This document shows positions 1 to 64,000 of a stretch of 64,000 nt of DNA, piece by piece (the stretch's first letter is position 1; every line of letters starts with the position of its first letter). Under the pieces are notes generated by a model. The model was given only the letters and a program-made list of their open reading frames with translations, was not told the DNA's origin and searched no databases. The position numbers and the translations under genes were made by a program. Origin of the DNA: Claveliimonas bilis (GTDB taxonomy: Bacteria > Bacillota > Clostridia > Lachnospirales > Lachnospiraceae); NCBI RefSeq assembly GCF_020892095.1, contig NZ_AP024845.1, forward strand, positions 1 through 64,000. The letters run 5' to 3'.

Positions 1-396
1 ATGACAAATACCATCTATATCCATCAGCCGGAAAAGGCGTTCAGCTTCACCCGGCTCCCGAATTTCCTCTTTGAAGCCCCCACATTCAAGCCCTTGTCCA
101 ACGAGGCAAAGGTTCTGTACGCCTTTATCCTGCGCCGGACAGAGTTATCCCGCAAGAATGGGTGGGCGGATGATTGCGGACGGATTTATCTGTACTATCC
201 CATCTGCGAGGTGGTTGACCTGCTCCACTGTGGGCGGCAGAAAGCGGTAAACACCCTGCGGGAACTGCAATACGCCGGGCTGGTGGAGATCCAGAAGCAG
301 GGCTGTGGAAAACCCAACCGCATTTTCCCAAAATCCTATGAAGCGGTTCCAAACACCGACTTCAAGAAATCCGGTTCTGGTACGCCGGAGGGCTGA
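1..396 (+). CDS. RepA_N-like replication initiator, short form
   Basis: The 131-residue product opens with MTNTIYIHQPEKAFSFTRLP and continues FLFEAPTF.PLSNEAKVLYAFILRRTELS, the conserved N-terminal winged-helix region of RepA_N/replication initiator A proteins found on plasmids and mobilizable elements. Proteins of this family are usually clearly longer, with a variable C-terminal half. Here a TGA follows SGSGTPEG, so the C-terminal part is missing or was lost by frameshift. The ATG is the first base of the window, so the upstream context and ribosome binding site cannot be seen. It is followed by a MobV relaxase, as in Tn4451-type elements. A role in element replication or copy control is inferred from the family. 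Confidence 0.7.
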   Translation: MTNTIYIHQPEKAFSFTRLPNFLFEAPTFKPLSNEAKVLYAFILRRTELSRKNGWADDCGRIYLYYPICEVVDLLHCGRQKAVNTLRELQYAGLVEIQKQGCGKPNRIFPKSYEAVPNTDFKKSGSGTPEG

Positions 397-579
397 AAAC
401 CGTACTTATGAAGTGAGGAAATCACTCCCCGGAAGTACGAAAACCGGACGGTATATAGAAATACAAAGATTAAAAAGATTTATTTATATTCTATCCATTC
501 CAATCCTATCCGAGCTAATTTCTGCGGGATTTTCCCTGTGGAAAACCCCGGATAGGAAAGGAATGGGGAAAGGAGCAGA

Positions 580-1524
580 ATGGCACAACACGCAATTTTG
601 CGGTTTGAGAAGCACAAGGGCAACCCGGCAAGGCCGCTGGAAGCCCATCACGAAAGACAGAAAGAACAATACGCCAGCAACCCCGACATTGACACAAGCC
701 GGAGCAAGTACAACTTTCATATCGTCAAGCCAGAGGGCAGGTACTATCATTTCATTCAAAACCGCATTGAACAGGCCGGGTGCCGAACCCGCAAGGACAG
801 CACACGGTTTGTCGATACGCTGGTAACTGCCAGCCCGGAGTTTTTCAAGGGGAAATCCCCAAAGGAGATACAGGCGTTTTTCCAGAGGGCGGCGGACTTC
901 CTCATTGGCCGGGTAGGACGGGAAAATATCGTGTCGGCGGTGGTACACATGGACGAGAAAACGCCCCACCTGCATTTGACCTTTGTTCCGCTGACAAAGG
1001 ACAACCGCCTGTGTGCAAAGGAGATTATCGGCAACCGGGCAAACCTGACGAAGTGGCAGGACGATTTTCACGCCTATATGGTGGAGAAATATCCTGACTT
1101 GGAGCGTGGGGAGAGCGCCAGCAGGACAGGCCGGAAGCATATCCCCACCCGGCTTTTCAAACAGGCGGTTTCCCTCTCCCGGCAGGCAAGAGCCATTGAA
1201 GCCACACTGGACGGCATTAACCCGCTGAACGCCGGAAAGAAAAAAGAGGAAGCCCTCTCCATGCTGAAAAAGTGGTTCCCGCAGATGGAGAATTTCTCCG
1301 GGCAGTTGAAAAAGTACAAGGTCACAATCAATGACCTGCTGGCGGAGAATGAGAAGTTGGAAGCAAGGGCAAAGGCCAGCGAAAAAGGAAAGATGAAAGA
1401 TACGATGGAACGGGCAAAGCTGAAAAGCGAACTGGACAATTTACAGCGGCTGGTTGACCGTATCCCGCCGGATATACTGGCGGAACTGAAACGTCAGCAG
1501 CGGCACACGGTAAAGGAAAGGTGA
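580..1524 (+). CDS. MobV-family relaxase (Mob/Pre type)
   Basis: This 314-residue protein would nick the element at its origin of transfer and so allow mobilization by a conjugative helper. It starts MAQHAILRFEKHKGNP. The N-terminal catalytic domain contains the histidine-rich metal motif of MobV relaxases, VVHMDEKTPHLHLTFVPL, at residues ~122-139. The C-terminal ~100 residues (KKYKVTINDLLAENEKLEAR onward) are charged and predicted to form a coiled coil. The start is supported by AAAGGAG a few bases upstream. It lies 183 bp after the initiator gene and just before tnpW, the gene order of Tn4451-like mobilizable elements (compare TnpZ). Confidence 0.88.
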   Translation: MAQHAILRFEKHKGNPARPLEAHHERQKEQYASNPDIDTSRSKYNFHIVKPEGRYYHFIQNRIEQAGCRTRKDSTRFVDTLVTASPEFFKGKSPKEIQAFFQRAADFLIGRVGRENIVSAVVHMDEKTPHLHLTFVPLTKDNRLCAKEIIGNRANLTKWQDDFHAYMVEKYPDLERGESASRTGRKHIPTRLFKQAVSLSRQARAIEATLDGINPLNAGKKKEEALSMLKKWFPQMENFSGQLKKYKVTINDLLAENEKLEARAKASEKGKMKDTMERAKLKSELDNLQRLVDRIPPDILAELKRQQRHTVKER

Positions 1525-1596
1525 TAGATATAAGCAGAAATTTTCGCCGCCTCTGTGCGGCATTGTACCTTGAAAACTGAATATGGAGGACACTGG

Positions 1597-1791
1597 ATGG
1601 CAAAAAGTGAAAGCGATATTTTTACACCCCGAACAGGGCAGGTTATACAAGCAGAGAACGGCACGCAGTATTTTGTATGTGGGAACAACCGTATAAAAAT
1701 CTCCGAACACTTCGCCGCAGGCGGGAAGCCCCTCGGTGATCTGATTGTAGATGTGGTGCGGCATACCGCAGAAAAAGCCGCTTCAACCTGA
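1597..1791 (+). CDS. tnpW: TnpW-like transposon accessory protein
   Basis: A 64-residue protein, MAKSESDIF.PRTGQVIQAENG, continuing with FVCGNNRIKISEHFA and ending in VVRHTAEKAAST. It matches the TnpW family of small proteins encoded just before tnpX in Tn4451-like elements. An in-frame upstream codon at 1555 is possible, but GGAGG at 1586-1590 favours the ATG at 1597. The molecular function of TnpW is not established. Its position between relaxase and recombinase suggests a role in transposition or its control. Confidence 0.75.
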   Translation: MAKSESDIFTPRTGQVIQAENGTQYFVCGNNRIKISEHFAAGGKPLGDLIVDVVRHTAEKAAST

Positions 1792-1801
1792 TAGCCCATC
1801 A

Positions 1802-1862
1802 TTGATAACACGCCCACGCTTATGATATAATTGCCATAGAGCAAAAGTATTGTAAGCGTGGG
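1802..1862 (+). promoter_or_regulatory. Promoter and 10-bp inverted repeat in front of tnpX
   Basis: TTGATA at 1802-1807 and TATAAT at 1826-1831 (18-bp spacer) form a good promoter for the recombinase. A perfect 10-bp inverted repeat, CCCACGCTTA at 1813-1822 and TAAGCGTGGG at 1853-1862, brackets the -10 box and the likely start of transcription. That is the layout expected of an operator or of recombinase binding arms, or of a hairpin in the leader RNA. Which of these applies cannot be decided from sequence. Confidence 0.6.
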
Positions 1863-1890
1863 TTGTTTCTTTAGAAGGAGGATTTTTACG

Positions 1891-3513
1891 GTGAAACAAC
1901 CTTACAATACTACGATTTACAACACGGCGCTTTATATGAGATTGAGCCGGGACGATGAACTGCAAGGAGAAAGCGGGAGTATTCAGACACAACGCATGAT
2001 GCTCCGGCAATATGCCGCCGAGCATGGCCTGAATGTCATAGATGAATATATCGACGATGGATGGTCTGGAACGAACTTTGACAGGCCGGATTTTCAGAGA
2101 ATGATTGATGACATTGAGGACGGGAAAATCAACTGCGTTGTTACGAAGGATTTATCCCGCTTAGGCAGAAACTACATTCTGACCGGCCAGTACACGGAAA
2201 TCTACTTTCCCAGCAAAGGCGTCCGCTATATCGCTGTCAATGACAATGTGGACACCATCAACGGAGAGAATGAGCTTGCCCCATTCCTCAACATTCTGAA
2301 TGAAATGCACGCCCGCCAGACCAGCAAAAAGGTAAAGGCGGCCATGCGGACACGGTTCGCAAATGGCGCACACTATGGAGCCTATGCTCCGCTTGGCTAT
2401 GTCAAAGACCCAGATAAGAAAGGCCATCTTCTGATTGACCCGGAAACAAGGTGGATTATCGAAAAGATTTTTGACCTTGCCGTTCATGGCCGGGGAGCCG
2501 CCAGCATTACACGGATTTTGGTCGAAGAAAAAGTACCTACTCCCGGCTGGCTGAATTTCCAGAGATACGGCACTTTCGCAAATATCTATGCCGGAGCGCC
2601 GGAGGAAAAAGCCTATGCGTGGACGATAGCGCAGGTGAAAAGTATTCTGAAAGAGGAAACCTATATCGGACACAGCGTCCACAATAAGCAGACCAACATT
2701 TCATTCAAAAACAAGAAGAAAGTACGCAAGCCAAAAGAGGAATGGTATCGTGTGGAGAACACCCACGAAGCGATTATTTCCGAAGATGTGTTCCGTCAAG
2801 TACAGGAGCAGATTTGCAACAGGCGCAGACGGCAGAAGAACGGCACAACACAGATATTTTCCGGGCTGGTAAAATGTGCGGACTGCGGCTGGTCGCTGGC
2901 CTATGGTATGAACAGCCAGAACAAAAATCCCTATGCCCACTACCATTGTAGCAAGTACGGGCAAGGATTGCACCAGTGTTCCATGCACTATATCCGCTAT
3001 GATGTGCTTTACGCCTATGTCCTTTCCCGTCTGCAATACTGGTCTGTGCTGGCACAGCAGGATGGGGACAAACTTCTGAAACGGCTACTTAACGCCAGCG
3101 ACAAGGAACGCAATACTGCAAGGAAGCGGCAGACAGCCGAACTGAAAAAGGCGGAAAAGCGCAAAGCAGAAGTAGACACCCTGTTTGCAAAAATGTATGA
3201 GGACTGGTCTGCCGGACGCATTACAGAATACAATTTCAATATGCTGTCCGAAAAGTATCAGGGCGAACAGCGAGAATTGGACGTAAAAATTGAACGGCTT
3301 CACGAAGCGATGGAGACCGCCGCCCAGACAGCGGTTGACGCTGAAAAGTGGATAGGTCTGATGAAACAGTATGTCAATCCCACAGAATTGACGGCTGAAC
3401 TTCTGAATACGCTGATTGAAAAAATCCTTGTCCATGAAGCGGTCAAAAGTGAGGACGGAAGCCGGGAACAGGAAGTGGAAATCTTCTACCGCTTTATCGG
3501 CAAAATCGAATGA
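1891..3513 (+). CDS. tnpX: TnpX/TndX-type large serine recombinase
   Basis: This 540-residue protein would excise and insert the element by serine-mediated strand exchange. The resolvase domain comes first: TALYMRLSRDD with the catalytic serine near residue 19, then YIDDGWSGTNFDRPDFQRMI and VTKDLSRLGRNY. The recombinase domain follows (YGAYAPLGYVKDP.KKGHLLID, then IAQVKSILKEETYIGH). A zinc ribbon is visible (CADCGW, CSKYGQGLHQC), and then a long coiled coil. The start is the GTG at 1891, set by AAGGAGG at about 1875-1881, not the in-frame codon at 1858. It is the last gene before the element's right end, as usual for TnpX elements. Confidence 0.92.
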   Translation: MKQPYNTTIYNTALYMRLSRDDELQGESGSIQTQRMMLRQYAAEHGLNVIDEYIDDGWSGTNFDRPDFQRMIDDIEDGKINCVVTKDLSRLGRNYILTGQYTEIYFPSKGVRYIAVNDNVDTINGENELAPFLNILNEMHARQTSKKVKAAMRTRFANGAHYGAYAPLGYVKDPDKKGHLLIDPETRWIIEKIFDLAVHGRGAASITRILVEEKVPTPGWLNFQRYGTFANIYAGAPEEKAYAWTIAQVKSILKEETYIGHSVHNKQTNISFKNKKKVRKPKEEWYRVENTHEAIISEDVFRQVQEQICNRRRRQKNGTTQIFSGLVKCADCGWSLAYGMNSQNKNPYAHYHCSKYGQGLHQCSMHYIRYDVLYAYVLSRLQYWSVLAQQDGDKLLKRLLNASDKERNTARKRQTAELKKAEKRKAEVDTLFAKMYEDWSAGRITEYNFNMLSEKYQGEQRELDVKIERLHEAMETAAQTAVDAEKWIGLMKQYVNPTELTAELLNTLIEKILVHEAVKSEDGSREQEVEIFYRFIGKIE

Positions 3514-3550
3514 CACATCTTGAGATACCCAACAATATCTTTAACTAAGG

Positions 3551-3958
3551 GAAACGGGATTGTCGGTTCCTGATTCTGATATGTTAATCTCCATATCAGA
3601 AGCGCTTGAAACACCTGTGAGCACGTTGCTTGGAGAAACTGTTATTGAAACAGAGGTTGATAACATAAAAGCTCTTTCCGAAAAACTGGAAGCAATCAAT
3701 TGGCAACTGGCTCAGAGAAAAAACATGAGAAGAAAAATTATTTGTTGGCTGCTTATTTCATTATGTACAATCATAGTAATGGTTTTTGCAGGCTTTATAA
3801 TATTAAATAGTCCTTATTTAGGTTGGGATTATAGTAACCCTGAAACTGCTGTTCTTGGAGTAGCATTTCACTCATTTGAATGGTTGTTTGTCAGAATAGC
3901 ACCGATTATCTTTATTATTGCAATTATTGGAATTTTCTTAACACGGAAGAAAGAATGA
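3551..3958 (+). pseudogene. 3' fragment of an XRE regulator with C-terminal membrane domain, truncated by the TnpX element
   Basis: Translation from 3551 reads ETGLSVPDSDMLISISEAL, the end of a Cro/CI helix-turn-helix domain (usually preceded by SKW). It continues ETPVSTLLGE, then a linker and two predicted transmembrane helices (IICWLLISLCTIIVMVFAGF and WLFVRIAPIIFIIAIIGIFL), ending TRKKE. The first ~40 residues of the HTH are missing, and what precedes is the end of the TnpX element. A TTG at 3560 could start an open frame, but without the HTH the product would not be a normal regulator. The missing 5' half should lie beyond the left end of the element. Confidence 0.8.
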
Positions 3959-3989
3959 ACTCAGGTTCTGATAACATTAAGACATAAAA

Positions 3990-4017
3990 TAAGGAGGAAC
4001 TGAACAGTTCCTCCAAA
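3990..4017 (-). terminator. Rho-independent terminator after the DUF3795 gene
   Basis: Perfect 10-bp stem, GGAGGAACTG at 3993-4002 and CAGTTCCTCC at 4005-4014, with a 2-nt loop. Read on the minus strand it is followed by TTATTTTAT. It lies 10 bp beyond the minus-strand DUF3795 stop codon. Confidence 0.7.
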
Positions 4018-4026
4018 TCCCCAAAT

Positions 4027-4401
4027 TTATCTATATCCGGTTTTTATATATTCTATCAGTGCATCCACATCATCGAAATCATCATAATCACCATTTATGC
4101 CTTCACGATGATAAATCACACCTTTCTTCTCATTTCTTTCAAGGCAGTCCAAAAGGTAATCCTCACCATATCTTCTGGCAAATTCTGTAAAAGCATACGG
4201 TTTTATTTTACTTAATAAGCCTTTTGTGCATGTATCCTTGCATTCATAACAATGCTCAATTCTTTTAGAAATTGAACATTTCCTGTTTTCACACCAATCC
4301 TTATCCGGACATTCGCCCGAATCACAGCCAGAACACGTCTCATTTTCTGTGCACAAACAACAGGCAAGGCCACAGCGGGCAATTCCTAACTCTCGTTTCA
4401 T
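4027..4401 (-). CDS. DUF3795 cysteine-rich protein
   Basis: A 124-residue protein whose N-terminal half is rich in paired cysteines: ARCGLACCLCTENETCSGC, then CPDKDWCENRKCSISKRIEH and CYECKDTC. This is the pattern of DUF3795 proteins, which probably bind metal; their function is unknown. The C-terminal half is acidic (DYDDFDDVDALIEYIKTGYR) with no cysteines. It ends at a strong hairpin terminator. A second, more distant DUF3795 gene lies at 5524-5856, on the other side of a toxin-antitoxin pair. Confidence 0.75.
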   Translation of the reverse strand: MKRELGIARCGLACCLCTENETCSGCDSGECPDKDWCENRKCSISKRIEHCYECKDTCTKGLLSKIKPYAFTEFARRYGEDYLLDCLERNEKKGVIYHREGINGDYDDFDDVDALIEYIKTGYR

Positions 4402-4533
4402 AAAACACCTCTCAAATCCAGATTTTAATTTTTGTTCCTGCTATTGAAAAAATGGAATCCATCACTAAATCCCCCGAACACCAAATGTATCCGTCCATAA
4501 AGGCATATAACCGCTTCGGATCGCAACTGCCTA

Positions 4534-4573
4534 TGATGCGATATTGGTCACTGTGATGCGATATTGGTCACTG
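4534..4573. repeat. Perfect 20-bp tandem duplication in a gene-free stretch
   Basis: TGATGCGATATTGGTCACTG occurs twice head to tail (4534-4553 and 4554-4573). It lies in the 417-bp gene-free interval 4402-4818, which otherwise shows only the toxin-antitoxin promoter near its right end. Confidence 0.9.
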
Positions 4574-4749
4574 AAACACTGTAAAATGGTATTTTCCCTT
4601 GTTTCAATATTTCAACAGTCAAATTATGTACCAATAGCGAAGCCAGTTTTTTCCCGCGAAACTCCTTTTTAACATCAATTTTACCGTTCGATTTTTAGAG
4701 AGTATAATCTTCTACTATTTTCGAACGTTTTATATCGTACAATTTTTTG

Positions 4750-4778
4750 TTGATATTTTCGCTCGATTTGCGTATAAT
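4750..4778 (+). promoter_or_regulatory. Promoter of the Phd/PIN toxin-antitoxin operon
   Basis: TTGATA (4750-4755), 17-bp spacer, TATAAT (4773-4778), 40 bp before the antitoxin ATG. Short TCGA-containing direct and inverted elements surround it (TTCGAACG at 4719-4726, GCTCGAT in the spacer). They could be the autoregulatory operator usual for such operons, but no clean palindrome was found. Confidence 0.65.
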
Positions 4779-4818
4779 AACAATATAGAAACATATCCCG
4801 AACAAAGGAGGGATTCGT

Positions 4819-5040
4819 ATGATCATTACTGCAACTGAATTAAAAAACAATCTCGGAAAATATCTGGAAATGGCAGAATCCCAAGATATTTTCATTACCA
4901 AAAATGGAAAAAGTATCGCCCGCCTCACAAGCCCCGCTGTCAATAAGCTTGCGCTTCTGGATGACCTCGTAGGAATTGTCCCGCATGAGAAGGCAATAGA
5001 TAAAAATACCATACGAGAGGCGCGGTTATCCAGACAATGA
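4819..5040 (+). CDS. Phd/YefM-family antitoxin
   Basis: A 73-residue protein, MIITATELKNNLGKYLEMAE, then SQDIFITKNGKSIARLTSP. This is the N-terminal DNA-binding fold of Phd/YefM antitoxins. The acidic and basic C-terminal tail (IDKNTIREARLSRQ) would wrap the toxin. It should neutralize the downstream PIN toxin and repress the operon. The stop codon overlaps the toxin start (ATGA at 5037-5040), the classic translational coupling of toxin-antitoxin pairs. GGAGG stands 8 bp upstream. It is on the plus strand, opposite to all neighbouring accessory genes. Confidence 0.85.
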   Translation: MIITATELKNNLGKYLEMAESQDIFITKNGKSIARLTSPAVNKLALLDDLVGIVPHEKAIDKNTIREARLSRQ

Positions 5041-5444
5041 GAATACTGATTGATACTAATGTCATTCTGGATATTATCCAGAAAAGGGAACCATTCTTCA
5101 CCGGTTCCTACCAGGCGCTCCGCAAGGCTATTGAAACCGATGTAGAATGTCTGCTTTCCACTTCTGCCGCCACAGATATTTTCTATATGCTCCGCAAGGC
5201 ATTCCAGTCCGCACAAAAGGCGAAGGAACGGATTGAACAGCTTTCCCAGATTGTCACCTTTGCTGATGTACAGAGTGTAGATATTCATACCTCACTTATG
5301 TGTTCCATGCCGGACTTTGAAGATGCAGTTGTGGATGCCGTAGCAGAACGAAACGGTGCAAGCTATATCCTCACAAGGAATATTAAAGACTTTGCTGGTT
5401 CTTCAGTTCCGGCGATTACACCAACTGAATTTTTGAAAAAGTAA
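5037..5444 (+). CDS. PIN-domain toxin (VapC-like ribonuclease)
   Basis: A 135-residue PIN-domain protein, MRILIDTNVILDIIQKREPF, expected to cleave RNA when freed from its antitoxin. The acidic metal-binding residues are visible: D6 in LIDTNV, a central glutamate/aspartate region (SAATDIFYML), and D in MPDFEDAVVDAVAERNGA followed by YILTRNIKDF. Length and order fit VapC-type toxins. It overlaps the antitoxin by 4 bp and is followed directly by a terminator, so the pair forms a closed two-gene operon. Confidence 0.87.
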   Translation: MRILIDTNVILDIIQKREPFFTGSYQALRKAIETDVECLLSTSAATDIFYMLRKAFQSAQKAKERIEQLSQIVTFADVQSVDIHTSLMCSMPDFEDAVVDAVAERNGASYILTRNIKDFAGSSVPAITPTEFLKK

Positions 5445-5446
5445 CA

Positions 5447-5480
5447 AATACTGCCTCTCTTACCGGGTGGCAGTATTTTT
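5447..5480 (+). terminator. Terminator of the toxin-antitoxin operon
   Basis: AATACTGCC (5447-5455) pairs with GGCAGTATT (5469-5477), followed by TTT, 2 bp after the PIN toxin stop codon. Confidence 0.85.
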
Positions 5481-5523
5481 ATCTCCAACGTCCTCCTTCG
5501 CAGACAGTAAGCTTCGATAGGAT

Positions 5524-5856
5524 TTATCCTTTCAAATTCTTCAAAGCAGATGGATTATTCTCCAGGATAGCTCCAACAATAGAACATCTTTCCAGCTCTG
5601 AACAGTCGCCGCAAGTATCGATTCCTTTTTTCATTGCACACTGGCGAACACCACACATACTATCACAAAATACCGTTTTAACTCCTTCAACACGGCAACC
5701 TTGACAATTGATATGCTCCGGAAGGATAGGTGCATTATTTAATTCAGCCCATAGCTTTGCTGTCTTTTTTCTCAATTCTTGATCGTCATTCATTGTTGCA
5801 AGATATGCATCGCAGTGTTCACAATCCAGTCCACAATATGCAATCATTTTATTCAT
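5524..5856 (-). CDS. DUF3795 cysteine-rich protein (second copy)
   Basis: A 110-residue protein, MNKMIAYCGLDCEHCDAYLA, continuing INCQGCRVEG, FCDSMCGVRQCAMKKG and DTCGDCSELERC. The pairs of cysteines define DUF3795, a probable metal-binding family of unknown function. It is only distantly similar to the copy at 4027-4401. AAGGAGG lies 9 bp before the ATG. Upstream is a promoter-like region directly next to a copy of the CAAATCCTAATT boundary motif (5931-5942), so this gene looks like the first gene of its own unit in the accessory array. Confidence 0.75.
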   Translation of the reverse strand: MNKMIAYCGLDCEHCDAYLATMNDDQELRKKTAKLWAELNNAPILPEHINCQGCRVEGVKTVFCDSMCGVRQCAMKKGIDTCGDCSELERCSIVGAILENNPSALKNLKG

Positions 5857-5900
5857 TGTTATGTACCTCCTTAACTTCCAGATTACCAGGTCTTTGGATG

Positions 5901-5931
5901 ATTATAGATATCCCATTAAGGTTATTTTCAA
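5901..5931 (-). promoter_or_regulatory. Possible promoter of the DUF3795 gene, next to the boundary motif
   Basis: On the minus strand TTGAAA (5926-5931) and TATAAT (5901-5906) are separated by 19 bp, which is long. The sequence CTAATTTGAAAATA..CTTAATGGGATAT is shared with the region upstream of the gene at 11251-11523, so the two promoters are related. Confidence 0.4.
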
Positions 5932-5942
5932 ATTAGGATTTG
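5931..5942 (-). repeat. Boundary 12-mer copy 1 (CAAATCCTAATT)
   Basis: Minus strand CAAATCCTAATT. It lies between the rlmH-like repeat at 6062-6149 and the DUF3795 gene. Confidence 0.8.
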
Positions 5943-6061
5943 CCTGTTTCCAAACTCTCTCTAAACTCTATCCAACGTTTTCTAATGGTACGATATGAAA
6001 AATTGGCATATAAGCAACTAACACGATGTGTGCAAAATCAAGTCCTGCTGATCTTTATAAT

Positions 6062-6149
6062 TCATTACTTCCCACCATATCATATCCAAATGCGAAAAAC
6101 CACACTTACTCGTGACGCGGTTCCCCATAACGTATCCAAGTGCAGTTAT
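6062..6149 (-). repeat. rlmH-3'-end-like attachment repeat, copy 1
   Basis: The minus strand carries GAACCGCGTCACGAGTAAG (centre near 6115), followed by TGTGGTTTTTCGCATTTGG and GATATGGTGGGAAGTAATGAA. It is the most diverged relative of the rlmH 3' end. No terminator or promoter module follows; the boundary 12-mer stands about 120 bp further on. The rest of the 323-bp interval 5857-6179 holds no gene. Confidence 0.75.
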
Positions 6150-6179
6150 CTACTCTTTAATTTGTTCTTCTGAGGCAAT

Positions 6180-6635
6180 TCATTTATTTTTGCGATTTTT
6201 CCAAACATTATATAAAATATCTTTTAGAACCAGCATCGCATCCTGCTCACTGAAATTGTATTCCTGCTTTAATTCGTCTAACATCACGTTGATTCTATGG
6301 GCATAATTAGGAATGTTTACATTTGCCTGATATTGAAGAAGAATAGGGTATTTTTTTTCCCAGGCATTTGTCCAGTTGATTTTTTCTTCGACTTCCTCAC
6401 TTGTTTTAGCAATAGCGTCTTGAATTTCCTTGAAATCAATATCAAAGTCAATCAGTTCATCCAATGATACATGATAAAGAACCGCCATCTTTTTCGATTG
6501 GCGAATGTCAGGAACCGTTTCATCGGTTTCCCATTTTGAAACTGTTTGTCTGCTGACTCCAAGTTTGTCTGCTACGTCTTCCTGTGAAAGTCCACATTTC
6601 TTTCTCGCTTGAAATAAACTGTTTCCCAAACTCAT
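6180..6635 (-). CDS. XRE-family transcriptional regulator
   Basis: A 151-residue protein with an N-terminal Cro/CI helix-turn-helix, LFQARKKCGLSQEDVADKLG, then VSRQTVSKWETDETVPDI (residues ~7-45). A ~90-residue C-terminal region without recognised domain contains W- and Y-rich stretches (INWTNAWEKKYPILLQYQAN). GGAGG precedes the ATG. It is the last gene of its unit and ends about 30 bp before the rlmH-like repeat copy 1. Its target cannot be told from sequence; the neighbouring accessory genes are candidates. Confidence 0.8.
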   Translation of the reverse strand: MSLGNSLFQARKKCGLSQEDVADKLGVSRQTVSKWETDETVPDIRQSKKMAVLYHVSLDELIDFDIDFKEIQDAIAKTSEEVEEKINWTNAWEKKYPILLQYQANVNIPNYAHRINVMLDELKQEYNFSEQDAMLVLKDILYNVWKNRKNK

Positions 6636-6784
6636 TACATTTCCTCCTTACCTCTTTCGATAACTCTATTATATTTTCTGATAAGGACAATCGCTACCAA
6701 TCAAAATTGCCAAATTTGCTAGTATTCTTAACATAGTAATGAATCCATTTAAACATTTTTATCAAGAATTTTTGAGACAACTCT

Positions 6785-7164
6785 TTAAAATCCTCCATTA
6801 TTGTAAGCTCTTGTTATCACATAAGATGGTTCATAATATGCACTGCTGTTGTAATTGTCAAGCGTGTCACATATTTCATCATTATATACCCGGATCATTC
6901 CATCAATATAATCTTCCTCTGGCTGTAACGTTGACAGAATCAGCCTTGTATATACTTTCCCCATCTGTGTTTCTGATGGAATAACTTGTCAGGGAAATAC
7001 TCATAAAAATTTGCAACATGCTTTCTGCGTTTTGTCAAAGCCCAGCGTTTTGCCTGCTTCTCTAAAATTGTACAGTAAAACCCGTACCCAAAATCTTTGC
7101 AAAAACCATTTTCTAAGATCTGCGGCTTCTGGACTATGACATTACTCCCATGATATAAAATCAT
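6785..7164 (-). pseudogene. Internally deleted copy of the DUF3990 gene pair
   Basis: The first ~60 residues (MILYHGSNVIVQKPQILENG, ending NFYEYFPDK) are nearly identical to the start of the intact DUF3990 gene at 12745-13197. Directly afterwards the sequence continues with the last ~60 codons of the partner gene (ETQMGKVYTRLILSTL to AYNNGGF). The corresponding ~560 bp between these points at 12.46-13.03 kb are missing. The open frame 6940-7164 ends shortly after the junction. This is a deletion derivative of a duplicated locus and is unlikely to work. Confidence 0.85.
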
Positions 7165-7184
7165 ATGCTTTTTACTCCTTTACA

Positions 7185-7196
7185 GATTAGGATTTG
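7185..7196 (-). repeat. Boundary 12-mer copy 2 (CAAATCCTAATC)
   Basis: It lies 2 bp after the TudS-related gene's stop and runs into the ribosome binding site (AAAGGAG) of the deleted DUF3990 copy. The last base differs from the consensus. Confidence 0.75.
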
Positions 7197-7198
7197 TT

Positions 7199-7744
7199 CT
7201 ACACGCTTTTTAATAATGGACTCAGTTTCTCCGAAATATTATCAGTTCCTTTTAATCCTATCATTGGAATTAATATATTTTTTTCAGAAAGCCGACATAA
7301 AATCTTCTCCATAAATAGACCCATTCCTTTCATTTCAGTATTATTATCTGATGTTGTATCCACACCACAATTTGGCGAACGATTTGCACCTATAATACCA
7401 ACAATTTCAAATCCATATCTAATATATTCTAATATTTCATAAACCACGTAATCAGCCAATCGGTCTAATTGAGTGTTGGGAATATCTTTCTTCATCTCTA
7501 TACGAATACGAGTATTCTCTACCACAATGGGAGCGTCTGCTCCATAGATATTTCCTCGGTCAAGACCTAAACAGCAAAGCTCTGGACAAGGCATTTGAGC
7601 AATGCCAATATCGGCTTTCATGAAAAGTTCGATAACATTCCTAAACATGGCTGGATAAACAGCGGTTCCATCGGAAATAGAATTTTGATTTAGTAAACAA
7701 TGAGCTATAAAAACAACCTTTTTACTTCTTTCATCATCAAACAT
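7199..7744 (-). CDS. TudS-related putative desulfidase (DUF523-like)
   Basis: A 181-residue protein. The motifs IAHCLLNQNSISDGTA, MPCPELCCLGLDRGN and GANRSPNCGVDTTS are those of the CD3072-type branch of TudS/DUF523 proteins. TudS removes sulfur from thiouracil using a [4Fe-4S] cluster, and the conserved cysteines here (HCLL, PCPELCC, PNCGV) fit cluster binding. The start is placed at 7744 (MFDDERS), 7 nt after GGAG; an ATG two codons earlier is possible. Frame upstream of this is repeat DNA, not coding. It is the first gene after a promoter-bearing repeat unit. Substrate unknown. Confidence 0.72.
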   Translation of the reverse strand: MFDDERSKKVVFIAHCLLNQNSISDGTAVYPAMFRNVIELFMKADIGIAQMPCPELCCLGLDRGNIYGADAPIVVENTRIRIEMKKDIPNTQLDRLADYVVYEILEYIRYGFEIVGIIGANRSPNCGVDTTSDNNTEMKGMGLFMEKILCRLSEKNILIPMIGLKGTDNISEKLSPLLKSV

Positions 7745-7757
7745 AATCATTCTCCGT

Positions 7758-7830
7758 AAATTCAATTTTGCCAAACTATTTAGTTCATTATACCATTCGT
7801 TCATTTCCCTGTCATTTTCTTTCTTACCCA
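7758..7830 (-). repeat. rlmH-type repeat unit copy 2, promoter part (separated from its attachment part by the intron)
   Basis: Homologous to 12064-12125 and 13717-13775. It contains the promoter and a degenerate boundary motif (GGCAAAATTGAATTT). The matching attachment and terminator part is at 9681-9825, on the far side of the intron. Confidence 0.8.
7787..7815 (-). promoter_or_regulatory. Repeat-borne promoter driving the TudS-related gene
   Basis: On the minus strand ATGACA (7810-7815), 17-bp spacer ending in TGG, TATAAT (7787-7792). It is an extended -10 promoter with the same boxes and spacing as the copies at 12082-12110 and 13735-13763. Confidence 0.75.
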
Positions 7831-9680
7831 ATCGAGTAGGGGAGATTTTCTCTCCCCTCTCACACCACCGTACATGCCGTTCGGCATACGGCGGTTCAAC
7901 GTAACTTCAAAGCATGTCGCTCATTGTAATAGTCAAAACAGCTTACAAGCCCTGCTCTGGCTAATACTTCTTTAGAGATTGCCCTGACAACGCATGTCTT
8001 AGTCACTACCCAGTAATAGCGGTCTCCACAATACGCTGTCAGTCTTGCAAGGTCTTTTCCGATTCCAAGTTTCTGCAGTCCCCATTGCCGTTTCTTCGGC
8101 ACTTTCCACTGCTTCCAGATGATAACTCTGATTCTTGTTCTTAAATGTGCGTCTATCTTTATCATCGCTGTTTTCATGGAACCAAGGGCATAGTAGTTAA
8201 TCCATCCTCTTGTCGCCTGATTGATTTTCTCAATCTTGCTCGTGACTGTCCCCGGCATTTTTCTACAGGTCAGTTCTTTCAGTCTGTTTTTGAACTTCTT
8301 CACAGAGTCCTGATGGGGTCTGCACTTCCATTCATTTGTCTTACTGTCCTTGTAGAATCCGAATCCAAGATACTTCAACTTTGACGGTCTTGTGATGTGC
8401 GTTTTGGTCATATTGACCTTTAACCCCAGTTTCCTCTGTATCCAGTCTGATACCGTCCGCATCACTCTTTTGGCACTCGATTCGCTTTTGACCGCTATGA
8501 CACAGTCATCTGCGTATCTTGTGAACCGGAGTCCTCTCCTCTCCAGTTCCTTATCCAATTCATTCAGCATGATGTTTGACAGCAATGGTGATAGATTTCC
8601 GCCCTGTGGGGTTCCGAGTTTGGTTTCCTCGTATCCCTGTGGCGTCATAACTCCTGCTTTTAGATACTTGCGAATTAAGGATTCTGTATCGCCATCGTTG
8701 ATAATCTTGTGAACCAGACTCATCAACTTGTCCTGCGGTACGTTATCGAAAAATTTCTCCAAGTCGATATCTACTATCCACTCATATCCCTCGTTTAGGT
8801 ATACAAGCAGCTGTCTGATTGCCATTTCACAGCTCCGGTTCGGTCTGAAGCCGTAGCTCCATTCCGAAAACAAAGGCTCACACATGGGGCTTATCACCTG
8901 CACGATGCCTTGCTGGATTACCCGATCCATTACAGTTGGGATTCCCAGTTTTCTCATTCCGCCGTTTGGCTTAGGGATCTCCACTCTCCTGACTGGCTGG
9001 GGCTTGTACTCCCTGTTCCTGATTTGATTCCTGATACTTTCCCAATTCTCTTTGATATAATCGCCAAGTTCTTCGACTGTTACCTCATCCACCCCTCCTG
9101 CGCCCTTATTGGCACAGACTCTTTTGTATGCAGTGTTCATGTTATCTTTGGACAGTATCTTTTCCAACAGTTCTGACATTGCCTTGTGTGCTTTCTCCTT
9201 TCCGTTTCCATGGATTTGCCCTAGGTTGTGCAGTACCTGCTCATTTACGTTTCGCCCCTCCTGCCGTCAGGTATTCCATGGAGCATACATTTGATTACAC
9301 GGTTACATTGTTCAGCCCTTCAGCACTTCCCATTCCAGGGCTTTGCCTACTACGGCCTCTGCTGACTTCTCACAGTTCGTTGTTACTACTGCGGGTTTCA
9401 CAGCCTGTGAGACCTCACGGGATAAGCCTGCCAGTCTTTCCTCATCTACCTGCCTGATCTACGCACATGGGTTACGGTTGCCTTTTGGACTTCACTGTCT
9501 GTAGTCAGCTTATCCGCCATGTACGCCTTATATCAGGTTTCTGTTCGTCAGGCTACGATTTCGCTATCCCTTCTTCTCGCCCACATCTCACGATGTAAAC
9601 CTTGGGAGTCGCTATGGGGTTCGTTGGCAACTACGCCCCTTGTGGACTTTCACCACAGACTGACGGCATGCCCGTCATAC
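7831..9680 (-). mobile_element. Group II intron (probably class IIC), 1850 bp
   Basis: The ends were found by comparison with the uninterrupted repeat at 12.1 kb: joining ..CTTTTCGTA and TGGGTAAGAAAG restores the same sequence as CTTTTCGTATGGGGCAGAAAG. The intron reads GTATGACGGG at the 5' end (9680) and CTCGAT at the 3' end (7831), both on the minus strand. A domain V hairpin (ACCGCCGTATGCCG / CGGCATGTACGGTGGT) lies near 7864-7897. The insertion is 8 nt after the stem of a terminator hairpin, within its U-tract, the target preference of class IIC introns. It encodes one reverse transcriptase. Confidence 0.85.
7896..9179 (-). CDS. ltrA: Group II intron reverse transcriptase/maturase
   Basis: A 427-residue intron-encoded protein needed for splicing and retrohoming. 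The fingers-palm reverse transcriptase motifs are present: VRRVEIPKPNGGMRKLGIPT, WSYGFRPNRSCEMAI, IVDIDLEKFFDNV, GTPQGGNLSPLLSNI and the catalytic RYADDCVI. A maturase (GIIM) thumb domain follows around ATRGWINYYALGSMK. There is no HNH endonuclease at the C-terminus, as in class IIC proteins of about this length. All catalytic residues are intact, so the intron could still be active. The stop codon abuts domain V. Confidence 0.92.
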   Translation of the reverse strand: MSELLEKILSKDNMNTAYKRVCANKGAGGVDEVTVEELGDYIKENWESIRNQIRNREYKPQPVRRVEIPKPNGGMRKLGIPTVMDRVIQQGIVQVISPMCEPLFSEWSYGFRPNRSCEMAIRQLLVYLNEGYEWIVDIDLEKFFDNVPQDKLMSLVHKIINDGDTESLIRKYLKAGVMTPQGYEETKLGTPQGGNLSPLLSNIMLNELDKELERRGLRFTRYADDCVIAVKSESSAKRVMRTVSDWIQRKLGLKVNMTKTHITRPSKLKYLGFGFYKDSKTNEWKCRPHQDSVKKFKNRLKELTCRKMPGTVTSKIEKINQATRGWINYYALGSMKTAMIKIDAHLRTRIRVIIWKQWKVPKKRQWGLQKLGIGKDLARLTAYCGDRYYWVVTKTCVVRAISKEVLARAGLVSCFDYYNERHALKLR

Positions 9681-9825
9681 TACGAAAAGAGAGCGGAACA
9701 TCATCTGTCCACTCCCTTCCAAATACTCCACATGATTCATTACTTCATACCGCATTACAACCAAGTATGAAAAACCTCACTTATTTGTGATATGGTTCCC
9801 TATAACGTACTCAAGTGCGGTTTAT
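9681..9825 (-). repeat. rlmH-3'-end-like attachment repeat, copy 2 (attachment and terminator part)
   Basis: On the minus strand GAACCATATCACAAATAAG (centre near 9790), then GAGGTTTTTCATACTTGG and GGTATGAAGTAATGAATCAT. It continues into a hairpin (9689-9716) and is cut at 9681 by the intron. The promoter half resumes at 7830. Together with intron domain I it accounts for the gene-free stretch 9180-9837. Confidence 0.82.
9685..9716 (-). terminator. Terminator within repeat copy 2, target of the intron
   Basis: Minus-strand stem GGGAGTGGA / TCCGCTCTC (9 bp including G-U pairs) with a 10-nt loop, followed by TTTTCGTA and then the intron. Homologous to the hairpins at 12134-12162 and 13787-13814. 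Confidence 0.7.
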
Positions 9826-9837
9826 ATATTTAATATT

Positions 9838-10122
9838 CTATGCTATTCGTTCTTTACTTTTTTTCAACTCGTGCAAATATAGAGGATCGATATCAATGCA
9901 CTCGTTTACATTTCTTCCTCCAGCCACATCCCATGCCAATGTTCCATTTAAAACCATACATTTATCCATAAAAATATGATACGCCTTTATTCGATCAAAA
10001 ATATTAGGAGACAAATCTTTTTCTGCATGGCAGCATACAATTTTCCCATCATCAAAATATACATCCACAGTATAATCTTCGTACGGTATTACCTGAACCA
10101 CAGTTGGAATATATTCTAACAT
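9838..10122 (-). CDS. DUF2442-family protein
   Basis: A 94-residue protein, VVQVIPYEDYTVDVYFDDGK, ending in YLHELKKSKERIA, with the overall pattern of DUF2442: a small beta-rich domain, short conserved D and G positions, and an I-D-P-x-Y-L-H-E-L tail. The family is commonly encoded directly after DUF4160, as here (19-bp gap). Such pairs have been suggested to be toxin-antitoxin-like, but the biochemical role is not established. GGAGG precedes the ATG. It is the last gene of its unit and stops about 13 bp before repeat copy 2. Confidence 0.72.
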   Translation of the reverse strand: MLEYIPTVVQVIPYEDYTVDVYFDDGKIVCCHAEKDLSPNIFDRIKAYHIFMDKCMVLNGTLAWDVAGGRNVNECIDIDPLYLHELKKSKERIA

Positions 10123-10141
10123 TACAGCGCCTCCTTCATAT

Positions 10142-10402
10142 TTAAACCAAAGGATTGATTCTGTTTAACGGTTTCCCATCTTTTGCAAGTTCCCAGTTTT
10201 GCATTAATTCATCCTGATGGATCACACACCATGCCAACACAAGTTTCAGTTGCCTTGATGGCAATGCTCCCTGCAAAACACAGACATCATTTATGTCGAT
10301 CAGAGCCTTTTTCCCATTATACTCCACATGAAAGTGGGGTGGATTATGGTCATCATAATACATAGTAATCCTTATTCCATAAAACAAAGCAATTTCCGGC
10401 AT
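10142..10402 (-). CDS. DUF4160-family protein
   Basis: An 86-residue protein, MPEIALFYGIRITMYYDDHN followed by PPHFHVEYNGKKALIDI. This opening, with its PPHFH motif, defines DUF4160. A WELAKDGKPLNRI-type end is also seen. It lies directly upstream of a DUF2442 gene on the same strand; both are read from a good promoter at 10458-10486. Function is unproven; the pair is often listed as a candidate toxin-antitoxin module. A second DUF4160 gene of different sequence lies at 10989-11267. Confidence 0.78.
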   Translation of the reverse strand: MPEIALFYGIRITMYYDDHNPPHFHVEYNGKKALIDINDVCVLQGALPSRQLKLVLAWCVIHQDELMQNWELAKDGKPLNRINPLV

Positions 10403-10457
10403 ACATATACCTCCACCTTAACAGCTCACTTCTTTAATCTTACATACGATTAACTTT

Positions 10458-10486
10458 ATTATAGCTTAGACATCATATTGTGTACA
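10458..10486 (-). promoter_or_regulatory. Promoter of the DUF4160-DUF2442 pair
   Basis: On the minus strand TGTACA (10481-10486), 17-bp spacer, TATAAT (10458-10463). It begins 4 bp after a boundary 12-mer. Confidence 0.7.
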
Positions 10487-10490
10487 GATA

Positions 10491-10502
10491 AATTAGGATT
10501 TG
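10491..10502 (-). repeat. Boundary 12-mer copy 3 (CAAATCCTAATT)
   Basis: It contains the last codons of the DUF3784 gene (TAC AAA TCC TAA), so the motif itself supplies the C-terminal residues and stop codon. The promoter of the next genes follows at once. Confidence 0.8.
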
Positions 10503-10828
10503 TACTGACGATATTTTTTTGAATTTATCTTTGGTATTATAATGGATAGAATAATCATTATTGCAATTATACCAAGTCCAACACATAAAATATAATCATT
10601 GTGATTAAAGCTACCATATAATAAAAGAAATGCTCCTATTCCACAGAAAACAACACATTTTCCAAACAAATGACATATTGCTTTCTCATTGTATGTTGCT
10701 TTTTCTTCTCTACTCATTGTATTCCATCCGGCAAGAAACCAAGTGCCCTTTTGATTATAAATATTCACGCCCCATACTACTGCCCCCAAAGAAATTGCCA
10801 ATGTAAGGACTATCTCAAAGAAATTCAT
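10493..10828 (-). CDS. DUF3784-family membrane protein
   Basis: A 111-residue protein with three predicted transmembrane helices (FEIVLTLAISLGAVVWGV, FCGIGAFLLLYG, YILCVGLGIIAIMIILSIII). A cytoplasmic loop reads GTWFLAGWNTMSREEKATY, the hallmark of DUF3784. Function unknown. The start at 10828 is chosen from AAAGGAG 8 nt upstream; the longer frame to 10846 would have no such site. The C-terminus ..RQYKS and stop are formed by the boundary 12-mer, which suggests the gene was joined to the next one at that point. It is the first gene after repeat copy 3. Confidence 0.72.
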   Translation of the reverse strand: MNFFEIVLTLAISLGAVVWGVNIYNQKGTWFLAGWNTMSREEKATYNEKAICHLFGKCVVFCGIGAFLLLYGSFNHNDYILCVGLGIIAIMIILSIIIPKINSKKYRQYKS

Positions 10829-10860
10829 ACTTTCAACTCCTTTCATAAAAACACTTTGAC

Positions 10861-10979
10861 AAGTTCCGATCTGTCAACCTTGTTTTTCCATTTTTATTAC
10901 TTCACGTTATATCATACCCAAATGCGAAAAAACTCATTTATTTGTGATATGGCCCCCTATAACGTACTCAAGTGCGGTC
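10861..10979 (-). repeat. rlmH-3'-end-like attachment repeat, copy 3 (short unit)
   Basis: On the minus strand GGGCCATATCACAAATAAA (centre near 10947), then TTTTTTCGCATTTGG and GATATAACGTGAAGTAAT. After only ~25 bp it runs into a degenerate boundary motif (GACAGATCGGAACTT, 10861-10875). The terminator and promoter part present in three other units has been lost. Confidence 0.8.
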
Positions 10980-10988
10980 TAACAAAAA

Positions 10989-11267
10989 TCAACAATAATA
11001 ACTTATCTCTCCAAAATATGCAAACCATTTCTGAATAATATCAGCACTTCGTGCCTCAATCATTCTCATAATATTCCGCAACGTATGTGAAGGTATTCTT
11101 GAATTATTATTGCAGAGCAGACAGTTCCCTGCGCTGGTAATCCATACCTTTGTTGCATTTTCGGAAGGCTTTCCTTTTGCGATATGTACATGGATCGGTT
11201 CAACAGGTTTATTCTCATTTGTCCAGAAATAAATCCAGTATTCTCCCATTCTAAAGATTTGAGGCAT
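10989..11267 (-). CDS. DUF4160-like protein (second, diverged)
   Basis: A 92-residue protein, MPQIFRMGEYWIYFWTNENK, then PVEPIHVHIAKGKPSENATKVWI. It shows the DUF4160 layout, a short MP-I start followed by a P-x-H-V-H motif, in a diverged form. The ATG at 11267 overlaps the end of the upstream gene (11251-11523) in another frame, so the two are translationally coupled. Compared with the other pair (10142-10402 with DUF2442) the order is reversed: partner first, DUF4160 second. It ends ~10 bp before repeat copy 3. Role unproven; toxin-antitoxin-like by analogy. Confidence 0.68.
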   Translation of the reverse strand: MPQIFRMGEYWIYFWTNENKPVEPIHVHIAKGKPSENATKVWITSAGNCLLCNNNSRIPSHTLRNIMRMIEARSADIIQKWFAYFGEISYYC

Positions 11268-11523
11268 TCTCAAAGCCCCCTTCCTGAGAGAATTCAATAA
11301 TAAGATGAGCAGTTGATCTTATTATCTCTTCGAATTGCTTAATCTCTTCCTCCGAAAAATGGTAAATATCTTCCCATGTGTAATCGGGGAGCCAGCATGC
11401 AGCATGTTTAAATCCATATTTTTCATCTGGTCTCTCAATATACACTTTAACTCTTCCATTATCCTGCATATCAGAATGAACAATTTCCGTTTCATCGTTC
11501 AATGTCATAAAAGGATACATCAT
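11251..11523 (-). CDS. Unrecognised 90-residue partner of the second DUF4160 gene
   Basis: An acidic protein, MMYPFMTLNDETEIVHSDMQ, then VKVYIERPDEKYGFKHAACW and DYTWEDIYHFSEEEIKQFEE, ending FENASNL. No family is recognised with confidence. The predicted beta strands followed by one helix, and the overlap with a DUF4160-like gene, place it where a DUF2442-type partner would be expected. GGGAGG lies 9 bp before the ATG; a second ATG follows directly (11520). The promoter-like region upstream starts in a boundary 12-mer. Confidence 0.6.
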   Translation of the reverse strand: MMYPFMTLNDETEIVHSDMQDNGRVKVYIERPDEKYGFKHAACWLPDYTWEDIYHFSEEEIKQFEEIIRSTAHLIIEFSQEGGFENASNL

Positions 11524-11556
11524 ATCAGCATTCCTCCCTACTTCTTATACGCTACT

Positions 11557-11583
11557 ATTATATCCCATTAAGAATATTTTCAA
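11557..11583 (-). promoter_or_regulatory. Promoter-like site before the 11251-11523 gene
   Basis: On the minus strand TTGAAA (11578-11583) and TATAAT (11557-11562) with a short 15-bp spacer. The region closely resembles the one in front of the DUF3795 gene at 5524-5856. Confidence 0.45.
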
Positions 11584-11593
11584 TTAGGATCTG
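11582..11593 (-). repeat. Boundary 12-mer copy 4 (CAGATCCTAATT)
   Basis: One base differs from the consensus. It lies 23 bp after the stop of the PNPOx-like gene and overlaps the -35 region of the next promoter. Confidence 0.75.
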
Positions 11594-11616
11594 CCATACA
11601 AACCGGAAACCGAAAA

Positions 11617-12033
11617 CTAAAACTCATACTTTGTTCCATGTGAAAGTAACAGTCCCTCGGTTAATTCTACACATAAAATTATAGTATTCTCATCATCAAA
11701 ATTATTATGTCCATTGTCGATCCACTCAGAAAATACTTTTTTTAATTTCTCGGCAATCCGATAATTTTCCTCTTTCCCGAAATATCCCAAATTGATACTC
11801 TTTCCATGTGCCGTGAACCATTCACCAGCTATTGCAACAGTAGAGTTGCTTTCCATATGCCTCATTTTATTTGAAAGTGCATATGTAATAATATAAAATG
11901 CACCGTTCTCATAATAAGCATTTACATAACGTACAAAAGGCACCTCATTTTCTACTGTTGCCAATGCAATAATGGTATCTTTTCCAAATCGTTCCGCCAT
12001 TATTTTTTCAACATCTTCACTTAATTTTTTCAC
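11617..12033 (-). CDS. Pyridoxamine 5'-phosphate oxidase-like flavin protein
   Basis: A 138-residue split-barrel protein: IIALATVENEVPFVRYVNAY, then GAFYIITYALSNKMRHMESN and VAIAGEWFTAHGKSINLG. This is the pattern of small PNPOx-like (general stress protein 26-like) proteins that bind FMN, with the K-x-x-x/NSTVAIAG strand typical of the family. The frame is open back to 12291, but the upstream part is repeat DNA whose frame is not conserved between copies. The GTG at 12033 with AGGGAG 7 nt upstream is therefore chosen. It is the first gene after a complete repeat unit and its promoter. Substrate unknown. Confidence 0.72.
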   Translation of the reverse strand: MKKLSEDVEKIMAERFGKDTIIALATVENEVPFVRYVNAYYENGAFYIITYALSNKMRHMESNSTVAIAGEWFTAHGKSINLGYFGKEENYRIAEKLKKVFSEWIDNGHNNFDDENTIILCVELTEGLLLSHGTKYEF

Positions 12034-12051
12034 AAAGTCATCTCCCTTACC

Positions 12052-12063
12052 AATTAGGATTTG
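12052..12063 (-). repeat. Boundary 12-mer copy 5 (CAAATCCTAATT)
   Basis: It lies between the repeat-borne promoter and the ribosome binding site of the PNPOx-like gene, at the gene-side end of a complete repeat unit. Confidence 0.8.
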
Positions 12064-12081
12064 TCGACCTAGTTTTACTTC

Positions 12082-12110
12082 ATTATACCATTCGTTTATT
12101 TCCCTGTCAT
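12082..12110 (-). promoter_or_regulatory. Repeat-borne promoter driving the PNPOx-like gene
   Basis: On the minus strand ATGACA (12105-12110), 17-bp spacer ending TGG, TATAAT (12082-12087). Confidence 0.75.
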
Positions 12111-12129
12111 TGTCTTTCTGCCCCATACG

Positions 12130-12162
12130 AAAAGAGAGCGGAACATCATCTGTCCAACTCCC
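12130..12162 (-). terminator. Terminator within repeat copy 4
   Basis: Minus-strand stem GGGAGTTGGA / TCCGCTCTC with one bulged T and a 10-nt loop, followed by TTTTCG. It would end transcription of the DUF3990 group. Confidence 0.6.
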
Positions 12163-12277
12163 TTCTAAATACTCCTCATGATTCATTACTTCATACCATA
12201 TTACAACCAAATACGAAAAACCGTCCTTATTTATGATATGGCTCTCCATAACATATCCAAATGCGGTTATCTGCTTT

Positions 12278-12748
12278 TTAAAACCCTCCATTATTATAGG
12301 CTCTTGTTATTACATAAGACGGTTCATAATATGCACTGCTATTGTAATTATCAATCGTATCGCATATTTCATCATTGTATACTCGGATCATTCCATCGAT
12401 ATAATCTTCCTCTGGCTGTAACGTTGACAGAATCAGCCTTGTATACACCTTGCCCATCTGTGTTTCTGATGGGATCTCGTCTACTAGTTCTAAATCCACA
12501 TCCGTTATATCAAAATTTCCCTTTTCCAGCTTATACTCTTCAATCCATTCATCTTCAATTTTAAGGGGATTCTCACAGTGAAGTACATTAGCCAGGCTAA
12601 TCAGACGCACCCACTCATCTTTCGCTATAGAATTAACAACATATTTGTTTTTCTGATGTAATTTCCTTGCTACACGTTCTATCATATAACATAAAAAATA
12701 AAGATCATTCTCGGTTATTTGCTCTTCCGGGAAAAATTTATTTATCAT
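12278..12748 (-). CDS. Partner of DUF3990 protein (possibly DUF3791-like N-terminus)
   Basis: A 156-residue protein, MINKFFPEEQITENDLYFLC, then YMIERVARKLHQKNKYVVNS. This helix pair is reminiscent of DUF3791, the family often encoded beside DUF3990. The rest (DVDLELVDEIPSETQMGKVY, LILSTLQPEEDYIDGMIRVY, SSAYYEPSYVITRAYNNGGF) is not recognised. The start at 12748 is chosen because its ATG overlaps the DUF3990 stop (ATGA) with GGGAG 9 nt upstream; a longer frame begins at 12799. The last ~60 codons also survive in the deleted copy at 6785-6970. A toxin-antitoxin-like role is only a guess from pairing. Confidence 0.6.
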   Translation of the reverse strand: MINKFFPEEQITENDLYFLCYMIERVARKLHQKNKYVVNSIAKDEWVRLISLANVLHCENPLKIEDEWIEEYKLEKGNFDITDVDLELVDEIPSETQMGKVYTRLILSTLQPEEDYIDGMIRVYNDEICDTIDNYNSSAYYEPSYVITRAYNNGGF

Positions 12749-13197
12749 AGCGAATAACTCCCTTCGAATTTGATAGTCTGTAATGCTTTCTCCGTACAAA
12801 ATACAATCTGATGTGTCGGATACTTAAACTTAACCAGTTCCCAGAACGCCTCTTTCGAAATTCGTTCAGCCATATAGTCCTCAACATAATCCCAGATTGT
12901 ATCATCCGCCATCGGGCCCTCGACAACATCATAATCATGTTTTAAGCCAATCCGGCAGCTTACTACAAACTGTAGCCACTCCTCTGTCATCTCACTAAAC
13001 TTTTTAATATTCAGGCTCTTATCGGGTGAATACTCATAAAAATTTACAATATGCTTTCTTCGTTTTGTCAAAGCCCAGCGTTTTGCCTGCTTTTCTAAAA
13101 TTGTACAGTAAAACCCGTAACCAAAATCTTTATAAAAACCGTTTTCCAAGATCTGCGGTTCCTGGACTATAACATTGCTTCCATGATATAAAATCAT
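12745..13197 (-). CDS. DUF3990-family protein
   Basis: A 150-residue protein, MILYHGSNVIVQEPQILENG, then KDFGYGFYCTILEKQAKRWA and LTKRR. The YHGS..V..P and DFG.GFY motifs define DUF3990, a family with similarity to ADP-ribosyltransferase folds; activity is not demonstrated here. The remainder includes WLQFVVSCRIGLKHDYDVVE, DDTIWDYVEDY and HQIVFCTEKALQTI. AAGGAG stands before the ATG, directly after boundary 12-mer copy 6. It overlaps the downstream partner by 4 bp. A truncated duplicate starts at 7164 with the same 5' context. Confidence 0.78.
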   Translation of the reverse strand: MILYHGSNVIVQEPQILENGFYKDFGYGFYCTILEKQAKRWALTKRRKHIVNFYEYSPDKSLNIKKFSEMTEEWLQFVVSCRIGLKHDYDVVEGPMADDTIWDYVEDYMAERISKEAFWELVKFKYPTHQIVFCTEKALQTIKFEGSYSL

Positions 13198-13217
13198 ATA
13201 CTTTTTACTCCTTCACG

Positions 13218-13229
13218 AATTAGGATTTG
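13218..13229 (-). repeat. Boundary 12-mer copy 6 (CAAATCCTAATT)
   Basis: It lies 8 bp after the small membrane gene's stop and 5 bp before the ribosome binding site of the DUF3990 gene. Confidence 0.8.
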
Positions 13230-13236
13230 TATTTTC

Positions 13237-13415
13237 TCACTCGTCTTCTTTTTTATTGTTTCTACTGACATTCGTGCTTAATAATAAAATTCCAGAGAAT
13301 AAAAATAATATCCAGATTATTATATTTTCTTGATTTATCGCATTATAAATCAGGCATATCATGCTTAATATAATCTGTACAATTGGACAAATCACTCCTA
13401 TTTTTTATCCATCAT
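13237..13415 (-). pseudogene. Small membrane protein gene with a one-base frameshift in a homopolymer
   Basis: GGAGGAG is followed by ATGATGGATAAAAAATAG, a five-codon frame. If the run of six A (13401-13406 as T) had seven, the frame would run on as MMDKKIGVICPIVQIILSMI, then YNAINQENIIIWILFLFSGI, ending SRNNKKEDE (~58 residues, two predicted transmembrane helices). A GTG at 13395 could start a 52-residue version without the first residues. The ribosome binding site fits the ATG, so this is either a broken gene, a phase-variable one, or a sequencing error. Confidence 0.6.
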
Positions 13416-13428
13416 TAGCTCCTCCATA

Positions 13429-13440
13429 AATTAGGATTTA
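13429..13440 (-). repeat. Boundary 12-mer copy 7 (TAAATCCTAATT)
   Basis: It overlaps the stop codon of the membrane protein gene at 13438 and precedes the ribosome binding site of the next small gene. One base differs from the consensus. Confidence 0.75.
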
Positions 13441-13689
13441 TACACCGAATCCATTTGTTAATCCGATAAAAACTAAAATCATTCCTGCTATTCGTATTCC
13501 CTTTTTCACTTTTTCTTGTTCTAAATCTGTTATATTTATAGGATATACAGGGTTAATGAAAAAAACAAGACCTGTAAAAGCCCATGCAAGATTATAGTAT
13601 ATATCCTTAGCCAACCATAAAGAACTTATAAATCCCACAATAACCAAAGTCATAGTAACGATTATTTGCGTTCGGAAATTTATCCTCAT
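13438..13689 (-). CDS. Unrecognised small membrane protein
   Basis: An 83-residue protein with three predicted hydrophobic segments: IIVTMTLVIVGFISSLWLA, LAWAFTGLVFFINPVYPI, and IAGMILVFIGLTNGFGV. A short charged loop (DLEQEKVKKGIR) lies between the last two. No family recognised. The ATG at 13689 is chosen for AAGGAG 9 nt upstream; the open frame to 13713 runs back into repeat DNA. It is the first gene downstream of rlmH and is driven by the promoter of the rlmH-proximal repeat unit. Its stop codon lies in the boundary 12-mer. Confidence 0.6.
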   Translation of the reverse strand: MRINFRTQIIVTMTLVIVGFISSLWLAKDIYYNLAWAFTGLVFFINPVYPINITDLEQEKVKKGIRIAGMILVFIGLTNGFGV

Positions 13690-13734
13690 TTTCGACTTCT
13701 CCTTAAATTCCAATCTGTCGCGCCACTTTTCTTC

Positions 13735-13763
13735 ATTATACCATTCCTTTATTTCCCTGTCAT
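13735..13763 (-). promoter_or_regulatory. Repeat-borne promoter next to rlmH
   Basis: On the minus strand ATGACA (13758-13763), 17-bp spacer ending TGG, TATAAT (13735-13740), reading into the small membrane protein gene. Confidence 0.75.
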
Positions 13764-13781
13764 TTTATTTTCTACACATGC

Positions 13782-13814
13782 AAAAAGAGAGCAGAACATC
13801 ATCTGTCCACTCTC
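13782..13814 (-). terminator. Terminator after rlmH, within the repeat unit
   Basis: Minus-strand stem GAGAGTGGA / TCTGCTCTC, 10-nt loop, followed by TTTTT. Base changes relative to the copy at 9689-9716 keep the pairing (A-U or G-U at position 2, G-U or G-C at position 7). Confidence 0.7.
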
Positions 13815-13878
13815 TTACCAACCGTTTTACATGCCTTATTACTTCACACCATATCTCTCCCAAACGCAAAAACCGCCC

Positions 13879-14358
13879 TTACTTGTGATACGGCTCCCCA
13901 TTTATGATCCTGAATCCTCTGTATATCTGTTCCAATAGGATTACCCTCATCAGCTGATGCGGAAAAGTCATCCTGGAAAAGCTTAAAGCGAAATCAGAAC
14001 GGTCCAATACTGCCTTACCAAGGCCGATAGAGCCGCCGATCACAAAAGCAATGCTGCTCTTTCCCTGGATGCCAAGCGTCTCAATCTTGTCCGCCAGCTC
14101 TTCTGATGTCAGCATTTTCCCTTGGATTTCCAGTGTGATCACATACATATCATCTTTGATATTTTTCAAGATCCTCTCTGCTTCTTTCGCCCGTATTCCT
14201 TCCTCTACTGTTTCACTGGCCTGATCCGGCGTCTTCTCATCAGCTACTTCTATAATTTCCAGCCTGCAATATTTTCCCAATCTCTTCGCGTACTCTGCAA
14301 TAGCATCCTTTAGGTATTTCTCTTTTATCTTTCCAACGGAAATGATAGTTATTTTCAT
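13879..14358 (-). CDS. rlmH: 23S rRNA (pseudouridine-1915-N3) methyltransferase RlmH
   Basis: A 159-residue SPOUT-class methyltransferase that methylates pseudouridine 1915 in helix 69 of 23S rRNA. The full length is present: [20 protein letters not shown] at the start, the knotted SAM site [12 protein letters not shown], and the conserved end [20 protein letters not shown] to INGEPYHK. The final codons GAG CCG TAT CAC AAG TAA are the counterpart of the staphylococcal orfX/rlmH sequence used as SCC attachment site, and they are the part repeated through the accessory region. The gene itself is intact, as expected when insertion restores the 3' end. Confidence 0.95.
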
Positions 14359-14440
14359 CCGGACTTTTCTCCTTCATTTTGGCATTTTCATACTCGTACT
14401 TTCATTATGTCTGCATGTAAGAACAGCTCTTACGTACAGA

Positions 14441-14476
14441 GAAAAACAGGAAGACCTTTTGATGGATCTTCCTGCA
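14441..14476 (-). terminator. Terminator of the nfnAB operon
   Basis: Minus-strand hairpin CAGGAAGATCC / GGTCTTCCTG with a short loop, followed by TTTTT. A second small hairpin, GTAAGAGCTGTTCTTAC, follows at 14416-14432. Confidence 0.8.
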
Positions 14477-14489
14477 TAGTTTATCTTGT

Positions 14490-15878
14490 CTATTTCTGTG
14501 ACAGCAGTTCATGGATTCCTTTTGCTCCTGCTTTTCCGGCTCCCATAGCAAGAATAACAGTCGCTGCTCCTGTTACGGCATCTCCTCCGGCAAATACACA
14601 TGCCTTGGAAGTCTGTCCGTTTTCTTCTTCTGCAACGATACATTTTCTTCTGTTGGTTTCCAGACCTTTTGTCGTGGAAGCAATCAACGGATTTGGCGAA
14701 GTACCCAGTGACATGATAACTGTATCTACTTCAATCTCATACTCTGATCCCGGAATTTCTACCGGACGGCGTCTTCCGGATGCGTCTGGCTCTCCCAGTT
14801 CCATCTTGATCACTTTCATGCCTTTTACCCATCCGTTTTCATCCACAAGAATTTCCTTCGGATTTGTCAGAAGATCAAAAATAACTCCTTCTTCTTTTGC
14901 ATGATGAACTTCTTCCACTCGAGCCGGAAGCTCTGCTTCGCTTCGGCGGTACACGATATGTACTTCAGCGCCGAGACGAAGTGCTGTTCTTGCAGCATCC
15001 ATAGCAACGTTTCCGCCTCCGATGACTGCTACTTTCTTACCTGCAGCGATCGGTGTATCGTAAGAATCATCAAATGCCTTCATTAAGTTGCTTCTTGTCA
15101 GATATTCATTGGCTGAAAATACGCCGTTTGCTGTTTCTCCCGGAATGCCCATAAACATAGGAAGGCCTGCTCCTGACCCGATAAAGACAGCCTCGAAATT
15201 TTCTTCTTCCATCAGCTGGTCGATCGTTGTTGACTTTCCGATCACAACGTTTGTCTCAAATTTCACACCCAGCTCTTTTACCTTTTCAATCTCCTTTTTT
15301 ACAACTTTTTCCTTCGGAAGACGAAATTCGGGAATACCATATACCAAAACGCCGCCAAGCTCATGAAGAGCCTCAAATACCGTTACATCGTAGCCAAGCT
15401 TTGCCAGGTCCCCTGCACAGGTAAGTCCGGATGGGCCGGAACCGATAACTGCGACCTTGTGCCCGTTCAGCTTTTCTGCCTTTTTCGGTTTAATATCGTT
15501 TTCCAGAGCATAATCTGCAACAAATCTTTCCAGTTTACCGATAGAAACCGGCTCCCCTTTAATTCCCCGAATACATTTGCACTCACACTGTGACTCCTGC
15601 GGACATACACGACCGCAGATAGCCGGGAGGGCAGAAGACTCTCCGATCACTTCATACGCGCCTTCAATGTCTCCTTCTTTTACTTTTGAAATAAATCCCG
15701 GAATATTAATGGAAACCGGACATCCCTGGATACATTTTGCATTCTTGCAGTTCAGGCAGCGTGCTGCTTCCTCCATAGCTTCCTCTTTATTATAGCCATA
15801 ACATACTTCTTCAAAATTTGTCGCTCTTACTTTTGCGTCCTGTTCTCTGACAGGAACTCTTTTTAACATATCAGCCAT
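14490..15878 (-). CDS. nfnB: NfnB-type / glutamate synthase small-subunit-like flavoprotein
   Basis: A 462-residue NADPH-binding flavoprotein of the GltD family. The N-terminus holds two cysteine clusters for [4Fe-4S] centres (ARCLNCKNAKCIQGCP and CGRVCPQESQCECKC). Then come an FAD-binding GSGPSGLTCAGDLAKLG site and an NADPH-binding GGGNVAMDAARTALRLGAE site. Alone it would be called a glutamate synthase beta chain. Directly upstream and overlapping by one base is an NfnA-like subunit, so the pair most likely forms NfnAB, which couples NADPH, NADH and ferredoxin by electron bifurcation. Its ribosome binding site GGAGGTGAT lies inside the last codons of nfnA. Confidence 0.85.
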   Translation of the reverse strand: MADMLKRVPVREQDAKVRATNFEEVCYGYNKEEAMEEAARCLNCKNAKCIQGCPVSINIPGFISKVKEGDIEGAYEVIGESSALPAICGRVCPQESQCECKCIRGIKGEPVSIGKLERFVADYALENDIKPKKAEKLNGHKVAVIGSGPSGLTCAGDLAKLGYDVTVFEALHELGGVLVYGIPEFRLPKEKVVKKEIEKVKELGVKFETNVVIGKSTTIDQLMEEENFEAVFIGSGAGLPMFMGIPGETANGVFSANEYLTRSNLMKAFDDSYDTPIAAGKKVAVIGGGNVAMDAARTALRLGAEVHIVYRRSEAELPARVEEVHHAKEEGVIFDLLTNPKEILVDENGWVKGMKVIKMELGEPDASGRRRPVEIPGSEYEIEVDTVIMSLGTSPNPLIASTTKGLETNRRKCIVAEEENGQTSKACVFAGGDAVTGAATVILAMGAGKAGAKGIHELLSQK

Positions 15879-16765
15879 TAGTTATCACCTCCGCAGTGGC
15901 CACATCCACCATGGTGGGTATCGCCTTCCTGTAATTTAAGTAATGCTCTTCCTTCCTGTGTCTTATACATCTGTTGTCTCTTCATCGCTTCATCGAAGTT
16001 TACCAGATGTCCGTCAAACTCCGGTCCGTCTACACAGGCAAATTTAATTTCATCTCCAACATGAAGGCGGCAGGCTCCGCACATTCCGGTACCGTCTACC
16101 ATGATCGGGTTCATGCTGACGATTGTTGGAATCTCCAGTTTCTTTGTCAGCAGACAGACAAATTTCATCATGATCATAGGCCCGATAGCTACACAGACGT
16201 CATATTTCTTTCCTTCATTTACCAGTTCTTCTACCATGGTTGTCACCATACCAGAATGTCCATAGGAACCGTCATCTGTGCAGGGATAATAATTTCCGGA
16301 AACTGCTTTCATCTCCTCTTCAAGGATCAACATATCCTTTGTCTTTGCTCCCACAATAACATCAGCATCTATTCCATGCTCTTTCAGCCATTTTACCTGG
16401 GGATATACCGGAGCTGCTCCGACACCGCCTGCAACAAACAGCATCTTTTTATTTTTCAGCGAATCCAGATCTTCGTGGACAAACTCTGAAGGACATCCAA
16501 GCGGTCCGGTAAAATCACGGAATGCATCGCCTTCTTTCAGATTTGTCATCTTTTCTGTTGAAGCTCCTACTGACTGGAATACAATTGTGATCGTGCCTGC
16601 TTCTCTGTCATAATCGCAGATGGTAAGAGGAATCCTTTCCCCTTTCTCATCTATTTTTACAATTACAAACTGCCCCGGCTCACAGTGTCTTGCAACACGA
16701 GGCGCTTCCACGTCCATAAGATAAATCTTGTCAGCCAGTTTTTCAGCCTTTACTATCTTGTACAT
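15878..16765 (-). CDS. nfnA: NfnA-type FAD/NAD-binding iron-sulfur subunit
   Basis: A 295-residue protein of the ferredoxin-NADP reductase superfamily, related to dihydroorotate dehydrogenase electron-transfer subunits. An FAD domain comes first (CEPGQFVIVKID..ERIPLTIC), then an NAD domain (KKMLFVAGGVGAAPVYPQVK), then cysteines for a [2Fe-2S] cluster (GTGMCGACRLHV..IKFACVDGP). Together with NfnB it would oxidise NADPH and reduce or oxidise NADH and ferredoxin, balancing redox in fermentation. An alternative name is sulfide dehydrogenase (SudA). It is the first gene of the two-gene operon and has a C-rich end (GGCGHCGGDN). Confidence 0.87.
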   Translation of the reverse strand: MYKIVKAEKLADKIYLMDVEAPRVARHCEPGQFVIVKIDEKGERIPLTICDYDREAGTITIVFQSVGASTEKMTNLKEGDAFRDFTGPLGCPSEFVHEDLDSLKNKKMLFVAGGVGAAPVYPQVKWLKEHGIDADVIVGAKTKDMLILEEEMKAVSGNYYPCTDDGSYGHSGMVTTMVEELVNEGKKYDVCVAIGPMIMMKFVCLLTKKLEIPTIVSMNPIMVDGTGMCGACRLHVGDEIKFACVDGPEFDGHLVNFDEAMKRQQMYKTQEGRALLKLQEGDTHHGGCGHCGGDN

Positions 16766-16792
16766 CTCGCTTCCTCCTAAATATTCATACTT

Positions 16793-16827
16793 ATTTTATA
16801 ATAATGCAATTGTGAACAAATATCAAT
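16793..16827 (-). promoter_or_regulatory. Promoter of nfnAB with a possible Rex half-site
   Basis: On the minus strand TTGATA, a 17-bp spacer and TATTAT stand just upstream of nfnA. The spacer region contains TTGTGAACAAATATCAA on the plus strand, which resembles a Rex box but with a spacing one base too short; this part is weak. Confidence 0.45.
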
Positions 16828-16904
16828 ATTTTCCCTAAATTTACAAAAAGATAATCAGTACCTATTGAAGAGTCATACATATCCATCTGCTTTTTCAGTA
16901 CTGC

Positions 16905-16948
16905 AAAACATGAGGCAGGTGCCTTCTCAAGCGCCTGCCTCATGTTTT
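16905..16948 (-). terminator. Terminator after the alcohol dehydrogenase gene
   Basis: Long hairpin AACATGAGGCAGG / CCTGCCTCATGTT with flanking A and T runs; it would also work in the other direction. Confidence 0.88.
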
Positions 16949-16956
16949 ATCGGCTT

Positions 16957-18138
16957 TTAGAAATCAACTTCTACACCGTAATATGTACATGTGAGCAGTT
17001 TTTCCATTGTAGCCGGATCGATAGAACGTGGATTGGAGCCTGTACATGCATCACCGACTGCCAGTTCCGCAATTTTGGCCACCTTTTCTTTAAATTCATT
17101 TTCATCAATTCCAAATTCTTTCAATGTCTTTGGAATATTCAATTTAACATTAAATTCATCAATCTTTTCACAGAGGCTGTTAATAAGTGCTTTTTCAGAT
17201 GTTCCATCCAGTCCCATGCGGCGGGCGATCTCTGCGTAACGTTTTGCAGCAACCGGATCTTTTGCATTGTACTTAATGACATATGGCAGGTAGATGGCAT
17301 TGGCACATCCATGTGGAATATGTCCGGTTGAAAATGCTGCACCTGTTTTATGGGCCATAGAATGAACAATACCAAGCAGTGCATTGGAAAACGCCATTCC
17401 AGCCAGACACTGTGCATAATGCATCTGCTCTCTTGCCTCCATGTTGCAGTTATAGGATGCCGGCAGATAATCCAGTACCATCTCTATTGCCTGCAAAGCA
17501 AGTGGATCTGTGAACGGTCCGTTCAGGGTAGATACATACGCTTCAATTGCATGTGTCAAAGCGTCCATACCCGTATAAGCCACCTGTTTTACAGGAAGTG
17601 CCGCTACAAGATCAGGATCAACGATAGCTACATCCGGTGTAATGTTAAAATCTGCAAGCGGATATTTTACACCTGTCTGGTAATTTGTAATAACAGAGAA
17701 AGCCGTAACTTCTGTAGCTGTTCCCGATGTGGATGGAATTGCAGCAAACTTTGCCTTTTGACGAAGTTCCGGGAAATTAAACGGTGTACACAAGTCTTCA
17801 AAGGATGTATCCGGATATTCATAAAATGCCCACATTGCCTTTGCTGCATCAATTGGAGAACCTCCGCCCATAGCCACGATCCAGTCCGGCTGAAAGCTTC
17901 TCATGACTTCTGCACCTTTCATAACTGTCTCTACAGAAGGATCCGGCTCAACACCTTCAAAAACCTCTACTTCCATTCCTGCTTCTTTCAGATAATCAAC
18001 CGCCTTATCAAGAAAACCCTGGCGTTTCATAGATCCGCCGCCTACAACAAGGATGGCTTTTTTCCCTTTCAGGTTTTTCAATTCCTCCAGACTGCCTTTT
18101 CCATGATAAATATCTCTTGGTAAACAAAATCTGCTCAT
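16957..18138 (-). CDS. Iron-containing alcohol dehydrogenase
   Basis: A 393-residue group III (Fe-ADH) enzyme that interconverts alcohols and aldehydes, probably in fermentation. The NAD(P) site VVGGGSMKRQG and MGGGSPIDAAKAM are present. Metal ligands are seen in DPDLVAALP / TGMDALTHAIEAY and the histidine pair GIVHSMAHKTGA..HIPHGCANAI. Closest in style to butanol dehydrogenase-like and 1,3-propanediol dehydrogenase-like enzymes; the substrate cannot be fixed. The start at 18138 is chosen for GGAG 9 nt upstream rather than the ATG at 18147. It stands alone between its own promoter and terminator. Confidence 0.88.
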   Translation of the reverse strand: MSRFCLPRDIYHGKGSLEELKNLKGKKAILVVGGGSMKRQGFLDKAVDYLKEAGMEVEVFEGVEPDPSVETVMKGAEVMRSFQPDWIVAMGGGSPIDAAKAMWAFYEYPDTSFEDLCTPFNFPELRQKAKFAAIPSTSGTATEVTAFSVITNYQTGVKYPLADFNITPDVAIVDPDLVAALPVKQVAYTGMDALTHAIEAYVSTLNGPFTDPLALQAIEMVLDYLPASYNCNMEAREQMHYAQCLAGMAFSNALLGIVHSMAHKTGAAFSTGHIPHGCANAIYLPYVIKYNAKDPVAAKRYAEIARRMGLDGTSEKALINSLCEKIDEFNVKLNIPKTLKEFGIDENEFKEKVAKIAELAVGDACTGSNPRSIDPATMEKLLTCTYYGVEVDF

Positions 18139-18179
18139 GTTTCGCATCTCCTTTTAAGATTGATAAAAATTTGTTGTTC

Positions 18180-18227
18180 CTGTTAATTATTTATCAATAT
18201 TATAACTCTCTATTTATGGACATGCAA
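18180..18227 (-). promoter_or_regulatory. Promoter of the alcohol dehydrogenase with a Rex-like operator
   Basis: On the minus strand TTGCAT, a 17-bp spacer and TATAAT (18199-18204). Just downstream, 18180-18197 reads CTGTTAATTATTTATCAA on the plus strand, close to the Rex consensus TTGTTAA-N4-TTAACAA. It sits over the transcription start, where a repressor would block. A wider inverted repeat, ATTGATAAA at 18159-18167 and TTTATCAAT at 18190-18198, overlaps it. Confidence 0.6.
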
Positions 18228-18254
18228 TAGTATTTTTAAAAAAAGGAGATAAAT

Positions 18255-19535
18255 TTAATAAACCAGTTCATAGTTCCTTGTAGTAACAGCTGTAAGCCTG
18301 CCTTTTCCATTAACGAGCACTGCCTTGAAAATCGTACTTCCCTGTGGCATGTCGATAGGTTCTGTATACTGCGTTGAGTTTTCTGTTGGATTACTTTTAT
18401 CTGTCGTATAATATGCCGTGTAACCTTCCGGAACCTGGATCACGATCTGTGTCGGTTCGTCATACTGTCCTGTCGATGGCGAAACTGCCGGGGCATCCTC
18501 AATAGGAAGTTCAACTGTGTATTCTTTTGTTTCAGCAAGGCTTGGAATCCCTTCTTTGTTCACGGAAATTGCCGATATCGTCGTTGTTCCTTCTGAAATC
18601 TGGATTGGTTCACTGTATTTCGTACTGGAAGTCGTCGGTTCTGTTCCATCTGTTGTATAATAGATTGCTTCTCCATCGGATTCCAGTGTCAGCTGCTGCA
18701 CATCCTCAAATACTTCTGAATCATCAAGGCTGAAGGAAGGCGCATCTGAAATATATTTACTTAAATCCTCACGCACACTGTCTTCGGCGTCCTCCAAAAT
18801 CACTGAAGCTTCCTGGGGCTGCTTGGTATCAATATAAAACTGAATGGCAGCTTCATAAATTTGTGATTCTGACGGATTACTGTCAATAGCATCAAGGAAC
18901 ATTTCCTCTGCTGTTTCCTGTTCATCCTGCGCCATATAAACATCCGCAAGACCGGTATATGCTTCCGCCCTTTCTGGTGATTTTTCTATTGCGTTCTTAT
19001 AATATCTTTCCGCCTCGTCATAATTTTTCTCTGACGCTGCCTTTTCTCCTTTCCGCACCTGTCCTGCATAGGAATTTTGATACAGAAAGAAGATACCTGC
19101 TCCTACTGCAACCAAAAACAGGATAAGCAAAATGATAATTTTTCTTCTAAGCTTTTTTTTCTTGGCTCTTTTCCTTTCTGCCTGACGTTTTCTTCTCTCC
19201 CTTTCCAACGCCGGGTCAACGGAAGTCCTTCCGGTTCTTCTTCCGGAAGATGTATTCCGCGTCAACGTATTTTCTCTGGAGTCTCTCCTCTCCCTTGCTC
19301 CATTTCTTTCTCTTTGCGCGGAACTTTTCCGCCTTCCCTGTATACTGGCTGTATGATATTCCTCATAATCATAGTCGTCCAAGGGACGTTCACTGCCATC
19401 AATTGCCCCTTTCACCTGTGCGGCAAGCACATCATCTAACGGATTATAGTCCGGCACAATCTGTACTTCTTCTCCGCACTCCGGGCAATACAGCTCCCCA
19501 GATGGGATTTCGCATCCGCAGTATCTGCATTTCAT
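18255..19535 (-). CDS. Zinc-ribbon, TPR and chitobiase-C-like repeat membrane protein
   Basis: A 426-residue protein. Residues 1-22 are a zinc ribbon (MKCRYCGCEIPSGELYCPEC). A charged linker follows, then one transmembrane helix near residues 133-152 (IIILLILFLVAVGAGIFFLY). Three TPR-like units come next (YDEAERYYKNAIEKSPERAE, YTGLADVYMAQDEQETAEEM), then two repeats of the chitobiase/hexosaminidase C-terminal type (IYYTTDGTEPTTSSTKYSEP and AYYTTDKSNPTENSTQYTEP). The zinc ribbon would be cytoplasmic and the rest outside. Function is not known. It is a single gene without operon partners. Confidence 0.8.
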   Translation of the reverse strand: MKCRYCGCEIPSGELYCPECGEEVQIVPDYNPLDDVLAAQVKGAIDGSERPLDDYDYEEYHTASIQGRRKSSAQRERNGARERRDSRENTLTRNTSSGRRTGRTSVDPALERERRKRQAERKRAKKKKLRRKIIILLILFLVAVGAGIFFLYQNSYAGQVRKGEKAASEKNYDEAERYYKNAIEKSPERAEAYTGLADVYMAQDEQETAEEMFLDAIDSNPSESQIYEAAIQFYIDTKQPQEASVILEDAEDSVREDLSKYISDAPSFSLDDSEVFEDVQQLTLESDGEAIYYTTDGTEPTTSSTKYSEPIQISEGTTTISAISVNKEGIPSLAETKEYTVELPIEDAPAVSPSTGQYDEPTQIVIQVPEGYTAYYTTDKSNPTENSTQYTEPIDMPQGSTIFKAVLVNGKGRLTAVTTRNYELVY

Positions 19536-19578
19536 CGTCCGATACCCCCTGTTAATTTATTCCGAAGTACGCCAACAA

Positions 19579-19603
19579 GGCAGGCATTCTCCCCCTGCCT
19601 GCC
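19579..19603 (-). terminator. Possible terminator after fhs
   Basis: Stem GGCAGGC / GCCTGCC about 90 bp after the fhs stop; only a weak T-rich tail (TTGTT) on the minus strand. Confidence 0.45.
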
Positions 19604-19690
19604 AAGTCGTGTATGATATTGTTTCTGGTTACTGTTTACTGATATTTTTTTTCCTATTCTGCCTGTCATTCGGGGCATATTCCTCTCTCC

Positions 19691-21361
19691 TTAGAACAGT
19701 CCTGTGATATTCCCCTCATCTGATACATCGATTCCATTTGCAGCAGGTACTTTTGGAAGTCCCGGCATTGTCATGATCGCGCCAGTTAAAGCAACAACGA
19801 ATCCGGCGCCGGCGCTCACATATACTTCGCGAATGTGTATATCAAAGTCCGTCGGCCTTCCGAGTTTTGTTGCATCGTCTGACAGTGAATATTGATTCTT
19901 TGCCATACAGACCGGAAGTTCGCCAAAGCCCATATTTTCAATTTTGGCAAGCTGTTTTTCCGCCGTCGGCTCGTAAATAACTCCTCTTGCTCCATAGATT
20001 TCTTTGGCGATTGTCTCAATTTTTTCTTTCAAAGATAATTCGTCTTTATATAATGGATGGAAATGACTTTCTTTCTTCTCCAGTGTATCCAGTACTTTTT
20101 CTGCCAGCTGAACACCTCCATCTCCGCCTTTCTCCCATACTTCAGAAAGAGCAAATTCACATCCTCTCTCTTCGCAGAAATGACGGATAAATTCGTTTTC
20201 AGCCTCTGTATCTGTCACAAAGGAATTGAGTGTTACGATAACAGGAACATCGTATTTCTGAATATTTTCAATATGTTTTTCAAGATTTACAATTCCTTTT
20301 GCAAGGGCTTCCAGATTTTCTTCTGAAAGTTTATCCTTTGCAACTCCTCCATTATACTTCAAAGCACGCACAGTTGCAACTAAAACTACTGCATCCGGAG
20401 AAAGTCCTGCTTTCCGGCACTTAATATCCATGAATTTTTCAGCTCCCAGATCTGCTCCGAATCCTGCCTCTGTGATCGTGATATCACTCAGTTTCAGCGC
20501 CATTTTTGTGGCACGTACACTGTTGCAGCCATGTGCAATATTGGCAAAAGGCCCTCCGTGAACCAAAGCCGGAGTATGTTCCAGCGTCTGAATCAAATTG
20601 GGTTTAATGGCATCTTTCAAAAGGGCGGTCATGGCTCCTGTGGCGTGAAGGTCATCTGCCGTAACAGGTTCGCCTTTGAAGTTGTAGGCTACAATGATTT
20701 TGCCAAGTCTCTTTTTCAGATCAAAAATATCATCAGCAAGACAAAGGATTGCCATAATTTCAGAAGCGACAGTGATGACAAAATGATCCTCTCTTACCAT
20801 TCCATCTGTCTTCTTCCCCAATCCTACCACTATATTTCTAAGAGATCTGTCATTCATATCCAGACAGCGTTTCCACACAACCTGTCTCGGATCAATACCA
20901 AGCTCATTTCCCTGCTGGATATGATTGTCCAAAAGCGCCGCCAAAAGATTGTTGGCGGATGTGATCGCATGGAAATCTCCAGTGAAATGCAGATTCAGAT
21001 CTTCCATCGGCACAACCTGAGCATATCCTCCGCCTGCTGCGCCTCCCTTGATTCCAAAACACGGTCCAAGAGATGGTTCTCTAAGGGCAATCAGCGCTTT
21101 TTTCCCAAGCTTTGCCATTGCCTGTCCAAGTCCGACTGTAGTGGTTGTCTTACCTTCCCCTGCCGGAGTGGGATTGATCGCTGTAACAAGAACCAGCTTC
21201 CCGTCTTTTTTATCCTTTATTTTTTCCCACAGTTCATCTGAAAGCTTTGCCTTATATTTGCCATAAAACTCCAGATCTTCCTCCTGAATCCCTATGGATG
21301 CTGCTACTTCTTTGATGTGAGCCATCTGCGCTTCCTGCGCAATCTGAATATCTGTTTTCAT
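19691..21361 (-). CDS. fhs: Formate-tetrahydrofolate ligase
   Basis: A 556-residue enzyme that makes 10-formyl-tetrahydrofolate from formate, THF and ATP, the entry of formate into one-carbon metabolism (and, in acetogens, the methyl branch of the Wood-Ljungdahl pathway). The ATP-binding loop [18 protein letters not shown] lies at about residues 66-83. Other family signatures are [20 protein letters not shown] and [20 protein letters not shown]. Length is typical. It follows the ftsK-type gene after 27 bp and is probably the last gene of the long minus-strand run. Confidence 0.95.
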
Positions 21362-21388
21362 TTCCCTTCCCGTCCTTTCCTTTGTTCT

Positions 21389-23911
21389 TTATATGTATTC
21401 ATCAATGAACTGTTCAAATTCTTCCATTGACATTAATACCTTCCTTGGCTTTGTACCTTCTTCCGCACCGACTACGCCTGCCTCGCAGAGCTGATCCATA
21501 ATGCGGGCCGCCCGGTTGAATCCTATTTTAAAAGCGCGCTGCAGCATACCGATAGATGCTTTTTCTTTTTCAATGATCAGTTTTCCCGCCTCTACAAAAT
21601 GAACATCTCTTTCTTCTTCCTCTGACGATCCGGCAATGCCTCCTCCGGATGAAACTCCGGCCGCACTGGTATTTACATGAGTTACGACCTCTTCGTTGTA
21701 GGCGGCTTCCCCATTTTGCTTTTTCAGATATTCTACCACATTCTGTACTTCTTTGTCAGATACAAATGCCCCCTGCACTCTGGCCGGCTTCTGATATCCG
21801 GATGGATAGAACAGCATATCACCTTTTCCAAGGAGTTTCTCAGCTCCGTTCATGTCGATGATCGTACGTGAATCCACACCTGAAGATACAGAAAATGCAA
21901 TCCGCGACGGCATATTTGCCTTGATCAGACCGGTAATGACGTTGACAGAAGGTCTCTGCGTTGCAAGGACAAGGTGAATGCCGGCCGCTCTTGCAAGCTG
22001 TGCCAGACGGCAGATTGCCTCCTCCACTTCTCCCGGTGCAACCATCATAAGGTCTGCAAGCTCATCCACGATAATAACAATCTGCGGCATTTTCTTTGGA
22101 ATATCCTCTTCTTCCGAATGTCTTGCCTTTTCTGCGGCCTCTGCCTTTTCATTAAATCCTTTCAGATCCCGGACATTATACTGTGCAAACAGCTGATAGC
22201 GCTTTGTCATTTCCGCGACTGCCCAGTTGAGTGCCCCGGCTGCCTTCTTGGGATCTGTCACAACCGGGATCATCAGATGGGGAATGCCGTTGTACACGCT
22301 AAGCTCCACCACTTTCGGGTCAACCATGATCAGCTTTACTTCATCCGGAGTCGCCTTATACAAAATACTCATGATCAACGTATTAATGCAGACAGATTTT
22401 CCTGATCCTGTAGCTCCCGCCACCAGTAGGTGAGGCATTTTTGCAATGTCTGTCACCACTGCTTTTCCCGCAATATCTCTTCCTGCCGCAAATGCCAGTT
22501 TGGAACTGCTGTTCTTAAATTCTTCAGATTCCAGCAGATCCCTTAAATTTACCACTGCGTTTTCTTTATTTGGCACCTCGATCCCAACAGCTGCTTTCCC
22601 TGGAATGGGCGCCTCGATCCGTATATCCGCCGCTGCCAGATTGAGCTTGATATCATCAGTGAGCCCTACGATCTTGCTGACTTTTACCCCCTGTTCCGGC
22701 TGCATTTCATAGCGGGTTACCGAAGGTCCGCAGCTTACATTGGTAATGGTTACATTGACTCCAAAGCTGTGGAGCGTCTCCTGAAGCTTACGGGCTGTCT
22801 CCCTAAGGTGAGCATCGGAATCTCCCCCTCCTTTTTTCCCTCGTGTAAGAAGGGAAAGAGGCGGAATCTTGTAGACCTTTTTCGGCTTCGCCTCCGCCGC
22901 TTCGACTGCCTGACTCACCATAGCCGCCTCATCCGCCACAGCCGCTGCTCCCATTTTTGTTTTCTTCCCTCTGTTTTCCTCTGCCGGCGCCGGAACCAAA
23001 ATCTGCTCTTCCAATGGCTCCGCTTTTGCTGTCTCCGGTGCCGGGATTTCTTCACTGTCCGGCAGTAATTCTTCATCGGGAATATCCGGAACTGTGGCGC
23101 GGTTAATGACAAACTGCGGCTCTTCTTCCCGGATATTTTCTGTCGGCGCCGGTTCTTCCTCCGGTGTAAGTTCTCTAAGATCAGGAGACTTCTTGGCATC
23201 TTTTAATGTTGTATCGAAAGATACCCCTGATACCAGTCTGTCCTTTCTTTTTGCTTCACTTTTCTCTTCTTTTTTCTTCTCTGCTTTTGCATCAAGAAGT
23301 CCGGCTTTTCGGGCTTTTTCAATTTCCTTTTCTTCCTCCTTGATCCGATTAAGGCGACGGGTCTCGTGAAGTTCCCGGCGCCGCGCCGCATCCTCCCGCG
23401 CTCTGCCGTACGCCTGTCCTCCCCGCTCCGTTACACCTTTCAGAGCAGATTTTCCTGTAATGATCACCATACAGATGATCATCAGAATGATTACAACAAC
23501 ATAAGTTCCTGCTGTACCGATGGCCGGAGTGAGAATCCCCGCCAGAAAGTTGCCGAGCATTCCGCCTTCCAACACCAGAAGTTCCAGAAAGGTGCAGATC
23601 AGGATAAAAAGCATAGTTGCTGCCCCGGTCTTTATATAAGCACTCCTGTTTCCTTTATTGGAAACTGTAAAAGCAACGCCCCCAAACAAAAGAAAGGGCA
23701 TTAAATAAGCACCGTAACCAAACAGATCATACAAAAAGGAAGAGACTGCCTCCCCTGCAAATCCTCCCAGGCCAAAATTGCTTAAAAGCAGAAGAATACT
23801 GACTGCAAGTGTAAGCCATATGGTAATTTCATCAGCCACAAAGCTCTGCTGTACGTTCTTCTTTTTTTTCGTCGGGCTTTTCTTTCGCCTGTTTCCCGTC
23901 TTTGAAGCCAT
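21389..23911 (-). CDS. ftsK: FtsK/SpoIIIE-family DNA translocase
   Basis: An 840-residue membrane-anchored DNA pump that moves chromosomal DNA through a septum at division or sporulation. The N-terminus has several transmembrane helices (residues ~30-170). A variable, acidic linker follows. The motor has Walker [21 protein letters not shown] and Walker [14 protein letters not shown], plus the [20 protein letters not shown] region. The C-terminal gamma domain ([20 protein letters not shown]) reads orienting DNA sequences. GGGGG upstream selects the ATG at 23911, seven codons into the open frame. Confidence 0.92.
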
Positions 23912-23933
23912 AATGTTCCCCCTTATCAATTTA

Positions 23934-25607
23934 TCAATGTGAGCTTTTTGCGAGTTCTTTCATTTCTCTTGCATTTTCACGGACAGCCTCGGTAATCTTT
24001 GCACCTCCGAGAATCCTTGCCAGTTCATCCACAGATTCCTCATTGCTTAGCAGACGGATGCCTGTCCTTGTCCTTTCATTTTCCACCGTCTTTTCAATCA
24101 CATAATGAGCGTCTGCCATGGCAGCGATCTGTGCAAGATGGGTAATGCAGATTACCTGATGGCTTCTGCCTATTACCGCCATTTTCTCCGAAACTTTCTG
24201 TGCCGTGCGTCCGCTGATCCCTACATCAATTTCATCAAAAATCAATGTGGGGATTTCATCTTTATCCGCCATAACTGCCTTGATGGCCAGCATAATCCTG
24301 GAAAGTTCTCCTCCTGACGCCACTTCCGAAAGCGGTTTGACCGGCTCTCCCGGATTCATGGATATCATAAATTCCACATCATCTCTTCCGGATGAAGTAT
24401 ACTCCGGAAGAAGGTCAAAAGCAATCTCAAACTGTACATTTGCAAAATTAAGATCCTTAAGTCCTCCCTGGATTTTTTTTGCAAAAACGGCGCTTTCCTT
24501 TTGCCGCAAATCTGTCAGCTTCTTTGTCTGCCTATCCAATTCATCTTCCGCTTTTTGGAGGCTGCTCCTTAACTGTTCCAGATAACAGTCATAGTCATTT
24601 AATACTTTAAGCCGTTCTTCCTTCTCTTTGCAGTAGGTCTGAATTTCTTCAATACTGTTTCCGTATTTTATTTTCAGCCGGTTAATTTCATTGAGCCTCT
24701 CTTCCGTCTGTGCAAACTCTTCTTCTGAAAAATCCAGGCTCTTACTGTAGGCAGAAAGTTCCCGGTTAAAATCATTTAATAAACTGTCAATCTCTATCAG
24801 CTGTTCGTACAGGCCGCCGGCCTGTTCATCCATTCCTGCCGCATCAGCCAGGCAGCGGATCGCTCTGCTGATGGATTCGCTGGCACTGTCACTGCTCTCA
24901 CTTGTGTGACCGTGAGCCTCGTTTACTCCCGCTACGATTTTCCGGCTGTTTACCATGCGGCGGTAGGCTTCCTCCAGTTCCTCATCCTCACCTTTTCTAA
25001 GCCCTGCCTCAGTAATCTCTTTTATTTCAAATTCCAGAAAGGAGAGTTCCTTTGCACGCTCTGCTTCATCTTTGTCCGCCTGTTCAAGCTCTTTTTTCCA
25101 TTTTTTGTATTCCGCATAGGCAGCTTTTACCTGCTCTGCTGTCTTTTGAATCTTGTCCGCTGCAAAATTGTCCAGGATTTCCAGCTGTTTTTTCTTGTAG
25201 AGAAGAGACTGATGCTCGTGCTGTCCGTGTATATCGATCAGAATGCCGGCCGCTTCTTTCAGAAGGGAGATCGGCACTGTCTCACCATTGATCTTGCTGG
25301 TACTCCTGCCTTCCATTAAGCGTCTGCTAAGCACCACTTCTCCCTCTTCCGGATAGATGTCCAGTTTGTTCAGCTGCTTTTCCTGTTTTTCATTTTCTAT
25401 TGAAAAGGTCAGTTCCACAAAACCATACTGTGCACCCTTTCTTAAAATATCTGTCGAATACCGGGCTCCAAGCGCAAGGCTGACCGAACCAAGAATAATA
25501 GATTTTCCCGCTCCGGTCTCCCCTGTCAGTATGTTCAGCCCTTCTTTGAAATCCACTTCAATTTCATCGATCAGAGCCAGGTTTTTCACATGCAGATTCT
25601 GTAACAT
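23934..25607 (-). CDS. recN: DNA repair protein RecN
   Basis: A 557-residue SMC-like ATPase acting early in double-strand-break repair. The N-terminal half-site has Walker [21 protein letters not shown]; the ABC signature is [16 protein letters not shown]; Walker B is [19 protein letters not shown]. Two long coiled-coil arms lie between (residues ~150-390). Length agrees with the family. It follows argR by 18 bp in the conserved Clostridia order nadK-argR-recN. Confidence 0.95.
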
Positions 25608-25625
25608 ATGTCCTCCTAAGTGCCC

Positions 25626-26075
25626 TTATAAAACAATCTTACTGATTTTATCCATAACGCTGACAGTATCTTCCACACTGCGGATGGCACACATGATCGT
25701 GTCATCTCCAGCAATACTGCCTACGATTTCATTCCATCTCATTGCATCCAGAGCGGCGCACACAGCACTCGCCATACCGGAGACTGTCTTGATCACTAAA
25801 ATATTCTGTGCCATATCCATGGAAACGAAACCATCTTTCAGAACACGGATATATTTTTCACTCATCTCTGATTCATCCTTCTGGTGGACAGCATATCTTT
25901 GCTTTCCATCGTCAGTAGGTACTTTTGTAAGCTTCAGGTCACGAATATCCCTTGAAACTGTAGCCTGGGTTACTTTAAATCCCTCTTTATTCAGATATTC
26001 CGCCAGTTCTTCCTGCGTTTCAATGCGGTGTTTATTGATCAGTTCCACAATCTTCGCATGTCGGTTGATTTTCAT
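25626..26075 (-). CDS. argR: Arginine repressor ArgR
   Basis: A 149-residue arginine-sensing regulator. The N-terminal winged helix reads TQEELAEYLNKEGFKVTQAT, then VSRDIRDLKL. The C-terminal hexamerisation domain contains EIVGSIAGDDTIMCAIRS, with the GDD that contacts arginine. It would repress arginine synthesis and activate catabolism. Its place next to recN and nadK is the usual one in Bacillota; this position says nothing about its targets. Confidence 0.93.
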   Translation of the reverse strand: MKINRHAKIVELINKHRIETQEELAEYLNKEGFKVTQATVSRDIRDLKLTKVPTDDGKQRYAVHQKDESEMSEKYIRVLKDGFVSMDMAQNILVIKTVSGMASAVCAALDAMRWNEIVGSIAGDDTIMCAIRSVEDTVSVMDKISKIVL

Positions 26076-26079
26076 TGTG

Positions 26080-26910
26080 CTAGTTTCCTTTCATTTTCCT
26101 GCGTAATATTTCCAAAAAGCTGACTTTGCTTAATTTCATGAGCTTTGTCTCATGTTGGGATTTTGTAATAGTCACTTTATCTCCCGTTCTCAATTCTACC
26201 ACATCTGCTCCGTCAAAGGTAACAAAAACCTCTTCTTCTCTCCCGTTTCGTCCTTCTCCTATCTCAATAACAATCTCATCTTCTGCCGGAAGAACGATAC
26301 TGCTGGTATTGAGAGCATGAGAACAGATAGGGGTCAGAACGATCATGGATGCTGTCGGTTCTACAATCGGACCTCCTGCAGACAGATTATACGCCGTAGA
26401 CCCTGTGGGCGTTGATACGATCATACCGTCAGCCTCATAAGAATTTAAAAAAGCGCCATCCACATAGATATTGAAATGGATAACCCGAAGGTCTCCTTTC
26501 CTGGAAACTACAATGTCATTGAGGGCAATGTCGCTGTCTGCTTTTTCAAAACTCCCCTCCAGCATCATCCGGCTTTCAATCTGGTAATTTCCATCCAGGA
26601 TTTTCCCAATAGCCTCGTCCAGATCAGAAATCTCCACTTCCGTAAGATAGCCTAAAGTGCCCATATTAATGCCAAGTATAGGAATTTCGCTTTTTACCAG
26701 TCTTGCCACTTCTATCAGGCTTCCATCCCCACCGATAACAATGGCGCAGTCCAGCTCCCGGGGAACTGTGTCCGGTATGATATTTTTCTTTTCATCTTTC
26801 TGTGCTAAAAGACATGTTTTTCCGGCCCTTTTCAGTATATCACAAATATGTCTCGTTATTTTCCTGTCTTTGTCTTTTCCGTCATTGGTGACTATATAAA
26901 ACCGTTCCAT
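26080..26910 (-). CDS. nadK: NAD kinase
   Basis: A 276-residue enzyme that phosphorylates NAD to NADP. The GGDG motif is in CAIVIGGDGSLIEVARL, and the second conserved block is MIVSTPTGSTAYNLSAGGPI. Residues LGINMGTLGYLTEVE also fit. Only 4 bp separate it from argR, so the two are probably co-translated. Confidence 0.94.
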   Translation of the reverse strand: MERFYIVTNDGKDKDRKITRHICDILKRAGKTCLLAQKDEKKNIIPDTVPRELDCAIVIGGDGSLIEVARLVKSEIPILGINMGTLGYLTEVEISDLDEAIGKILDGNYQIESRMMLEGSFEKADSDIALNDIVVSRKGDLRVIHFNIYVDGAFLNSYEADGMIVSTPTGSTAYNLSAGGPIVEPTASMIVLTPICSHALNTSSIVLPAEDEIVIEIGEGRNGREEEVFVTFDGADVVELRTGDKVTITKSQHETKLMKLSKVSFLEILRRKMKGN

Positions 26911-26948
26911 TTTTTACCTCACTATCTTTTCCTTCTATTTGCCGTATC

Positions 26949-27758
26949 CTATTTTGCCAGCTGATGAAAGGCTTCTGAAACTGTCTGGTCAATAGAAATT
27001 CCCTCTGCCACTTTTCCTTCCCCCTCCGGACATTTCTCCAGATGAACCAGATATTCGATATTTCCTTCCGGTCCTTTAATTGGAGAAAATTCCAGATTCA
27101 ATACGTTAAATCCAATAGACTTTGCATAATCGATCACTTTTTCTATTACTTCTTCATGAGTAGACGCTTCCCTGACAACGCCTTTCTTTCCGACTTTCTC
27201 CCGTCCGGCTTCAAACTGTGGCTTAATAAGAGCAACAATCTGCCCGTTTTCCTGAAGATAATTCCGGATCGGCTCAAGCACTTTCGTAAGGGAAATAAAA
27301 GATACATCAATAGACGAAAAGTCTATTCTTTCTCCCAAATCTTCCGGCGTCACATAACGGATATTTGTTTTTTCCATGCAGACAACCCGCTCATCCTGCC
27401 GAAGCTTCCAGGCAAGCTGACCTCTCCCCACGTCAATGGCATACACCTTTCTCGCTCCGTTCTGCAGCATACAGTCCGTAAATCCTCCTGTAGAAGAGCC
27501 TACATCTGTACAGACTTTCCCTTCCACAGAAACATCAAAATTAGCCATAGCCTTTTCCAGCTTCAATCCCCCTCTGCTTACATAGGGAAGCGTATTTCCT
27601 TTTACCTCAATCTGCACTTCCTCGGAAAAGGAGGCACCGGCCTTATCCTCCCTCTGTCCGTCTACAAATACATTTCCGGACATAATAACGGCCTTAGCCT
27701 TCTCCCTCGATTCGGCAAGATTTCTTTTTACAAGTAAAACATCCAAGCGTTCTTTCAT
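26949..27758 (-). CDS. tlyA: TlyA-family rRNA 2'-O-methyltransferase
   Basis: A 269-residue protein with an N-terminal S4 RNA-binding domain (RLDVLLVKRNLAESREKAKA) and a C-terminal FtsJ-like methyltransferase (VCTDVGSSTGGFTDCMLQNG as SAM site, then IDVSFISLTKVLEPI). TlyA methylates 16S and 23S rRNA by 2'-O-methylation and in some bacteria influences capreomycin sensitivity. It overlaps the dxs stop by 4 bp (ATGA). Confidence 0.9.
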   Translation of the reverse strand: MKERLDVLLVKRNLAESREKAKAVIMSGNVFVDGQREDKAGASFSEEVQIEVKGNTLPYVSRGGLKLEKAMANFDVSVEGKVCTDVGSSTGGFTDCMLQNGARKVYAIDVGRGQLAWKLRQDERVVCMEKTNIRYVTPEDLGERIDFSSIDVSFISLTKVLEPIRNYLQENGQIVALIKPQFEAGREKVGKKGVVREASTHEEVIEKVIDYAKSIGFNVLNLEFSPIKGPEGNIEYLVHLEKCPEGEGKVAEGISIDQTVSEAFHQLAK

Positions 27759-29641
27759 TTTCTCTCCTCTTCCTGCTGAAGCTGAACATATTCTGTAACG
27801 ATCCTCTTTGTCATAGAATCGGCATCCAGAAGCACCTCCCGACGAAGGAGATCCACGCTTCCATGTTCAATATAATCATCCGGCAAAGCCAGGCTAAGCA
27901 CCTGCACCGGAATATGATTTTTCAGAACATAATCCGATACCCGCTCGCCAAAGCCGCCGCACAGGATATTTTCTTCAATTGTTACGATCAAACGATGAGT
28001 CTTCGAGAGCTCATCGATCATTTCCCCGTCAAGAGGCTTTACAAACCTTGCGTTGATAAGGCTGCAGTTATAGCCGATCTTTTTGATAGCTCTCCGGGTT
28101 TTTTCAGCCTCCTCAAACATATGTCCCACACTGATCAAAGCAATGCCTTCTTCTTCATAGATCACTTCGCTTTTCCCATAACAGATTGGGGCGCGGTATT
28201 TTTCATAGCCGTCATAAGCTGTGCCTCGTGGATAGCGTATTGCAACAGGGCCGTCAAATTGCACAGCAAACCTTAGCATATCGGCAAGCTCCCATCGATT
28301 TTTAGGGGAAATGACCGTCATATTAGGAATCCCTCCAAGATAAGACAGATCAAAGATTCCCTGATGGGTCTCACCGTCACTTCCCACCAGACCTGCCCGG
28401 TCTACTGCCAAAACTACCGGAAGATTCTGAAGCCCTACATCATGGATCAGCTGGTCGTACCCCCTCTGCAGAAAGGAGGAATATACTGCAAATACCGGAT
28501 GCATGCCTCCGGCTGCCAGTCCGGCTGCAAATGTAACGCCATGTCCCTCGGCGATACCAACATCAAAGAACCGCTTCGGGAAATATCTGGCAAATGCCGA
28601 AAGTCCTGTGCCGTCTGCCATAGCCGCCGTAATGACCGCCACATTCGGATCATGTTTCCCGATATCACAGATTACCTTAGAAAAAATATCGGTATATGTA
28701 TCTTTGGATGCTTTCTGCAGCGGCTCTCCGGTACTGATGTCAAAGGGTCCTGTTCCATGGAACCGGGATGGATCCTTCTCTGCCGGCGCATAGCCTTTTC
28801 CTTTCTGAGTCAGAACATGGAGAAGGACGGGCCCTTCTACTTTCTTTGCTTCCCGGAAAGCCCGGCAGAGCATACTGATATCATGCCCCGGGATCGGTCC
28901 AAGATAAGTAATTCCCATATCTTCAAAAAGCATCCCGGGAACCACAAGCTGTTTGATGCTGCTCTTTGTTCTCCTGATCTGCTCAATCATATGATCGCCC
29001 ACTGTGGGAATTTTATGAAGAGCGTTTGTGACTCCCTTTTTCAGTCCCGTATAGAAATCAGCTGTCCGAAGCTGCGCAAGATAATTGGACATGCCTCCCA
29101 CATTTTCTGAAATGGACATGTAGTTATCATTGAGAACAATAATAAAATTCGTTTTAAGATGCGCCGCATTATTCAGCGCCTCGTAAGCCATACCGCCTGT
29201 CATGGCTCCGTCGCCAATCACAGAAATCACACTGTAGTCTTCACCCTTAAGATCTCTTGCCTCTACATAGCCAAGACCTGCCGATATGGATGTAGAACTG
29301 TGTCCGGTATCAAAGGCATCACAGGGACTTTCTTTCCTTTTAGGGAATCCGCTCATCCCTCCGTATTTTCGCAGTGCGTCAAATCCTGCTCTTCTCCCGG
29401 TCAGTATTTTATGGGTGTAAGACTGATGCCCCACATCCCAGATCATTTTGTCTTTTGGCAAAGTAAAAACGCGGTGCATGGCAATGGTAAGCTCTACAAC
29501 TCCTAAGTTTGAAGCCAAATGTCCCCCGGTGAGACTGATCTTCTGAATCAGAAATTCCCGGATTTCCCCGGCAAGCTGATCCAGCTCTTCCATATTTAAT
29601 TCTTTAATATCATTTTCTTTTTCGATCCGCTCTAACAGCAT
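27755..29641 (-). CDS. dxs: 1-deoxy-D-xylulose-5-phosphate synthase
   Basis: A 628-residue thiamine-diphosphate enzyme making DXP from pyruvate and glyceraldehyde-3-phosphate, the first step of the MEP isoprenoid pathway. TPP-binding GDGAMTGGMAYEALNNA (residues ~152-168) and the conserved HQSYTHKILTGRR and DRAGLVGSDGETHQG are present. It stands 12 bp from ispA, so precursor synthesis and prenyl chain elongation are in one operon. Confidence 0.95.
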   Translation of the reverse strand: MLLERIEKENDIKELNMEELDQLAGEIREFLIQKISLTGGHLASNLGVVELTIAMHRVFTLPKDKMIWDVGHQSYTHKILTGRRAGFDALRKYGGMSGFPKRKESPCDAFDTGHSSTSISAGLGYVEARDLKGEDYSVISVIGDGAMTGGMAYEALNNAAHLKTNFIIVLNDNYMSISENVGGMSNYLAQLRTADFYTGLKKGVTNALHKIPTVGDHMIEQIRRTKSSIKQLVVPGMLFEDMGITYLGPIPGHDISMLCRAFREAKKVEGPVLLHVLTQKGKGYAPAEKDPSRFHGTGPFDISTGEPLQKASKDTYTDIFSKVICDIGKHDPNVAVITAAMADGTGLSAFARYFPKRFFDVGIAEGHGVTFAAGLAAGGMHPVFAVYSSFLQRGYDQLIHDVGLQNLPVVLAVDRAGLVGSDGETHQGIFDLSYLGGIPNMTVISPKNRWELADMLRFAVQFDGPVAIRYPRGTAYDGYEKYRAPICYGKSEVIYEEEGIALISVGHMFEEAEKTRRAIKKIGYNCSLINARFVKPLDGEMIDELSKTHRLIVTIEENILCGGFGERVSDYVLKNHIPVQVLSLALPDDYIEHGSVDLLRREVLLDADSMTKRIVTEYVQLQQEEERK

Positions 29642-29652
29642 GGCAATGCTCC

Positions 29653-30558
29653 TTATTTTTCCCGATGGATAAGCTCCTCAAGAAGCCAGGTAAGATAGCC
29701 TTTTTCCCCCGGAAGGGTCTCAAGTATCCTGATGGCTTCTTCAGACTCCCTCTCTACGATTTTTTTTGCTTCCTCTATTCCAACCAATGTTACGTAGGTT
29801 GTCTTTTCATTTTTTTCATCGCTATGCACCGGTTTGCCAAGAGTCTCACTGGTACTTGTCACATCCAAAATATCATCCTGTACCTGGAAAGCAAAACCGG
29901 TTTTTGCTGCTATTTTTTCCGCCTGCTTTATTTCTTCTTCCGAAGCGCCTGCAAGAACAGCACCAATCATCATGGATGACTCGATCAGCGCCCCTGTCTT
30001 CAGAGCATAAATGAAATCCAGCTTCTCCCTGGACAGCTTATGGCCTGTTTCCCTGACATCCGTCACCTGACCTCCGATCATCCCGTAAACCCCTGCCTTT
30101 TTTGCAAGAATCCCCATTGCTTTTCCAATCAGAAGACTGTCCTCCGGGAAATCTGCAAAAGCGGTAGCCGCCGTTTCAAAAGCATAATTCAAAAGAGCAT
30201 CTCCCGCAAGGATTCCCATATCTTCTCCATAAACTACATGGGTTGTCTTTCTCCCTCTACGATAGTCATCATTGTCTATGGCCGGCAAATCGTCATGGAC
30301 AAGAGAATACGTATGGATCATCTCAATCGCGGCCATAAAGGGATATATCAGCTTTTCCTTTCCGCCGAAAAGATGATACATTTCCTGCATCAGCATAGGC
30401 CGTATCCTTTTTCCACCAGCCATCAGACTGTATTCCATAGCCTCCATAATGATTTTCTGGAAACCTTCCTTCTTCGGAAGATAGGCCTGCAAAATCTCCT
30501 CGATCTCTTTCACTTTTGCTTCCCTTGCCTTTTCAAACTTCATCTGTTCAGAATCCAT
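29653..30558 (-). CDS. ispA: Polyprenyl (farnesyl/geranyl) diphosphate synthase
   Basis: A 301-residue prenyltransferase with both aspartate-rich motifs, LVHDDLPAIDNDDYRRGR and FQVQDDILDVTS, and the GGKRIRPML entry. It condenses isopentenyl diphosphate into C10-C20 chains; the exact chain length cannot be read from sequence, but the position between xseB and dxs is that of ispA. The ATG at 30558 is chosen for GGAG 6 nt upstream; it overlaps the xseB end. A longer frame begins at 30576. Confidence 0.92.
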   Translation of the reverse strand: MDSEQMKFEKAREAKVKEIEEILQAYLPKKEGFQKIIMEAMEYSLMAGGKRIRPMLMQEMYHLFGGKEKLIYPFMAAIEMIHTYSLVHDDLPAIDNDDYRRGRKTTHVVYGEDMGILAGDALLNYAFETAATAFADFPEDSLLIGKAMGILAKKAGVYGMIGGQVTDVRETGHKLSREKLDFIYALKTGALIESSMMIGAVLAGASEEEIKQAEKIAAKTGFAFQVQDDILDVTSTSETLGKPVHSDEKNEKTTYVTLVGIEEAKKIVERESEEAIRILETLPGEKGYLTWLLEELIHREK

Positions 30559-30781
30559 GGCTTTCTCCTTCTTCATCCAATATCTGAATTTGTTTTTCTA
30601 CACGGTCAATCTTATCACTGCAGGCTTTCAGAAGATCAATTCCTCTGTGATAAAGACGGAACGATTCCTCCAGCGTCACTTCCTGCTCCATTGCCTCCAG
30701 CACCTGCTCCAGCTCCTGAAATTCCTCTTCCAGAGTACGCTCTTCTTCCGGCTGCTGTATCTGTTTATTACTCTCGTCCAT
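30548..30781 (-). CDS. xseB: Exodeoxyribonuclease VII small subunit
   Basis: A 77-residue helical protein, TLEEEFQELEQVLEAMEQEV, then LEESFRLYHRGIDLLKACSD, the pattern of XseB. It assembles with XseA to degrade single-stranded DNA. It overlaps xseA by 14 bp and ispA by 11 bp. Confidence 0.92.
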   Translation of the reverse strand: MDESNKQIQQPEEERTLEEEFQELEQVLEAMEQEVTLEESFRLYHRGIDLLKACSDKIDRVEKQIQILDEEGESHGF

Positions 30782-31994
30782 AAGACGCCTCCCTTATCTT
30801 TTCTGCTCTTACATGTATCTGGCCGTCAGTCACATAAACATCCAGTTCCTGACCGGGACGCACCTGCGATACACTTTTCACAGCTGCTTTTTTTCCATTT
30901 TCTGTCTGTTCCACATAGGCAAAGCCTTTTCCCAATTTTTCAACCGGAGAAAGGCCTCTGATCCGCTCCGCACAGAGTGCCAGACGATGACGGTTCCCCT
31001 CCATACGCTTTTCCATAAGCTGCCGAAGCGTATCTTCTGCATCTGCAAGTCTCTGCTTTTTCTGGATCAACGCCACTCCCGGATGCAGATATTTTAATCT
31101 GGACGCATACTGGTCTTTTTTCAGACGAGCCAGTTCCAGCTGACGTCCCATATTTTTTCTAAGCTTTCTGCCATATTCATCTATCTGCCCGGCAAACAAT
31201 CTGTAATCCCACACAGCCAGCTCTGCAGCTGCCGATGGAGTGGGCGCACGAAGATCCGCCACAAAGTCGGCAATCGTGGTATCTGTTTCATGTCCTACAG
31301 CCGAGATCACAGGAACGCTGCAATGGAAAATCGCCCTCGCCACGCTCTCCTCATTAAAAGCCCACAAGTCCTCGATAGAACCTCCGCCTCTGCCAACGAT
31401 CATTACGTCCACTCCGGCTTTTTCCAAAACAGAAATCCCTTTTACAATGCTTTCTGCCGCACCTTCCCCCTGTACCTGGGCCGGATAAAGAAGAAGCTGC
31501 ACATAAGGATTCCTTCTTGCAGATATATTCATGATATCCCGGATGGCCGCTCCGGTGGAAGCCGTAACTACACCGATCCGCATAGCAAAAGCCGGTATCG
31601 GCTTTTTATATTCTTCTGCAAACATTCCCATCTCTTCCAGTTCCTTTTTCAAGGCCTGAAATCTTTCATAAAGGACTCCCTCTCCGTCCAGCCGGATTTC
31701 TTTGGCATAAAGCTGATAAGTCCCGTTTCTTTCATAAACACTGACAGACCCCAGCACAATAACCTGCTGTCCTTCGGACATACGAAAAGAGAGCCCGCTC
31801 CGCTGCCCTGCGAACATGACACAGGCAATCGTTCCGGACTCATCCTTCAGAGAAAAATATATATGGCCTGACGTATGATATTTACAGTTTGATACCTCGC
31901 CTTTCACGTAGATCCGATTCAGCATAAAATCCTGTGTAAACATATTACGGATATATGCGTTTACCTGTCCGACTGTGTACACATTTCCCGCCAT
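30768..31994 (-). CDS. xseA: Exodeoxyribonuclease VII large subunit
   Basis: A 408-residue catalytic subunit. The N-terminal OB fold (YTVGQVNAYIRNMFTQDFML, VKGEVSNCKYHTSGHIYFSL) is followed by the nuclease core with RIGVVTASTGAAIRDI, VGRGGGSIEDLWAFN and VGHETDTTIADFVADLRAPT PSAAAEL, then coiled coil. The start at 31994 is taken from the GGAGG 11 nt upstream; a GTG at 32003 would lie too close to it. Confidence 0.94.
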   Translation of the reverse strand: MAGNVYTVGQVNAYIRNMFTQDFMLNRIYVKGEVSNCKYHTSGHIYFSLKDESGTIACVMFAGQRSGLSFRMSEGQQVIVLGSVSVYERNGTYQLYAKEIRLDGEGVLYERFQALKKELEEMGMFAEEYKKPIPAFAMRIGVVTASTGAAIRDIMNISARRNPYVQLLLYPAQVQGEGAAESIVKGISVLEKAGVDVMIVGRGGGSIEDLWAFNEESVARAIFHCSVPVISAVGHETDTTIADFVADLRAPTPSAAAELAVWDYRLFAGQIDEYGRKLRKNMGRQLELARLKKDQYASRLKYLHPGVALIQKKQRLADAEDTLRQLMEKRMEGNRHRLALCAERIRGLSPVEKLGKGFAYVEQTENGKKAAVKSVSQVRPGQELDVYVTDGQIHVRAEKIREASYGRE

Positions 31995-32012
31995 AATATA
32001 CACACCCTCCAG

Positions 32013-32411
32013 CTATACCGCCAGCTTTGCAAGGACACCGTTTACAAAAGAGGGACTTTCCTCTCCTCCAAACCGTTTTGCAAGTTCCACTGCCTCATTG
32101 ATCGCAACAGATACGGGCACATCATCATCCCATTTCATCTCATAGACCGCCAGCCTAAGCAGTGTAAGATCCACTTTGTTCATTCGTGTTGTCTTCCATC
32201 CGCTTGCATGTTCATTGATCAGAGTATCGATCTCATCCTTGTGGTCTGCTATAGCCCACGCTTTCTTCTGAATGTATTCTTTATCTTTCTCCTCCATCTG
32301 CTCAAGCTGTTCAAAATACAGTCTTACCTGTTCCGGCATCTCTTCTTTTTCATTAAATTCCAGTCCGAACACCATTTTGAAAATATGTTCCCTTGCTTCT
32401 GACCTTCTCAC
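32013..32411 (-). CDS. nusB: Transcription antitermination protein NusB
   Basis: A 132-residue helical RNA-binding protein, REHIFKMVFGLEF, then MNKVDLTLLRLAVYEM and VAINEAVELAKRFGGEESPS with VNGVLAKL at the end. It takes part in rRNA antitermination with NusA, NusE and NusG. It starts with GTG directly after the asp23 stop (TAAGTG), which implies coupling. Confidence 0.93.
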   Translation of the reverse strand: MRRSEAREHIFKMVFGLEFNEKEEMPEQVRLYFEQLEQMEEKDKEYIQKKAWAIADHKDEIDTLINEHASGWKTTRMNKVDLTLLRLAVYEMKWDDDVPVSVAINEAVELAKRFGGEESPSFVNGVLAKLAV

Positions 32412-32795
32412 TTACACTTCCTCCGGAATATCTACTCCTGCAACACGAATATTGACATCAGCCACGGTAAGACCTGTCATATTCTCAATTGCAGTCTTTA
32501 CTTTCTCCTGCACTTTGCCGGAAACTTCCAGCACATTGTAACCATACTGAAGATTCAGTTTCAGTGATACGGTTACAATTCCTTCCAGCACATCTACTTT
32601 CACACCTTTAGATAAGGATTTCATCCCAAGACGGCTGATCAGCTCTTTTGTTGCATTGCCGGACATAGAAGCAACTCCCTCTACTTCCATGGCTGCAAGA
32701 CCTGCAATAATCGCAACAACTTCATCGGCAATCTTTACTTCGCCGAGATTTTCATCCTCTTTTATTGTATAGGTACTTCTTTCTTCTTTTCCCAT
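32412..32795 (-). CDS. Asp23/Gls24-family envelope stress protein
   Basis: A 127-residue protein of the Asp23 (DUF322) family: ENLGEVKIADEVVAIIAGLA, then EVEGVASMSGN and VSLKLNLQYGYNVLEVSGKV. These proteins form membrane-associated filaments linked to cell-envelope stress. It is the first gene of the nusB-xse-isp operon and sits behind the promoter at 32855-32883. The start at 32795 has GGAGGG 7 nt upstream; the frame is open to 32810. Confidence 0.88.
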   Translation of the reverse strand: MGKEERSTYTIKEDENLGEVKIADEVVAIIAGLAAMEVEGVASMSGNATKELISRLGMKSLSKGVKVDVLEGIVTVSLKLNLQYGYNVLEVSGKVQEKVKTAIENMTGLTVADVNIRVAGVDIPEEV

Positions 32796-32854
32796 TCTAT
32801 TGCCCTCCATTTATCACGTTTTGTTTTTGGCTCACATTACAACTAGTAATATAC

Positions 32855-32883
32855 ATTATAACAAATTTATATTCAAATGCCAA
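32855..32883 (-). promoter_or_regulatory. Promoter of the asp23-nusB-xseAB-ispA-dxs operon
   Basis: On the minus strand TTGGCA (32878-32883), 17-bp spacer, TATAAT (32855-32860). Confidence 0.72.
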
Positions 32884-32903
32884 TATTCTTTCCAAAGTCC
32901 CTG

Positions 32904-34508
32904 TCAGGAACGGCCAAATTCGGAGAGGATCAGACCTTCATTCCTGTCCTGAGTCATTCGGATACTCCACTCATTGACAAAAAGGAGCAAAGGACGATCC
33001 TTCAGGTCTTTAATCTTCTTCATGTCTGATGTGCCCGTCAGACGGTCCAGATCCAGATTTTCATTCTCGATCCACCGGATATACTCATATGGAAGGGGAT
33101 CCAGCCGGATCTCCACCTTGTATTCATTCTCCAGCCGGTATTTCAGAACGTCAAACTGAAGGACACCTACTACGCCCACAATGATTTCCTCCATTCCGGT
33201 ATTATACTCCTGGAAAATCTGGATAGCTCCTTCCTGTGCGATCTGGGAAATTCCTTTGATAAACTGCTTTCTTTTCATAGTATCCACCTGACGCACTCTG
33301 GCGAAATGTTCCGGCGCAAATGTAGGGATTCCTTCATAGACCGCTTTCTTATCGGATCCTGTAAGTGTGTCCCCAATGGAGAAGATTCCAGGATCGAACA
33401 CTCCTATGATATCTCCTGCATAGGCATTTTCAATAATCTTTCTCTCGCTTGCCATCATCTGCTGCGGCTGGGAGAGGCGCACCTTACGGCCTCCCTGAAT
33501 ATGCTGCACTTCCATGCCTGCTTCGAATTTTCCTGAACAAATACGCATGAAAGCAATACGGTCACGGTGAGCTTTATTCATATTCGCCTGGATTTTAAAT
33601 ACAAATGCGGAAAAGTCTTTTTCCTCCATAGGATCGATCTCTCCCTGATCTGACATTCTGGGCAGCGGAGAACTTGTCATTGCCAGGAAATGCTGCAAAA
33701 AGGTTTCTACGCCGAAGTTTGTCAGCGCTGATCCGAAAAATACCGGTGACAGTTCCCCTCTACTCACAAGCTCCTGGTCAAAGGCAGCTCCTGCTCCATC
33801 CTGAAGCTCTATTTCTTCTTCCAACTGAAGTCTCTGGGAATCATCGATCAGCCATGTAATCTCGGGATCATCGATCTTTACCTTTTTAACTTCCCCCTGG
33901 GCAGTTCCTTTTTTCGTGTCGGAAAAAAGCTCTACTTCTCTTTTTTCGCGGTCATAGACTCCTTTAAAGTTCTTTCCTGATCCAATAGGCCAGTTTACCG
34001 GGCAGGTTGCAATACCAAGCTCATTTTCAATATCGTCCAGCAGCTCAAAAGTGTCCATCGCTTCTCGGTCCATTTTATTAATGAAAGTAAAAATAGGAAT
34101 ATGACGCATGGTACATACTTTAAAAAGCTTTCTTGTCTGCGCCTCCACGCCCTTGGAGGCATCAATCACCATTACCGCTGAATCAGCGGCCATCAATGTA
34201 CGGTAGGTATCCTCCGAGAAATCCTGGTGCCCCGGAGTATCCAGAATATTGATACAGTAACCGTCGTACTCAAACTGCAGAACGGATGAAGTAACTGAGA
34301 TTCCTCTCTCTTTTTCAATCTCCATCCAGTCTGATACCGCATGCTTTGCTGTAGCCTTTCCTTTTACACTTCCTGCCTGATTGATGGCTCCTCCATATAG
34401 AAGGAATTTTTCCGTCAACGTCGTTTTACCTGCATCCGGGTGAGAGATAATGGCAAACGTCCGGCGTCTCTTTATCTGTTCTTTCATATCCTTTGTTAAC
34501 TCTGACAT
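32904..34508 (-). CDS. prfC: Peptide chain release factor 3
   Basis: A 534-residue translational GTPase that recycles RF1/RF2 after termination. G1 AIISHPDAGKTTLTEKFLLY, G3 ILDTPGHQDFSEDTYR and G4 FINKMDRE are complete. The open frame runs to 34652, but that part overlaps deoB; the start MSELTKDMKEQIKRRRTFAI at 34508 is normal for the family. It lies 4 bp after deoB. No clear terminator was found before the asp23 promoter. Confidence 0.95.
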   Translation of the reverse strand: MSELTKDMKEQIKRRRTFAIISHPDAGKTTLTEKFLLYGGAINQAGSVKGKATAKHAVSDWMEIEKERGISVTSSVLQFEYDGYCINILDTPGHQDFSEDTYRTLMAADSAVMVIDASKGVEAQTRKLFKVCTMRHIPIFTFINKMDREAMDTFELLDDIENELGIATCPVNWPIGSGKNFKGVYDREKREVELFSDTKKGTAQGEVKKVKIDDPEITWLIDDSQRLQLEEEIELQDGAGAAFDQELVSRGELSPVFFGSALTNFGVETFLQHFLAMTSSPLPRMSDQGEIDPMEEKDFSAFVFKIQANMNKAHRDRIAFMRICSGKFEAGMEVQHIQGGRKVRLSQPQQMMASERKIIENAYAGDIIGVFDPGIFSIGDTLTGSDKKAVYEGIPTFAPEHFARVRQVDTMKRKQFIKGISQIAQEGAIQIFQEYNTGMEEIIVGVVGVLQFDVLKYRLENEYKVEIRLDPLPYEYIRWIENENLDLDRLTGTSDMKKIKDLKDRPLLLFVNEWSIRMTQDRNEGLILSEFGRS

Positions 34509-34512
34509 CGTT

Positions 34513-35697
34513 TCAATCTCCGTTTTTCTTCTCAATTTCCGGCCACATGGAAGTCCCTTCCAACTTGCCCGGCACACCAAGATAGTGTAACACAGTTGCA
34601 GCCACATCTGCAAATGTATTTCTGATTCCCAGATCATGATTTTTTCTGACATGCTCCCCGCTTATCAAAAGAGGCACGTATTCTCTGGAATGATCCGTGG
34701 ACGGCGTTCCCGGATCACAGCCGTGGTCAGCCGTAATGATAAGAAGATCGTCCGCTTTCATCCGTCCTCGGATTTCCGGAAGAAAGGTATCAAATTCCGA
34801 CAGAGCCTTTGCATATCCTTCTATATCATTTCGATGTCCGTATATCATATCAAAATCCACAAGATTCACAAAACAAAGTCCTGTAAAATCTCTTTCCATA
34901 TATGCAAGCAATTTTTCAATTCCGTCCCGGTTGCTGACCGTACGCTGTGCCTCTGTAATCCCCTCTCCGGCAAAAATATCTATAATCTTTCCTACGGAAA
35001 GCACATCCATACCCGCCTTCTGAATATACGTAAGCATTGTATCTTTCGGAGGATGTACGGAAAAATCATGTCTTCCGGCCGTGCGGACAAAATCAGGCCA
35101 GGTTCCGGTAAAAGGCCTTGCTATGACCCGTCCCACATTATGCTCTCCAGTTAAGATTTGTCTTGCAATCCTGCAGTATTCATAAAGTTTTTCCGTCGGA
35201 ACAATATCCTCATGAGCTGCAATCTGAAATACACTGTCTGCTGATGTATAGACAATAAGAGCGCCGCTTTTCATATGCTCCCGTCCGTAATCTTTGATGA
35301 CCTCTGTTCCGGAATAAGGACGGTTGCAGATCACCTTCCGCCCGGTCTTCTCCTCAAAAGTCTTTATCACATCTTCCGGAAATCCGTCCGGATACACCGG
35401 CAGAGGACGCGTGGAAATAATCCCTGCGATCTCCCAATGTCCTGTTGTAGTATCTTTTCCGCAGGACGCCTCCTGCATTTTCCCATATGCTCCTTCCGGA
35501 ATGATCCCGGATCGTTTCTTCATGCCTGTCCCCCTGATAGACGACAGTCCCAGCGCCTCTGCATAAGGCATATGAAACGCCGGATGTTTCGACACTGTTC
35601 CAAGGGTATTGCTGCCTTCATCTCCATATGCCGCTGCATCCGGCGCTTCCCCTGCTCCCACACTGTCCAGTACAATAATAAATACTCTTTTTCCCAT
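34513..35697 (-). CDS. deoB: Phosphopentomutase
   Basis: A 394-residue alkaline-phosphatase-superfamily enzyme interconverting ribose-1-/deoxyribose-1-phosphate and the 5-phosphates in nucleoside salvage. MGKRVFIIVLDSVGAGEAPD gives the first metal ligand; GKDTTTGHWEIAG carries the phosphorylated threonine; LIITADHGCDPGTPSTDHSR gives the second metal site. GGAGGAG selects the ATG at 35697. Other nucleoside-salvage genes are absent nearby; instead it is paired with prfC. Confidence 0.94.
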   Translation of the reverse strand: MGKRVFIIVLDSVGAGEAPDAAAYGDEGSNTLGTVSKHPAFHMPYAEALGLSSIRGTGMKKRSGIIPEGAYGKMQEASCGKDTTTGHWEIAGIISTRPLPVYPDGFPEDVIKTFEEKTGRKVICNRPYSGTEVIKDYGREHMKSGALIVYTSADSVFQIAAHEDIVPTEKLYEYCRIARQILTGEHNVGRVIARPFTGTWPDFVRTAGRHDFSVHPPKDTMLTYIQKAGMDVLSVGKIIDIFAGEGITEAQRTVSNRDGIEKLLAYMERDFTGLCFVNLVDFDMIYGHRNDIEGYAKALSEFDTFLPEIRGRMKADDLLIITADHGCDPGTPSTDHSREYVPLLISGEHVRKNHDLGIRNTFADVAATVLHYLGVPGKLEGTSMWPEIEKKNGD

Positions 35698-35789
35698 AAT
35701 TATGCTCCTCCGCATTTTCTGCTCTGATTATACCCCTTTTATATGCCCGGTTCAATGAATTTCCGGCAGATAAACGTCCGAAAACAGGC

Positions 35790-35862
35790 AAAAAAGCACC
35801 GGAGCATGGGATTCTGCCCCTGCCTTTCCGGCATTTCAAAATCCCATGCTCCGGTGCTTTTT
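35790..35862. terminator. Strong bidirectional terminator between deoB and the LTD protein gene
   Basis: AAAAGCACCGGAGCATGGGA pairs with TCCCATGCTCCGGTGCTTTT over 20 bp with a 25-30 nt loop. It carries A and T runs at both ends, so it can end transcription from the LTD gene (minus strand) and, in principle, from the other side. Confidence 0.9.
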
Positions 35863-35870
35863 CGCGTTCT

Positions 35871-36590
35871 TCAGACTCCTTCACCATCTGCCGCCCCATA
35901 AGAACAACAAGGTTCATATTGCTTTTCGTACTCTCCTGTCACTTTATCGCTCCAGTAAAAAGTCCGTATTTTTCCAAGGTATGCATCTTCTGTCCCTCGT
36001 TTTCCGCTTCTTGTTACAATCGTATTTTCGGAAATCATATCTTTGCAGCTGCTTCCTTCCGTAGAAATCATATCTACAGGTTCTTTCCCTTTATAGAGCT
36101 TTACTGTTACGGTAGCCTGATTGTCTATGATAAGCCCTTTCCACTGGCGGTTGTATTTTTCAATCTGATATCCCTCATTTGGACATGCGTTTTCCTCTCC
36201 GCATATCAGATAATATCCTCCGGCCGGAATGGTCCCTGCCAGATCAATAAATTTTTCTTCCCGTATACCGTCGCTGCTTATGGTTGAACCCGCCATTCCT
36301 TCGATTCTTCCGGAACTGTAGCCCAATATGTATCCTTCCAGAGAAATGTCCTGTGTACCCGGATTATACAGTTCTATAAAATCATTGGAAAATACGCCTT
36401 CCTTACCTCCAGCGCCGTAAAATTTCGAAATGACAACCGTACTTTCCTTCTCTGCCCCATCTGACTGAAGGCTGTACATTCCAGCCAGACTTAGCGCAAT
36501 AACAGCTGTTGACAAAAGCTTCCACGCTGCTTTTTTCAAAACTGCATTTTCCTTTGAAGTCATCTTGCTCATCCCCTTCTCATTCATCAT
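35871..36590 (-). CDS. Exported lamin-tail-domain protein
   Basis: A 239-residue protein with an N-terminal signal or anchor segment (KLLSTAVIALSLAGMYSLQS) and one lamin-tail (LTD) domain: TVVISKFYGAGGKEGVFSND, then FIELYNPGTQDISLEGYILG and IPAGGYYLICGE. LTD domains in bacteria are found on secreted proteins, often with nucleases or adhesins; here no second domain is seen. Start codons at 36590, 36587 and 36563 are all possible. It follows the spoIIIA operon on the same strand, but there is no evidence that it is sporulation-specific. Confidence 0.75.
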   Translation of the reverse strand: MMNEKGMSKMTSKENAVLKKAAWKLLSTAVIALSLAGMYSLQSDGAEKESTVVISKFYGAGGKEGVFSNDFIELYNPGTQDISLEGYILGYSSGRIEGMAGSTISSDGIREEKFIDLAGTIPAGGYYLICGEENACPNEGYQIEKYNRQWKGLIIDNQATVTVKLYKGKEPVDMISTEGSSCKDMISENTIVTRSGKRGTEDAYLGKIRTFYWSDKVTGEYEKQYEPCCSYGAADGEGV

Positions 36591-36668
36591 TAGAAACCTT
36601 TTCTTTGCTGCTATTTTACACTATCTTTTTGAAATCTCCGGGTTCACACTGTTAAATCTCTGTAAAAT

Positions 36669-37304
36669 TTACTCCGCTTCAGCATGAACCGGGGTAATAA
36701 CAATATTCTGCGCGGCCACTCCCGTTTTTCTTGTAATAATATCCTCGATCTGCGCCCGGTTTGCGTCAGTAAGCTCCGCTGCATCCACCACAACATCTGC
36801 GCTGTCTGAAGTCAGACTTACTACAGCTTCTGAAAACCCTTTGGATGCAAGCAATGTCTCTGCCGCCGCTTCTTTTTCCGCCAGATCCGTCATCTCAACC
36901 ATCTGATTTACCGCTTCCGTTTTTTGTTCGTCGCTTAAGCTTTGATTATCAATGATCGCCAGAAGATCTTCCTTATTCTTTGCCCTCACCTGTTCTCTTG
37001 TGACCTTAGCTTCCGCCACGACTGCGCTGGCCTCTCCACTGGTAAGGACCGCTTCTCCCGGCGTACCCTCCACCGTCCCGTCATCTGCCGCTTCCCCATC
37101 CTGACTTTCAATATCTTCTGTATTTGCTGTCACATCTTCTTCTGAAATATCCAGAAGTTCCTGGTTTGCCAGTTCGCCGCTGGTCTGCGCCGCATCATCT
37201 TTCTCGCCAAAAAGGCGCCCGGAATAATTAAGATATCCGGCGGCCGCGATCATAACTGCAAGTGCGGCAATAATAATCTGATTTTTTCTGAATATTTTTT
37301 TCAC
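36669..37304 (-). CDS. spoIIIAH: Stage III sporulation protein AH
   Basis: A 211-residue protein with one N-terminal membrane helix (IIIAALAVMIAAAGYLNYSG), an acidic linker and a C-terminal ring-building (EscJ/FliF-like) domain, SKGFSEAVVSLTSDSADVVV, then IEDIITRKTGVAAQNIVITP. In the mother cell it joins forespore SpoIIQ to form the feeding-tube channel. Last gene of the operon spoIIIAA-AH. Confidence 0.88.
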   Translation of the reverse strand: MKKIFRKNQIIIAALAVMIAAAGYLNYSGRLFGEKDDAAQTSGELANQELLDISEEDVTANTEDIESQDGEAADDGTVEGTPGEAVLTSGEASAVVAEAKVTREQVRAKNKEDLLAIIDNQSLSDEQKTEAVNQMVEMTDLAEKEAAAETLLASKGFSEAVVSLTSDSADVVVDAAELTDANRAQIEDIITRKTGVAAQNIVITPVHAEAE

Positions 37305-37315
37305 TTTTCTCCTCC

Positions 37316-37930
37316 TTATTTTTCATTGAGCTTCATTACCTTAATTTTATGCGTGTCTACTCCAAATAATGCTTGGACTGCTTCCGTTATATTCTGTACC
37401 ACAACTCCCTTATCCCCTCCTTCCGCGATCACTACAACCCCCTCTACTTTCGGACTTAACTCTTTTGTCACATAGGGCGTCCCTCCTTCCCCCTGCTCCT
37501 CCTCTCCATATACGGTAACTACATCTGAGGAGTTCCTTACTGTAGAGCGGACTCCGCCCTGGCTGTCTTCCTCCGTTACATTTTCACTCTCTGTCTGGCT
37601 GTCCTTTTCAATGACCTTTTCTGCTGTGGATCCCAGAGTCACCATAACTTTTACCTTCCCAACTCCCGACACCCGTGACAGGGTGTCTTCAAGCCGTGTT
37701 TCCAGATAATCAGCATAACTTTCTCCATCCGTTTCTGACATTCCGGCAATCCTCCTTTCTTCTGCCATCCCCTCTTCATCCGTCTCCCCTTTCGATACAG
37801 GGAGGGCTATGACCAAAAGGAGAACCCCGCATAAAAGGAGGATCACCAGACTGTCCTTTTTTGGAAATTTTCTCTGTCCTAATATTTTCAAAAAGCGCTC
37901 CCCTATTTTTCCTCTTTTTTCACCTTCCAA
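37316..37930 (-). CDS. spoIIIAG: Stage III sporulation protein AG
   Basis: A 204-residue protein with one transmembrane segment near residue 25-45 (SLVILLLCGVLLLVIALPVS) and a ring domain (LSRVSGVGKVKVMVTLGSTA, SPKVEGVVVIAEGG, VVVQNITEAVQALFGVDTHK). It forms the large ring of the SpoIIIA channel. The start is a TTG at 37930 inside the last codons of spoIIIAF, with GGAGGAG 7 nt upstream. Confidence 0.88.
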   Translation of the reverse strand: MEGEKRGKIGERFLKILGQRKFPKKDSLVILLLCGVLLLVIALPVSKGETDEEGMAEERRIAGMSETDGESYADYLETRLEDTLSRVSGVGKVKVMVTLGSTAEKVIEKDSQTESENVTEEDSQGGVRSTVRNSSDVVTVYGEEEQGEGGTPYVTKELSPKVEGVVVIAEGGDKGVVVQNITEAVQALFGVDTHKIKVMKLNEK

Positions 37931-38264
37931 TCTGAATCTCCTCCACCTTAATCTCCGTTTCCTCTTCTCCTGCTTTCCCGACTTCTCCGGTTCTTTGCTG
38001 TCCCATATCTCCAGGATCGGCGCCTGCTTCTTCGATCCGTTCTACCGCTTCTTCATAATCACTCCCCTCATAAATCTTCCGTATGTCCTCGCCCATTCCT
38101 GTCAGCTTCCAGACAGGTGTTAAAAGGAGGATGACAAGAAGCGCTCCCGTAAAAAAACGAATGTATTTCTGGTATCCCTGATTTGGGATAACATGCATCA
38201 GAATTGTAATAAGTATCATAAAATAGGCAATACTTTGCATCCAATCATAAAGATACTGGAACAT
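37920..38264 (-). CDS. spoIIIAF: Stage III sporulation protein AF
   Basis: A 114-residue protein with two transmembrane helices (SIAYFMILITILMHVI and FFTGALLVILLLTPVW) and an acidic C-terminal soluble part. The HVIPNQGYQKYIRFFTG region is typical of SpoIIIAF. It overlaps spoIIIAG by 11 bp. This copy is shorter than in Bacillus, where the soluble domain is about 200 residues. Confidence 0.83.
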   Translation of the reverse strand: MFQYLYDWMQSIAYFMILITILMHVIPNQGYQKYIRFFTGALLVILLLTPVWKLTGMGEDIRKIYEGSDYEEAVERIEEAGADPGDMGQQRTGEVGKAGEEETEIKVEEIQIGR

Positions 38265-38284
38265 GTATTTTCCCCCTCTTTCTT

Positions 38285-39502
38285 TTATACGCTGCTTGTC
38301 GTTGCCGCAACAATTGCAATGGTTATCAAAAAAAGAATCCCTGCCGTAAATATCATGCGCATCAGGAGCTGACAGCCATCCGCCATTCCTCCAATACAGC
38401 CGGTAAGCCGTTTATCTGCCACCGGCTGCACTAAAGCTGCCGCAAGTTTATAGAAAAGTACCATTACTCCAATCTGGATAAGGGGTGCAAGGCACAATGC
38501 AAAACATATGACCGCTCCGGCTGCTCCCACTCCGTTTTTCACTACAACAGCCGTTCCCAAAATCACTTCCGCGGTTCCGCTTACAGCGTCTCCGATACCG
38601 GGGATCGCTTCCACGCCTCTTGCCACTGCGCTCCTTTTCACACTGTCCACAGCAGGCATGATCAGCCCCTGTATGGTATTCAGCCCGATCACACATGCAA
38701 GCATCGTTTTCAGTGTCCAGGATACCACTGTTTCTATCAGCTCTGTAAAGCGTGACAGATATTCTTCTTCCGAAAGATAGTTGAGCACCTTCATCATCAT
38801 ATAAATGTGTATTACCGGCAAAAGGAAACCAATGATCAAAAGTTCAATCAGGAAGATCAGTAATAAAATAAGATTATAAAAAGCCGCTGCCGTAACGCTC
38901 CCCTTTGCCAGAGAAACTGCCAGAAAATATACCGGACACAATGCTTGCATGAAATCAGCGAGGAGCCGGATTCCATCTTCCGTCCATTCTGCAGCACTCT
39001 GAAATGCATTCAGACAAAGAGCGATCATCAACATGTACAAAATATAAAAACTGATATCTGAAATCTGCCTGGAATCGAATACATCTGCAAATTTTGTAAA
39101 GATCGCTGCGATCAAAGCAATCAAAAGCATGTGTATTAAGCTTTCCCGATTTACCTGAAACGCATAAGTGAGCTGATCTGCACACAGTCTTTTTAAAAGG
39201 TCCGCCGAAACAGAGAGATCCCCTGACAGGATCTGGAGCACTGTCTCTCCAAAATCCAGCTTTTCATCAGGAAACAATCCCTCCAATTCCCGATTAATAT
39301 CGTCAAATTCCAGTTTCTCCTCCATGTACGCCCGAACGTCTCCTGCTTCCGTCTCCTCATATTCTGTTTCCGCTTCATATTCCGCTTTTTCATTTTCCGC
39401 AATATCAGCCGCCTTAACCGGTATCTCTTTGCTCCCCCACAGGAAAAAGAAGGAAAGAAGCAGTAAAGTTACGCCGAATACCCTTGCTATCTTTCGTCTC
39501 AT
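38285..39502 (-). CDS. spoIIIAE: Stage III sporulation protein AE
   Basis: A 405-residue polytopic membrane protein with a signal-like start (VFGVTLLLLSFFFLWGS) and about eight further hydrophobic segments. Conserved stretches include LIETVVSWTLKTMLACVIGL, NTIQGLIMPAVDSVKRSAVA and AIPGIGDAVSGTAEVILGTA. It is the largest membrane component of the mother-cell channel. It overlaps spoIIIAD by 4 bp. Confidence 0.9.
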   Translation of the reverse strand: MRRKIARVFGVTLLLLSFFFLWGSKEIPVKAADIAENEKAEYEAETEYEETEAGDVRAYMEEKLEFDDINRELEGLFPDEKLDFGETVLQILSGDLSVSADLLKRLCADQLTYAFQVNRESLIHMLLIALIAAIFTKFADVFDSRQISDISFYILYMLMIALCLNAFQSAAEWTEDGIRLLADFMQALCPVYFLAVSLAKGSVTAAAFYNLILLLIFLIELLIIGFLLPVIHIYMMMKVLNYLSEEEYLSRFTELIETVVSWTLKTMLACVIGLNTIQGLIMPAVDSVKRSAVARGVEAIPGIGDAVSGTAEVILGTAVVVKNGVGAAGAVICFALCLAPLIQIGVMVLFYKLAAALVQPVADKRLTGCIGGMADGCQLLMRMIFTAGILFLITIAIVAATTSSV

Positions 39503-39885
39503 GCCAAAAAATCCCTTATCATTTCCAAAAGGGCCAGGATTACCGGCAATCCCAGAACCAGAACCACTGCCTTTCCGAAAATTTCAATCTGCTGTGCGAT
39601 CGTCTGATATCCGGCATCCCGGCATATGGCAGAAGAAAATTCCGCCACATATGTAATGCCCAGCATTTTTATCAGCATTCCTGTATAAGCAGGCGCAAGG
39701 TCAATATATCCCGCAATTTCCTCCATAATATCAAGCACCACTGTAAGTCGGCTTAAAATGCCCAAAAAGATGATAAGGCTGATTCCCGCACATATATAAA
39801 TCCCGTATTCTGTTTTTCCTCCCTTGAACTGTATTGCAAGTAATGCCCCCGCCACGCCCAGGAGACCAATCTGCAGCATACTCAT
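39499..39885 (-). CDS. spoIIIAD: Stage III sporulation protein AD
   Basis: A 128-residue membrane protein with about four hydrophobic helices; YTGMLIKMLGITYVAEFSSA and ICRDAGYQTIAQQIEIFGKA are the family signatures. AC and AD are thought to form the export-apparatus-like part of the SpoIIIA complex. Confidence 0.9.
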   Translation of the reverse strand: MSMLQIGLLGVAGALLAIQFKGGKTEYGIYICAGISLIIFLGILSRLTVVLDIMEEIAGYIDLAPAYTGMLIKMLGITYVAEFSSAICRDAGYQTIAQQIEIFGKAVVLVLGLPVILALLEMIRDFLA

Positions 39886-39925
39886 TTTTCCCCTTCTTTC
39901 CTTGTGTTTCCCTGCTTCTTAGGAT

Positions 39926-40120
39926 CTACAGCGAAAACAACTCCTGTATCGCTGCAAACAGATCATAAATATAAGGAACGATCCAAAAGAGTACCAAAAG
40001 CAGTCCGGCAAGACTGGTGAGAAAGGCCTGTTCCTCCCTTCCGCTGTGTTTCAGTACCTGACTTAACACCGATACCAGTATTCCCACAGCTGCTATTTTA
40101 AAGATCAGATTTACTTCCAT
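39926..40120 (-). CDS. spoIIIAC: Stage III sporulation protein AC
   Basis: A 64-residue protein with two transmembrane helices (IAAVGILVSVLSQVLKHSG and FLTSLAGLLLVLFWIVPYIY). The sequence and its place between AB and AD are typical of SpoIIIAC. Confidence 0.9.
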   Translation of the reverse strand: MEVNLIFKIAAVGILVSVLSQVLKHSGREEQAFLTSLAGLLLVLFWIVPYIYDLFAAIQELFSL

Positions 40121-40130
40121 GAATGCCTCC

Positions 40131-40652
40131 TTATATCAGCAGTATTGCCAAAAATATTCCCCCGGCGGCTCCCAGAACCCGGTACAGCTTTTTCTTTGTA
40201 TGCAGACTCTGACGCTTTTCCGCCCTTAAGATCTCCAGCTGTTCTTCATACATTTTCAAATGGGTCAGCTGCATTTGTGTATCTGCATTGCCCAAATATT
40301 TTCCCAGATCATAAAGTCTTCTTTTCTCTATATCGCTAATGGACAGATCCGCCAGGCATTCTCTGGACGTCTTCTCCCAGATACATGCAAAGCTTCCGCT
40401 TTCCTTTGCATTCATCCTTTGATGCATTTCCAGCATCCAGCTCTTGTACGGCTCCTGTGCTGTCCGTGCAATGCTGCCAAAGGCTTCTGCCAGAAAGGCT
40501 CTGGCATAACGGATTTCCCCCTGCAGCATACTGCTGATCCTCTGAAGTTCTCCCAGCTGCCGGTATTCCTTTTCCAGGTCCTCTGAAGCTCTCCATCCTA
40601 TAAGGAAGGCTGAAGCAATAACAAGAGTCCCTCCCACCGCCTGCAGCATCAT
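40131..40652 (-). CDS. spoIIIAB: Stage III sporulation protein AB
   Basis: A 173-residue protein with a helix at each end (VGGTLVIASAFLIGW and VLGAAGGIFLAILLI) and a helical soluble core (LGELQRISSMLQGEIRYARA). It resembles GspF-type secretion components and probably helps position the ATPase SpoIIIAA. It overlaps spoIIIAA by 4 bp. Confidence 0.9.
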   Translation of the reverse strand: MMLQAVGGTLVIASAFLIGWRASEDLEKEYRQLGELQRISSMLQGEIRYARAFLAEAFGSIARTAQEPYKSWMLEMHQRMNAKESGSFACIWEKTSRECLADLSISDIEKRRLYDLGKYLGNADTQMQLTHLKMYEEQLEILRAEKRQSLHTKKKLYRVLGAAGGIFLAILLI

Positions 40653-41566
40653 ATCTTCTTCTCCATAAGTTTCCCGTTTTCATCATATATCCCCTGGATC
40701 TTCGCCTTCCCTTCCAGTATGATATATCGTTCAAATCTCTTTTCTTCCATCATTTTCCCCGACACAGGCTTTCTCCTAAGTTCCTCGATTGAGGCACCAT
40801 GCATGGTAGCCAGCATTCTGCATCCGCAGTGCATGGCATATTCGATGGCATGTACATCTTCCCGGGCGCCAATCTCATCTACTGCAATAACCTGGGGAGC
40901 CATAGATCGGATCAGCATGATCATCCCTTCTGCTTTCGGGCATCCATCCAGTACGTCCGTGCGGATGCCAAGATGATTCTGTGCCACTCCCATATAGCAT
41001 CCGGCAATTTCCGATCTTTCATCCACTACCCCCACTGTCATCCCTTTTATATATTGGTTGCCGTCGGATATCTGCCGTATCATGTCCCGAAGGAGCGTGG
41101 TCTTCCCGCACCCGGGCGGCGATATGATCAGCGTATGCTTAAGCTGGCGTCTGCACAGAATGAAGGGAAACACCTGATCCGCGCATCCTTGTACCTCATG
41201 AGAAATGCGGATATTTACCGAGGAAATATATTTCAGATTCTTTACCTGTCCTTTTTCCAGGATTGCCTGTCCTGTCATGCCTACCCGGTGTCCTCCTTCA
41301 ATCGTAATAAACCCCTGCCTCATTTCCTCTTCATAAGCATAGAGGGAATAATTGCTGGCGTAGTCAATGGTCTCCCTGACGTCCTCCGCTGTCACGATAT
41401 AGGGATGTCCTCTTCCAGGAATGTATTCCTCCCCTCCGCATCTCATCAGAAGCGGTTTTCCGGTTCTAAGCTTGATCTCCTGAAGTCCCTCATAAGTATC
41501 AATCTCCTTCTCTATCATCTCTCTGACCCTGCCGGGAAGGATTTTTAAAACTCTGTTTTTTTCCAT
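40649..41566 (-). CDS. spoIIIAA: Stage III sporulation protein AA (secretion ATPase-like)
   Basis: A 305-residue ATPase. Walker A is IISPPGCGKTTLLRDMIRQI and Walker B is VIAVDEIGAREDVHAIEYAM, with ATMHGASIEEL after it. It powers or assembles the channel needed for late forespore gene expression. The open frame runs to 41659, but the ATG at 41566 (MEKNRVLKILP) has a ribosome binding site (GAGGTGG). First gene of the eight-gene operon. A weak sigma-E-like -10 (CATATATAT) stands upstream. Confidence 0.92.
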   Translation of the reverse strand: MEKNRVLKILPGRVREMIEKEIDTYEGLQEIKLRTGKPLLMRCGGEEYIPGRGHPYIVTAEDVRETIDYASNYSLYAYEEEMRQGFITIEGGHRVGMTGQAILEKGQVKNLKYISSVNIRISHEVQGCADQVFPFILCRRQLKHTLIISPPGCGKTTLLRDMIRQISDGNQYIKGMTVGVVDERSEIAGCYMGVAQNHLGIRTDVLDGCPKAEGMIMLIRSMAPQVIAVDEIGAREDVHAIEYAMHCGCRMLATMHGASIEELRRKPVSGKMMEEKRFERYIILEGKAKIQGIYDENGKLMEKKI

Positions 41567-41620
41567 CTTTGTCCACCTCTTTAACCCATATATATGTAAG
41601 GCAGAGCATTTTATTACAAG

Positions 41621-41651
41621 AAAAAAGGCCATATGCATTCGCATATGACCC
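41621..41651 (-). terminator. Terminator of pnp
   Basis: Minus-strand hairpin GGTCATATGC / GCATATGGCC followed by TTTTTTCTTG, 22 bp after the pnp stop. Confidence 0.88.
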
Positions 41652-41671
41652 TCTGTCATTTTCTCTTTTTC

Positions 41672-43759
41672 TTATTCTGCAACGTCCTTCATGCTGAAGG
41701 AGAAACGTCCCATCTTATCTTTTCCAAGGCATACAACCTTTACTACATCTCCAAGTGTCAGTACATCTTCCACCTGTTTTACTCGTTCTTTGGAAAGCTT
41801 GGAAATGTGAACCATTCCCTCTTTACCTGGGGCAAACTCAAGGAATGCACCAAATTCTTTGATGCTGACCACTTTGCCTTCCAGTACCTGTCCGGCTTCA
41901 AAATCACTGACGATGATCTCGATCAGACGTTTCGCCCTCTCCATTCCTTTTGCTTCTGTTCCGCAGATGGATACAGCGCCATCGTCTGTGATATCGATCT
42001 TAACTCCAGTCTCCTCAATAATAGCGTTGATTGTCTTCCCTCTCTGGCCTACTACATCGCCAATCTTCTGAGGATCGATCTGCATCTGGATGATCTTCGG
42101 AGCATACGGTCCCACTTCCGGTCTCGGCTCGCTGATTGCCTTTGACATAACCTCATCAAGAATATAGGTACGCGCTTTCTTTGTAGCGGCGATTGCTTCC
42201 TCAATGATCGGTCTTGTCAATCCATGGATCTTAATATCCATCTGGATTGCTGTAATACCCTTATGTGTACCAGCCACCTTGAAGTCCATGTCTCCAAAGA
42301 AGTCTTCCAGTCCCTGGATGTCGGTCAGTACAAGATAATCGTCATCTGTATCTCCTGTCACGAGACCTGCGGAAATTCCTGCAACTGCAGAATGGATCGG
42401 TACTCCGGCAGCCATCAGAGACATGGATGATGCACAGATACTTGCCTGTGAAGTGGATCCATTGGATTCGAATGTCTCTGATACAGTACGGATCGCATAT
42501 GGAAATTCATTTTCATCCGGAAGTACTGGAACAAGGGCGCGCTCTGCTAAAGCCCCATGGCCGATCTCACGACGTCCCGGTCCTCTGGACGGTCTTGTCT
42601 CACCTACAGAGTAGGACGGGAAATTATAGTGATGCATATACCGCTTGGATGTCTCTGCCTCGTCCAGGCCATCCAGTCTCTGTGCCTCTGCAAGAGGAGC
42701 CAGAGTCGTAATAGTACAGATCTGTGTCTGTCCTCTTGTAAACATAGCAGAACCGTGTACTCTTGGGATCAGGTCGATCTCTGCTGAAAGAGGACGGATC
42801 TGGTCAATTGCTCTTCCGTCCGGACGCTTATGATCTTTCAGGATCATCTTACGTACCGTTTTCTTCTGATACTGATATACTGCCTCCGGAAGTTTTGCCA
42901 GCCACTCTTCATTATCTGCAAAGGCTTCTTCCAGTCTATCTGTAATCTGGCGGATGTTTTCCTCTCTTGTCTGTTTGTCATCTGTGAAGACTGCTTCTTC
43001 CATCTCCTGCGGAGTTACGATCTCCCGGATCGCTGCAAACAGTTCTTCCGGAACTGCAAAGCTTTCATAGGAATGCTTCGGCTTACCGCATTCTGCCACG
43101 ATCTGATCAATAAATGCGATCACCTTCTGATTCAGCTCATGAGCTGCATAGATTGCCTCGATCATGCGCTCTTCCGGAACTTCGTTTGCTCCTGCTTCGA
43201 TCATGATCACCTTTTCCTTCGTAGAAGCAACGGTAAGGGAAAGTTCTGAAACTTCCTTCTGTGCTGCTGTCGGATTGAATACAAATTCTCCATCAACCAG
43301 TCCTACCTGAGTAGTGGAAATCGGACCGTCAAAAGGAATATCTGAAATACAGGTTGCAATTGCTGCTCCCAGCATAGCTGTAAGCTCCGGTGAGCAGTCC
43401 TGATCTACAGACAACACAAGATTTTCCAGTGTAACATCATTCCGGTAATCTTTTGGGAAAAGAGGACGCATCGGGCGGTCAATCACACGGCAGGTAAGGA
43501 TCGCATTTTCAGATGCTTTCCCCTCACGTTTGTTAAATCCTCCCGGGATCTTTCCAACTGCGTACATTCTCTCATTATATTCTACACTTAAGGGAAAGAA
43601 ATCAATTCCCTCACGCGGCTTTTCTGACGCTGTGGCCGTACACAGCACTGTCGTATCCCCATAGTGCATTAAAACCGCACCGTTTGCCTGCTTTGCCACT
43701 CTGTCTACATCCACGCACAGAGTTCTTCCGGCTAATTCCATTTCATACTTCTTGTACAT
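41672..43759 (-). CDS. pnp: Polyribonucleotide nucleotidyltransferase (PNPase)
   Basis: A 695-residue 3'-5' phosphorolytic exoribonuclease. Two RNase PH domains (residues ~10-215 and ~310-530; e.g. VSRG-like RGQTQICTITTLAPL and TRPSRGPGRREIGHGALAER), then a KH domain (IGDVVGQRGKTINAIIEETG) and an S1 domain (GKVVSIKEFGAFLEFAPGKE). The ATG at 43759 has AAGGAG 6 nt upstream; the frame is open to 43774. It is downstream of rpsO, the conserved rpsO-pnp order, and its leader carries a long hairpin. Confidence 0.95.
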   Translation of the reverse strand: MYKKYEMELAGRTLCVDVDRVAKQANGAVLMHYGDTTVLCTATASEKPREGIDFFPLSVEYNERMYAVGKIPGGFNKREGKASENAILTCRVIDRPMRPLFPKDYRNDVTLENLVLSVDQDCSPELTAMLGAAIATCISDIPFDGPISTTQVGLVDGEFVFNPTAAQKEVSELSLTVASTKEKVIMIEAGANEVPEERMIEAIYAAHELNQKVIAFIDQIVAECGKPKHSYESFAVPEELFAAIREIVTPQEMEEAVFTDDKQTREENIRQITDRLEEAFADNEEWLAKLPEAVYQYQKKTVRKMILKDHKRPDGRAIDQIRPLSAEIDLIPRVHGSAMFTRGQTQICTITTLAPLAEAQRLDGLDEAETSKRYMHHYNFPSYSVGETRPSRGPGRREIGHGALAERALVPVLPDENEFPYAIRTVSETFESNGSTSQASICASSMSLMAAGVPIHSAVAGISAGLVTGDTDDDYLVLTDIQGLEDFFGDMDFKVAGTHKGITAIQMDIKIHGLTRPIIEEAIAATKKARTYILDEVMSKAISEPRPEVGPYAPKIIQMQIDPQKIGDVVGQRGKTINAIIEETGVKIDITDDGAVSICGTEAKGMERAKRLIEIIVSDFEAGQVLEGKVVSIKEFGAFLEFAPGKEGMVHISKLSKERVKQVEDVLTLGDVVKVVCLGKDKMGRFSFSMKDVAE

Positions 43760-43809
43760 GTCATTCTCCTTCATCTTACTTTTATGCTGCAGCAGGCAAT
43801 ACCGAAACT

Positions 43810-43846
43810 ACTGAAAAAAGTATTTGAGACAAATACTCTTTTCAGT
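43810..43846 (-). promoter_or_regulatory. Long hairpin in the pnp leader
   Basis: ACTGAAAAAAGTATTTG (43810-43826) pairs with CAAATACTCTTTTCAGT (43830-43846) across a 3-nt loop, 16 of 17 positions. Such leader hairpins are cut by RNase III and let PNPase repress itself in other bacteria. Confidence 0.65.
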
Positions 43847-43912
43847 GGTCTCGGGATTTTTCTCCCGCTCGCAGTCTAAAATATTATAGCATATACAGCT
43901 CTCATAAGCAAG

Positions 43913-43943
43913 AAAAAAGGGTGTCATACGGACACCCTTTTCC
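43913..43943 (-). terminator. Hairpin terminator between rpsO and pnp
   Basis: AAAAGGGTGTCC / GACACCCTTTTTT on the minus strand, about 30 bp after the rpsO stop; probably partial, since pnp lies behind it. Confidence 0.82.
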
Positions 43944-43969
43944 TAAGCCCTTTGAAATACCGGACAAAA

Positions 43970-44236
43970 TTATTTTCTAAGTCCAAGTCTTTCGATCAGT
44001 GCACGATATCTTTCGATATCTTTCTTTCTAAGATAAGCCAGAAGACCTCTTCTTTGACCAACCATTTTCAGAAGTCCTCTTCTGGAATGATGATCCTTCG
44101 GATTTGCCTTGAAATGATCTGTCAGGTCGTTGATTCTTGCTGTCAGAATTGCGATCTGCACTTCCGGAGATCCTGTATCTCCTTCTCCTCTTCCGTATTC
44201 AGCAATAATCTGTGCTTTCTGCTCTTTTGTTATCAT
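43970..44236 (-). CDS. rpsO: 30S ribosomal protein S15
   Basis: An 88-residue ribosomal protein, [18 protein letters not shown]-like (here [20 protein letters not shown]), then [20 protein letters not shown] and [13 protein letters not shown]. It binds 16S rRNA at the platform of the small subunit. AAGGAGG precedes the ATG. The 94-base leader is structured and may bind S15 for autoregulation. Confidence 0.97.
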
Positions 44237-44329
44237 TTTGTTTTCCTCCTTATATTCTTTCTACTTGGCCTGCATTAAGTAATGGTCGGAGTGATCCAGT
44301 TACCGAACACCGGCTGTTCATACCTGCCT

Positions 44330-44358
44330 AGTATAACACAGGACTTCTGTATTGTAAA
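44330..44358 (-). promoter_or_regulatory. Promoter of rpsO-pnp
   Basis: On the minus strand TTTACA (44353-44358), 17-bp spacer, TATACT (44330-44335). Confidence 0.72.
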
Positions 44359-44413
44359 CCTTTTCTTCAAATACTCTTCGCTTTTACCCAGATGCTTTTT
44401 CAAGCAGCCTTTT

Positions 44414-45352
44414 CTATTCCGGATATCCGGCCTTTTCCGCAAAAAACGCTTCGGCATGTGCAATATCTGCATTTACCTGATTTTTCATATCCTGAACATC
44501 TGCAAATTTCTTCTCCGGCCTGCAAAAATGCCTGATACGGATCTTTGTTTCTTTTCCGTACGCATCCCCGCTGTATCCGATCAGATAACTTTCCACCAGC
44601 ATACGCCCGCTGTCTGTCACAGTAGGTTTCACCCCTACATTTCCTATAGCATTGTACCAGATTCCGTCCATACAAATCTGCCCTAAATAAACGCCATTGG
44701 GCGGGAGGAGTTTCTCTTGGGGAGGCGCCACATTAATTGTGGGAAAACCCAGGGTTCTTCCAAGCTGTTTTCCGTGTTCTACGATCCCTGTCACACTGTA
44801 CGGATATCCAAGAAGAGTCTCTGCCAGAGACATATCCCCTTCTTTGAGTGCTTCACGGATATAACTGCTGCTGATCACACGTTCTCCATACCGTTCCTTC
44901 TCAATTACTTCCAGGTGATATCCGTATTCTTCCTGGTATTTTTCCAGCATACGCACATCTCCCTTCTTCCCATGACCAAAGTGAAAATCCGTTCCCACCA
45001 CGACATATGAGGCATGGAAGGTATCCGCCAGTATGTCCCGAATAAAATCCTCGGCTTCCATTTCACTGAATTTCTCGGTAAATGGACAGTCTACCAGAAA
45101 ATCAACCTTTCCTTCCAGATGATCTGCCCTTTCCTCCTTTGTCATCAGCACTTTACCGGGCATGTGCATCCTCTCGCGAAGAGGAAGCATATCAAAAGCA
45201 CATACAATGCTTCTTACCCCTTCTGTCTTTGCATATTCACGTACTCTTTCCACCAGCTTTTGATGTCCTCTGTGAAGCCCGTCAAATTTTCCCAGCGTCA
45301 CAGCACTTCTCTCTCCACAGCTGTAGGATTCAATTCCTCTTATATACTGCAT
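44414..45352 (-). CDS. ribF: Riboflavin kinase / FAD synthetase
   Basis: A 312-residue bifunctional enzyme. N-terminal FMN adenylyltransferase: VTLGKFDGLHRGHQKLVERV and VVGTDFHFGHGKKGDVRML. C-terminal riboflavin kinase: GRTLGFPTINVAPPQEKLLP and NGVYLGQI..WYNAIGNVGVKPT. It converts riboflavin to FMN and FAD. It follows truB by 27 bp, the usual truB-ribF order. The ATG at 45352 is preferred over 45367 for its upstream GGAAGGG. Confidence 0.94.
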   Translation of the reverse strand: MQYIRGIESYSCGERSAVTLGKFDGLHRGHQKLVERVREYAKTEGVRSIVCAFDMLPLRERMHMPGKVLMTKEERADHLEGKVDFLVDCPFTEKFSEMEAEDFIRDILADTFHASYVVVGTDFHFGHGKKGDVRMLEKYQEEYGYHLEVIEKERYGERVISSSYIREALKEGDMSLAETLLGYPYSVTGIVEHGKQLGRTLGFPTINVAPPQEKLLPPNGVYLGQICMDGIWYNAIGNVGVKPTVTDSGRMLVESYLIGYSGDAYGKETKIRIRHFCRPEKKFADVQDMKNQVNADIAHAEAFFAEKAGYPE

Positions 45353-45379
45353 ATCTATCCCTTCCATCGTCGTCTGCTT

Positions 45380-46285
45380 CTATTGCCTGTCATTTAAAAA
45401 CATCTTTTCTGTCTCAAATCGTTCTGTCTTCCCGCTGTACCGGTAAAGCGCAATAAAGTTTCCCTCTCTGTTATACATTCTCACCAGCTCTTTATCATCG
45501 GGTTTTTCTTTTAAATGAGGGATGAAAAAACTGTTGCCATTATACAGAAACCTTTCTTCCTCTTTTCCTACAGTGATCTTACGATACTTTCTGAAAAAAT
45601 GGTCAACCGGAAGAAGGATTTCATTAAGTGTTCCTTCCTCCATATGATTCTGTATTTCTCCCAGAGTAAGGCTGTTTTCAATGGACAGTTCCCCCACCCT
45701 GGTTCTTTTCAGTTTCTCCATGCATCCTCCGGTTCCAAGTACACCGCCAATATCATTGCACAGTGTACGAATATAGGTACCTTTGGAACAGGAAACCTCC
45801 ATCCATACCCGGGGAAGTTCTATCTTTTCTATCTTTATGTCATGGATCACAACTTTCCTTGCGGAGCGTTCTACTGTCTTCCCTTCCCGTGCAAGTTCAT
45901 ACAGCTTTTTCCCATTTACTTTGAGCGCTGAATACATAGGCGGTACCTGTTCATATTCCCCCTCAAATTTCAGGATTGCTTCTTTCACTTGACTTTCTGT
46001 CAAATGACTGACAGATCGACTCTCCAGACAGCTGCCGGAAACATCCTGTGTATCTGTCGTCTGACCAAGAAGCAGCACCGTCCTGTATGTTTTGCTTCTG
46101 TCTGTCAAAAGACTGCATATTTTTGTAGCACTTCCGAGGCATATGGGAAGGACGCCTTCCGCATCCGGATCAAGCGTCCCTGTATGGCCGATTTTTTTTT
46201 GTTTCGTAATTCCCCGAAGTTTTGCAACAACATCGTGGGAAGTGTATCCCTTTTCTTTATACACATTTAATATTCCGTGTATCAT
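45380..46285 (-). CDS. truB: tRNA pseudouridine(55) synthase TruB
   Basis: A 301-residue enzyme making pseudouridine 55 in the T-loop of tRNAs. GILNVYKEKGYTSHDVVAKL and KKIGHTGTLDPDAEGVLPIC contain the catalytic aspartate; SCSKGTYIRTLCNDIGGVLG is the second core motif. A short PUA-like C-terminal end follows. 3 bp separate it from the nrnA stop. Confidence 0.94.
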   Translation of the reverse strand: MIHGILNVYKEKGYTSHDVVAKLRGITKQKKIGHTGTLDPDAEGVLPICLGSATKICSLLTDRSKTYRTVLLLGQTTDTQDVSGSCLESRSVSHLTESQVKEAILKFEGEYEQVPPMYSALKVNGKKLYELAREGKTVERSARKVVIHDIKIEKIELPRVWMEVSCSKGTYIRTLCNDIGGVLGTGGCMEKLKRTRVGELSIENSLTLGEIQNHMEEGTLNEILLPVDHFFRKYRKITVGKEEERFLYNGNSFFIPHLKEKPDDKELVRMYNREGNFIALYRYSGKTERFETEKMFLNDRQ

Positions 46286-46288
46286 CTG

Positions 46289-47272
46289 TTATGCCTCACT
46301 CTTTGTTTTCTCTTTTGGTCCAAGCTGCAGTGCAATCTGCTTTGACAGATTGTTAATGACATCATGTACCGTTCCCGGCATAGTGAAGCCCGCAGCTCGC
46401 ACATGTCCGCCTCCGCCGAAGTACCTGGCAATCCTGCTCACATCAACCTTTTCTTTGGAACGCAGACTCACCTTATATACATTCGGTTCCAGCTCATACA
46501 TAAAAATTGCGACCTCTACTCCTTTTGTCACACGAAGCTGGCTGACAATTCCTTCCAGCTCTTTTGCAGTCACACCATAAAACTGCATGACTGCCTTCGT
46601 CAATGAAGTGAAAATACACGCCCCATCCATAAACACAATACTTTCCAGCAGCGCTCGCCCCAAAATCTGATTCTGTGCATATGTTTTTTCATAAAAAGTA
46701 TGCTCGATCAGTGCCGGGGCGTTGATCCCCCTGGAAAGAAGATCTGCCGCCGCCCTCAACGTATCCGGACTTGTGCAGGAATACTGAAATACACCGGTAT
46801 CATGAACGATCCCCATATAAAGTGCTTCCGCCACTGTTTCCTCAATCTTCTCCTTATCCAGCAGACGATATACCAGCTCTGAAGTGGAACTTGCATCCGG
46901 CACAATATAATTTTCATCCGCAAATTCAGTGTTGCTGATATGATGGTCGATACATAAAGTGGTTCCGGCATTTTGGAATAATGGGACGGAAAATCCAAGT
47001 CTTTCTTTGTCGCCGCAGTCCAGACAGATAAACAGATCATATTGTTTCTCCTCCGGAATGCTGTGCCGTATATGTTCAGTTCCTCTGATTACCTGGAATG
47101 TCTCCGGGATTTGTTCGAGATAAAGATCAACTTCTATATTCTCATAGTTTTGTTTCAGGTAAAGATACAGCCCTGTGCAGGAGCCGATACAGTCCCCGTC
47201 CGGACGCTCATGGCCTCCGATTGCAACAGAAGTCTTACCCTTCAGGATTTCCTTCCATTTATTTTGATTCAT
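46289..47272 (-). CDS. nrnA: DHH-family oligoribonuclease/pAp phosphatase (NrnA-like)
   Basis: A 327-residue DHH-DHHA1 phosphoesterase. The DHH domain has IGGHERPDGDCIGSCTGLYL, DLFICLDCGD and CIDHHISNTEFAD; the DHHA1 domain has FGGGGHVRAAGFTMPG. NrnA degrades nanoRNAs and dephosphorylates pAp. The ATG at 47272 has GGAG 6 nt upstream and overlaps the rbfA end. It lies between rbfA and truB, the standard position in this operon. Confidence 0.9.
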   Translation of the reverse strand: MNQNKWKEILKGKTSVAIGGHERPDGDCIGSCTGLYLYLKQNYENIEVDLYLEQIPETFQVIRGTEHIRHSIPEEKQYDLFICLDCGDKERLGFSVPLFQNAGTTLCIDHHISNTEFADENYIVPDASSTSELVYRLLDKEKIEETVAEALYMGIVHDTGVFQYSCTSPDTLRAAADLLSRGINAPALIEHTFYEKTYAQNQILGRALLESIVFMDGACIFTSLTKAVMQFYGVTAKELEGIVSQLRVTKGVEVAIFMYELEPNVYKVSLRSKEKVDVSRIARYFGGGGHVRAAGFTMPGTVHDVINNLSKQIALQLGPKEKTKSEA

Positions 47273-47645
47273 CCGCATCTCCTTTTGAATCCAGACCTTT
47301 GGTTACATCATCAATCTTTTTTGACATATTTACGCCGTACTCAATGGACTGATCCAGAATAAAGCGTATTTCCGGAGTATTTCTCATATTCAGACTATGT
47401 GCGAGTTCCCGGCGGATATATCCTTCTGCACTCTTAAGGCCCGCAACTGTGTCCTCCTGGGCTTTTTTGTCCCCGAGAACACTGATATAGGCTTTACATG
47501 TTTTCAGATCAGGAGCAACCTCCACCGCAACCACAGAAGTCCAGGGAGCGATCCTGGGATCCTTGATCCCTGATCGCAAAATATTGGAAAGCTCCTTTTG
47601 AACTTCTGTATTAATTCTTGTATTTTTGATACTGTTTTTTCTCAT
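47259..47645 (-). CDS. rbfA: Ribosome-binding factor A
   Basis: A 128-residue KH-fold protein for maturation of the 30S subunit: NTEVQKELSNILRSGIKDPR, then VVAVEVAPDLKTCKAYISVL and RRELAHSLNMRNTPEIRFIL. The frame is open to 47678; the ATG at 47645 (MRKNSIKNTRIN) is the family's usual start. Confidence 0.93.
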   Translation of the reverse strand: MRKNSIKNTRINTEVQKELSNILRSGIKDPRIAPWTSVVAVEVAPDLKTCKAYISVLGDKKAQEDTVAGLKSAEGYIRRELAHSLNMRNTPEIRFILDQSIEYGVNMSKKIDDVTKGLDSKGDADESK

Positions 47646-47682
47646 TAATCTTTCATCTCCTTTCGGAGGACAAGGCAAAACC

Positions 47683-50319
47683 CTATCTTGGGATTTCTAC
47701 CATTTTGAAGGATTCTACCTGGTCACCTTCTTTGATATCATTATAATTTTCAAATACGAATCCGCATTCGTATCCTGCTCTTACTTCTTTTACATCATCT
47801 TTAAATCTCTTCAGGGAAGCAAGCTTTCCGTCATAGATCACAATGCCGTCACGCATAATTCTTGTCTGGCAGTCTCTTTCAAATGTACCGTCCAGAACAT
47901 AAGCACCTGCAATTGTTCCCACACCGGAAGCTTTAAATGTCTGACGCACTTCAGCGTGGCCAAGTACTTTCTCCTCAAATACCGGATCAAGCATACCTTT
48001 CATAGCTGCTTCCACGTCTTCGATCGCATTATAGATAACACGATACAGACGGATGTCAACTCCTTCTCTTTCAGCTGTCTCTTTGGCTGTTGCATCCGGA
48101 CGGACATTAAATCCGATAATGATCGCATTGGATGCCGATGCAAGGCTGACGTCAGATTCATTGATCGCTCCGACTCCTCCGTGAATGATCTTCACAACAA
48201 CCTCATCATTTGACAGTTTCAGAAGACTCTGCTTGATAGCTTCCACAGATCCCTGCACATCTGCCTTTACAACGATGCCGAGTTCTTTTAAGTTTCCTTC
48301 CTGGATCTGCGTAAACAGATCATCCAGAGAAAGCTTGGATTTTGTTTCTTCCAGAAGCTTCACTTTACTCTGAGAAATGAATGTTTCCGCAAAGTTTCTT
48401 GCCTCTTTCTCATTCTTGCATCCCACGAAGACTTCTCCTGCATTAGGAACATCGTTCAGTCCGAGAATTTCCACCGGCATGGACGGTCCCGCTTCTTTCA
48501 CACGTCTTCCTTTATCGTCCATCATTGCTCTTACTTTTCCGTAAGCGCTTCCGGCTGCAATAGGATCCCCTACTCTTAAGGTACCTTTCTGTACGAGTAC
48601 GGTTGCCACGGATCCTTTTCCTTTATCCAGCTGCGCTTCTATTACAAGCCCTCTTGCGCGTCGGTTCGGATTGGCCTTCAGCTCCAGCATTTCCGCTGTC
48701 AGGATCAGCATTTCCATAAGATCTTCCAGCCCTTCTCCCGTTTTTGCGGAAACCGGAACAAAAACAGTACTTCCGCCCCAGTCTTCCGGGATCAGCTCAT
48801 ATTCTGCCAGCTCCTGCTTTACTCTGTCAATATTGGCGCTTGGCTTATCAATCTTATTGACTGCAACCACGATCTCTATACCTGCCGCTTTGGCATGGTT
48901 GATCGCCTCCACTGTCTGAGGCATAACACCATCGTCTGCCGCCACAACAAGAATGGCGATATCTGTAGAATTAGCGCCGCGCATACGCATTGCAGTAAAC
49001 GCTTCATGTCCCGGCGTGTCAAGGAACGTAATCTTTTCTCCGTTTACTTCTGCCACATATGCACCGATATGCTGTGTGATTCCTCCGGCTTCTCTGTCAA
49101 TCACATTTGTGTGGCGGATTGCATCAAGAAGGGAAGTCTTTCCATGGTCAACATGCCCCATAACACAGACAACCGGAGGACGCTTTTTCATCTTCTTTTC
49201 GTCCTCTTCATCCTCTTTCAGAAGTTCTTCAATAACATCCACTACTTCTTCTTTCTCACAGAGAATGTCAAATTCCAGCGCGATTTCTTCTGCCGTTTCA
49301 TAATCCACTTCCTGATTCACTGTAACGATCTTGCCCTGCATAAACAGCTTTTTGACAATAGCCGACGGAACAACTTTCATCTTATCAGCCAGCTCCTGAA
49401 TAGTCAGCACTTCCGGAATCACAATAGATTTGATCGTCTCTTCCTGTTTCTGCTCTTTATGCTGAGGTTTTTGCATCTGCGGTTTCTGTTCCTGCTTCTG
49501 CTTTCTTCCCTTTGGCATTCTGTCTTCATCATCGTTTCTGTAATCTTTTTTCTTATAGTCGTCTTTGCCTTTATTCTTATTTCTCTGCGGCTTCTGTCCT
49601 TCCAGAGCCGGCGCCGGGATTGACTGTCCGCGTCTTTGCTGACGGTCTTTATTATCCCCGAATCTTCCGCCCTGATCTCTCCTGTCTTCTCTTCTATCAT
49701 CTCTTCTGTCGCCAGATGGTCTTCCTGTGCCTCTTCCGCGGTTTCTGTCGCCGGGCTCTCTTCTGTCTTCTCTTTTCTCTTCTCTTCTGTCATCTCTTCT
49801 GTCACCGGACGGTCTTACCGGACGGCCCTGACGCTGGCGGTCTGCCTGCCCAAAGGACGGACGGCCTCCCTGGGAGCGCTCTTGCTGACCCTGTGCAGGA
49901 CGATTTCCTTGCGGACGCTCTGCCTGATTCTGTACCGGGCGGCTTCCCTGGGAACGCTCTGCCTGACCCTGTGCAGGACGGTTCCCTTGCGGACGCTCTG
50001 CCTGATTCTGTACCGGGCGGCTTCCCTGGGAACGCTCTTGCTGACCCTGTGCAGGACGGTTCCCCTGCGGGCGCCCCTGACGGTTTCCGGGTTTGCTGTC
50101 CCTTAAATTCTGCGGACGGAATACATGAACGATATTCTTTTTCTTCGGCCCTTCTTCTTTCTTTTTCCCGAATGCCTTGCGAAGCATCTCAGTATCTTCG
50201 TCTTCCAAAGCACTCATATGGCTTTTAACTTCTATATTTTTTTCTGCAAGAAACTCCATCAGCTCTTTGCTTGTTTTGCCGAGTTCCTTTGCAAGTTCAT
50301 ATACTTTGATTTTTGACAT
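47683..50319 (-). CDS. infB: Translation initiation factor IF-2
   Basis: An 878-residue GTPase that brings initiator tRNA to the ribosome. The N-terminus has an IF2_N domain ([20 protein letters not shown]), then a ~200-residue low-complexity R/Q/G/D-rich region with 26-residue repeats ([20 protein letters not shown] type), a second IF2_N, and the GTPase core: G1 [18 protein letters not shown]3 [14 protein letters not shown]4 VNKIDKP. The C-terminal domains are complete. The repeats are perfect or nearly so in DNA, at about 49.86-50.08 kb. Confidence 0.96.
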
Positions 50320-50354
50320 ACAACCTACCTCCTCTATGCAACTTCTGTTATCTC

Positions 50355-50660
50355 TTAAGCATCCAAATGTCTCATAATTCCTTTTGCAAATCCCGCGTCC
50401 AATACCGCAAGAGATGCTCTGAACTCTTTTCCCATTGCATGGCCCAAGGTATCTTTATCTTCGTAAAAATAAATTGGAACATGATAATAATCGCACATAT
50501 TCCGGAATTTTTTCTTTGTATTCTCGGATGCATCCCCGGCTACAATTACCAAAGCAGCCCTTCCGGTTTTCACTTCTTTTTCCGTACAAAACTCTCCGCT
50601 CACTGTTTTCCCGGCTTTAGTTGCCAGACTGATCATGGACAGCGCTTTATTCTGTATCAA
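50355..50660 (-). CDS. Ribosomal protein L7Ae-like RNA-binding protein (YlxQ)
   Basis: A 101-residue protein of the L7Ae/L30e family: [20 protein letters not shown], then [20 protein letters not shown] and YKVPIY-like [13 protein letters not shown] with LGHAMGKE. It binds kink-turn RNA. It is standard between rnpM (ylxR) and infB in Bacillota. It overlaps rnpM by 14 bp. Confidence 0.88.
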
Positions 50661-50925
50661 TTTCTCTCATCTCCCTTTCCAGTGTTTCATACACTTCTCT
50701 GGGAATTGCCTGTTGAAAAGACCGTTCCAGGCCTTTTCCCTTTATTGCTTTTTCCAGACATGCTCTGGAAGGACACAGGTAAGCGCCTCTCCCATTCTTT
50801 TTTCCGGTAGCATCCAGTAAAAACTCTCCTTCAGAGGTTCTGATAACCCGAAGCATTTCCTTTTTACTCTTCATTTCCTGACACCCTACACATTTGCGCA
50901 TAGGAACTTTTTTGTTACTGCTCAA
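50647..50925 (-). CDS. rnpM: RNase P modulator RnpM (YlxR, DUF448)
   Basis: A 92-residue protein, PMRKCVGCQEMKSKKEMLRV, then LDATGKKNGRGAYLCPSRAC. This is the YlxR family, shown in Bacillus subtilis to bind and slow RNase P. It lies 8 bp after nusA in the operon. Confidence 0.9.
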   Translation of the reverse strand: MSSNKKVPMRKCVGCQEMKSKKEMLRVIRTSEGEFLLDATGKKNGRGAYLCPSRACLEKAIKGKGLERSFQQAIPREVYETLEREMREIDTE

Positions 50926-50933
50926 CTTATCAC

Positions 50934-52145
50934 CTATTCTTCATATTCCTGAAATTCGATTTCTTCTGCTTCTTCCTGGCTGTCGTAATCTTCTTCGTAG
51001 GATTCCGGATACTCTTCTTCATAAGTATTTTCATCGTATCCGTCCTCGTATACTTCTTCTTCGTATACCCCTTCGCCAAGCTCCATATAATTTTCCGGAA
51101 GCTCTCCTGATTCAATGGCCTGTGTCTCGCTCTTAATATCGATTTTGTATCCGGTCAGACGTGCTGCAAGTCTTGCGTTCTGTCCTTCTTTACCAATCGC
51201 AAGAGAAAGCTGGTAATCCGGCACGATAACGCTTGCTGTCTTATCATCAGGATCAGCCATAACAGAAATTACCTTCGCGGGACTTAATGCGTTCTCGATC
51301 AAAATTCCCGGGTTGTCACTCCAGTTGATAATATCGATCTTCTCGCCGCGCAGTTCATTGACAATTGCGTTTACTCTTGCCCCGTTCATTCCGACACAGG
51401 CTCCCACGGGATCCACATCCGGATCGTTGGACCATACTGCAATCTTTGTACGGCTTCCTGCCTCTCTGGCAATGCTCTTGATCTCCACGATGCCGTCTTT
51501 CACCTCTGTCACTTCTGCTTCAAACAATCTCTTTACAAGCTCCGGATGGGTACGGGATACAAGGATCTTAGGACCTTTTGTTGTATTTTTTACTTCAACC
51601 ACATACAGCTTGATTCTCTCGGTAGGCTTGAACACCTCGCCTTTTACCTGTTCATTTTCCGTGAGCATGGCGTCTGCCTTTCCAAGATTGATGCTGACAT
51701 TTTTTCCGACATAACGCTGTACGATACCGGTTACAATATCCCTCTCTTTTTCAAAATACTGATCGTATACCACTTTTCTTTCTTCTTCACGGATCTTCTG
51801 AAGGATCAGGTTCTTGGCATTCTGTGTCGCAATACGGCCGAAGGATTTGGACTCAACCGGGATCTGTACAATATCGCCCAGCTCAAATTTGCTGTCGATC
51901 ATCTTTGCGTCAGCCAGACTGATCTGCTCCACTTTATCCTCTACTTCCTCTACCACTGTCTTTTCCTGGATCAGCTGGTAATCACAGGTTTCTCTGTCCA
52001 TGATCACCTTGATGTTGTCTGCTTTTCCAAAATGATTTTTGCAGGCATTGATCAGAGAATTTTCGATGGCATCCATCAGGGTATCCTTGCTGATGTCCTT
52101 TTCCTTTTCTAAAATATTCAACGCTTCTAATAATTCTGTGTTCAT
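50934..52145 (-). CDS. nusA: Transcription termination/antitermination protein NusA
   Basis: A 403-residue RNA polymerase-binding factor. The N-terminal domain ([20 protein letters not shown]) is followed by S1 ([20 protein letters not shown]) and two KH domains ([20 protein letters not shown] and [20 protein letters not shown]). A very acidic C-terminal tail ([20 protein letters not shown]) follows; proteins of this group lack the repeats of the Escherichia form. Confidence 0.95.
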
Positions 52146-52162
52146 GTGACTTTCCTCCTAAA

Positions 52163-52630
52163 TTAAAAATCGAATGCCAGACGAATAAGCGCGATATCGC
52201 CTTTGTCAAATGTTTTTTGTTCACTGTTTTCCATTTCAATCGTTACGGTATCTTTATCATAGCCTGTAAGGATTCCGGTAAATTCTTTCTTTTTGTCCAC
52301 CATACGGTACGTGCGGATCTCTACTTCCTTCCCGAGACTTCTTTTAAAGTCCTTCTCTTTTTTCAGGGGACGGCCAAGTCCCGGTGAACTTACTTCCAAA
52401 ATATAGGACTCTTCGATAAAGTCCTTTTCATCCAGGAGATCGGAGAGCTCTCTGCTGACCTTCTCACAGTCATCCACATTGATTCCTCCCGGTTTGTCGA
52501 TGTAGGCGCGAAGATACCAGTTTCCGCCTTCTTTTACATACTCTACATCCACCAGTTCAAATCCGTTTCTTTCCATGATCGGATTTAAGAGTTCTTCTGT
52601 TCTTTGCTCATAAATTTCTCTTTTTGCCAA
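52163..52630 (-). CDS. rimP: Ribosome maturation factor RimP
   Basis: A 155-residue protein, NPIMERNGFELVDVEYVKEG, then LRAYIDKPGGINVDDCEKVS and SSPGLGRPLKKEKDF. It takes part in 30S assembly. First gene of the rimP-nusA-rnpM-rplGA-infB-rbfA-nrnA-truB-ribF operon. GGAGG lies before the ATG. Confidence 0.93.
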   Translation of the reverse strand: MAKREIYEQRTEELLNPIMERNGFELVDVEYVKEGGNWYLRAYIDKPGGINVDDCEKVSRELSDLLDEKDFIEESYILEVSSPGLGRPLKKEKDFKRSLGKEVEIRTYRMVDKKKEFTGILTGYDKDTVTIEMENSEQKTFDKGDIALIRLAFDF

Positions 52631-52714
52631 CGTAAAACCTCCTATTCGTACCGTTTCTGCTTCATAACTCCAGCGGAAATATGGGAAATCCAGAAAACCT
52701 TTCCATCATATAAA

Positions 52715-52740
52715 GAAGAGTGAACTTTCGTCCACTCTTC
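52715..52740 (-). promoter_or_regulatory. Leader hairpin of the rimP-nusA-infB operon
   Basis: GAAGAGTGGAC / GTTCACTCTTC on the minus strand, tight loop GAAA, followed by TTTATAT. It lies about 25-30 nt downstream of the transcription start and could act as an attenuator. Confidence 0.6.
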
Positions 52741-52767
52741 TGCCGCATGTTTATGTAACTGTTGTTT

Positions 52768-52796
52768 AGTATAGCACTGTTTTTACGGAAAATCAA
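52768..52796 (-). promoter_or_regulatory. Promoter of the rimP-nusA-infB operon
   Basis: On the minus strand TTGATT (52791-52796), 17-bp spacer, TATACT (52768-52773). Confidence 0.72.
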
Positions 52797-52843
52797 GGGA
52801 TTTCCCGTACTTTTTTTATATACCGGATTTTCTGTCCTAAATC

Positions 52844-55084
52844 TTATCCCCGGTTCTTTACTCCCTGGGTGTCTCTCTTTCCGATCCTGAGGCGGTTAAG
52901 AACTACTTCTTTCTCTTTATATACCGCCTTGGCCTCTGTCCCCTCGTCGAAGAGATACGCTGCTTCCAGCTCATCGTTTTTCTTAAGCCGGATTCCTCTT
53001 ACACCCACAGCTCCTTTTTTCTTTTCTGAAACTTCTGACGCCGGGAAACGAAGGAAATACCCATCCTTTGTTTGAAGGACCACCTGCTTATTGTCGGTAA
53101 TGACCGCCACACTGACAAGGCTGTCTCCCTCCTGCAGCTTCGTGGCTGCTATTGTCCGCTTGGATACCTGAAATTCTGTTCCTTCCACCTGCTTGATCAT
53201 TCCCTGCTTAGTGGCAAAAAAGATTCTGGAGAAACGCATCTGTTCCGCGTCGCACAGATAGACGATCTCTTCCTGCGTGCTGTCAAAGTTGCTCATATTA
53301 TCCACCGGCTGGCCCTTATCCCTGAATTTTCCAAAAGGAACATCCAGAACTTTCAGCTGATGCATCTTTCCCCCGTCAGTAAAGATACAGATCTTTCCGG
53401 TATTCAGACAGTTCACTACATATTTGTTTTCACTGTCCGCCGCCTCTTTATTCCTCTCATAGGTAGGAACATCCACGCATCTTGCATATCCGAAACGATC
53501 CATAAGAAAGACGATCTCCTGCTCCTCGATCTTCTTTTCTTCAAAGACAGCTTCCTCTGCATTCTCAACCACAGTCTTTCGTTTGACTGCAAATTCCTTT
53601 TTAAACGCATCTAATTCTTCTATAATAACGTCTGCCATGGAATCATAGTTATTTAAAATATCCTCGTATCTTGCAATATTAGCCAGGGTCTCCTCATGCT
53701 CCTTCATAAGCGCTTCGATTTCCAGCCCGATCAGCTTATAAAGGCGCATTTCCAGGATGGCTGTGGCCTGCCGCTCCGTAAAGCGCAGCATGGACGCCAT
53801 TTTCTTGGAAATCTTGGATTTAAAGACAATGTTGTCAGTGACCCCTTTTGTCAGACATTCCTTCGCATCCTTCACCGACCGGCTTCCGCGAAGGATCTCA
53901 ATGATCAGGTCTATGACATCACACGCCTTTATCAGACCTTCCTGGATTTCTTTGCGGTCCAGCTCCTTTGCAAGAAGATTTTTGTATTTGCGTGTTGCAA
54001 GTTCAAACTGGAAATCCACATGATGCTCAATGATCTTCTTAAGCCCCATGGTCTCCGGACGTCCGTCTGCAACTGCCAGCATATTGACGCCAAAAGTATC
54101 TTCCAGCCTTGTCTTTTTATAGAGCATATTAGTCAGATTTTTGACATCTGCCCCTTTTTTCAGCTCAATGACAATGCGGATCCCTTCCTTGGAGGACTGG
54201 TTGGAAATATCTACAATATCGTTTGTCTTTTTTGTTTCTACAAGGGCACAAACATCGTTGAGGAATTTTCCGATTCCTGCCCCGATCATGGTATACGGGA
54301 TTTCTGTAATGACTAGACGCTGTTTTCCGCCTTTCATGTCCTCCACTTCCACTTTACCCCGCAGTTTGATCTTGCCGGTTCCTGTTTCGTAGATGTTCAG
54401 GAGATCATCCTTGTTTACCACAATGCCGCCGGTAGGAAAATCCGGCCCTTTTACATATTTCATCAGCTGCCTTGTGCTGATTTCATCATTTTTCATATAG
54501 GCCTTCACTGCGTCGATGACTTCGCCCAGATTGTGAGTCGGAATACTGGTCGCCATACCGACTGCGATTCCTTCCGCTCCATTTACAAGAAGGTTGGGAA
54601 TACGCACCGGAAGCACTTCCGGTTCTTTTTCCGTCTCGTCAAAGTTGGACATAAAATTGACTACATCCTTGTCCAGATCCTTAAGAAACGCCATCTGTGT
54701 AAATTTGGCAAGGCGGGCCTCTGTGTAACGCATGGCCGCCGCCCCGTCTCCCTCAATGGAACCAAAATTCCCGTGGCCATCCACAAGGACCATGCCTTTT
54801 TTAAATTCCTGTGCCATCACCACAAGGGCTTCATAAATGGAACTGTCTCCGTGAGGATGGTATTTACCCATCGTATCTCCTACTATACGGGCACATTTAC
54901 GGTAAGGCCTGTCATAGCGGATACCCAGCTCGTGCATGTCATAAAGTGTCCGCCGCTGAACAGGCTTCAGCCCATCGCGCACATCCGGAAGGGCCCTTGC
55001 AATAATGACGCTCATCGCATAATCAATATAAGATTTTTTCATCAGATCCGAGTATTCCGTACGAATGATCTGTTCTTCCTGCAT
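52844..55084 (-). CDS. parC: Type IIA topoisomerase subunit A (ParC-like)
   Basis: A 746-residue DNA-cleaving subunit. The active tyrosine is in AAMRYTEARLAKF (near residue 120); KYHPHGDSSIYEALV is the quinolone-binding region with the usual serine. The beta-propeller C-terminus lacks an evident GyrA box (QRRGGKG), and the protein is shorter than GyrA; both point to topoisomerase IV rather than gyrase. It is paired with a ParE-like gene 14 bp upstream. A gyrA call cannot be fully excluded from sequence alone. Confidence 0.78.
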   Translation of the reverse strand: MQEEQIIRTEYSDLMKKSYIDYAMSVIIARALPDVRDGLKPVQRRTLYDMHELGIRYDRPYRKCARIVGDTMGKYHPHGDSSIYEALVVMAQEFKKGMVLVDGHGNFGSIEGDGAAAMRYTEARLAKFTQMAFLKDLDKDVVNFMSNFDETEKEPEVLPVRIPNLLVNGAEGIAVGMATSIPTHNLGEVIDAVKAYMKNDEISTRQLMKYVKGPDFPTGGIVVNKDDLLNIYETGTGKIKLRGKVEVEDMKGGKQRLVITEIPYTMIGAGIGKFLNDVCALVETKKTNDIVDISNQSSKEGIRIVIELKKGADVKNLTNMLYKKTRLEDTFGVNMLAVADGRPETMGLKKIIEHHVDFQFELATRKYKNLLAKELDRKEIQEGLIKACDVIDLIIEILRGSRSVKDAKECLTKGVTDNIVFKSKISKKMASMLRFTERQATAILEMRLYKLIGLEIEALMKEHEETLANIARYEDILNNYDSMADVIIEELDAFKKEFAVKRKTVVENAEEAVFEEKKIEEQEIVFLMDRFGYARCVDVPTYERNKEAADSENKYVVNCLNTGKICIFTDGGKMHQLKVLDVPFGKFRDKGQPVDNMSNFDSTQEEIVYLCDAEQMRFSRIFFATKQGMIKQVEGTEFQVSKRTIAATKLQEGDSLVSVAVITDNKQVVLQTKDGYFLRFPASEVSEKKKGAVGVRGIRLKKNDELEAAYLFDEGTEAKAVYKEKEVVLNRLRIGKRDTQGVKNRG

Positions 55085-55098
55085 TGCTATTCTCCCTT

Positions 55099-57021
55099 CT
55101 AAATGTCAAGCTCTGCCTCTGTGGCATTTTCATAAATAAAAGCCCGTCGGGGAGGCACTTCATTTCCCATCAGCATCTCTGTTACGCCGGAAGCCATTCT
55201 GGCGTCTTCTATTTCTACCAGCTTCAGGATCCTTGTCTTTGGATTGAGGGTTGTCTCCCATAACTGCTCTGCGTCCATTTCTCCAAGGCCTTTGTATCGC
55301 TGGAGGGTAAATGGTCCTTCATGGGTTTTCCGGTATCTTTCCAGTGCCTTATCATCGTAGAGATATTCTTCCTCGCCTTTTTTGGGCATGGCTTTGTAAA
55401 GAGGCGGCATGGCGATATACACATGTCCCTCATAGATCAGCTCCGGCATAAACCGATAAAACAATGTCAAAAGCAACGTGGAAATATGTGCTCCGTCCAC
55501 ATCTGCATCTGCCATAATAATGATCTTATCATACCGCAGCTTTGTAATATCGAAATCGTTGCCATATCCTTCCGAAAATCCGCATCCGAAAGCATTGATC
55601 ATAGTTTTGATCTCGGCATTGGCAAGAATCTTATCAATGCTCGCCTTTTCCACATTGAGGATTTTCCCCCGGATGGGCAGGATTGCCTGATACATTCTGT
55701 CTCTTGCTGTTTTGGCAGATCCTCCCGCGGAATCTCCCTCCACAATAAATATCTCGCATTTGGAAGCATCCCTGCTCTCACAGTTTGCAAGCTTCCCGTT
55801 ACTGTCAAAGGAATATTTCTGTTTTGTCAGAAGGTTTGTCTTGGCCCTTTCTTCTGTCTTCCGTATCTTTGCCGCTTTTTCCGCACAGGAAAGAACCTTT
55901 TTCAGGTTTTCCAGATTCCGGTCAAAATACCTTACGATCTCATCGTTGGTCACTTTGCTGACAGCTTTTGCCGCATCAGGATTGTCCAGCTTGGTCTTTG
56001 TCTGTCCCTCGAATCTGGGATCCGGGTGTTTAATGGAAATAATGGCTGTCATTCCGTTGCGGATATCCGCTCCTGTAAAATTGCTGTCCTTTTCCTTTAA
56101 AATGCCGAGTTCTCTTGCATACTGATTCATTACCGTCGTAAAGGTTGTCTTAAATCCGGTCAGATGTGTGCCGCCCTCGGCGTTATAAATATTATTGCAA
56201 AATCCCAACACATTTTCGTGAAATTCATTGACATACTGAAAGGCGGCTTCCACCTCAATGCCTTCCGCCTCTCCTTTAAAATAAACCGGCTCATGGATGA
56301 TTTCCTTCTTTTCATTGAGTTCTTTAATAAATCCCAGAATTCCATCCGGCTCATGATAAGTGATCTTCTCCGGTTCACTGCCCCGTCTGTCTTCATATAT
56401 AATTGTCAAAGAAGGATTCAGGTAAGCCGTCTCATGCATACGGCTCTTTACCTCTTCTCCCCGGAAGCGGGTCTTTTCAAAGATCGTATCGTCCGGAAGG
56501 AAGTTTACCTTTGTCCCGGTTTTTCTTGTCTTTGCAATCCTGGGCAGAAGTCCGTCCTCCAGCTCTATGACAGGGATTCCTCTCTCATAGCGGTCGTGAT
56601 GCACATATCCTTCCCTGCTGATTTCCACATCCATATAGGATGAGAGCGCGTTGACAACAGAGGAACCTACGCCGTGAAGTCCACCGCTCGTCTTATAAGC
56701 TGAATCATCAAATTTTCCGCCGGCATGCAAAGTAGTATAGACGATACGCGCCGCCGGCAGGCCTTTGGCATGCATACCTACCGGAACGCCCCGCCCGTTA
56801 TCGCTTACTGTACAGGATCCGTCCTTTTCCAGGACCACATGGATCTCACTGCAGTATCCTGCCAGGTGTTCATCCACCGCATTGTCCACCATCTCATAGA
56901 TCAAATGATTCAATCCTTTTGTGGAAACGCTTCCTATATACATTCCCGGACGTTTCCGCACTGCTTCCAGACCTTCCAGTATGGCAATGCTATCTGCATC
57001 ATAGGTATTTTTCTTTGCCAT
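55099..57021 (-). CDS. parE: Type IIA topoisomerase subunit B (ParE-like)
   Basis: A 640-residue ATPase subunit. The GHKL ATP site is visible in LIYEMVDNAVDEHLAGYCSE, CTVSDNGRGVPVGMHAKG and TSGGLHGVGSSVVNALS. The TOPRIM domain has EGDSAGGSAKTARDR and MADADVDGAHISTLLLTLFY, followed by the conserved end QRYKGLGEMDAEQLWETTLN. Together with ParC it decatenates chromosomes. First gene of the pair, with its own promoter. Confidence 0.8.
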   Translation of the reverse strand: MAKKNTYDADSIAILEGLEAVRKRPGMYIGSVSTKGLNHLIYEMVDNAVDEHLAGYCSEIHVVLEKDGSCTVSDNGRGVPVGMHAKGLPAARIVYTTLHAGGKFDDSAYKTSGGLHGVGSSVVNALSSYMDVEISREGYVHHDRYERGIPVIELEDGLLPRIAKTRKTGTKVNFLPDDTIFEKTRFRGEEVKSRMHETAYLNPSLTIIYEDRRGSEPEKITYHEPDGILGFIKELNEKKEIIHEPVYFKGEAEGIEVEAAFQYVNEFHENVLGFCNNIYNAEGGTHLTGFKTTFTTVMNQYARELGILKEKDSNFTGADIRNGMTAIISIKHPDPRFEGQTKTKLDNPDAAKAVSKVTNDEIVRYFDRNLENLKKVLSCAEKAAKIRKTEERAKTNLLTKQKYSFDSNGKLANCESRDASKCEIFIVEGDSAGGSAKTARDRMYQAILPIRGKILNVEKASIDKILANAEIKTMINAFGCGFSEGYGNDFDITKLRYDKIIIMADADVDGAHISTLLLTLFYRFMPELIYEGHVYIAMPPLYKAMPKKGEEEYLYDDKALERYRKTHEGPFTLQRYKGLGEMDAEQLWETTLNPKTRILKLVEIEDARMASGVTEMLMGNEVPPRRAFIYENATEAELDI

Positions 57022-57064
57022 ATCGCTTTTACCCCTTCTCCTGATTTTTCACCATATCATTCCA

Positions 57065-57093
57065 ATATTAGCATAAAATACAGGGTTGTGCAA
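57065..57093 (-). promoter_or_regulatory. Promoter of parE-parC
   Basis: On the minus strand TTGCAC (57088-57093), 17-bp spacer, TAATAT (57065-57070). Confidence 0.65.
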
Positions 57094-57112
57094 ACAAAAA
57101 CACCCTTCTGCC

Positions 57113-58294
57113 TCAGCCTGTCAGCACCGTATTGAGAAGATCCGCCAGAACTTCCATGGCGTTTTTCATTTCCTGTACTGTGTTTGTCTGAGCCCCTGCT
57201 TCCACAAGAAGACTCTTTGGCATAAAGTGCATATTATATCTGTAGCCCCTAAGGTAGATCCTCCTTGCAAATCCCGGATATCTGTTGTTGGCAGCCACCT
57301 GCATCTGAAGGGAAAAAGCCAGGTTATCCTGTATGTAAGGGTTCGCCAGATAATCAATCTCTCCATTGGCTCTTGTCTTGCTAAGACCGTTGAAAAACAT
57401 GATCTGAGCAGTCTGTTCTCCGTTTACTTCCGTTACAAGGTGAGTTCCTTCCCCCACGCCGTCTCTGTGCAGGTCGATCACTACCTCGATAGTGGGATTT
57501 TCTTCCAGGATCTTCTGAATATCCGGTTTAGCCATATCATATGCAAGGCTGCGGTCCAGCTTTCCGTCGATCAGATCGTATACGCCTTTATGATGAAGGG
57601 TAGGAATATGGTAGGTATCATTTAAAAGACTTGTCAGATAATCCCCGATCCCCACAATCGAGGTGGACTCATCACCCTGTACCGAATCGGCAAACATTTC
57701 CTGTGAATGGGTATGATAGATCAGGATCTTCGGTCCCTCCTGACTTTGGTCGATCTTCATGTTCTTTGCCATCAGCTCCCCGCCTTTCAGCTCGTCAGGC
57801 CGAATCATAGTAGTGCTGTCCACTGTATAAAAATTACTGAGAAGATAATTAAAATCGCTCATTTTTTCAATAGAAGTATCAATCGGCGTCCCGGATGTAT
57901 GTATCGTTTCCGCCGAATCGTCCTTTCCACTGATCAGTTTTCCATCCGCTCCGACTTCATTTTCATCATGGGCCTGCCGGCTTAATATCATTTCATAGGT
58001 AGCCGCATCTTCCACATCTGTACCGCCTCCTTCCTTTTCTTCTACATAAGATCCCAGCGGAACAAGAAGCGAGGTGCTTCTTGCAACCATATCGGGCAGG
58101 GAGAACTGTCTGCCTTTCTCCTCATAGAAAAAGCCGGGCAGCCAGACCTCCTCCACATGCCCAAAAAGTGCTCCGCTTATTTTCTCTCCTCCGCATTTCC
58201 AGGGTTTTACACCTGCCTGTACAACGGCATATCCCAGTAACAGAACCAAAATGCACATTATTCCGATTCTGCTAAGCCTCCATTTCCTCTTCAC
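57113..58294 (-). CDS. spoIIP: Stage II sporulation protein P
   Basis: A 393-residue peptidoglycan amidase/endopeptidase working with SpoIID and SpoIIM in engulfment. One N-terminal membrane helix (IGIMCILVLLLGYAVVQAGV). The catalytic domain has ILIYHTHSQEMFADS (metal-binding histidine), TIEVVIDLHRDGVGE (second histidine) and LLVEAGAQTNT with the catalytic glutamate. It is downstream of gpr as in Bacillus. Confidence 0.92.
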   Translation of the reverse strand: MKRKWRLSRIGIMCILVLLLGYAVVQAGVKPWKCGGEKISGALFGHVEEVWLPGFFYEEKGRQFSLPDMVARSTSLLVPLGSYVEEKEGGGTDVEDAATYEMILSRQAHDENEVGADGKLISGKDDSAETIHTSGTPIDTSIEKMSDFNYLLSNFYTVDSTTMIRPDELKGGELMAKNMKIDQSQEGPKILIYHTHSQEMFADSVQGDESTSIVGIGDYLTSLLNDTYHIPTLHHKGVYDLIDGKLDRSLAYDMAKPDIQKILEENPTIEVVIDLHRDGVGEGTHLVTEVNGEQTAQIMFFNGLSKTRANGEIDYLANPYIQDNLAFSLQMQVAANNRYPGFARRIYLRGYRYNMHFMPKSLLVEAGAQTNTVQEMKNAMEVLADLLNTVLTG

Positions 58295-58323
58295 TTTCTC
58301 ACCTGCTTACTGAATCTTTTACC

Positions 58324-58352
58324 ACTATATGACCTCCGGTTCCGTTTTATGA
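58324..58352 (-). promoter_or_regulatory. Sigma-E-type promoter of spoIIP
   Basis: On the minus strand TCATAAAA (58345-58352), 13-bp spacer, CATATAGT (58324-58331), close to the mother-cell sigma-E consensus (-35 near TCATATT, -10 near CATACAAT). This fits SpoIIP's role in the mother cell. Confidence 0.55.
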
Positions 58353-58384
58353 AAGAATGAAGCAGGTCGGATCCTTCGTTTTCA

Positions 58385-59341
58385 TTACGATCCGAACAAA
58401 TGATTCAGAGCTTCGGAAATAGTATAGCTGATCCTCTTCACCGTCTCATCCACATCCTTCGGAGTAACAAACATCCCGTTCAGGTGGGGTGCGATCAGTT
58501 CCTTTACCAGTTCATACTTTTCCGCCGCATTATATCCCTGCAGGACCACCCCTACTCCTTTTAGGGTATCTGATGTTTCCATGGCCCGGATCAGACTTTC
58601 CATGGCGTCGCTTACGATCGTTGCTGCATCCACCACGGTAGGTACTCCAATGGCAATGACCGGCACTCCCACAGTTTCTTTCGTAATGGCATTCCTGTGA
58701 TTTCCTACGCCGGAACCCGGATTGATCCCTGTATCAGACAATTGGATCGTCCGGTTCAGCCTTTTGGAATTGCGGGCTGCCAGGGCATCTACTGCAATAA
58801 CCACATCCGGTTTTGTCTCTTTCACCACTCCTCGTATGATCTCCACTGTCTCCATCCCGGTCTGTCCCATAACTCCTGGTACAATAGCGCTCAAAGGATC
58901 AACCCGATCTTTCCCCATCGCATATTTTCCATATTCTTTTACAATATGTCTTGTAATATTCAGATTATCCGCAACATAGGGCCCCAGCGCATCCGGAGTT
59001 ACCTGACGGTTTCCAAGCCCCGCTACAAGTACGGAACAGTCTTTCTTTTCGGCGGGAAGAAGCTGCCGTAAAAAACATTCCATTTCTTCCGATACTTCCC
59101 TGTGATAATCTTCATCCGGCACAGCTAGTTTTGGCGCCTCCAGTGTAATATAATTCCCTACAGGCTTTCCCATGGTGCGGGCCCCGTTTTCTGTTGTAAT
59201 TCTCACAGTCGTGACTCTGATTTCCCTCTCCTCATCATAATTTTCTTCCAGAACAACCCCCGGGATCTCTACGTTATCCGCCTCGAAACGCTCTTTCTGC
59301 TCTAAAGCCAGATCTGTCCGAATACTGTACTTCTCAATCAT
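58385..59341 (-). CDS. gpr: Spore germination protease GPR
   Basis: A 318-residue aspartic-type protease that degrades small acid-soluble spore proteins at germination. The zymogen start SIRTDLALEQKERF contains the autocleavage region. Conserved parts include VLVAGLGNRQVTPDALGPYV and VIAVDALAARNSKRLNRTIQ, then SDTGINPGSGVGNHRNA. It is followed by spoIIP. Confidence 0.92.
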   Translation of the reverse strand: MIEKYSIRTDLALEQKERFEADNVEIPGVVLEENYDEEREIRVTTVRITTENGARTMGKPVGNYITLEAPKLAVPDEDYHREVSEEMECFLRQLLPAEKKDCSVLVAGLGNRQVTPDALGPYVADNLNITRHIVKEYGKYAMGKDRVDPLSAIVPGVMGQTGMETVEIIRGVVKETKPDVVIAVDALAARNSKRLNRTIQLSDTGINPGSGVGNHRNAITKETVGVPVIAIGVPTVVDAATIVSDAMESLIRAMETSDTLKGVGVVLQGYNAAEKYELVKELIAPHLNGMFVTPKDVDETVKRISYTISEALNHLFGS

Positions 59342-59404
59342 TTTGGCACCCTCATTTCAGTCTTGTTTTTCCTATAGTTTTTACAAATATTTGCGAAATA
59401 TGTA

Positions 59405-59433
59405 TTGACATCCCGGAATCATTGGCATAAAAT
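59405..59433 (+). promoter_or_regulatory. Promoter of rpsT
   Basis: TTGACA (59405-59410), 17-bp spacer, TAAAAT (59428-59433). Confidence 0.75.
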
Positions 59434-59445
59434 GAATGAGTATGT

Positions 59446-59478
59446 TTCGTTAGACTGTCCGTGTCCGGCTCTAACGAA
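59446..59478 (+). promoter_or_regulatory. Leader hairpin of rpsT
   Basis: TTCGTTAGA (59446-59454) pairs with TCTAACGAA (59470-59478). It lies at the very 5' end of the transcript, about 30 nt before the ribosome binding site. Possible autoregulatory or stabilising structure. Confidence 0.5.
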
Positions 59479-59524
59479 TCGGAAATCGAGATCATCGAAA
59501 TAGTATTATTTGGAGGTGGACAAG

Positions 59525-59788
59525 TTGGCTAACATTAAATCTGCTAAGAAGAGAATCTTAGTAAACGAAACAAAGGCTGCTAGAAATAAGGCAATCAAAT
59601 CTAAAGTAAAAACCTGTGTAAAGAAAGTTGAAACAGCTGTTGCAAATAAAGATGCCGCTGCTGCTGCAGAAGCTCTTAAAATTGCTACTGTAGAGATCAA
59701 CAAAGCAGGAAGCAAGGGTGTTTATCATAAAAACACATGCGCCAGAAAGATTTCCCGTTTAGCAAAAGCTGTAAACGGAATTGCTTAA
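59525..59788 (+). CDS. rpsT: 30S ribosomal protein S20
   Basis: An 87-residue protein, MANIKSAKKRILVNETKAAR at its start and HKNTCARKISRLAKAV at the end, binding 16S rRNA. The start is a TTG at 59525, set by GGAGGTGG at 59512-59519 and by the family's MANIKSAKKR start. The in-frame TTG at 59510 would lie before the ribosome binding site. It is the only core gene on the plus strand in the window. Confidence 0.95.
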   Translation: MANIKSAKKRILVNETKAARNKAIKSKVKTCVKKVETAVANKDAAAAAEALKIATVEINKAGSKGVYHKNTCARKISRLAKAVNGIA

Positions 59789-59805
59789 TCATAAAATGAA
59801 AGAAC

Positions 59806-59849
59806 ACAACAAAGACAGCCATACCGTCAGTGGCTGTCTTTGTTTTTTG
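59806..59849 (+). terminator. Terminator of rpsT
   Basis: AACAAAGACAGCCA (59808-59821) pairs with TGGCTGTCTTTGTT (59831-59844), followed by TTTT. Confidence 0.9.
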
Positions 59850-59878
59850 CTGGCGTCAGTCTACACTGACGCTATAAT

Positions 59879-60520
59879 CTAAATTGACGAATGTCCAAAA
59901 CTATTGACAAAAGCGTCTATCTTCTGTCCGGCCGCGCACATCGGACAATCTCCGTTAGCGTATTTCTCATAACCTGCCACATCTTTCTGTGTAAACACCG
60001 CATTGATATCCATTCCGGCCACCTTGGATACCTGGCTGAAAGCAGCGCAGATACCATTGACTCTTCCGCCGTAATAAAGAACACTCTCAATTGCCTGCAT
60101 CATCGTTTTTCCGGTAGTAATAAGTCCTGCTATGATCAGTGTCTGCTGTCCTTCTATCATACGTTTTGTATTGTCCCGGAACATCATTTGCCCCATCTGA
60201 TTCAACTCTGGTGTGACAAGAGAAATATTTTTTCCGCTGTTCAAAGATACCGTTCCCGGTCTGGAAAGTATATCTGCCACAAAAGTACCCACCACTTCCA
60301 TACCGTCAAGGCAGACAATCGTATCAATCTCAACCGAGGAAAGATATGGCTCTGCCAGCACTTTTGCTGTCTCACGAGCATTATTACAGCGTGATTTTAT
60401 GGTTGACAGATCAATGTAGGTATTGACGTGGGAATGAGTCGTAACAAAATGTCCTCTCATAATCTTTACACGTGCTTTCGGATTTTTCCATGAGCGCAGA
60501 TCTTCAAACTGAATGTCCAT
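59879..60520 (-). CDS. Phosphoribosyltransferase-domain protein (PyrE-like)
   Basis: A 213-residue protein with a type I phosphoribosyltransferase fold: SVEIDTIVCLDGMEVVGTFV is the early strand, QTLIIAGLITTGKTMMQAIE is a modified PRPP-binding loop, and VLYYGGRVNGICAAFS follows. The loop lacks the usual acidic pair (VDDV/VEDV) before TTG. A C-terminal CPMCAAGQKIDAF pair of cysteines is unusual for PyrE. Orotate phosphoribosyltransferase is possible, but a regulatory or other role cannot be excluded. It is a single gene after ilvC, separated by a terminator. Confidence 0.65.
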   Translation of the reverse strand: MDIQFEDLRSWKNPKARVKIMRGHFVTTHSHVNTYIDLSTIKSRCNNARETAKVLAEPYLSSVEIDTIVCLDGMEVVGTFVADILSRPGTVSLNSGKNISLVTPELNQMGQMMFRDNTKRMIEGQQTLIIAGLITTGKTMMQAIESVLYYGGRVNGICAAFSQVSKVAGMDINAVFTQKDVAGYEKYANGDCPMCAAGQKIDAFVNSFGHSSI

Positions 60521-60664
60521 AACTAAAACTCCTCCTTTCTGCTTTTCATTTTTTCTTAAATTGGATTCTTTGAAAATCTAATATCTGATTTGTATTTTAT
60601 CATAAATAATCCAAAAATTCATTATTATCAGATAAATTTAGAACAAAGAGTTTCCTATCGAACC

Positions 60665-60699
60665 AAAAAAGATACGCGCATCATCCGCACGTATCTTTT
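60665..60699 (-). terminator. Terminator of the ilvN-ilvC operon
   Basis: AAAAGATACGTGCGG / GCGCGTATCTTTTTT on the minus strand, about 30 bp after the ilvC stop. Confidence 0.88.
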
Positions 60700-60725
60700 C
60701 ATTTTCCTTTGAATTTCAGTATAAA

Positions 60726-61757
<1,032 letters not shown>

Positions 61758-61801
61758 CTAAAATTTTGATTTCTTTTTTATATTCGTTAAAGGAAACTCC
61801 T

Positions 61802-62359
61802 TTAGCTTGCTGTATTTTGTCTGTTCTCCTCATCCGGACTCCATGTCCATTTCTGGCCGTTCTCGTCAATACAGGTGATATCCCGTATACCTCTGGAAAG
61901 CCCCGTAATTCCGGTTCTGGCAAGTTCCAGTATTTCATACCCGTCAAGCAGATTCAAAAAGGCCTCCAGTTTGGATTGATTTCCAGTCAGCTCAAGCATC
62001 AGTGATTCCTTTTCCACATCCACTACTTTGGCACGGAAAATATCGGCCAGGGATATGACTTCTGCTCTCTCGGAAGCATTGGCTCTGATCTTTACCATGA
62101 TCAGTTCCCTGTATACAGACTCCCCTTCCTTCAGCACTTTGATTTCAATGACATCTTCCAGCTTGCGTACCTGCTTTTCAATCTGTGACAGGATCAGTTC
62201 ATCTCCGCTTGCTACAATCGTGATCCTTGTAAATCTGGGATCTGCAGTTACTCCTGCTGTAATACTGTCAATACTGTAGCCCCTTCGGCTGAACAGCCCT
62301 GAAATACGGCTTAACACACCTGGTGTATTATCTACCAGCAACGAAAAAACTCGTTTCAT
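61802..62359 (-). CDS. ilvN: Acetolactate synthase small (regulatory) subunit
   Basis: A 185-residue protein. The ACT domain is first (FSLLVDNTPGVLSRISGLFS, RRGYSIDSITAG), then the C-terminal ALS-small domain with LELTGNQSKLEAFLNLLDGY. It binds valine and controls the catalytic subunit IlvB, which is not beside it here. Confidence 0.92.
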   Translation of the reverse strand: MKRVFSLLVDNTPGVLSRISGLFSRRGYSIDSITAGVTADPRFTRITIVASGDELILSQIEKQVRKLEDVIEIKVLKEGESVYRELIMVKIRANASERAEVISLADIFRAKVVDVEKESLMLELTGNQSKLEAFLNLLDGYEILELARTGITGLSRGIRDITCIDENGQKWTWSPDEENRQNTAS

Positions 62360-62385
62360 ACAAGCACCTCTTTTCTTTCTTTTTG

Positions 62386-62441
62386 CAAAAACAGAGTGCG
62401 TTCTGTTTTTTTATAATAACAAGTTCCTACCCCTTTGTCAA
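62386..62441 (-). promoter_or_regulatory. Promoter and leader hairpin of ilvN-ilvC
   Basis: On the minus strand TTGACA (62436-62441), 17-bp spacer, TATTAT (62413-62418). Immediately after, AAAACAGA / TCTGTTTT (62386-62410) forms a small hairpin with a T-rich tail at the transcript start. No T-box or leader peptide was found. Confidence 0.6.
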
Positions 62442-62483
62442 TAGCTTTCCGGAAACTTCATAACTGTATTTTCTGAAAACGTA

Positions 62484-64000
62484 TCACTGCAGAGCGATTT
62501 TCTCTGCCAGATCATTCAGATAAACCCAGCGCTCCATTTTTTCTTCCAGTAAATTTTCTGTCTCATCCTTTTCCTTCATAAGCTGACCCAGTTTTACTGA
62601 ATTGGTGGCATTTTCATTTATCTCCCCTTCCAGTTTCTGCAGCTTTTCTTCCAGCAGTGCAATATCACTGTCGATTGTCTCGTATTCTTTCTGCTCTTTA
62701 TAGCTGAACTTTAATCTGGACGGGCGGTTCTCCTTCCACTGCCGGACTGTTTCCGCCTTTTTCTCTTTTTCACTTTCTGACGATCCAACACTCTTTTTCT
62801 TCTGATCAGCATCCCGGGCACTGATATAATCCGTGTAGCCTCCTTCATATTGTCTCAATATTCCGCCTTCTTCAAAGGCAAGTATCCTGTCCGCTACATT
62901 ATCAAGAAAATACCGGTCATGGGACACCGTCACAACAATTCCCACAAAAGAGGCTAAATAATCCTCCAAAATCGTCATCGTAGGAATATCCAGATCATTG
63001 GTACATTCATCCAGCACAAGGAAATTCGGATTAGACTGTAGAATCCCGAGAAGAAAAAGTCTCTTTTTCTCCCCACCGGAAAGCTTTTCAATGGGAGCAT
63101 ACTGCATATCCGGAGTAAACAAAAAACGTTCCAGCATCTGCGATGCCGTGATCCGCCCCTCTGTGGTCTGAATATACTCCCCTATATCCTTTACATAGTC
63201 TATCACACGCCGGCTGTCATCCATTTCAGGAAGTTCCTGCGAAAAATAGGCGACCTTTACTGTCTCACCCACTTCTCTTCTGCCTGCATCAGGCCGGATC
63301 AATCCGGCAATGATCTTGAGCAGCGTAGATTTCCCGCACCCGTTGGGTCCCACAATTCCTACCTTTTGATTTTTCAGGAATATATAGCTGAAATCCCGGA
63401 TCAGCTGACGCTGACCATAGGAATGACTGACGTCATACAGTTCTATCGTTTTCTTTCCCATCCTTGTCTCAACAGAATCAATCTGTGCTTTAACCTCCCC
63501 GGCAGGGCTTTTCGCATTCTTTAAAGCCTCCAGTCTGTCAAGTCTCGCCTTCTGCTTGGTCGTGCGGGCCCTGCATCCTCTGCTGGCCCACTCAAGCTCC
63601 ATGCGAAGGACACTTTTTCTCTTCCGCTCTGCAGCCAGTTCCCTCTCCTCTCTTTGCGCCTTACGTTCCAGGAAGCCTGAATAATCGGTATCGTAACTGT
63701 ACAGCTTCCCTCCTTCGATCTCCAGGATCCTTGTTGTAACTTTATCCAGGAAATAACGGTCGTGGGTCACCATCAGGATTGTTCCTCGAAAAGCTTTCAG
63801 GTAATCTTCCAGCCACAGGATCATCTCTTCATCCAGATGGTTGGTAGGCTCGTCCAAAAGAAGCACATCAAATGACTGCGCAAGCACCTTAGCAAGAGCT
63901 GTTCTTTTCTTCTGACCACCGGATAAGCTGGCAATCCCGGCCTCGAAATCAGTAATGCCAAGCTTCGTCAGATAACTTTGTACTTTCCAGTCATAATCCT
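62484..64000 (-). CDS. ABC-F family ATPase (5' end outside window)
   Basis: The visible ~505 residues hold the first cassette's end (SLSGGQKKRTALAKVLAQSF, VLLLDEPTNHLDEEMILWLE), an interdomain linker with HDRYFLDKVTTRIL, and the complete second cassette: VGIVGPNGCGKSTLLKIIAG, EKLSGGEKKRLFLLGILQSN, FLVLDECTNDLDIPTM. A coiled-coil C-terminal domain (YETIDSDIALLEEKLQKLEG) resembles Uup-type proteins. No transmembrane domain. ABC-F proteins act on ribosomes; Uup-like ones also affect DNA-element excision, and a resistance role cannot be told. The frame is open to the window edge, so the ATG at 63887 is internal. Confidence 0.88.
   Translation of the reverse strand, partial: DYDWKVQSYLTKLGITDFEAGIASLSGGQKKRTALAKVLAQSFDVLLLDEPTNHLDEEMILWLEDYLKAFRGTILMVTHDRYFLDKVTTRILEIEGGKLYSYDTDYSGFLERKAQREERELAAERKRKSVLRMELEWASRGCRARTTKQKARLDRLEALKNAKSPAGEVKAQIDSVETRMGKKTIELYDVSHSYGQRQLIRDFSYIFLKNQKVGIVGPNGCGKSTLLKIIAGLIRPDAGRREVGETVKVAYFSQELPEMDDSRRVIDYVKDIGEYIQTTEGRITASQMLERFLFTPDMQYAPIEKLSGGEKKRLFLLGILQSNPNFLVLDECTNDLDIPTMTILEDYLASFVGIVVTVSHDRYFLDNVADRILAFEEGGILRQYEGGYTDYISARDADQKKKSVGSSESEKEKKAETVRQWKENRPSRLKFSYKEQKEYETIDSDIALLEEKLQKLEGEINENATNSVKLGQLMKEKDETENLLEEKMERWVYLNDLAEKIALQ

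Follow-up and report, generated by a model that had tools for sequence, protein, structure and literature searches.

The accessory region that abuts rlmH in the 64,000-nucleotide stretch of Claveliimonas bilis DNA analysed here (the window) consists, with a probability of about 85%, of small SCC-type cassettes without a recombinase of their own, lined up in tandem at the rlmH 3′ end and dependent for movement on a Ccr-like enzyme that visits the genome and acts in trans. The core of the original prediction, that SCC-like cassettes stand in tandem at rlmH-end sites, is borne out by a hybrid site in a second genome of the same species (G001), by the shuffling of gene modules among relatives and by the linkage of the site to a Ccr-like enzyme in relatives.

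The 3′ end of rlmH recurs along the region, as had been predicted from the first look at the sequence. Specifically, four further copies (r2 to r5, that is copies 2 to 5) were found, all on the minus strand, and a tail of about 60 bp follows the repeat in all five copies. The gene and the sites are placed as follows.

13879–14358, minus strand: rlmH, an ORF of 159 aa at the left end of the array
13895–13896, minus strand: GA, predicted crossover in rlmH, in the Glu codon of G-E-P-Y-H-K
12227–12265, minus strand: site r2, putative P/P′-type att site, GA centre at 12243–12244
10938–10976, minus strand: site r3, GG centre at 10954–10955; the G001 copy has GA
9781–9819, minus strand: site r4, GA centre at 9797–9798; left arm retained in the G001 hybrid
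6106–6144, minus strand: site r5, GA centre at 6122–6123; right arm retained in the G001 hybrid

Start-to-start spacings are 1653, 1289, 1157 and 3675 bp, the last including a group II intron. The final codons of rlmH are GGG-GAG-CCG-TAT-CAC-AAG-TAA, ending at 13879, and the central GA of the repeats corresponds in rlmH to the start of the Glu codon of G-E-P-Y-H-K; a GA stands at the equivalent position in 74 of the native rlmH ends of 80 relatives collected by tblastn. RlmH is complete, and identical in G001, so the gene has been kept intact beside the array.

Sites r2 to r5 are imperfect palindromes, in which left and right arms pair around a central dinucleotide that is usually GA. The left arm, near CGCAYTTGRRTAYGTTAT, is common to all four and missing from rlmH. 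In the window, the dinucleotide is GA in three of the four sites and GG in r3, and the symmetry axis falls on the centre in three of four, the best axis of r5 being off by one base. Across genomes, the best axis lies exactly at the centre in 32 of 36 internal sites (27 + 9), whose central dinucleotides are GA (29), CA (5), GG (1) and GC (1). Internal sites have a mean of 14.8 complementary positions out of 27; native rlmH ends (80) reach 7.6 and random positions (2000) 6.8. A 39-base site pattern (at most three mismatches) is present in 13 of 397 genomes of the family and its reversed form in none, which rules out chance as the source of the repeat likeness; the predicted rlmH-end repeats are confirmed. 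In the 3.04-Mb window genome the pattern matches only array copies 2–4, and BLAST with copy 2 returns strong matches only to copies 2, 4 and 5, missing copy 3; by both searches, the site was seen nowhere in this genome except behind rlmH.

Behind the right arm, several cassettes share a leader.

13700–13895, minus strand: right arm and leader behind rlmH, comprising the tail, a hairpin, a promoter and GACAGATTGGAATTT
13763–13735, minus strand: leader promoter ATGACA-17-TATAAT behind rlmH

The hairpin and a promoter of this form continue the tail at rlmH, copy 2 and copy 4, so that three of the four cassettes have their own promoter; in copy 4, the group II intron sits between hairpin and promoter. 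The leaders of several cassettes are 76–87% alike over 100–190 bp. Their hairpins appear terminator-like when the sequence is read by eye; they are absent from the terminator prediction, which gave 5 terminators against 3.9 by chance.

The sites delimit four cassettes with the following contents.

12244–13895, minus strand: cassette 1, about 1.65 kb
13438–13713, minus strand: cassette 1, 91-aa protein
12745–13197, minus strand: cassette 1, DUF3990 protein, equal to PDC-M10A
12278–12799, minus strand: cassette 1, PDC-M10B
10955–12243, minus strand: cassette 2, about 1.29 kb
11620–12030, minus strand: cassette 2, PNPOx_N-like gene
11251–11523, minus strand: cassette 2, 90-aa ORF
10989–11297, minus strand: cassette 2, DUF4160 gene
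9798–10954, minus strand: cassette 3, about 1.16 kb
10493–10846, minus strand: cassette 3, DUF3784 gene
10142–10402, minus strand: cassette 3, DUF4160 gene
9838–10122, minus strand: cassette 3, 94-aa ORF
6123–9797, minus strand: cassette 4, 3675 bp including the intron (about 1.8 kb without), missing from G001
7831–9597, minus strand: group II intron domains (Rfam) in cassette 4, behind the leader hairpin
7896–9179, minus strand: reverse transcriptase ORF inside the intron
7199–7831, minus strand: cassette 4, 2-thiouracil-desulfurase-like gene, below the Pfam cut-off
6781–7197, minus strand: cassette 4, broken PDC-M10A/B copies
6180–6635, minus strand: cassette 4, HTH gene

In a family search, the PDC-M10A/B pair of cassette 1 matches a candidate defence (anti-phage) system, and the broken genes of cassette 4 are a sign of decay. 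A scan of ten array proteins revealed neither a member of the Rpn family nor DUF1643. The gene names DUF2442, DUF3795, SMI1/KNR4, GNAT, Phd-PIN, MATE, glyoxalase, relaxase and primase/helicase (Cch-like), used in the wider comparison, are putative and come from a look at the sequence. A search for near matches did not find the array on plasmids, and a search for distant matches did not find cassettes 1–3 in phages.

In G001, the fourth unit is missing, and a single hybrid site is left in place of r4 and r5. Left of the centre, the hybrid agrees with r4 at 28 of 28 diagnostic positions; right of it, with r5 at 29 of 31, the switch being confined to 7 bp around the GA at the symmetry centre. The presence/absence variation expected by the original prediction thus occurs within the species, with cassette 4 missing exactly at the site centre. 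A search of related genomes, also suggested there, revealed different cassettes between the same sites: gene modules of the array are found again in relatives, differently ordered and joined at the same sites. One left module may have several right partners (four for PDC-M10B, three for the DUF4160 gene of cassette 2 and five for the 94-aa ORF). Across 19 pairs with the same left module, left flanks are 83–100% identical over aligned bases and right flanks 63–76% identical in 17; the other two, at 85% (window r4 against L005, 117/137) and 94% (window r2 against L189, 139/148), are alike because of similar leaders. Additionally, rlmH of G002 adjoins a gene that in G010 sits past two site-bounded cassettes, and G004 has the leader and modules with no recognisable site. 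Among 80 named rlmH loci, several of them represented by stretches under 10 kb, the site lies behind rlmH in four (L003, L005, L038 and L046), and the queries used detected one serine recombinase, about 9 kb off (L065). It is plausible that the cassettes were added one after another.

That the repeats are merely homologous leader copies, and that ordinary homologous recombination shuffled the array, is improbable. Leader likeness of the extent given above would be enough for occasional exchange, and the two alike right-flank pairs reflect it; however, r4 and r5 are only about 71% identical, and yet the G001 switch falls in the 7 bp at the symmetry centre and not in a 12-bp shared stretch farther right. 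The same boundary also recurs in other genomes, and the site accompanies a clade of serine recombinases.

The site-linked enzyme is a large serine recombinase with Resolvase, Recombinase and Zn-ribbon domains. G186 holds a complete element of about 9.2 kb at rlmH, in the order rlmH, DUF1643 protein, recombinase, Rpn nuclease, site. In both G293 and G186, sites bound elements carrying the recombinase and a DUF1643 protein, and the large replication-type ORFs of these elements gave no convincing Pfam or NCBIfam match. Three contigs of G167 have the site 23–28 bp behind a recombinase gene that is whole on one, broken on another and truncated by the contig start on the third. In G309, a palindrome centred on GA, its right arm of the rlmH-end type, lies 3.3 kb behind the recombinase. 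The recombinases of G167 and G186 score 354 and 386 bits against CcrB and 332 and 367 against CcrC, with the next non-Ccr family at 136 and 140, and miss the curated CcrA/B/C cut-offs by far (900 bits for the CcrB NCBIfam equivalog), so the enzyme is a Ccr relative rather than Ccr proper. The clade is absent from 14 of 21 site-bearing stretches, more than carry it, many of these stretches being short.

The original prediction had the recombinase acting in trans. Indeed, the array holds no Ccr-like gene, but the genome search proposed for such an enzyme found no close relative in the window genome (G000) either, nor in G001, the best-scoring matches in these two genomes having 24–30% identity; the genomes of L005 and L003 likewise gave none (best 29% and 26%). 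Present-day activity of the array is therefore unsupported. A serine recombinase within the window (1858–3513) was rejected as the array's enzyme: it scores only 112 bits against CcrB, versus 354 and 386, and has a DUF4368 domain.

A terminator- or REP-like hairpin that a transposase, for instance the Rpn/PD-(D/E)XK nuclease, has scattered, and that resembles rlmH only by accident, is a highly improbable account of the site. Outside the window genus, sites do lie beside Rpn-family genes, in L186 and L221 by family search and in L181, L184 and L190 by a look at the sequence, and site RNA would fold into a long hairpin, often with T's after it. However, in the window genome the site was found only behind rlmH and the scanned array proteins lack Rpn members, the right arm is in most copies similar to the end of the rlmH coding sequence, and the rlmH-to-site element of G186 has the recombinase; the Rpn genes seem rather to be carried by these elements as cargo. 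Least credible of all is a scheme in which a tyrosine integrase captures the cassettes at attC-like hairpin sites, for although a fixed chromosomal site with a promoter, short same-orientation cassettes and palindromic sites suit it, and the layout fits the "as in integrons" of the original prediction, the site-linked enzyme is a large serine recombinase and the crossover lies at the palindrome centre, not at an attC-type R′ box. Mobile integrons combine a promoter with a row of small promiscuous gene cassettes, as here, but differ in enzyme class and sites, and three of the four cassettes of the array come with a promoter.

For the SCC-type array, we propose that the internal repeats are double-arm (P|P′) attachment sites at which a large serine recombinase of Ccr-like type acts, and that the first junction is rlmH|P′. 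The enzyme would cut and exchange strands at the central GA, so that cassettes would span GA to GA, and the cassette adjoining rlmH would provide the last codons, E-P-Y-H-K-stop, leaving rlmH intact. The shared leader, a hairpin and then a strong sigma-70-type promoter, opens three of the four cassettes. An autonomous G186-like element, when present, may supply the enzyme in trans; circular intermediates may form, and the host may benefit. Well-studied serine integrases are not known to recombine one attP site with another, and since the internal P|P′ sites are attP-like, mid-array entry or exit of cassettes is unproved.

A second, shorter motif recurs along the region.

5931–13441, minus strand: motif B ACAAATCCTAATT, seven copies with at most two mismatches, all on the same strand

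Its copies start at 13429, 13218, 12052, 11582, 10491, 7185 and 5931; in the window none lies inside a gene body, and two overlap a stop codon. Motif B marks borders of gene modules in an ungapped comparison that single indels easily break; the border of module c2a is unsupported there, and a gapped comparison gave no boundary for several modules. With G000 and G001 counted in, 67 of the 397 genomes of the family and 6 of the 11 of the genus have exact copies. Outside these two, 21 of 34 contexts read fall within an open frame, so most such copies are probably chance; the same-genus places L150 and L153 are at a stop codon. A two-tier exchange platform in Lachnospiraceae, with outer SCC-type cassettes at rlmH-end sites and inner exchange of genes or gene pairs by a hypothetical enzyme at a 13–16-bp motif RACAAATCCTAATTTG, is a tentative and rather doubtful extension. 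The inner motif (leader form GACAGATTGGAATTTG) would lie between a stop codon and the following ribosome-binding site. If true, this would be an integron-like system from different parts, bringing small defence and toxin–antitoxin-like genes to shared promoters.

Staphylococcal SCC elements, as described in part in PMC10061031 and PMC3637587 and otherwise as general background, are like the array in that they sit at the rlmH 3′ end, have att repeats that carry the rlmH end with TATCA(T/C)AA, and form tandem composites with ccr-less (pseudo-SCC) members. The array has att repeats with the rlmH end and inverted repeats; it carries no ccr genes and, like a composite or pseudo-SCC, is divided by the rlmH end and the four sites into four segments that lack a Ccr-like gene. 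Unlike SCC, its cassettes are 1.2–1.7 kb (the fourth about 1.8 kb without the intron) and share leaders, no Ccr-like enzyme was found in the genome and a single one in relatives, and the host belongs to another family, Lachnospiraceae. According to passages of PMC6222049, the Enterococcus cassette chromosome shares the rlmH site and the sequence TATCATAA, with multiple attR sites in 16 of 32, but it has ccrAB genes and may reach a far greater size, 32 kb in one example; these passages mention no row of very small cassettes lacking ccr. Bacillota SCC-like islands with Pol-SSB primases, in passages of PMC10061031, lie mostly downstream of rlmH, have a large serine recombinase and in some cases form tandem composites in which the rlmH-end repeat occurs more than once; those listed there, however, are full elements, and in C. 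difficile and C. perfringens the examples occupy ssrA rather than rlmH. A search of open-licence PubMed Central papers turned up no account of such arrays at rlmH in Lachnospiraceae, which is weak evidence of absence.

SCC elements are known chiefly as carriers of methicillin resistance. Here, the SCC site and a cousin of the Ccr enzyme class are at work in another family, with cassettes of a few small genes, some of which match a candidate phage-defence system. The array offers a small natural system in which to test how tandem arrays arise through Ccr-type recombinases acting in trans. It lends further weight to published indications that rlmH serves widely in Bacillota as an insertion site for exchanged genes.

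In the window, rlmH heads a row of four further repeats (r2 to r5) that resemble its 3' end and lie behind it, all in the same orientation, as the original prediction had claimed.

13879-14358, minus strand: rlmH, head of the row of site repeats

Each internal repeat consists of two arms around a centre; the right arm is like the rlmH end (E-P-Y-H-K-stop), and the left arm approximates CGCAYTTGRRTAYGTTAT, an arm that rlmH lacks. Across 36 internal sites (the 37th row of the site list, an rlmH end, was left out), a mean of 14.8 of 27 positions are complementary across the centre, and for 32 of 36 (24/27 plus 8/9) the best symmetry axis within 8 bases coincides exactly with the centre. Random positions give 6.8 (sd 2.4), and the equivalent position in native rlmH ends 7.6 (80 loci, GA being present in 74). 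The central dinucleotide is GA in 29 of the 36 sites, CA in five, GG in one and GC in one; large serine recombinases use a central dinucleotide flanked by dyad. The CA-centred sites, on stretches from relatives, are as follows.

L190, 900: CA-centred site
L190, 11329: CA-centred site
L185, 9487: CA-centred site
L038, 7831: CA-centred site
L180, 9389: CA-centred site

The relative G293 has CA in two sites and GA in a third, and its recombinase element is flanked by the two CA-centred ones, as if centres were perhaps obliged to match.

A recorded event is preserved in G001, a genome of the same species, whose array is 98.5% identical to the window between rlmH and r4 (4,774 bp). The r4-r5 unit (cassette 4) is missing there and a single site is present, which is r4 at 28/28 diagnostic positions on its left side and r5 at 29/31 on its right (exceptions +64 and +67), the switch falling within GGGAACC, which contains GA. 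Cassettes therefore do vary in presence and absence, with the switch at the site centre; the difference reflects either a loss in G001 or a gain in the window strain.

Gene look-up around the sites showed modules joined in differing orders among relatives rather than one identical gene order. Specifically, PDC-M10B stands left of a site with a PNPOx cassette as right partner in the window and G001, a DUF3784 cassette in L005 and another gene in G010 and L228, while in L189 the left gene is a 46% relative and the right partner a further ORF. The cassette-2 DUF4160 gene differs in its right-hand partner between the window, G010 and L180 (three partners), and a 94-aa ORF between the window, G001, L005, L003 and L180 (five). 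Over 150 bp, 19 same-left pairs are 83-100% identical on the left over aligned bases, and 63-76% on the right in 17 of 19; the two exceptions (window r2/L189, 139/148; window r4/L005, 117/137) are alike because each pair shares a common leader. Conversely, DUF3784 behind different left modules in the window and L005 matches at 142/149 on the right, with only 37 bases aligning on the left, and the gene behind r5, again with different left modules in the window and G001, matches at 147/150 on the right and 96/125 on the left.

Within the genus, rlmH was detected in 10 of 11 genomes, with sites behind it in the window genome, G001 and G010. No site was seen in the stretches behind rlmH of G002, G003, G005, G007, G008 and G009 (1.3 kb only in G009), and in G004 the leader and modules are present but no site can be recognised. 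In G002 the gene directly behind rlmH is the one lying beyond two site-bounded cassettes in G010, but G002 is not a pristine empty site because it retains a site-like tail.

A 39-base site pattern (up to 3 mismatches) matched 13 of 397 family genomes, or 12 of 334 genera, and its reversed control none of the 397. Loci around these matches revealed a clade of large serine recombinases, with members in G293, G167, G351 and G182 among 17 genomes compared; no other recombinase there exceeds 33% identity. On three contigs of G167 the site begins 23-28 bp past the recombinase gene, of which one copy is complete, another is broken and the third is truncated by the start of its contig. The distance is about 1.6 kb in G293, whose gene is broken, and in G351, whose gene is truncated by the contig start; an Rpn-like gene occupies the interval in both. 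G182 has a recombinase remnant with a site on either side. Against CcrB (Ccr being the staphylococcal SCC recombinase) the intact proteins of G167 and G186 score 354 and 386 bits, against CcrC 332 and 367, and against CcrA about 118; the next family gives 136 and 140. All these scores fall below the curated cut-offs of the families scored. In plasmid records, staphylococcal recombinases at 37% identity are the best among the matches listed. Matches at E≤1e-50 occur in at least 21 of 397 family genomes, a lower bound with at most three candidates scored per genome, and long matches of 46% identity or more in at least G167, G293, G186 and G309; 291 genomes searched at class level gave one match at E≤1e-80 (36%). 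The G309 relative (46% identity; L223-L224, G309:C10) has, 3.3 kb behind the gene, a GA-centred palindrome (17/27) with an rlmH-end right arm and a left arm unlike that of the window's site family; rlmH was not found in the surrounding 39 kb.

G186 carries a complete element, with about 9.2 kb between the end of rlmH and the site: rlmH, a DUF1643 protein (57.6 bits; DUF1643 occurs in the G293 element too), several family-less genes, an intact recombinase, an Rpn-family nuclease and the site. An SCC element has this same layout, which makes the site an attachment site for that family of enzymes. Beside the Ccr-like recombinase and its sites, nuclease genes that are of the Rpn family or resemble it recur (L181, L184, L186, L190, L221), possibly as partner or standard cargo. 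A Ccr-like recombinase thus stands beside sites in relatives, but the window genome lacks the clade enzyme: its best-scoring matches have 24-30% identity (best E 3e-30), with none at E≤1e-50. Among 21 site-bearing stretches of 3.8-64 kb, the clade, whole, truncated or remnant, occurs in 7 and is absent from 14 (E≤1e-20).

Behind some right arms, not all, the sequence continues into a hairpin and then a promoter. The region's top three extended sigma-70 matches (ATGACA-17-TATAAT, 11/12, TG before the second hexamer) are these leader promoters:

13763-13735: leader promoter, cassette 1
12110-12082: leader promoter, cassette 2
7815-7787: leader promoter, cassette 4

Promoter-like matches across the region show no excess (33 vs 29.0 by chance, sd 4.7), and no leader with hairpin and promoter is present in cassette 3 or in the stretch behind r5. 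A group II intron (7831-9597) sits directly behind the hairpin in the cassette 4 leader; class C introns prefer to insert just behind hairpins.

A Pfam scan of ten array proteins matched DUF3990, DUF4160 (twice), DUF3784 and PNPOx_N (28.6 bits vs a cut-off of 28.1), with a 2-thiouracil desulfurase match below cut-off and no family for the 91-, 90-, 94- and 173-aa proteins. In PADLOC the DUF3990 protein matches PDC-M10A (257 bits) and its neighbour PDC-M10B (291 bits), the two subunits of a candidate defence system; no open-licence PubMed Central literature naming PDC-M10 together with PADLOC was found.

12278-13197: PDC-M10 gene pair, both subunits matched (PADLOC)
6781-7197: broken second PDC-M10 copy

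A shorter motif, motif B (ACAAATCCTAATT, up to 2 mismatches), has 7 copies on the array coding strand and 0 on the opposite strand (expectation 0.18; maximum 3 across 500 simulated sequences), never within gene bodies, two copies overlapping the preceding gene's stop codon. In ungapped comparison, DUF4160 modules taken from three left contexts keep 92-98% identity as far as the first bases of motif B (-99 to -101 relative to the start codon) and are unrelated beyond it; homology of DUF3990 modules from five contexts ends at -16 to -33, in or just behind motif B, and that of the PNPOx module at -25, within it. A border at motif B was not supported for c2a in this test. The window and G001 diverge just inside the copy behind the gene at 5524-5856, and a related sequence, GACAGATTGGAATTTG, is often carried by the first genes of cassettes. 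On one reading motif B is a second exchange site; on another it is a conserved intergenic signal where modules happen to join. We consider two-tier exchange rather unlikely. In another accessory region (L153 8950-11300, G010:C44), copies resembling motif B stand at the ends of genes, and copies resembling its leader form stand ahead of genes.

Elsewhere in the window, 580-3557 holds genes of a mobile element, namely a large serine recombinase and what we take to be a relaxase-like gene; an HTH gene, longer in G001, is truncated near 3557. At 4819-5444 a plus-strand gene pair, presumably antitoxin/PIN-type, stands where G001 has the first portion of a gene; one of its edges falls within a motif B copy.

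Taken together, the sites, the G001 switch, the shuffling and the enzyme linkage bear out an SCC-like tandem array at rlmH, and we put at about 85% the probability that the region belongs to the mechanism class of SCC-type, ccr-less cassette arrays; our confidence in its present-day activity is lower. In the accessible part of its description, ECC of Enterococcus shares the site gene, rlmH, with the window array, and has inverted repeats within attR and attECC, the sequence TATCATAA, and more than one attR site in 16 of 32 elements (PMC6222049). The accessible part of another report (PMC10061031) describes SCC-like islands downstream of rlmH in several Bacillota, as well as tandem composites. 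The kind of element is therefore already known; what is new is the group of hosts, how large the cassettes are and what they consist of, and the fact that array and enzyme are separate.
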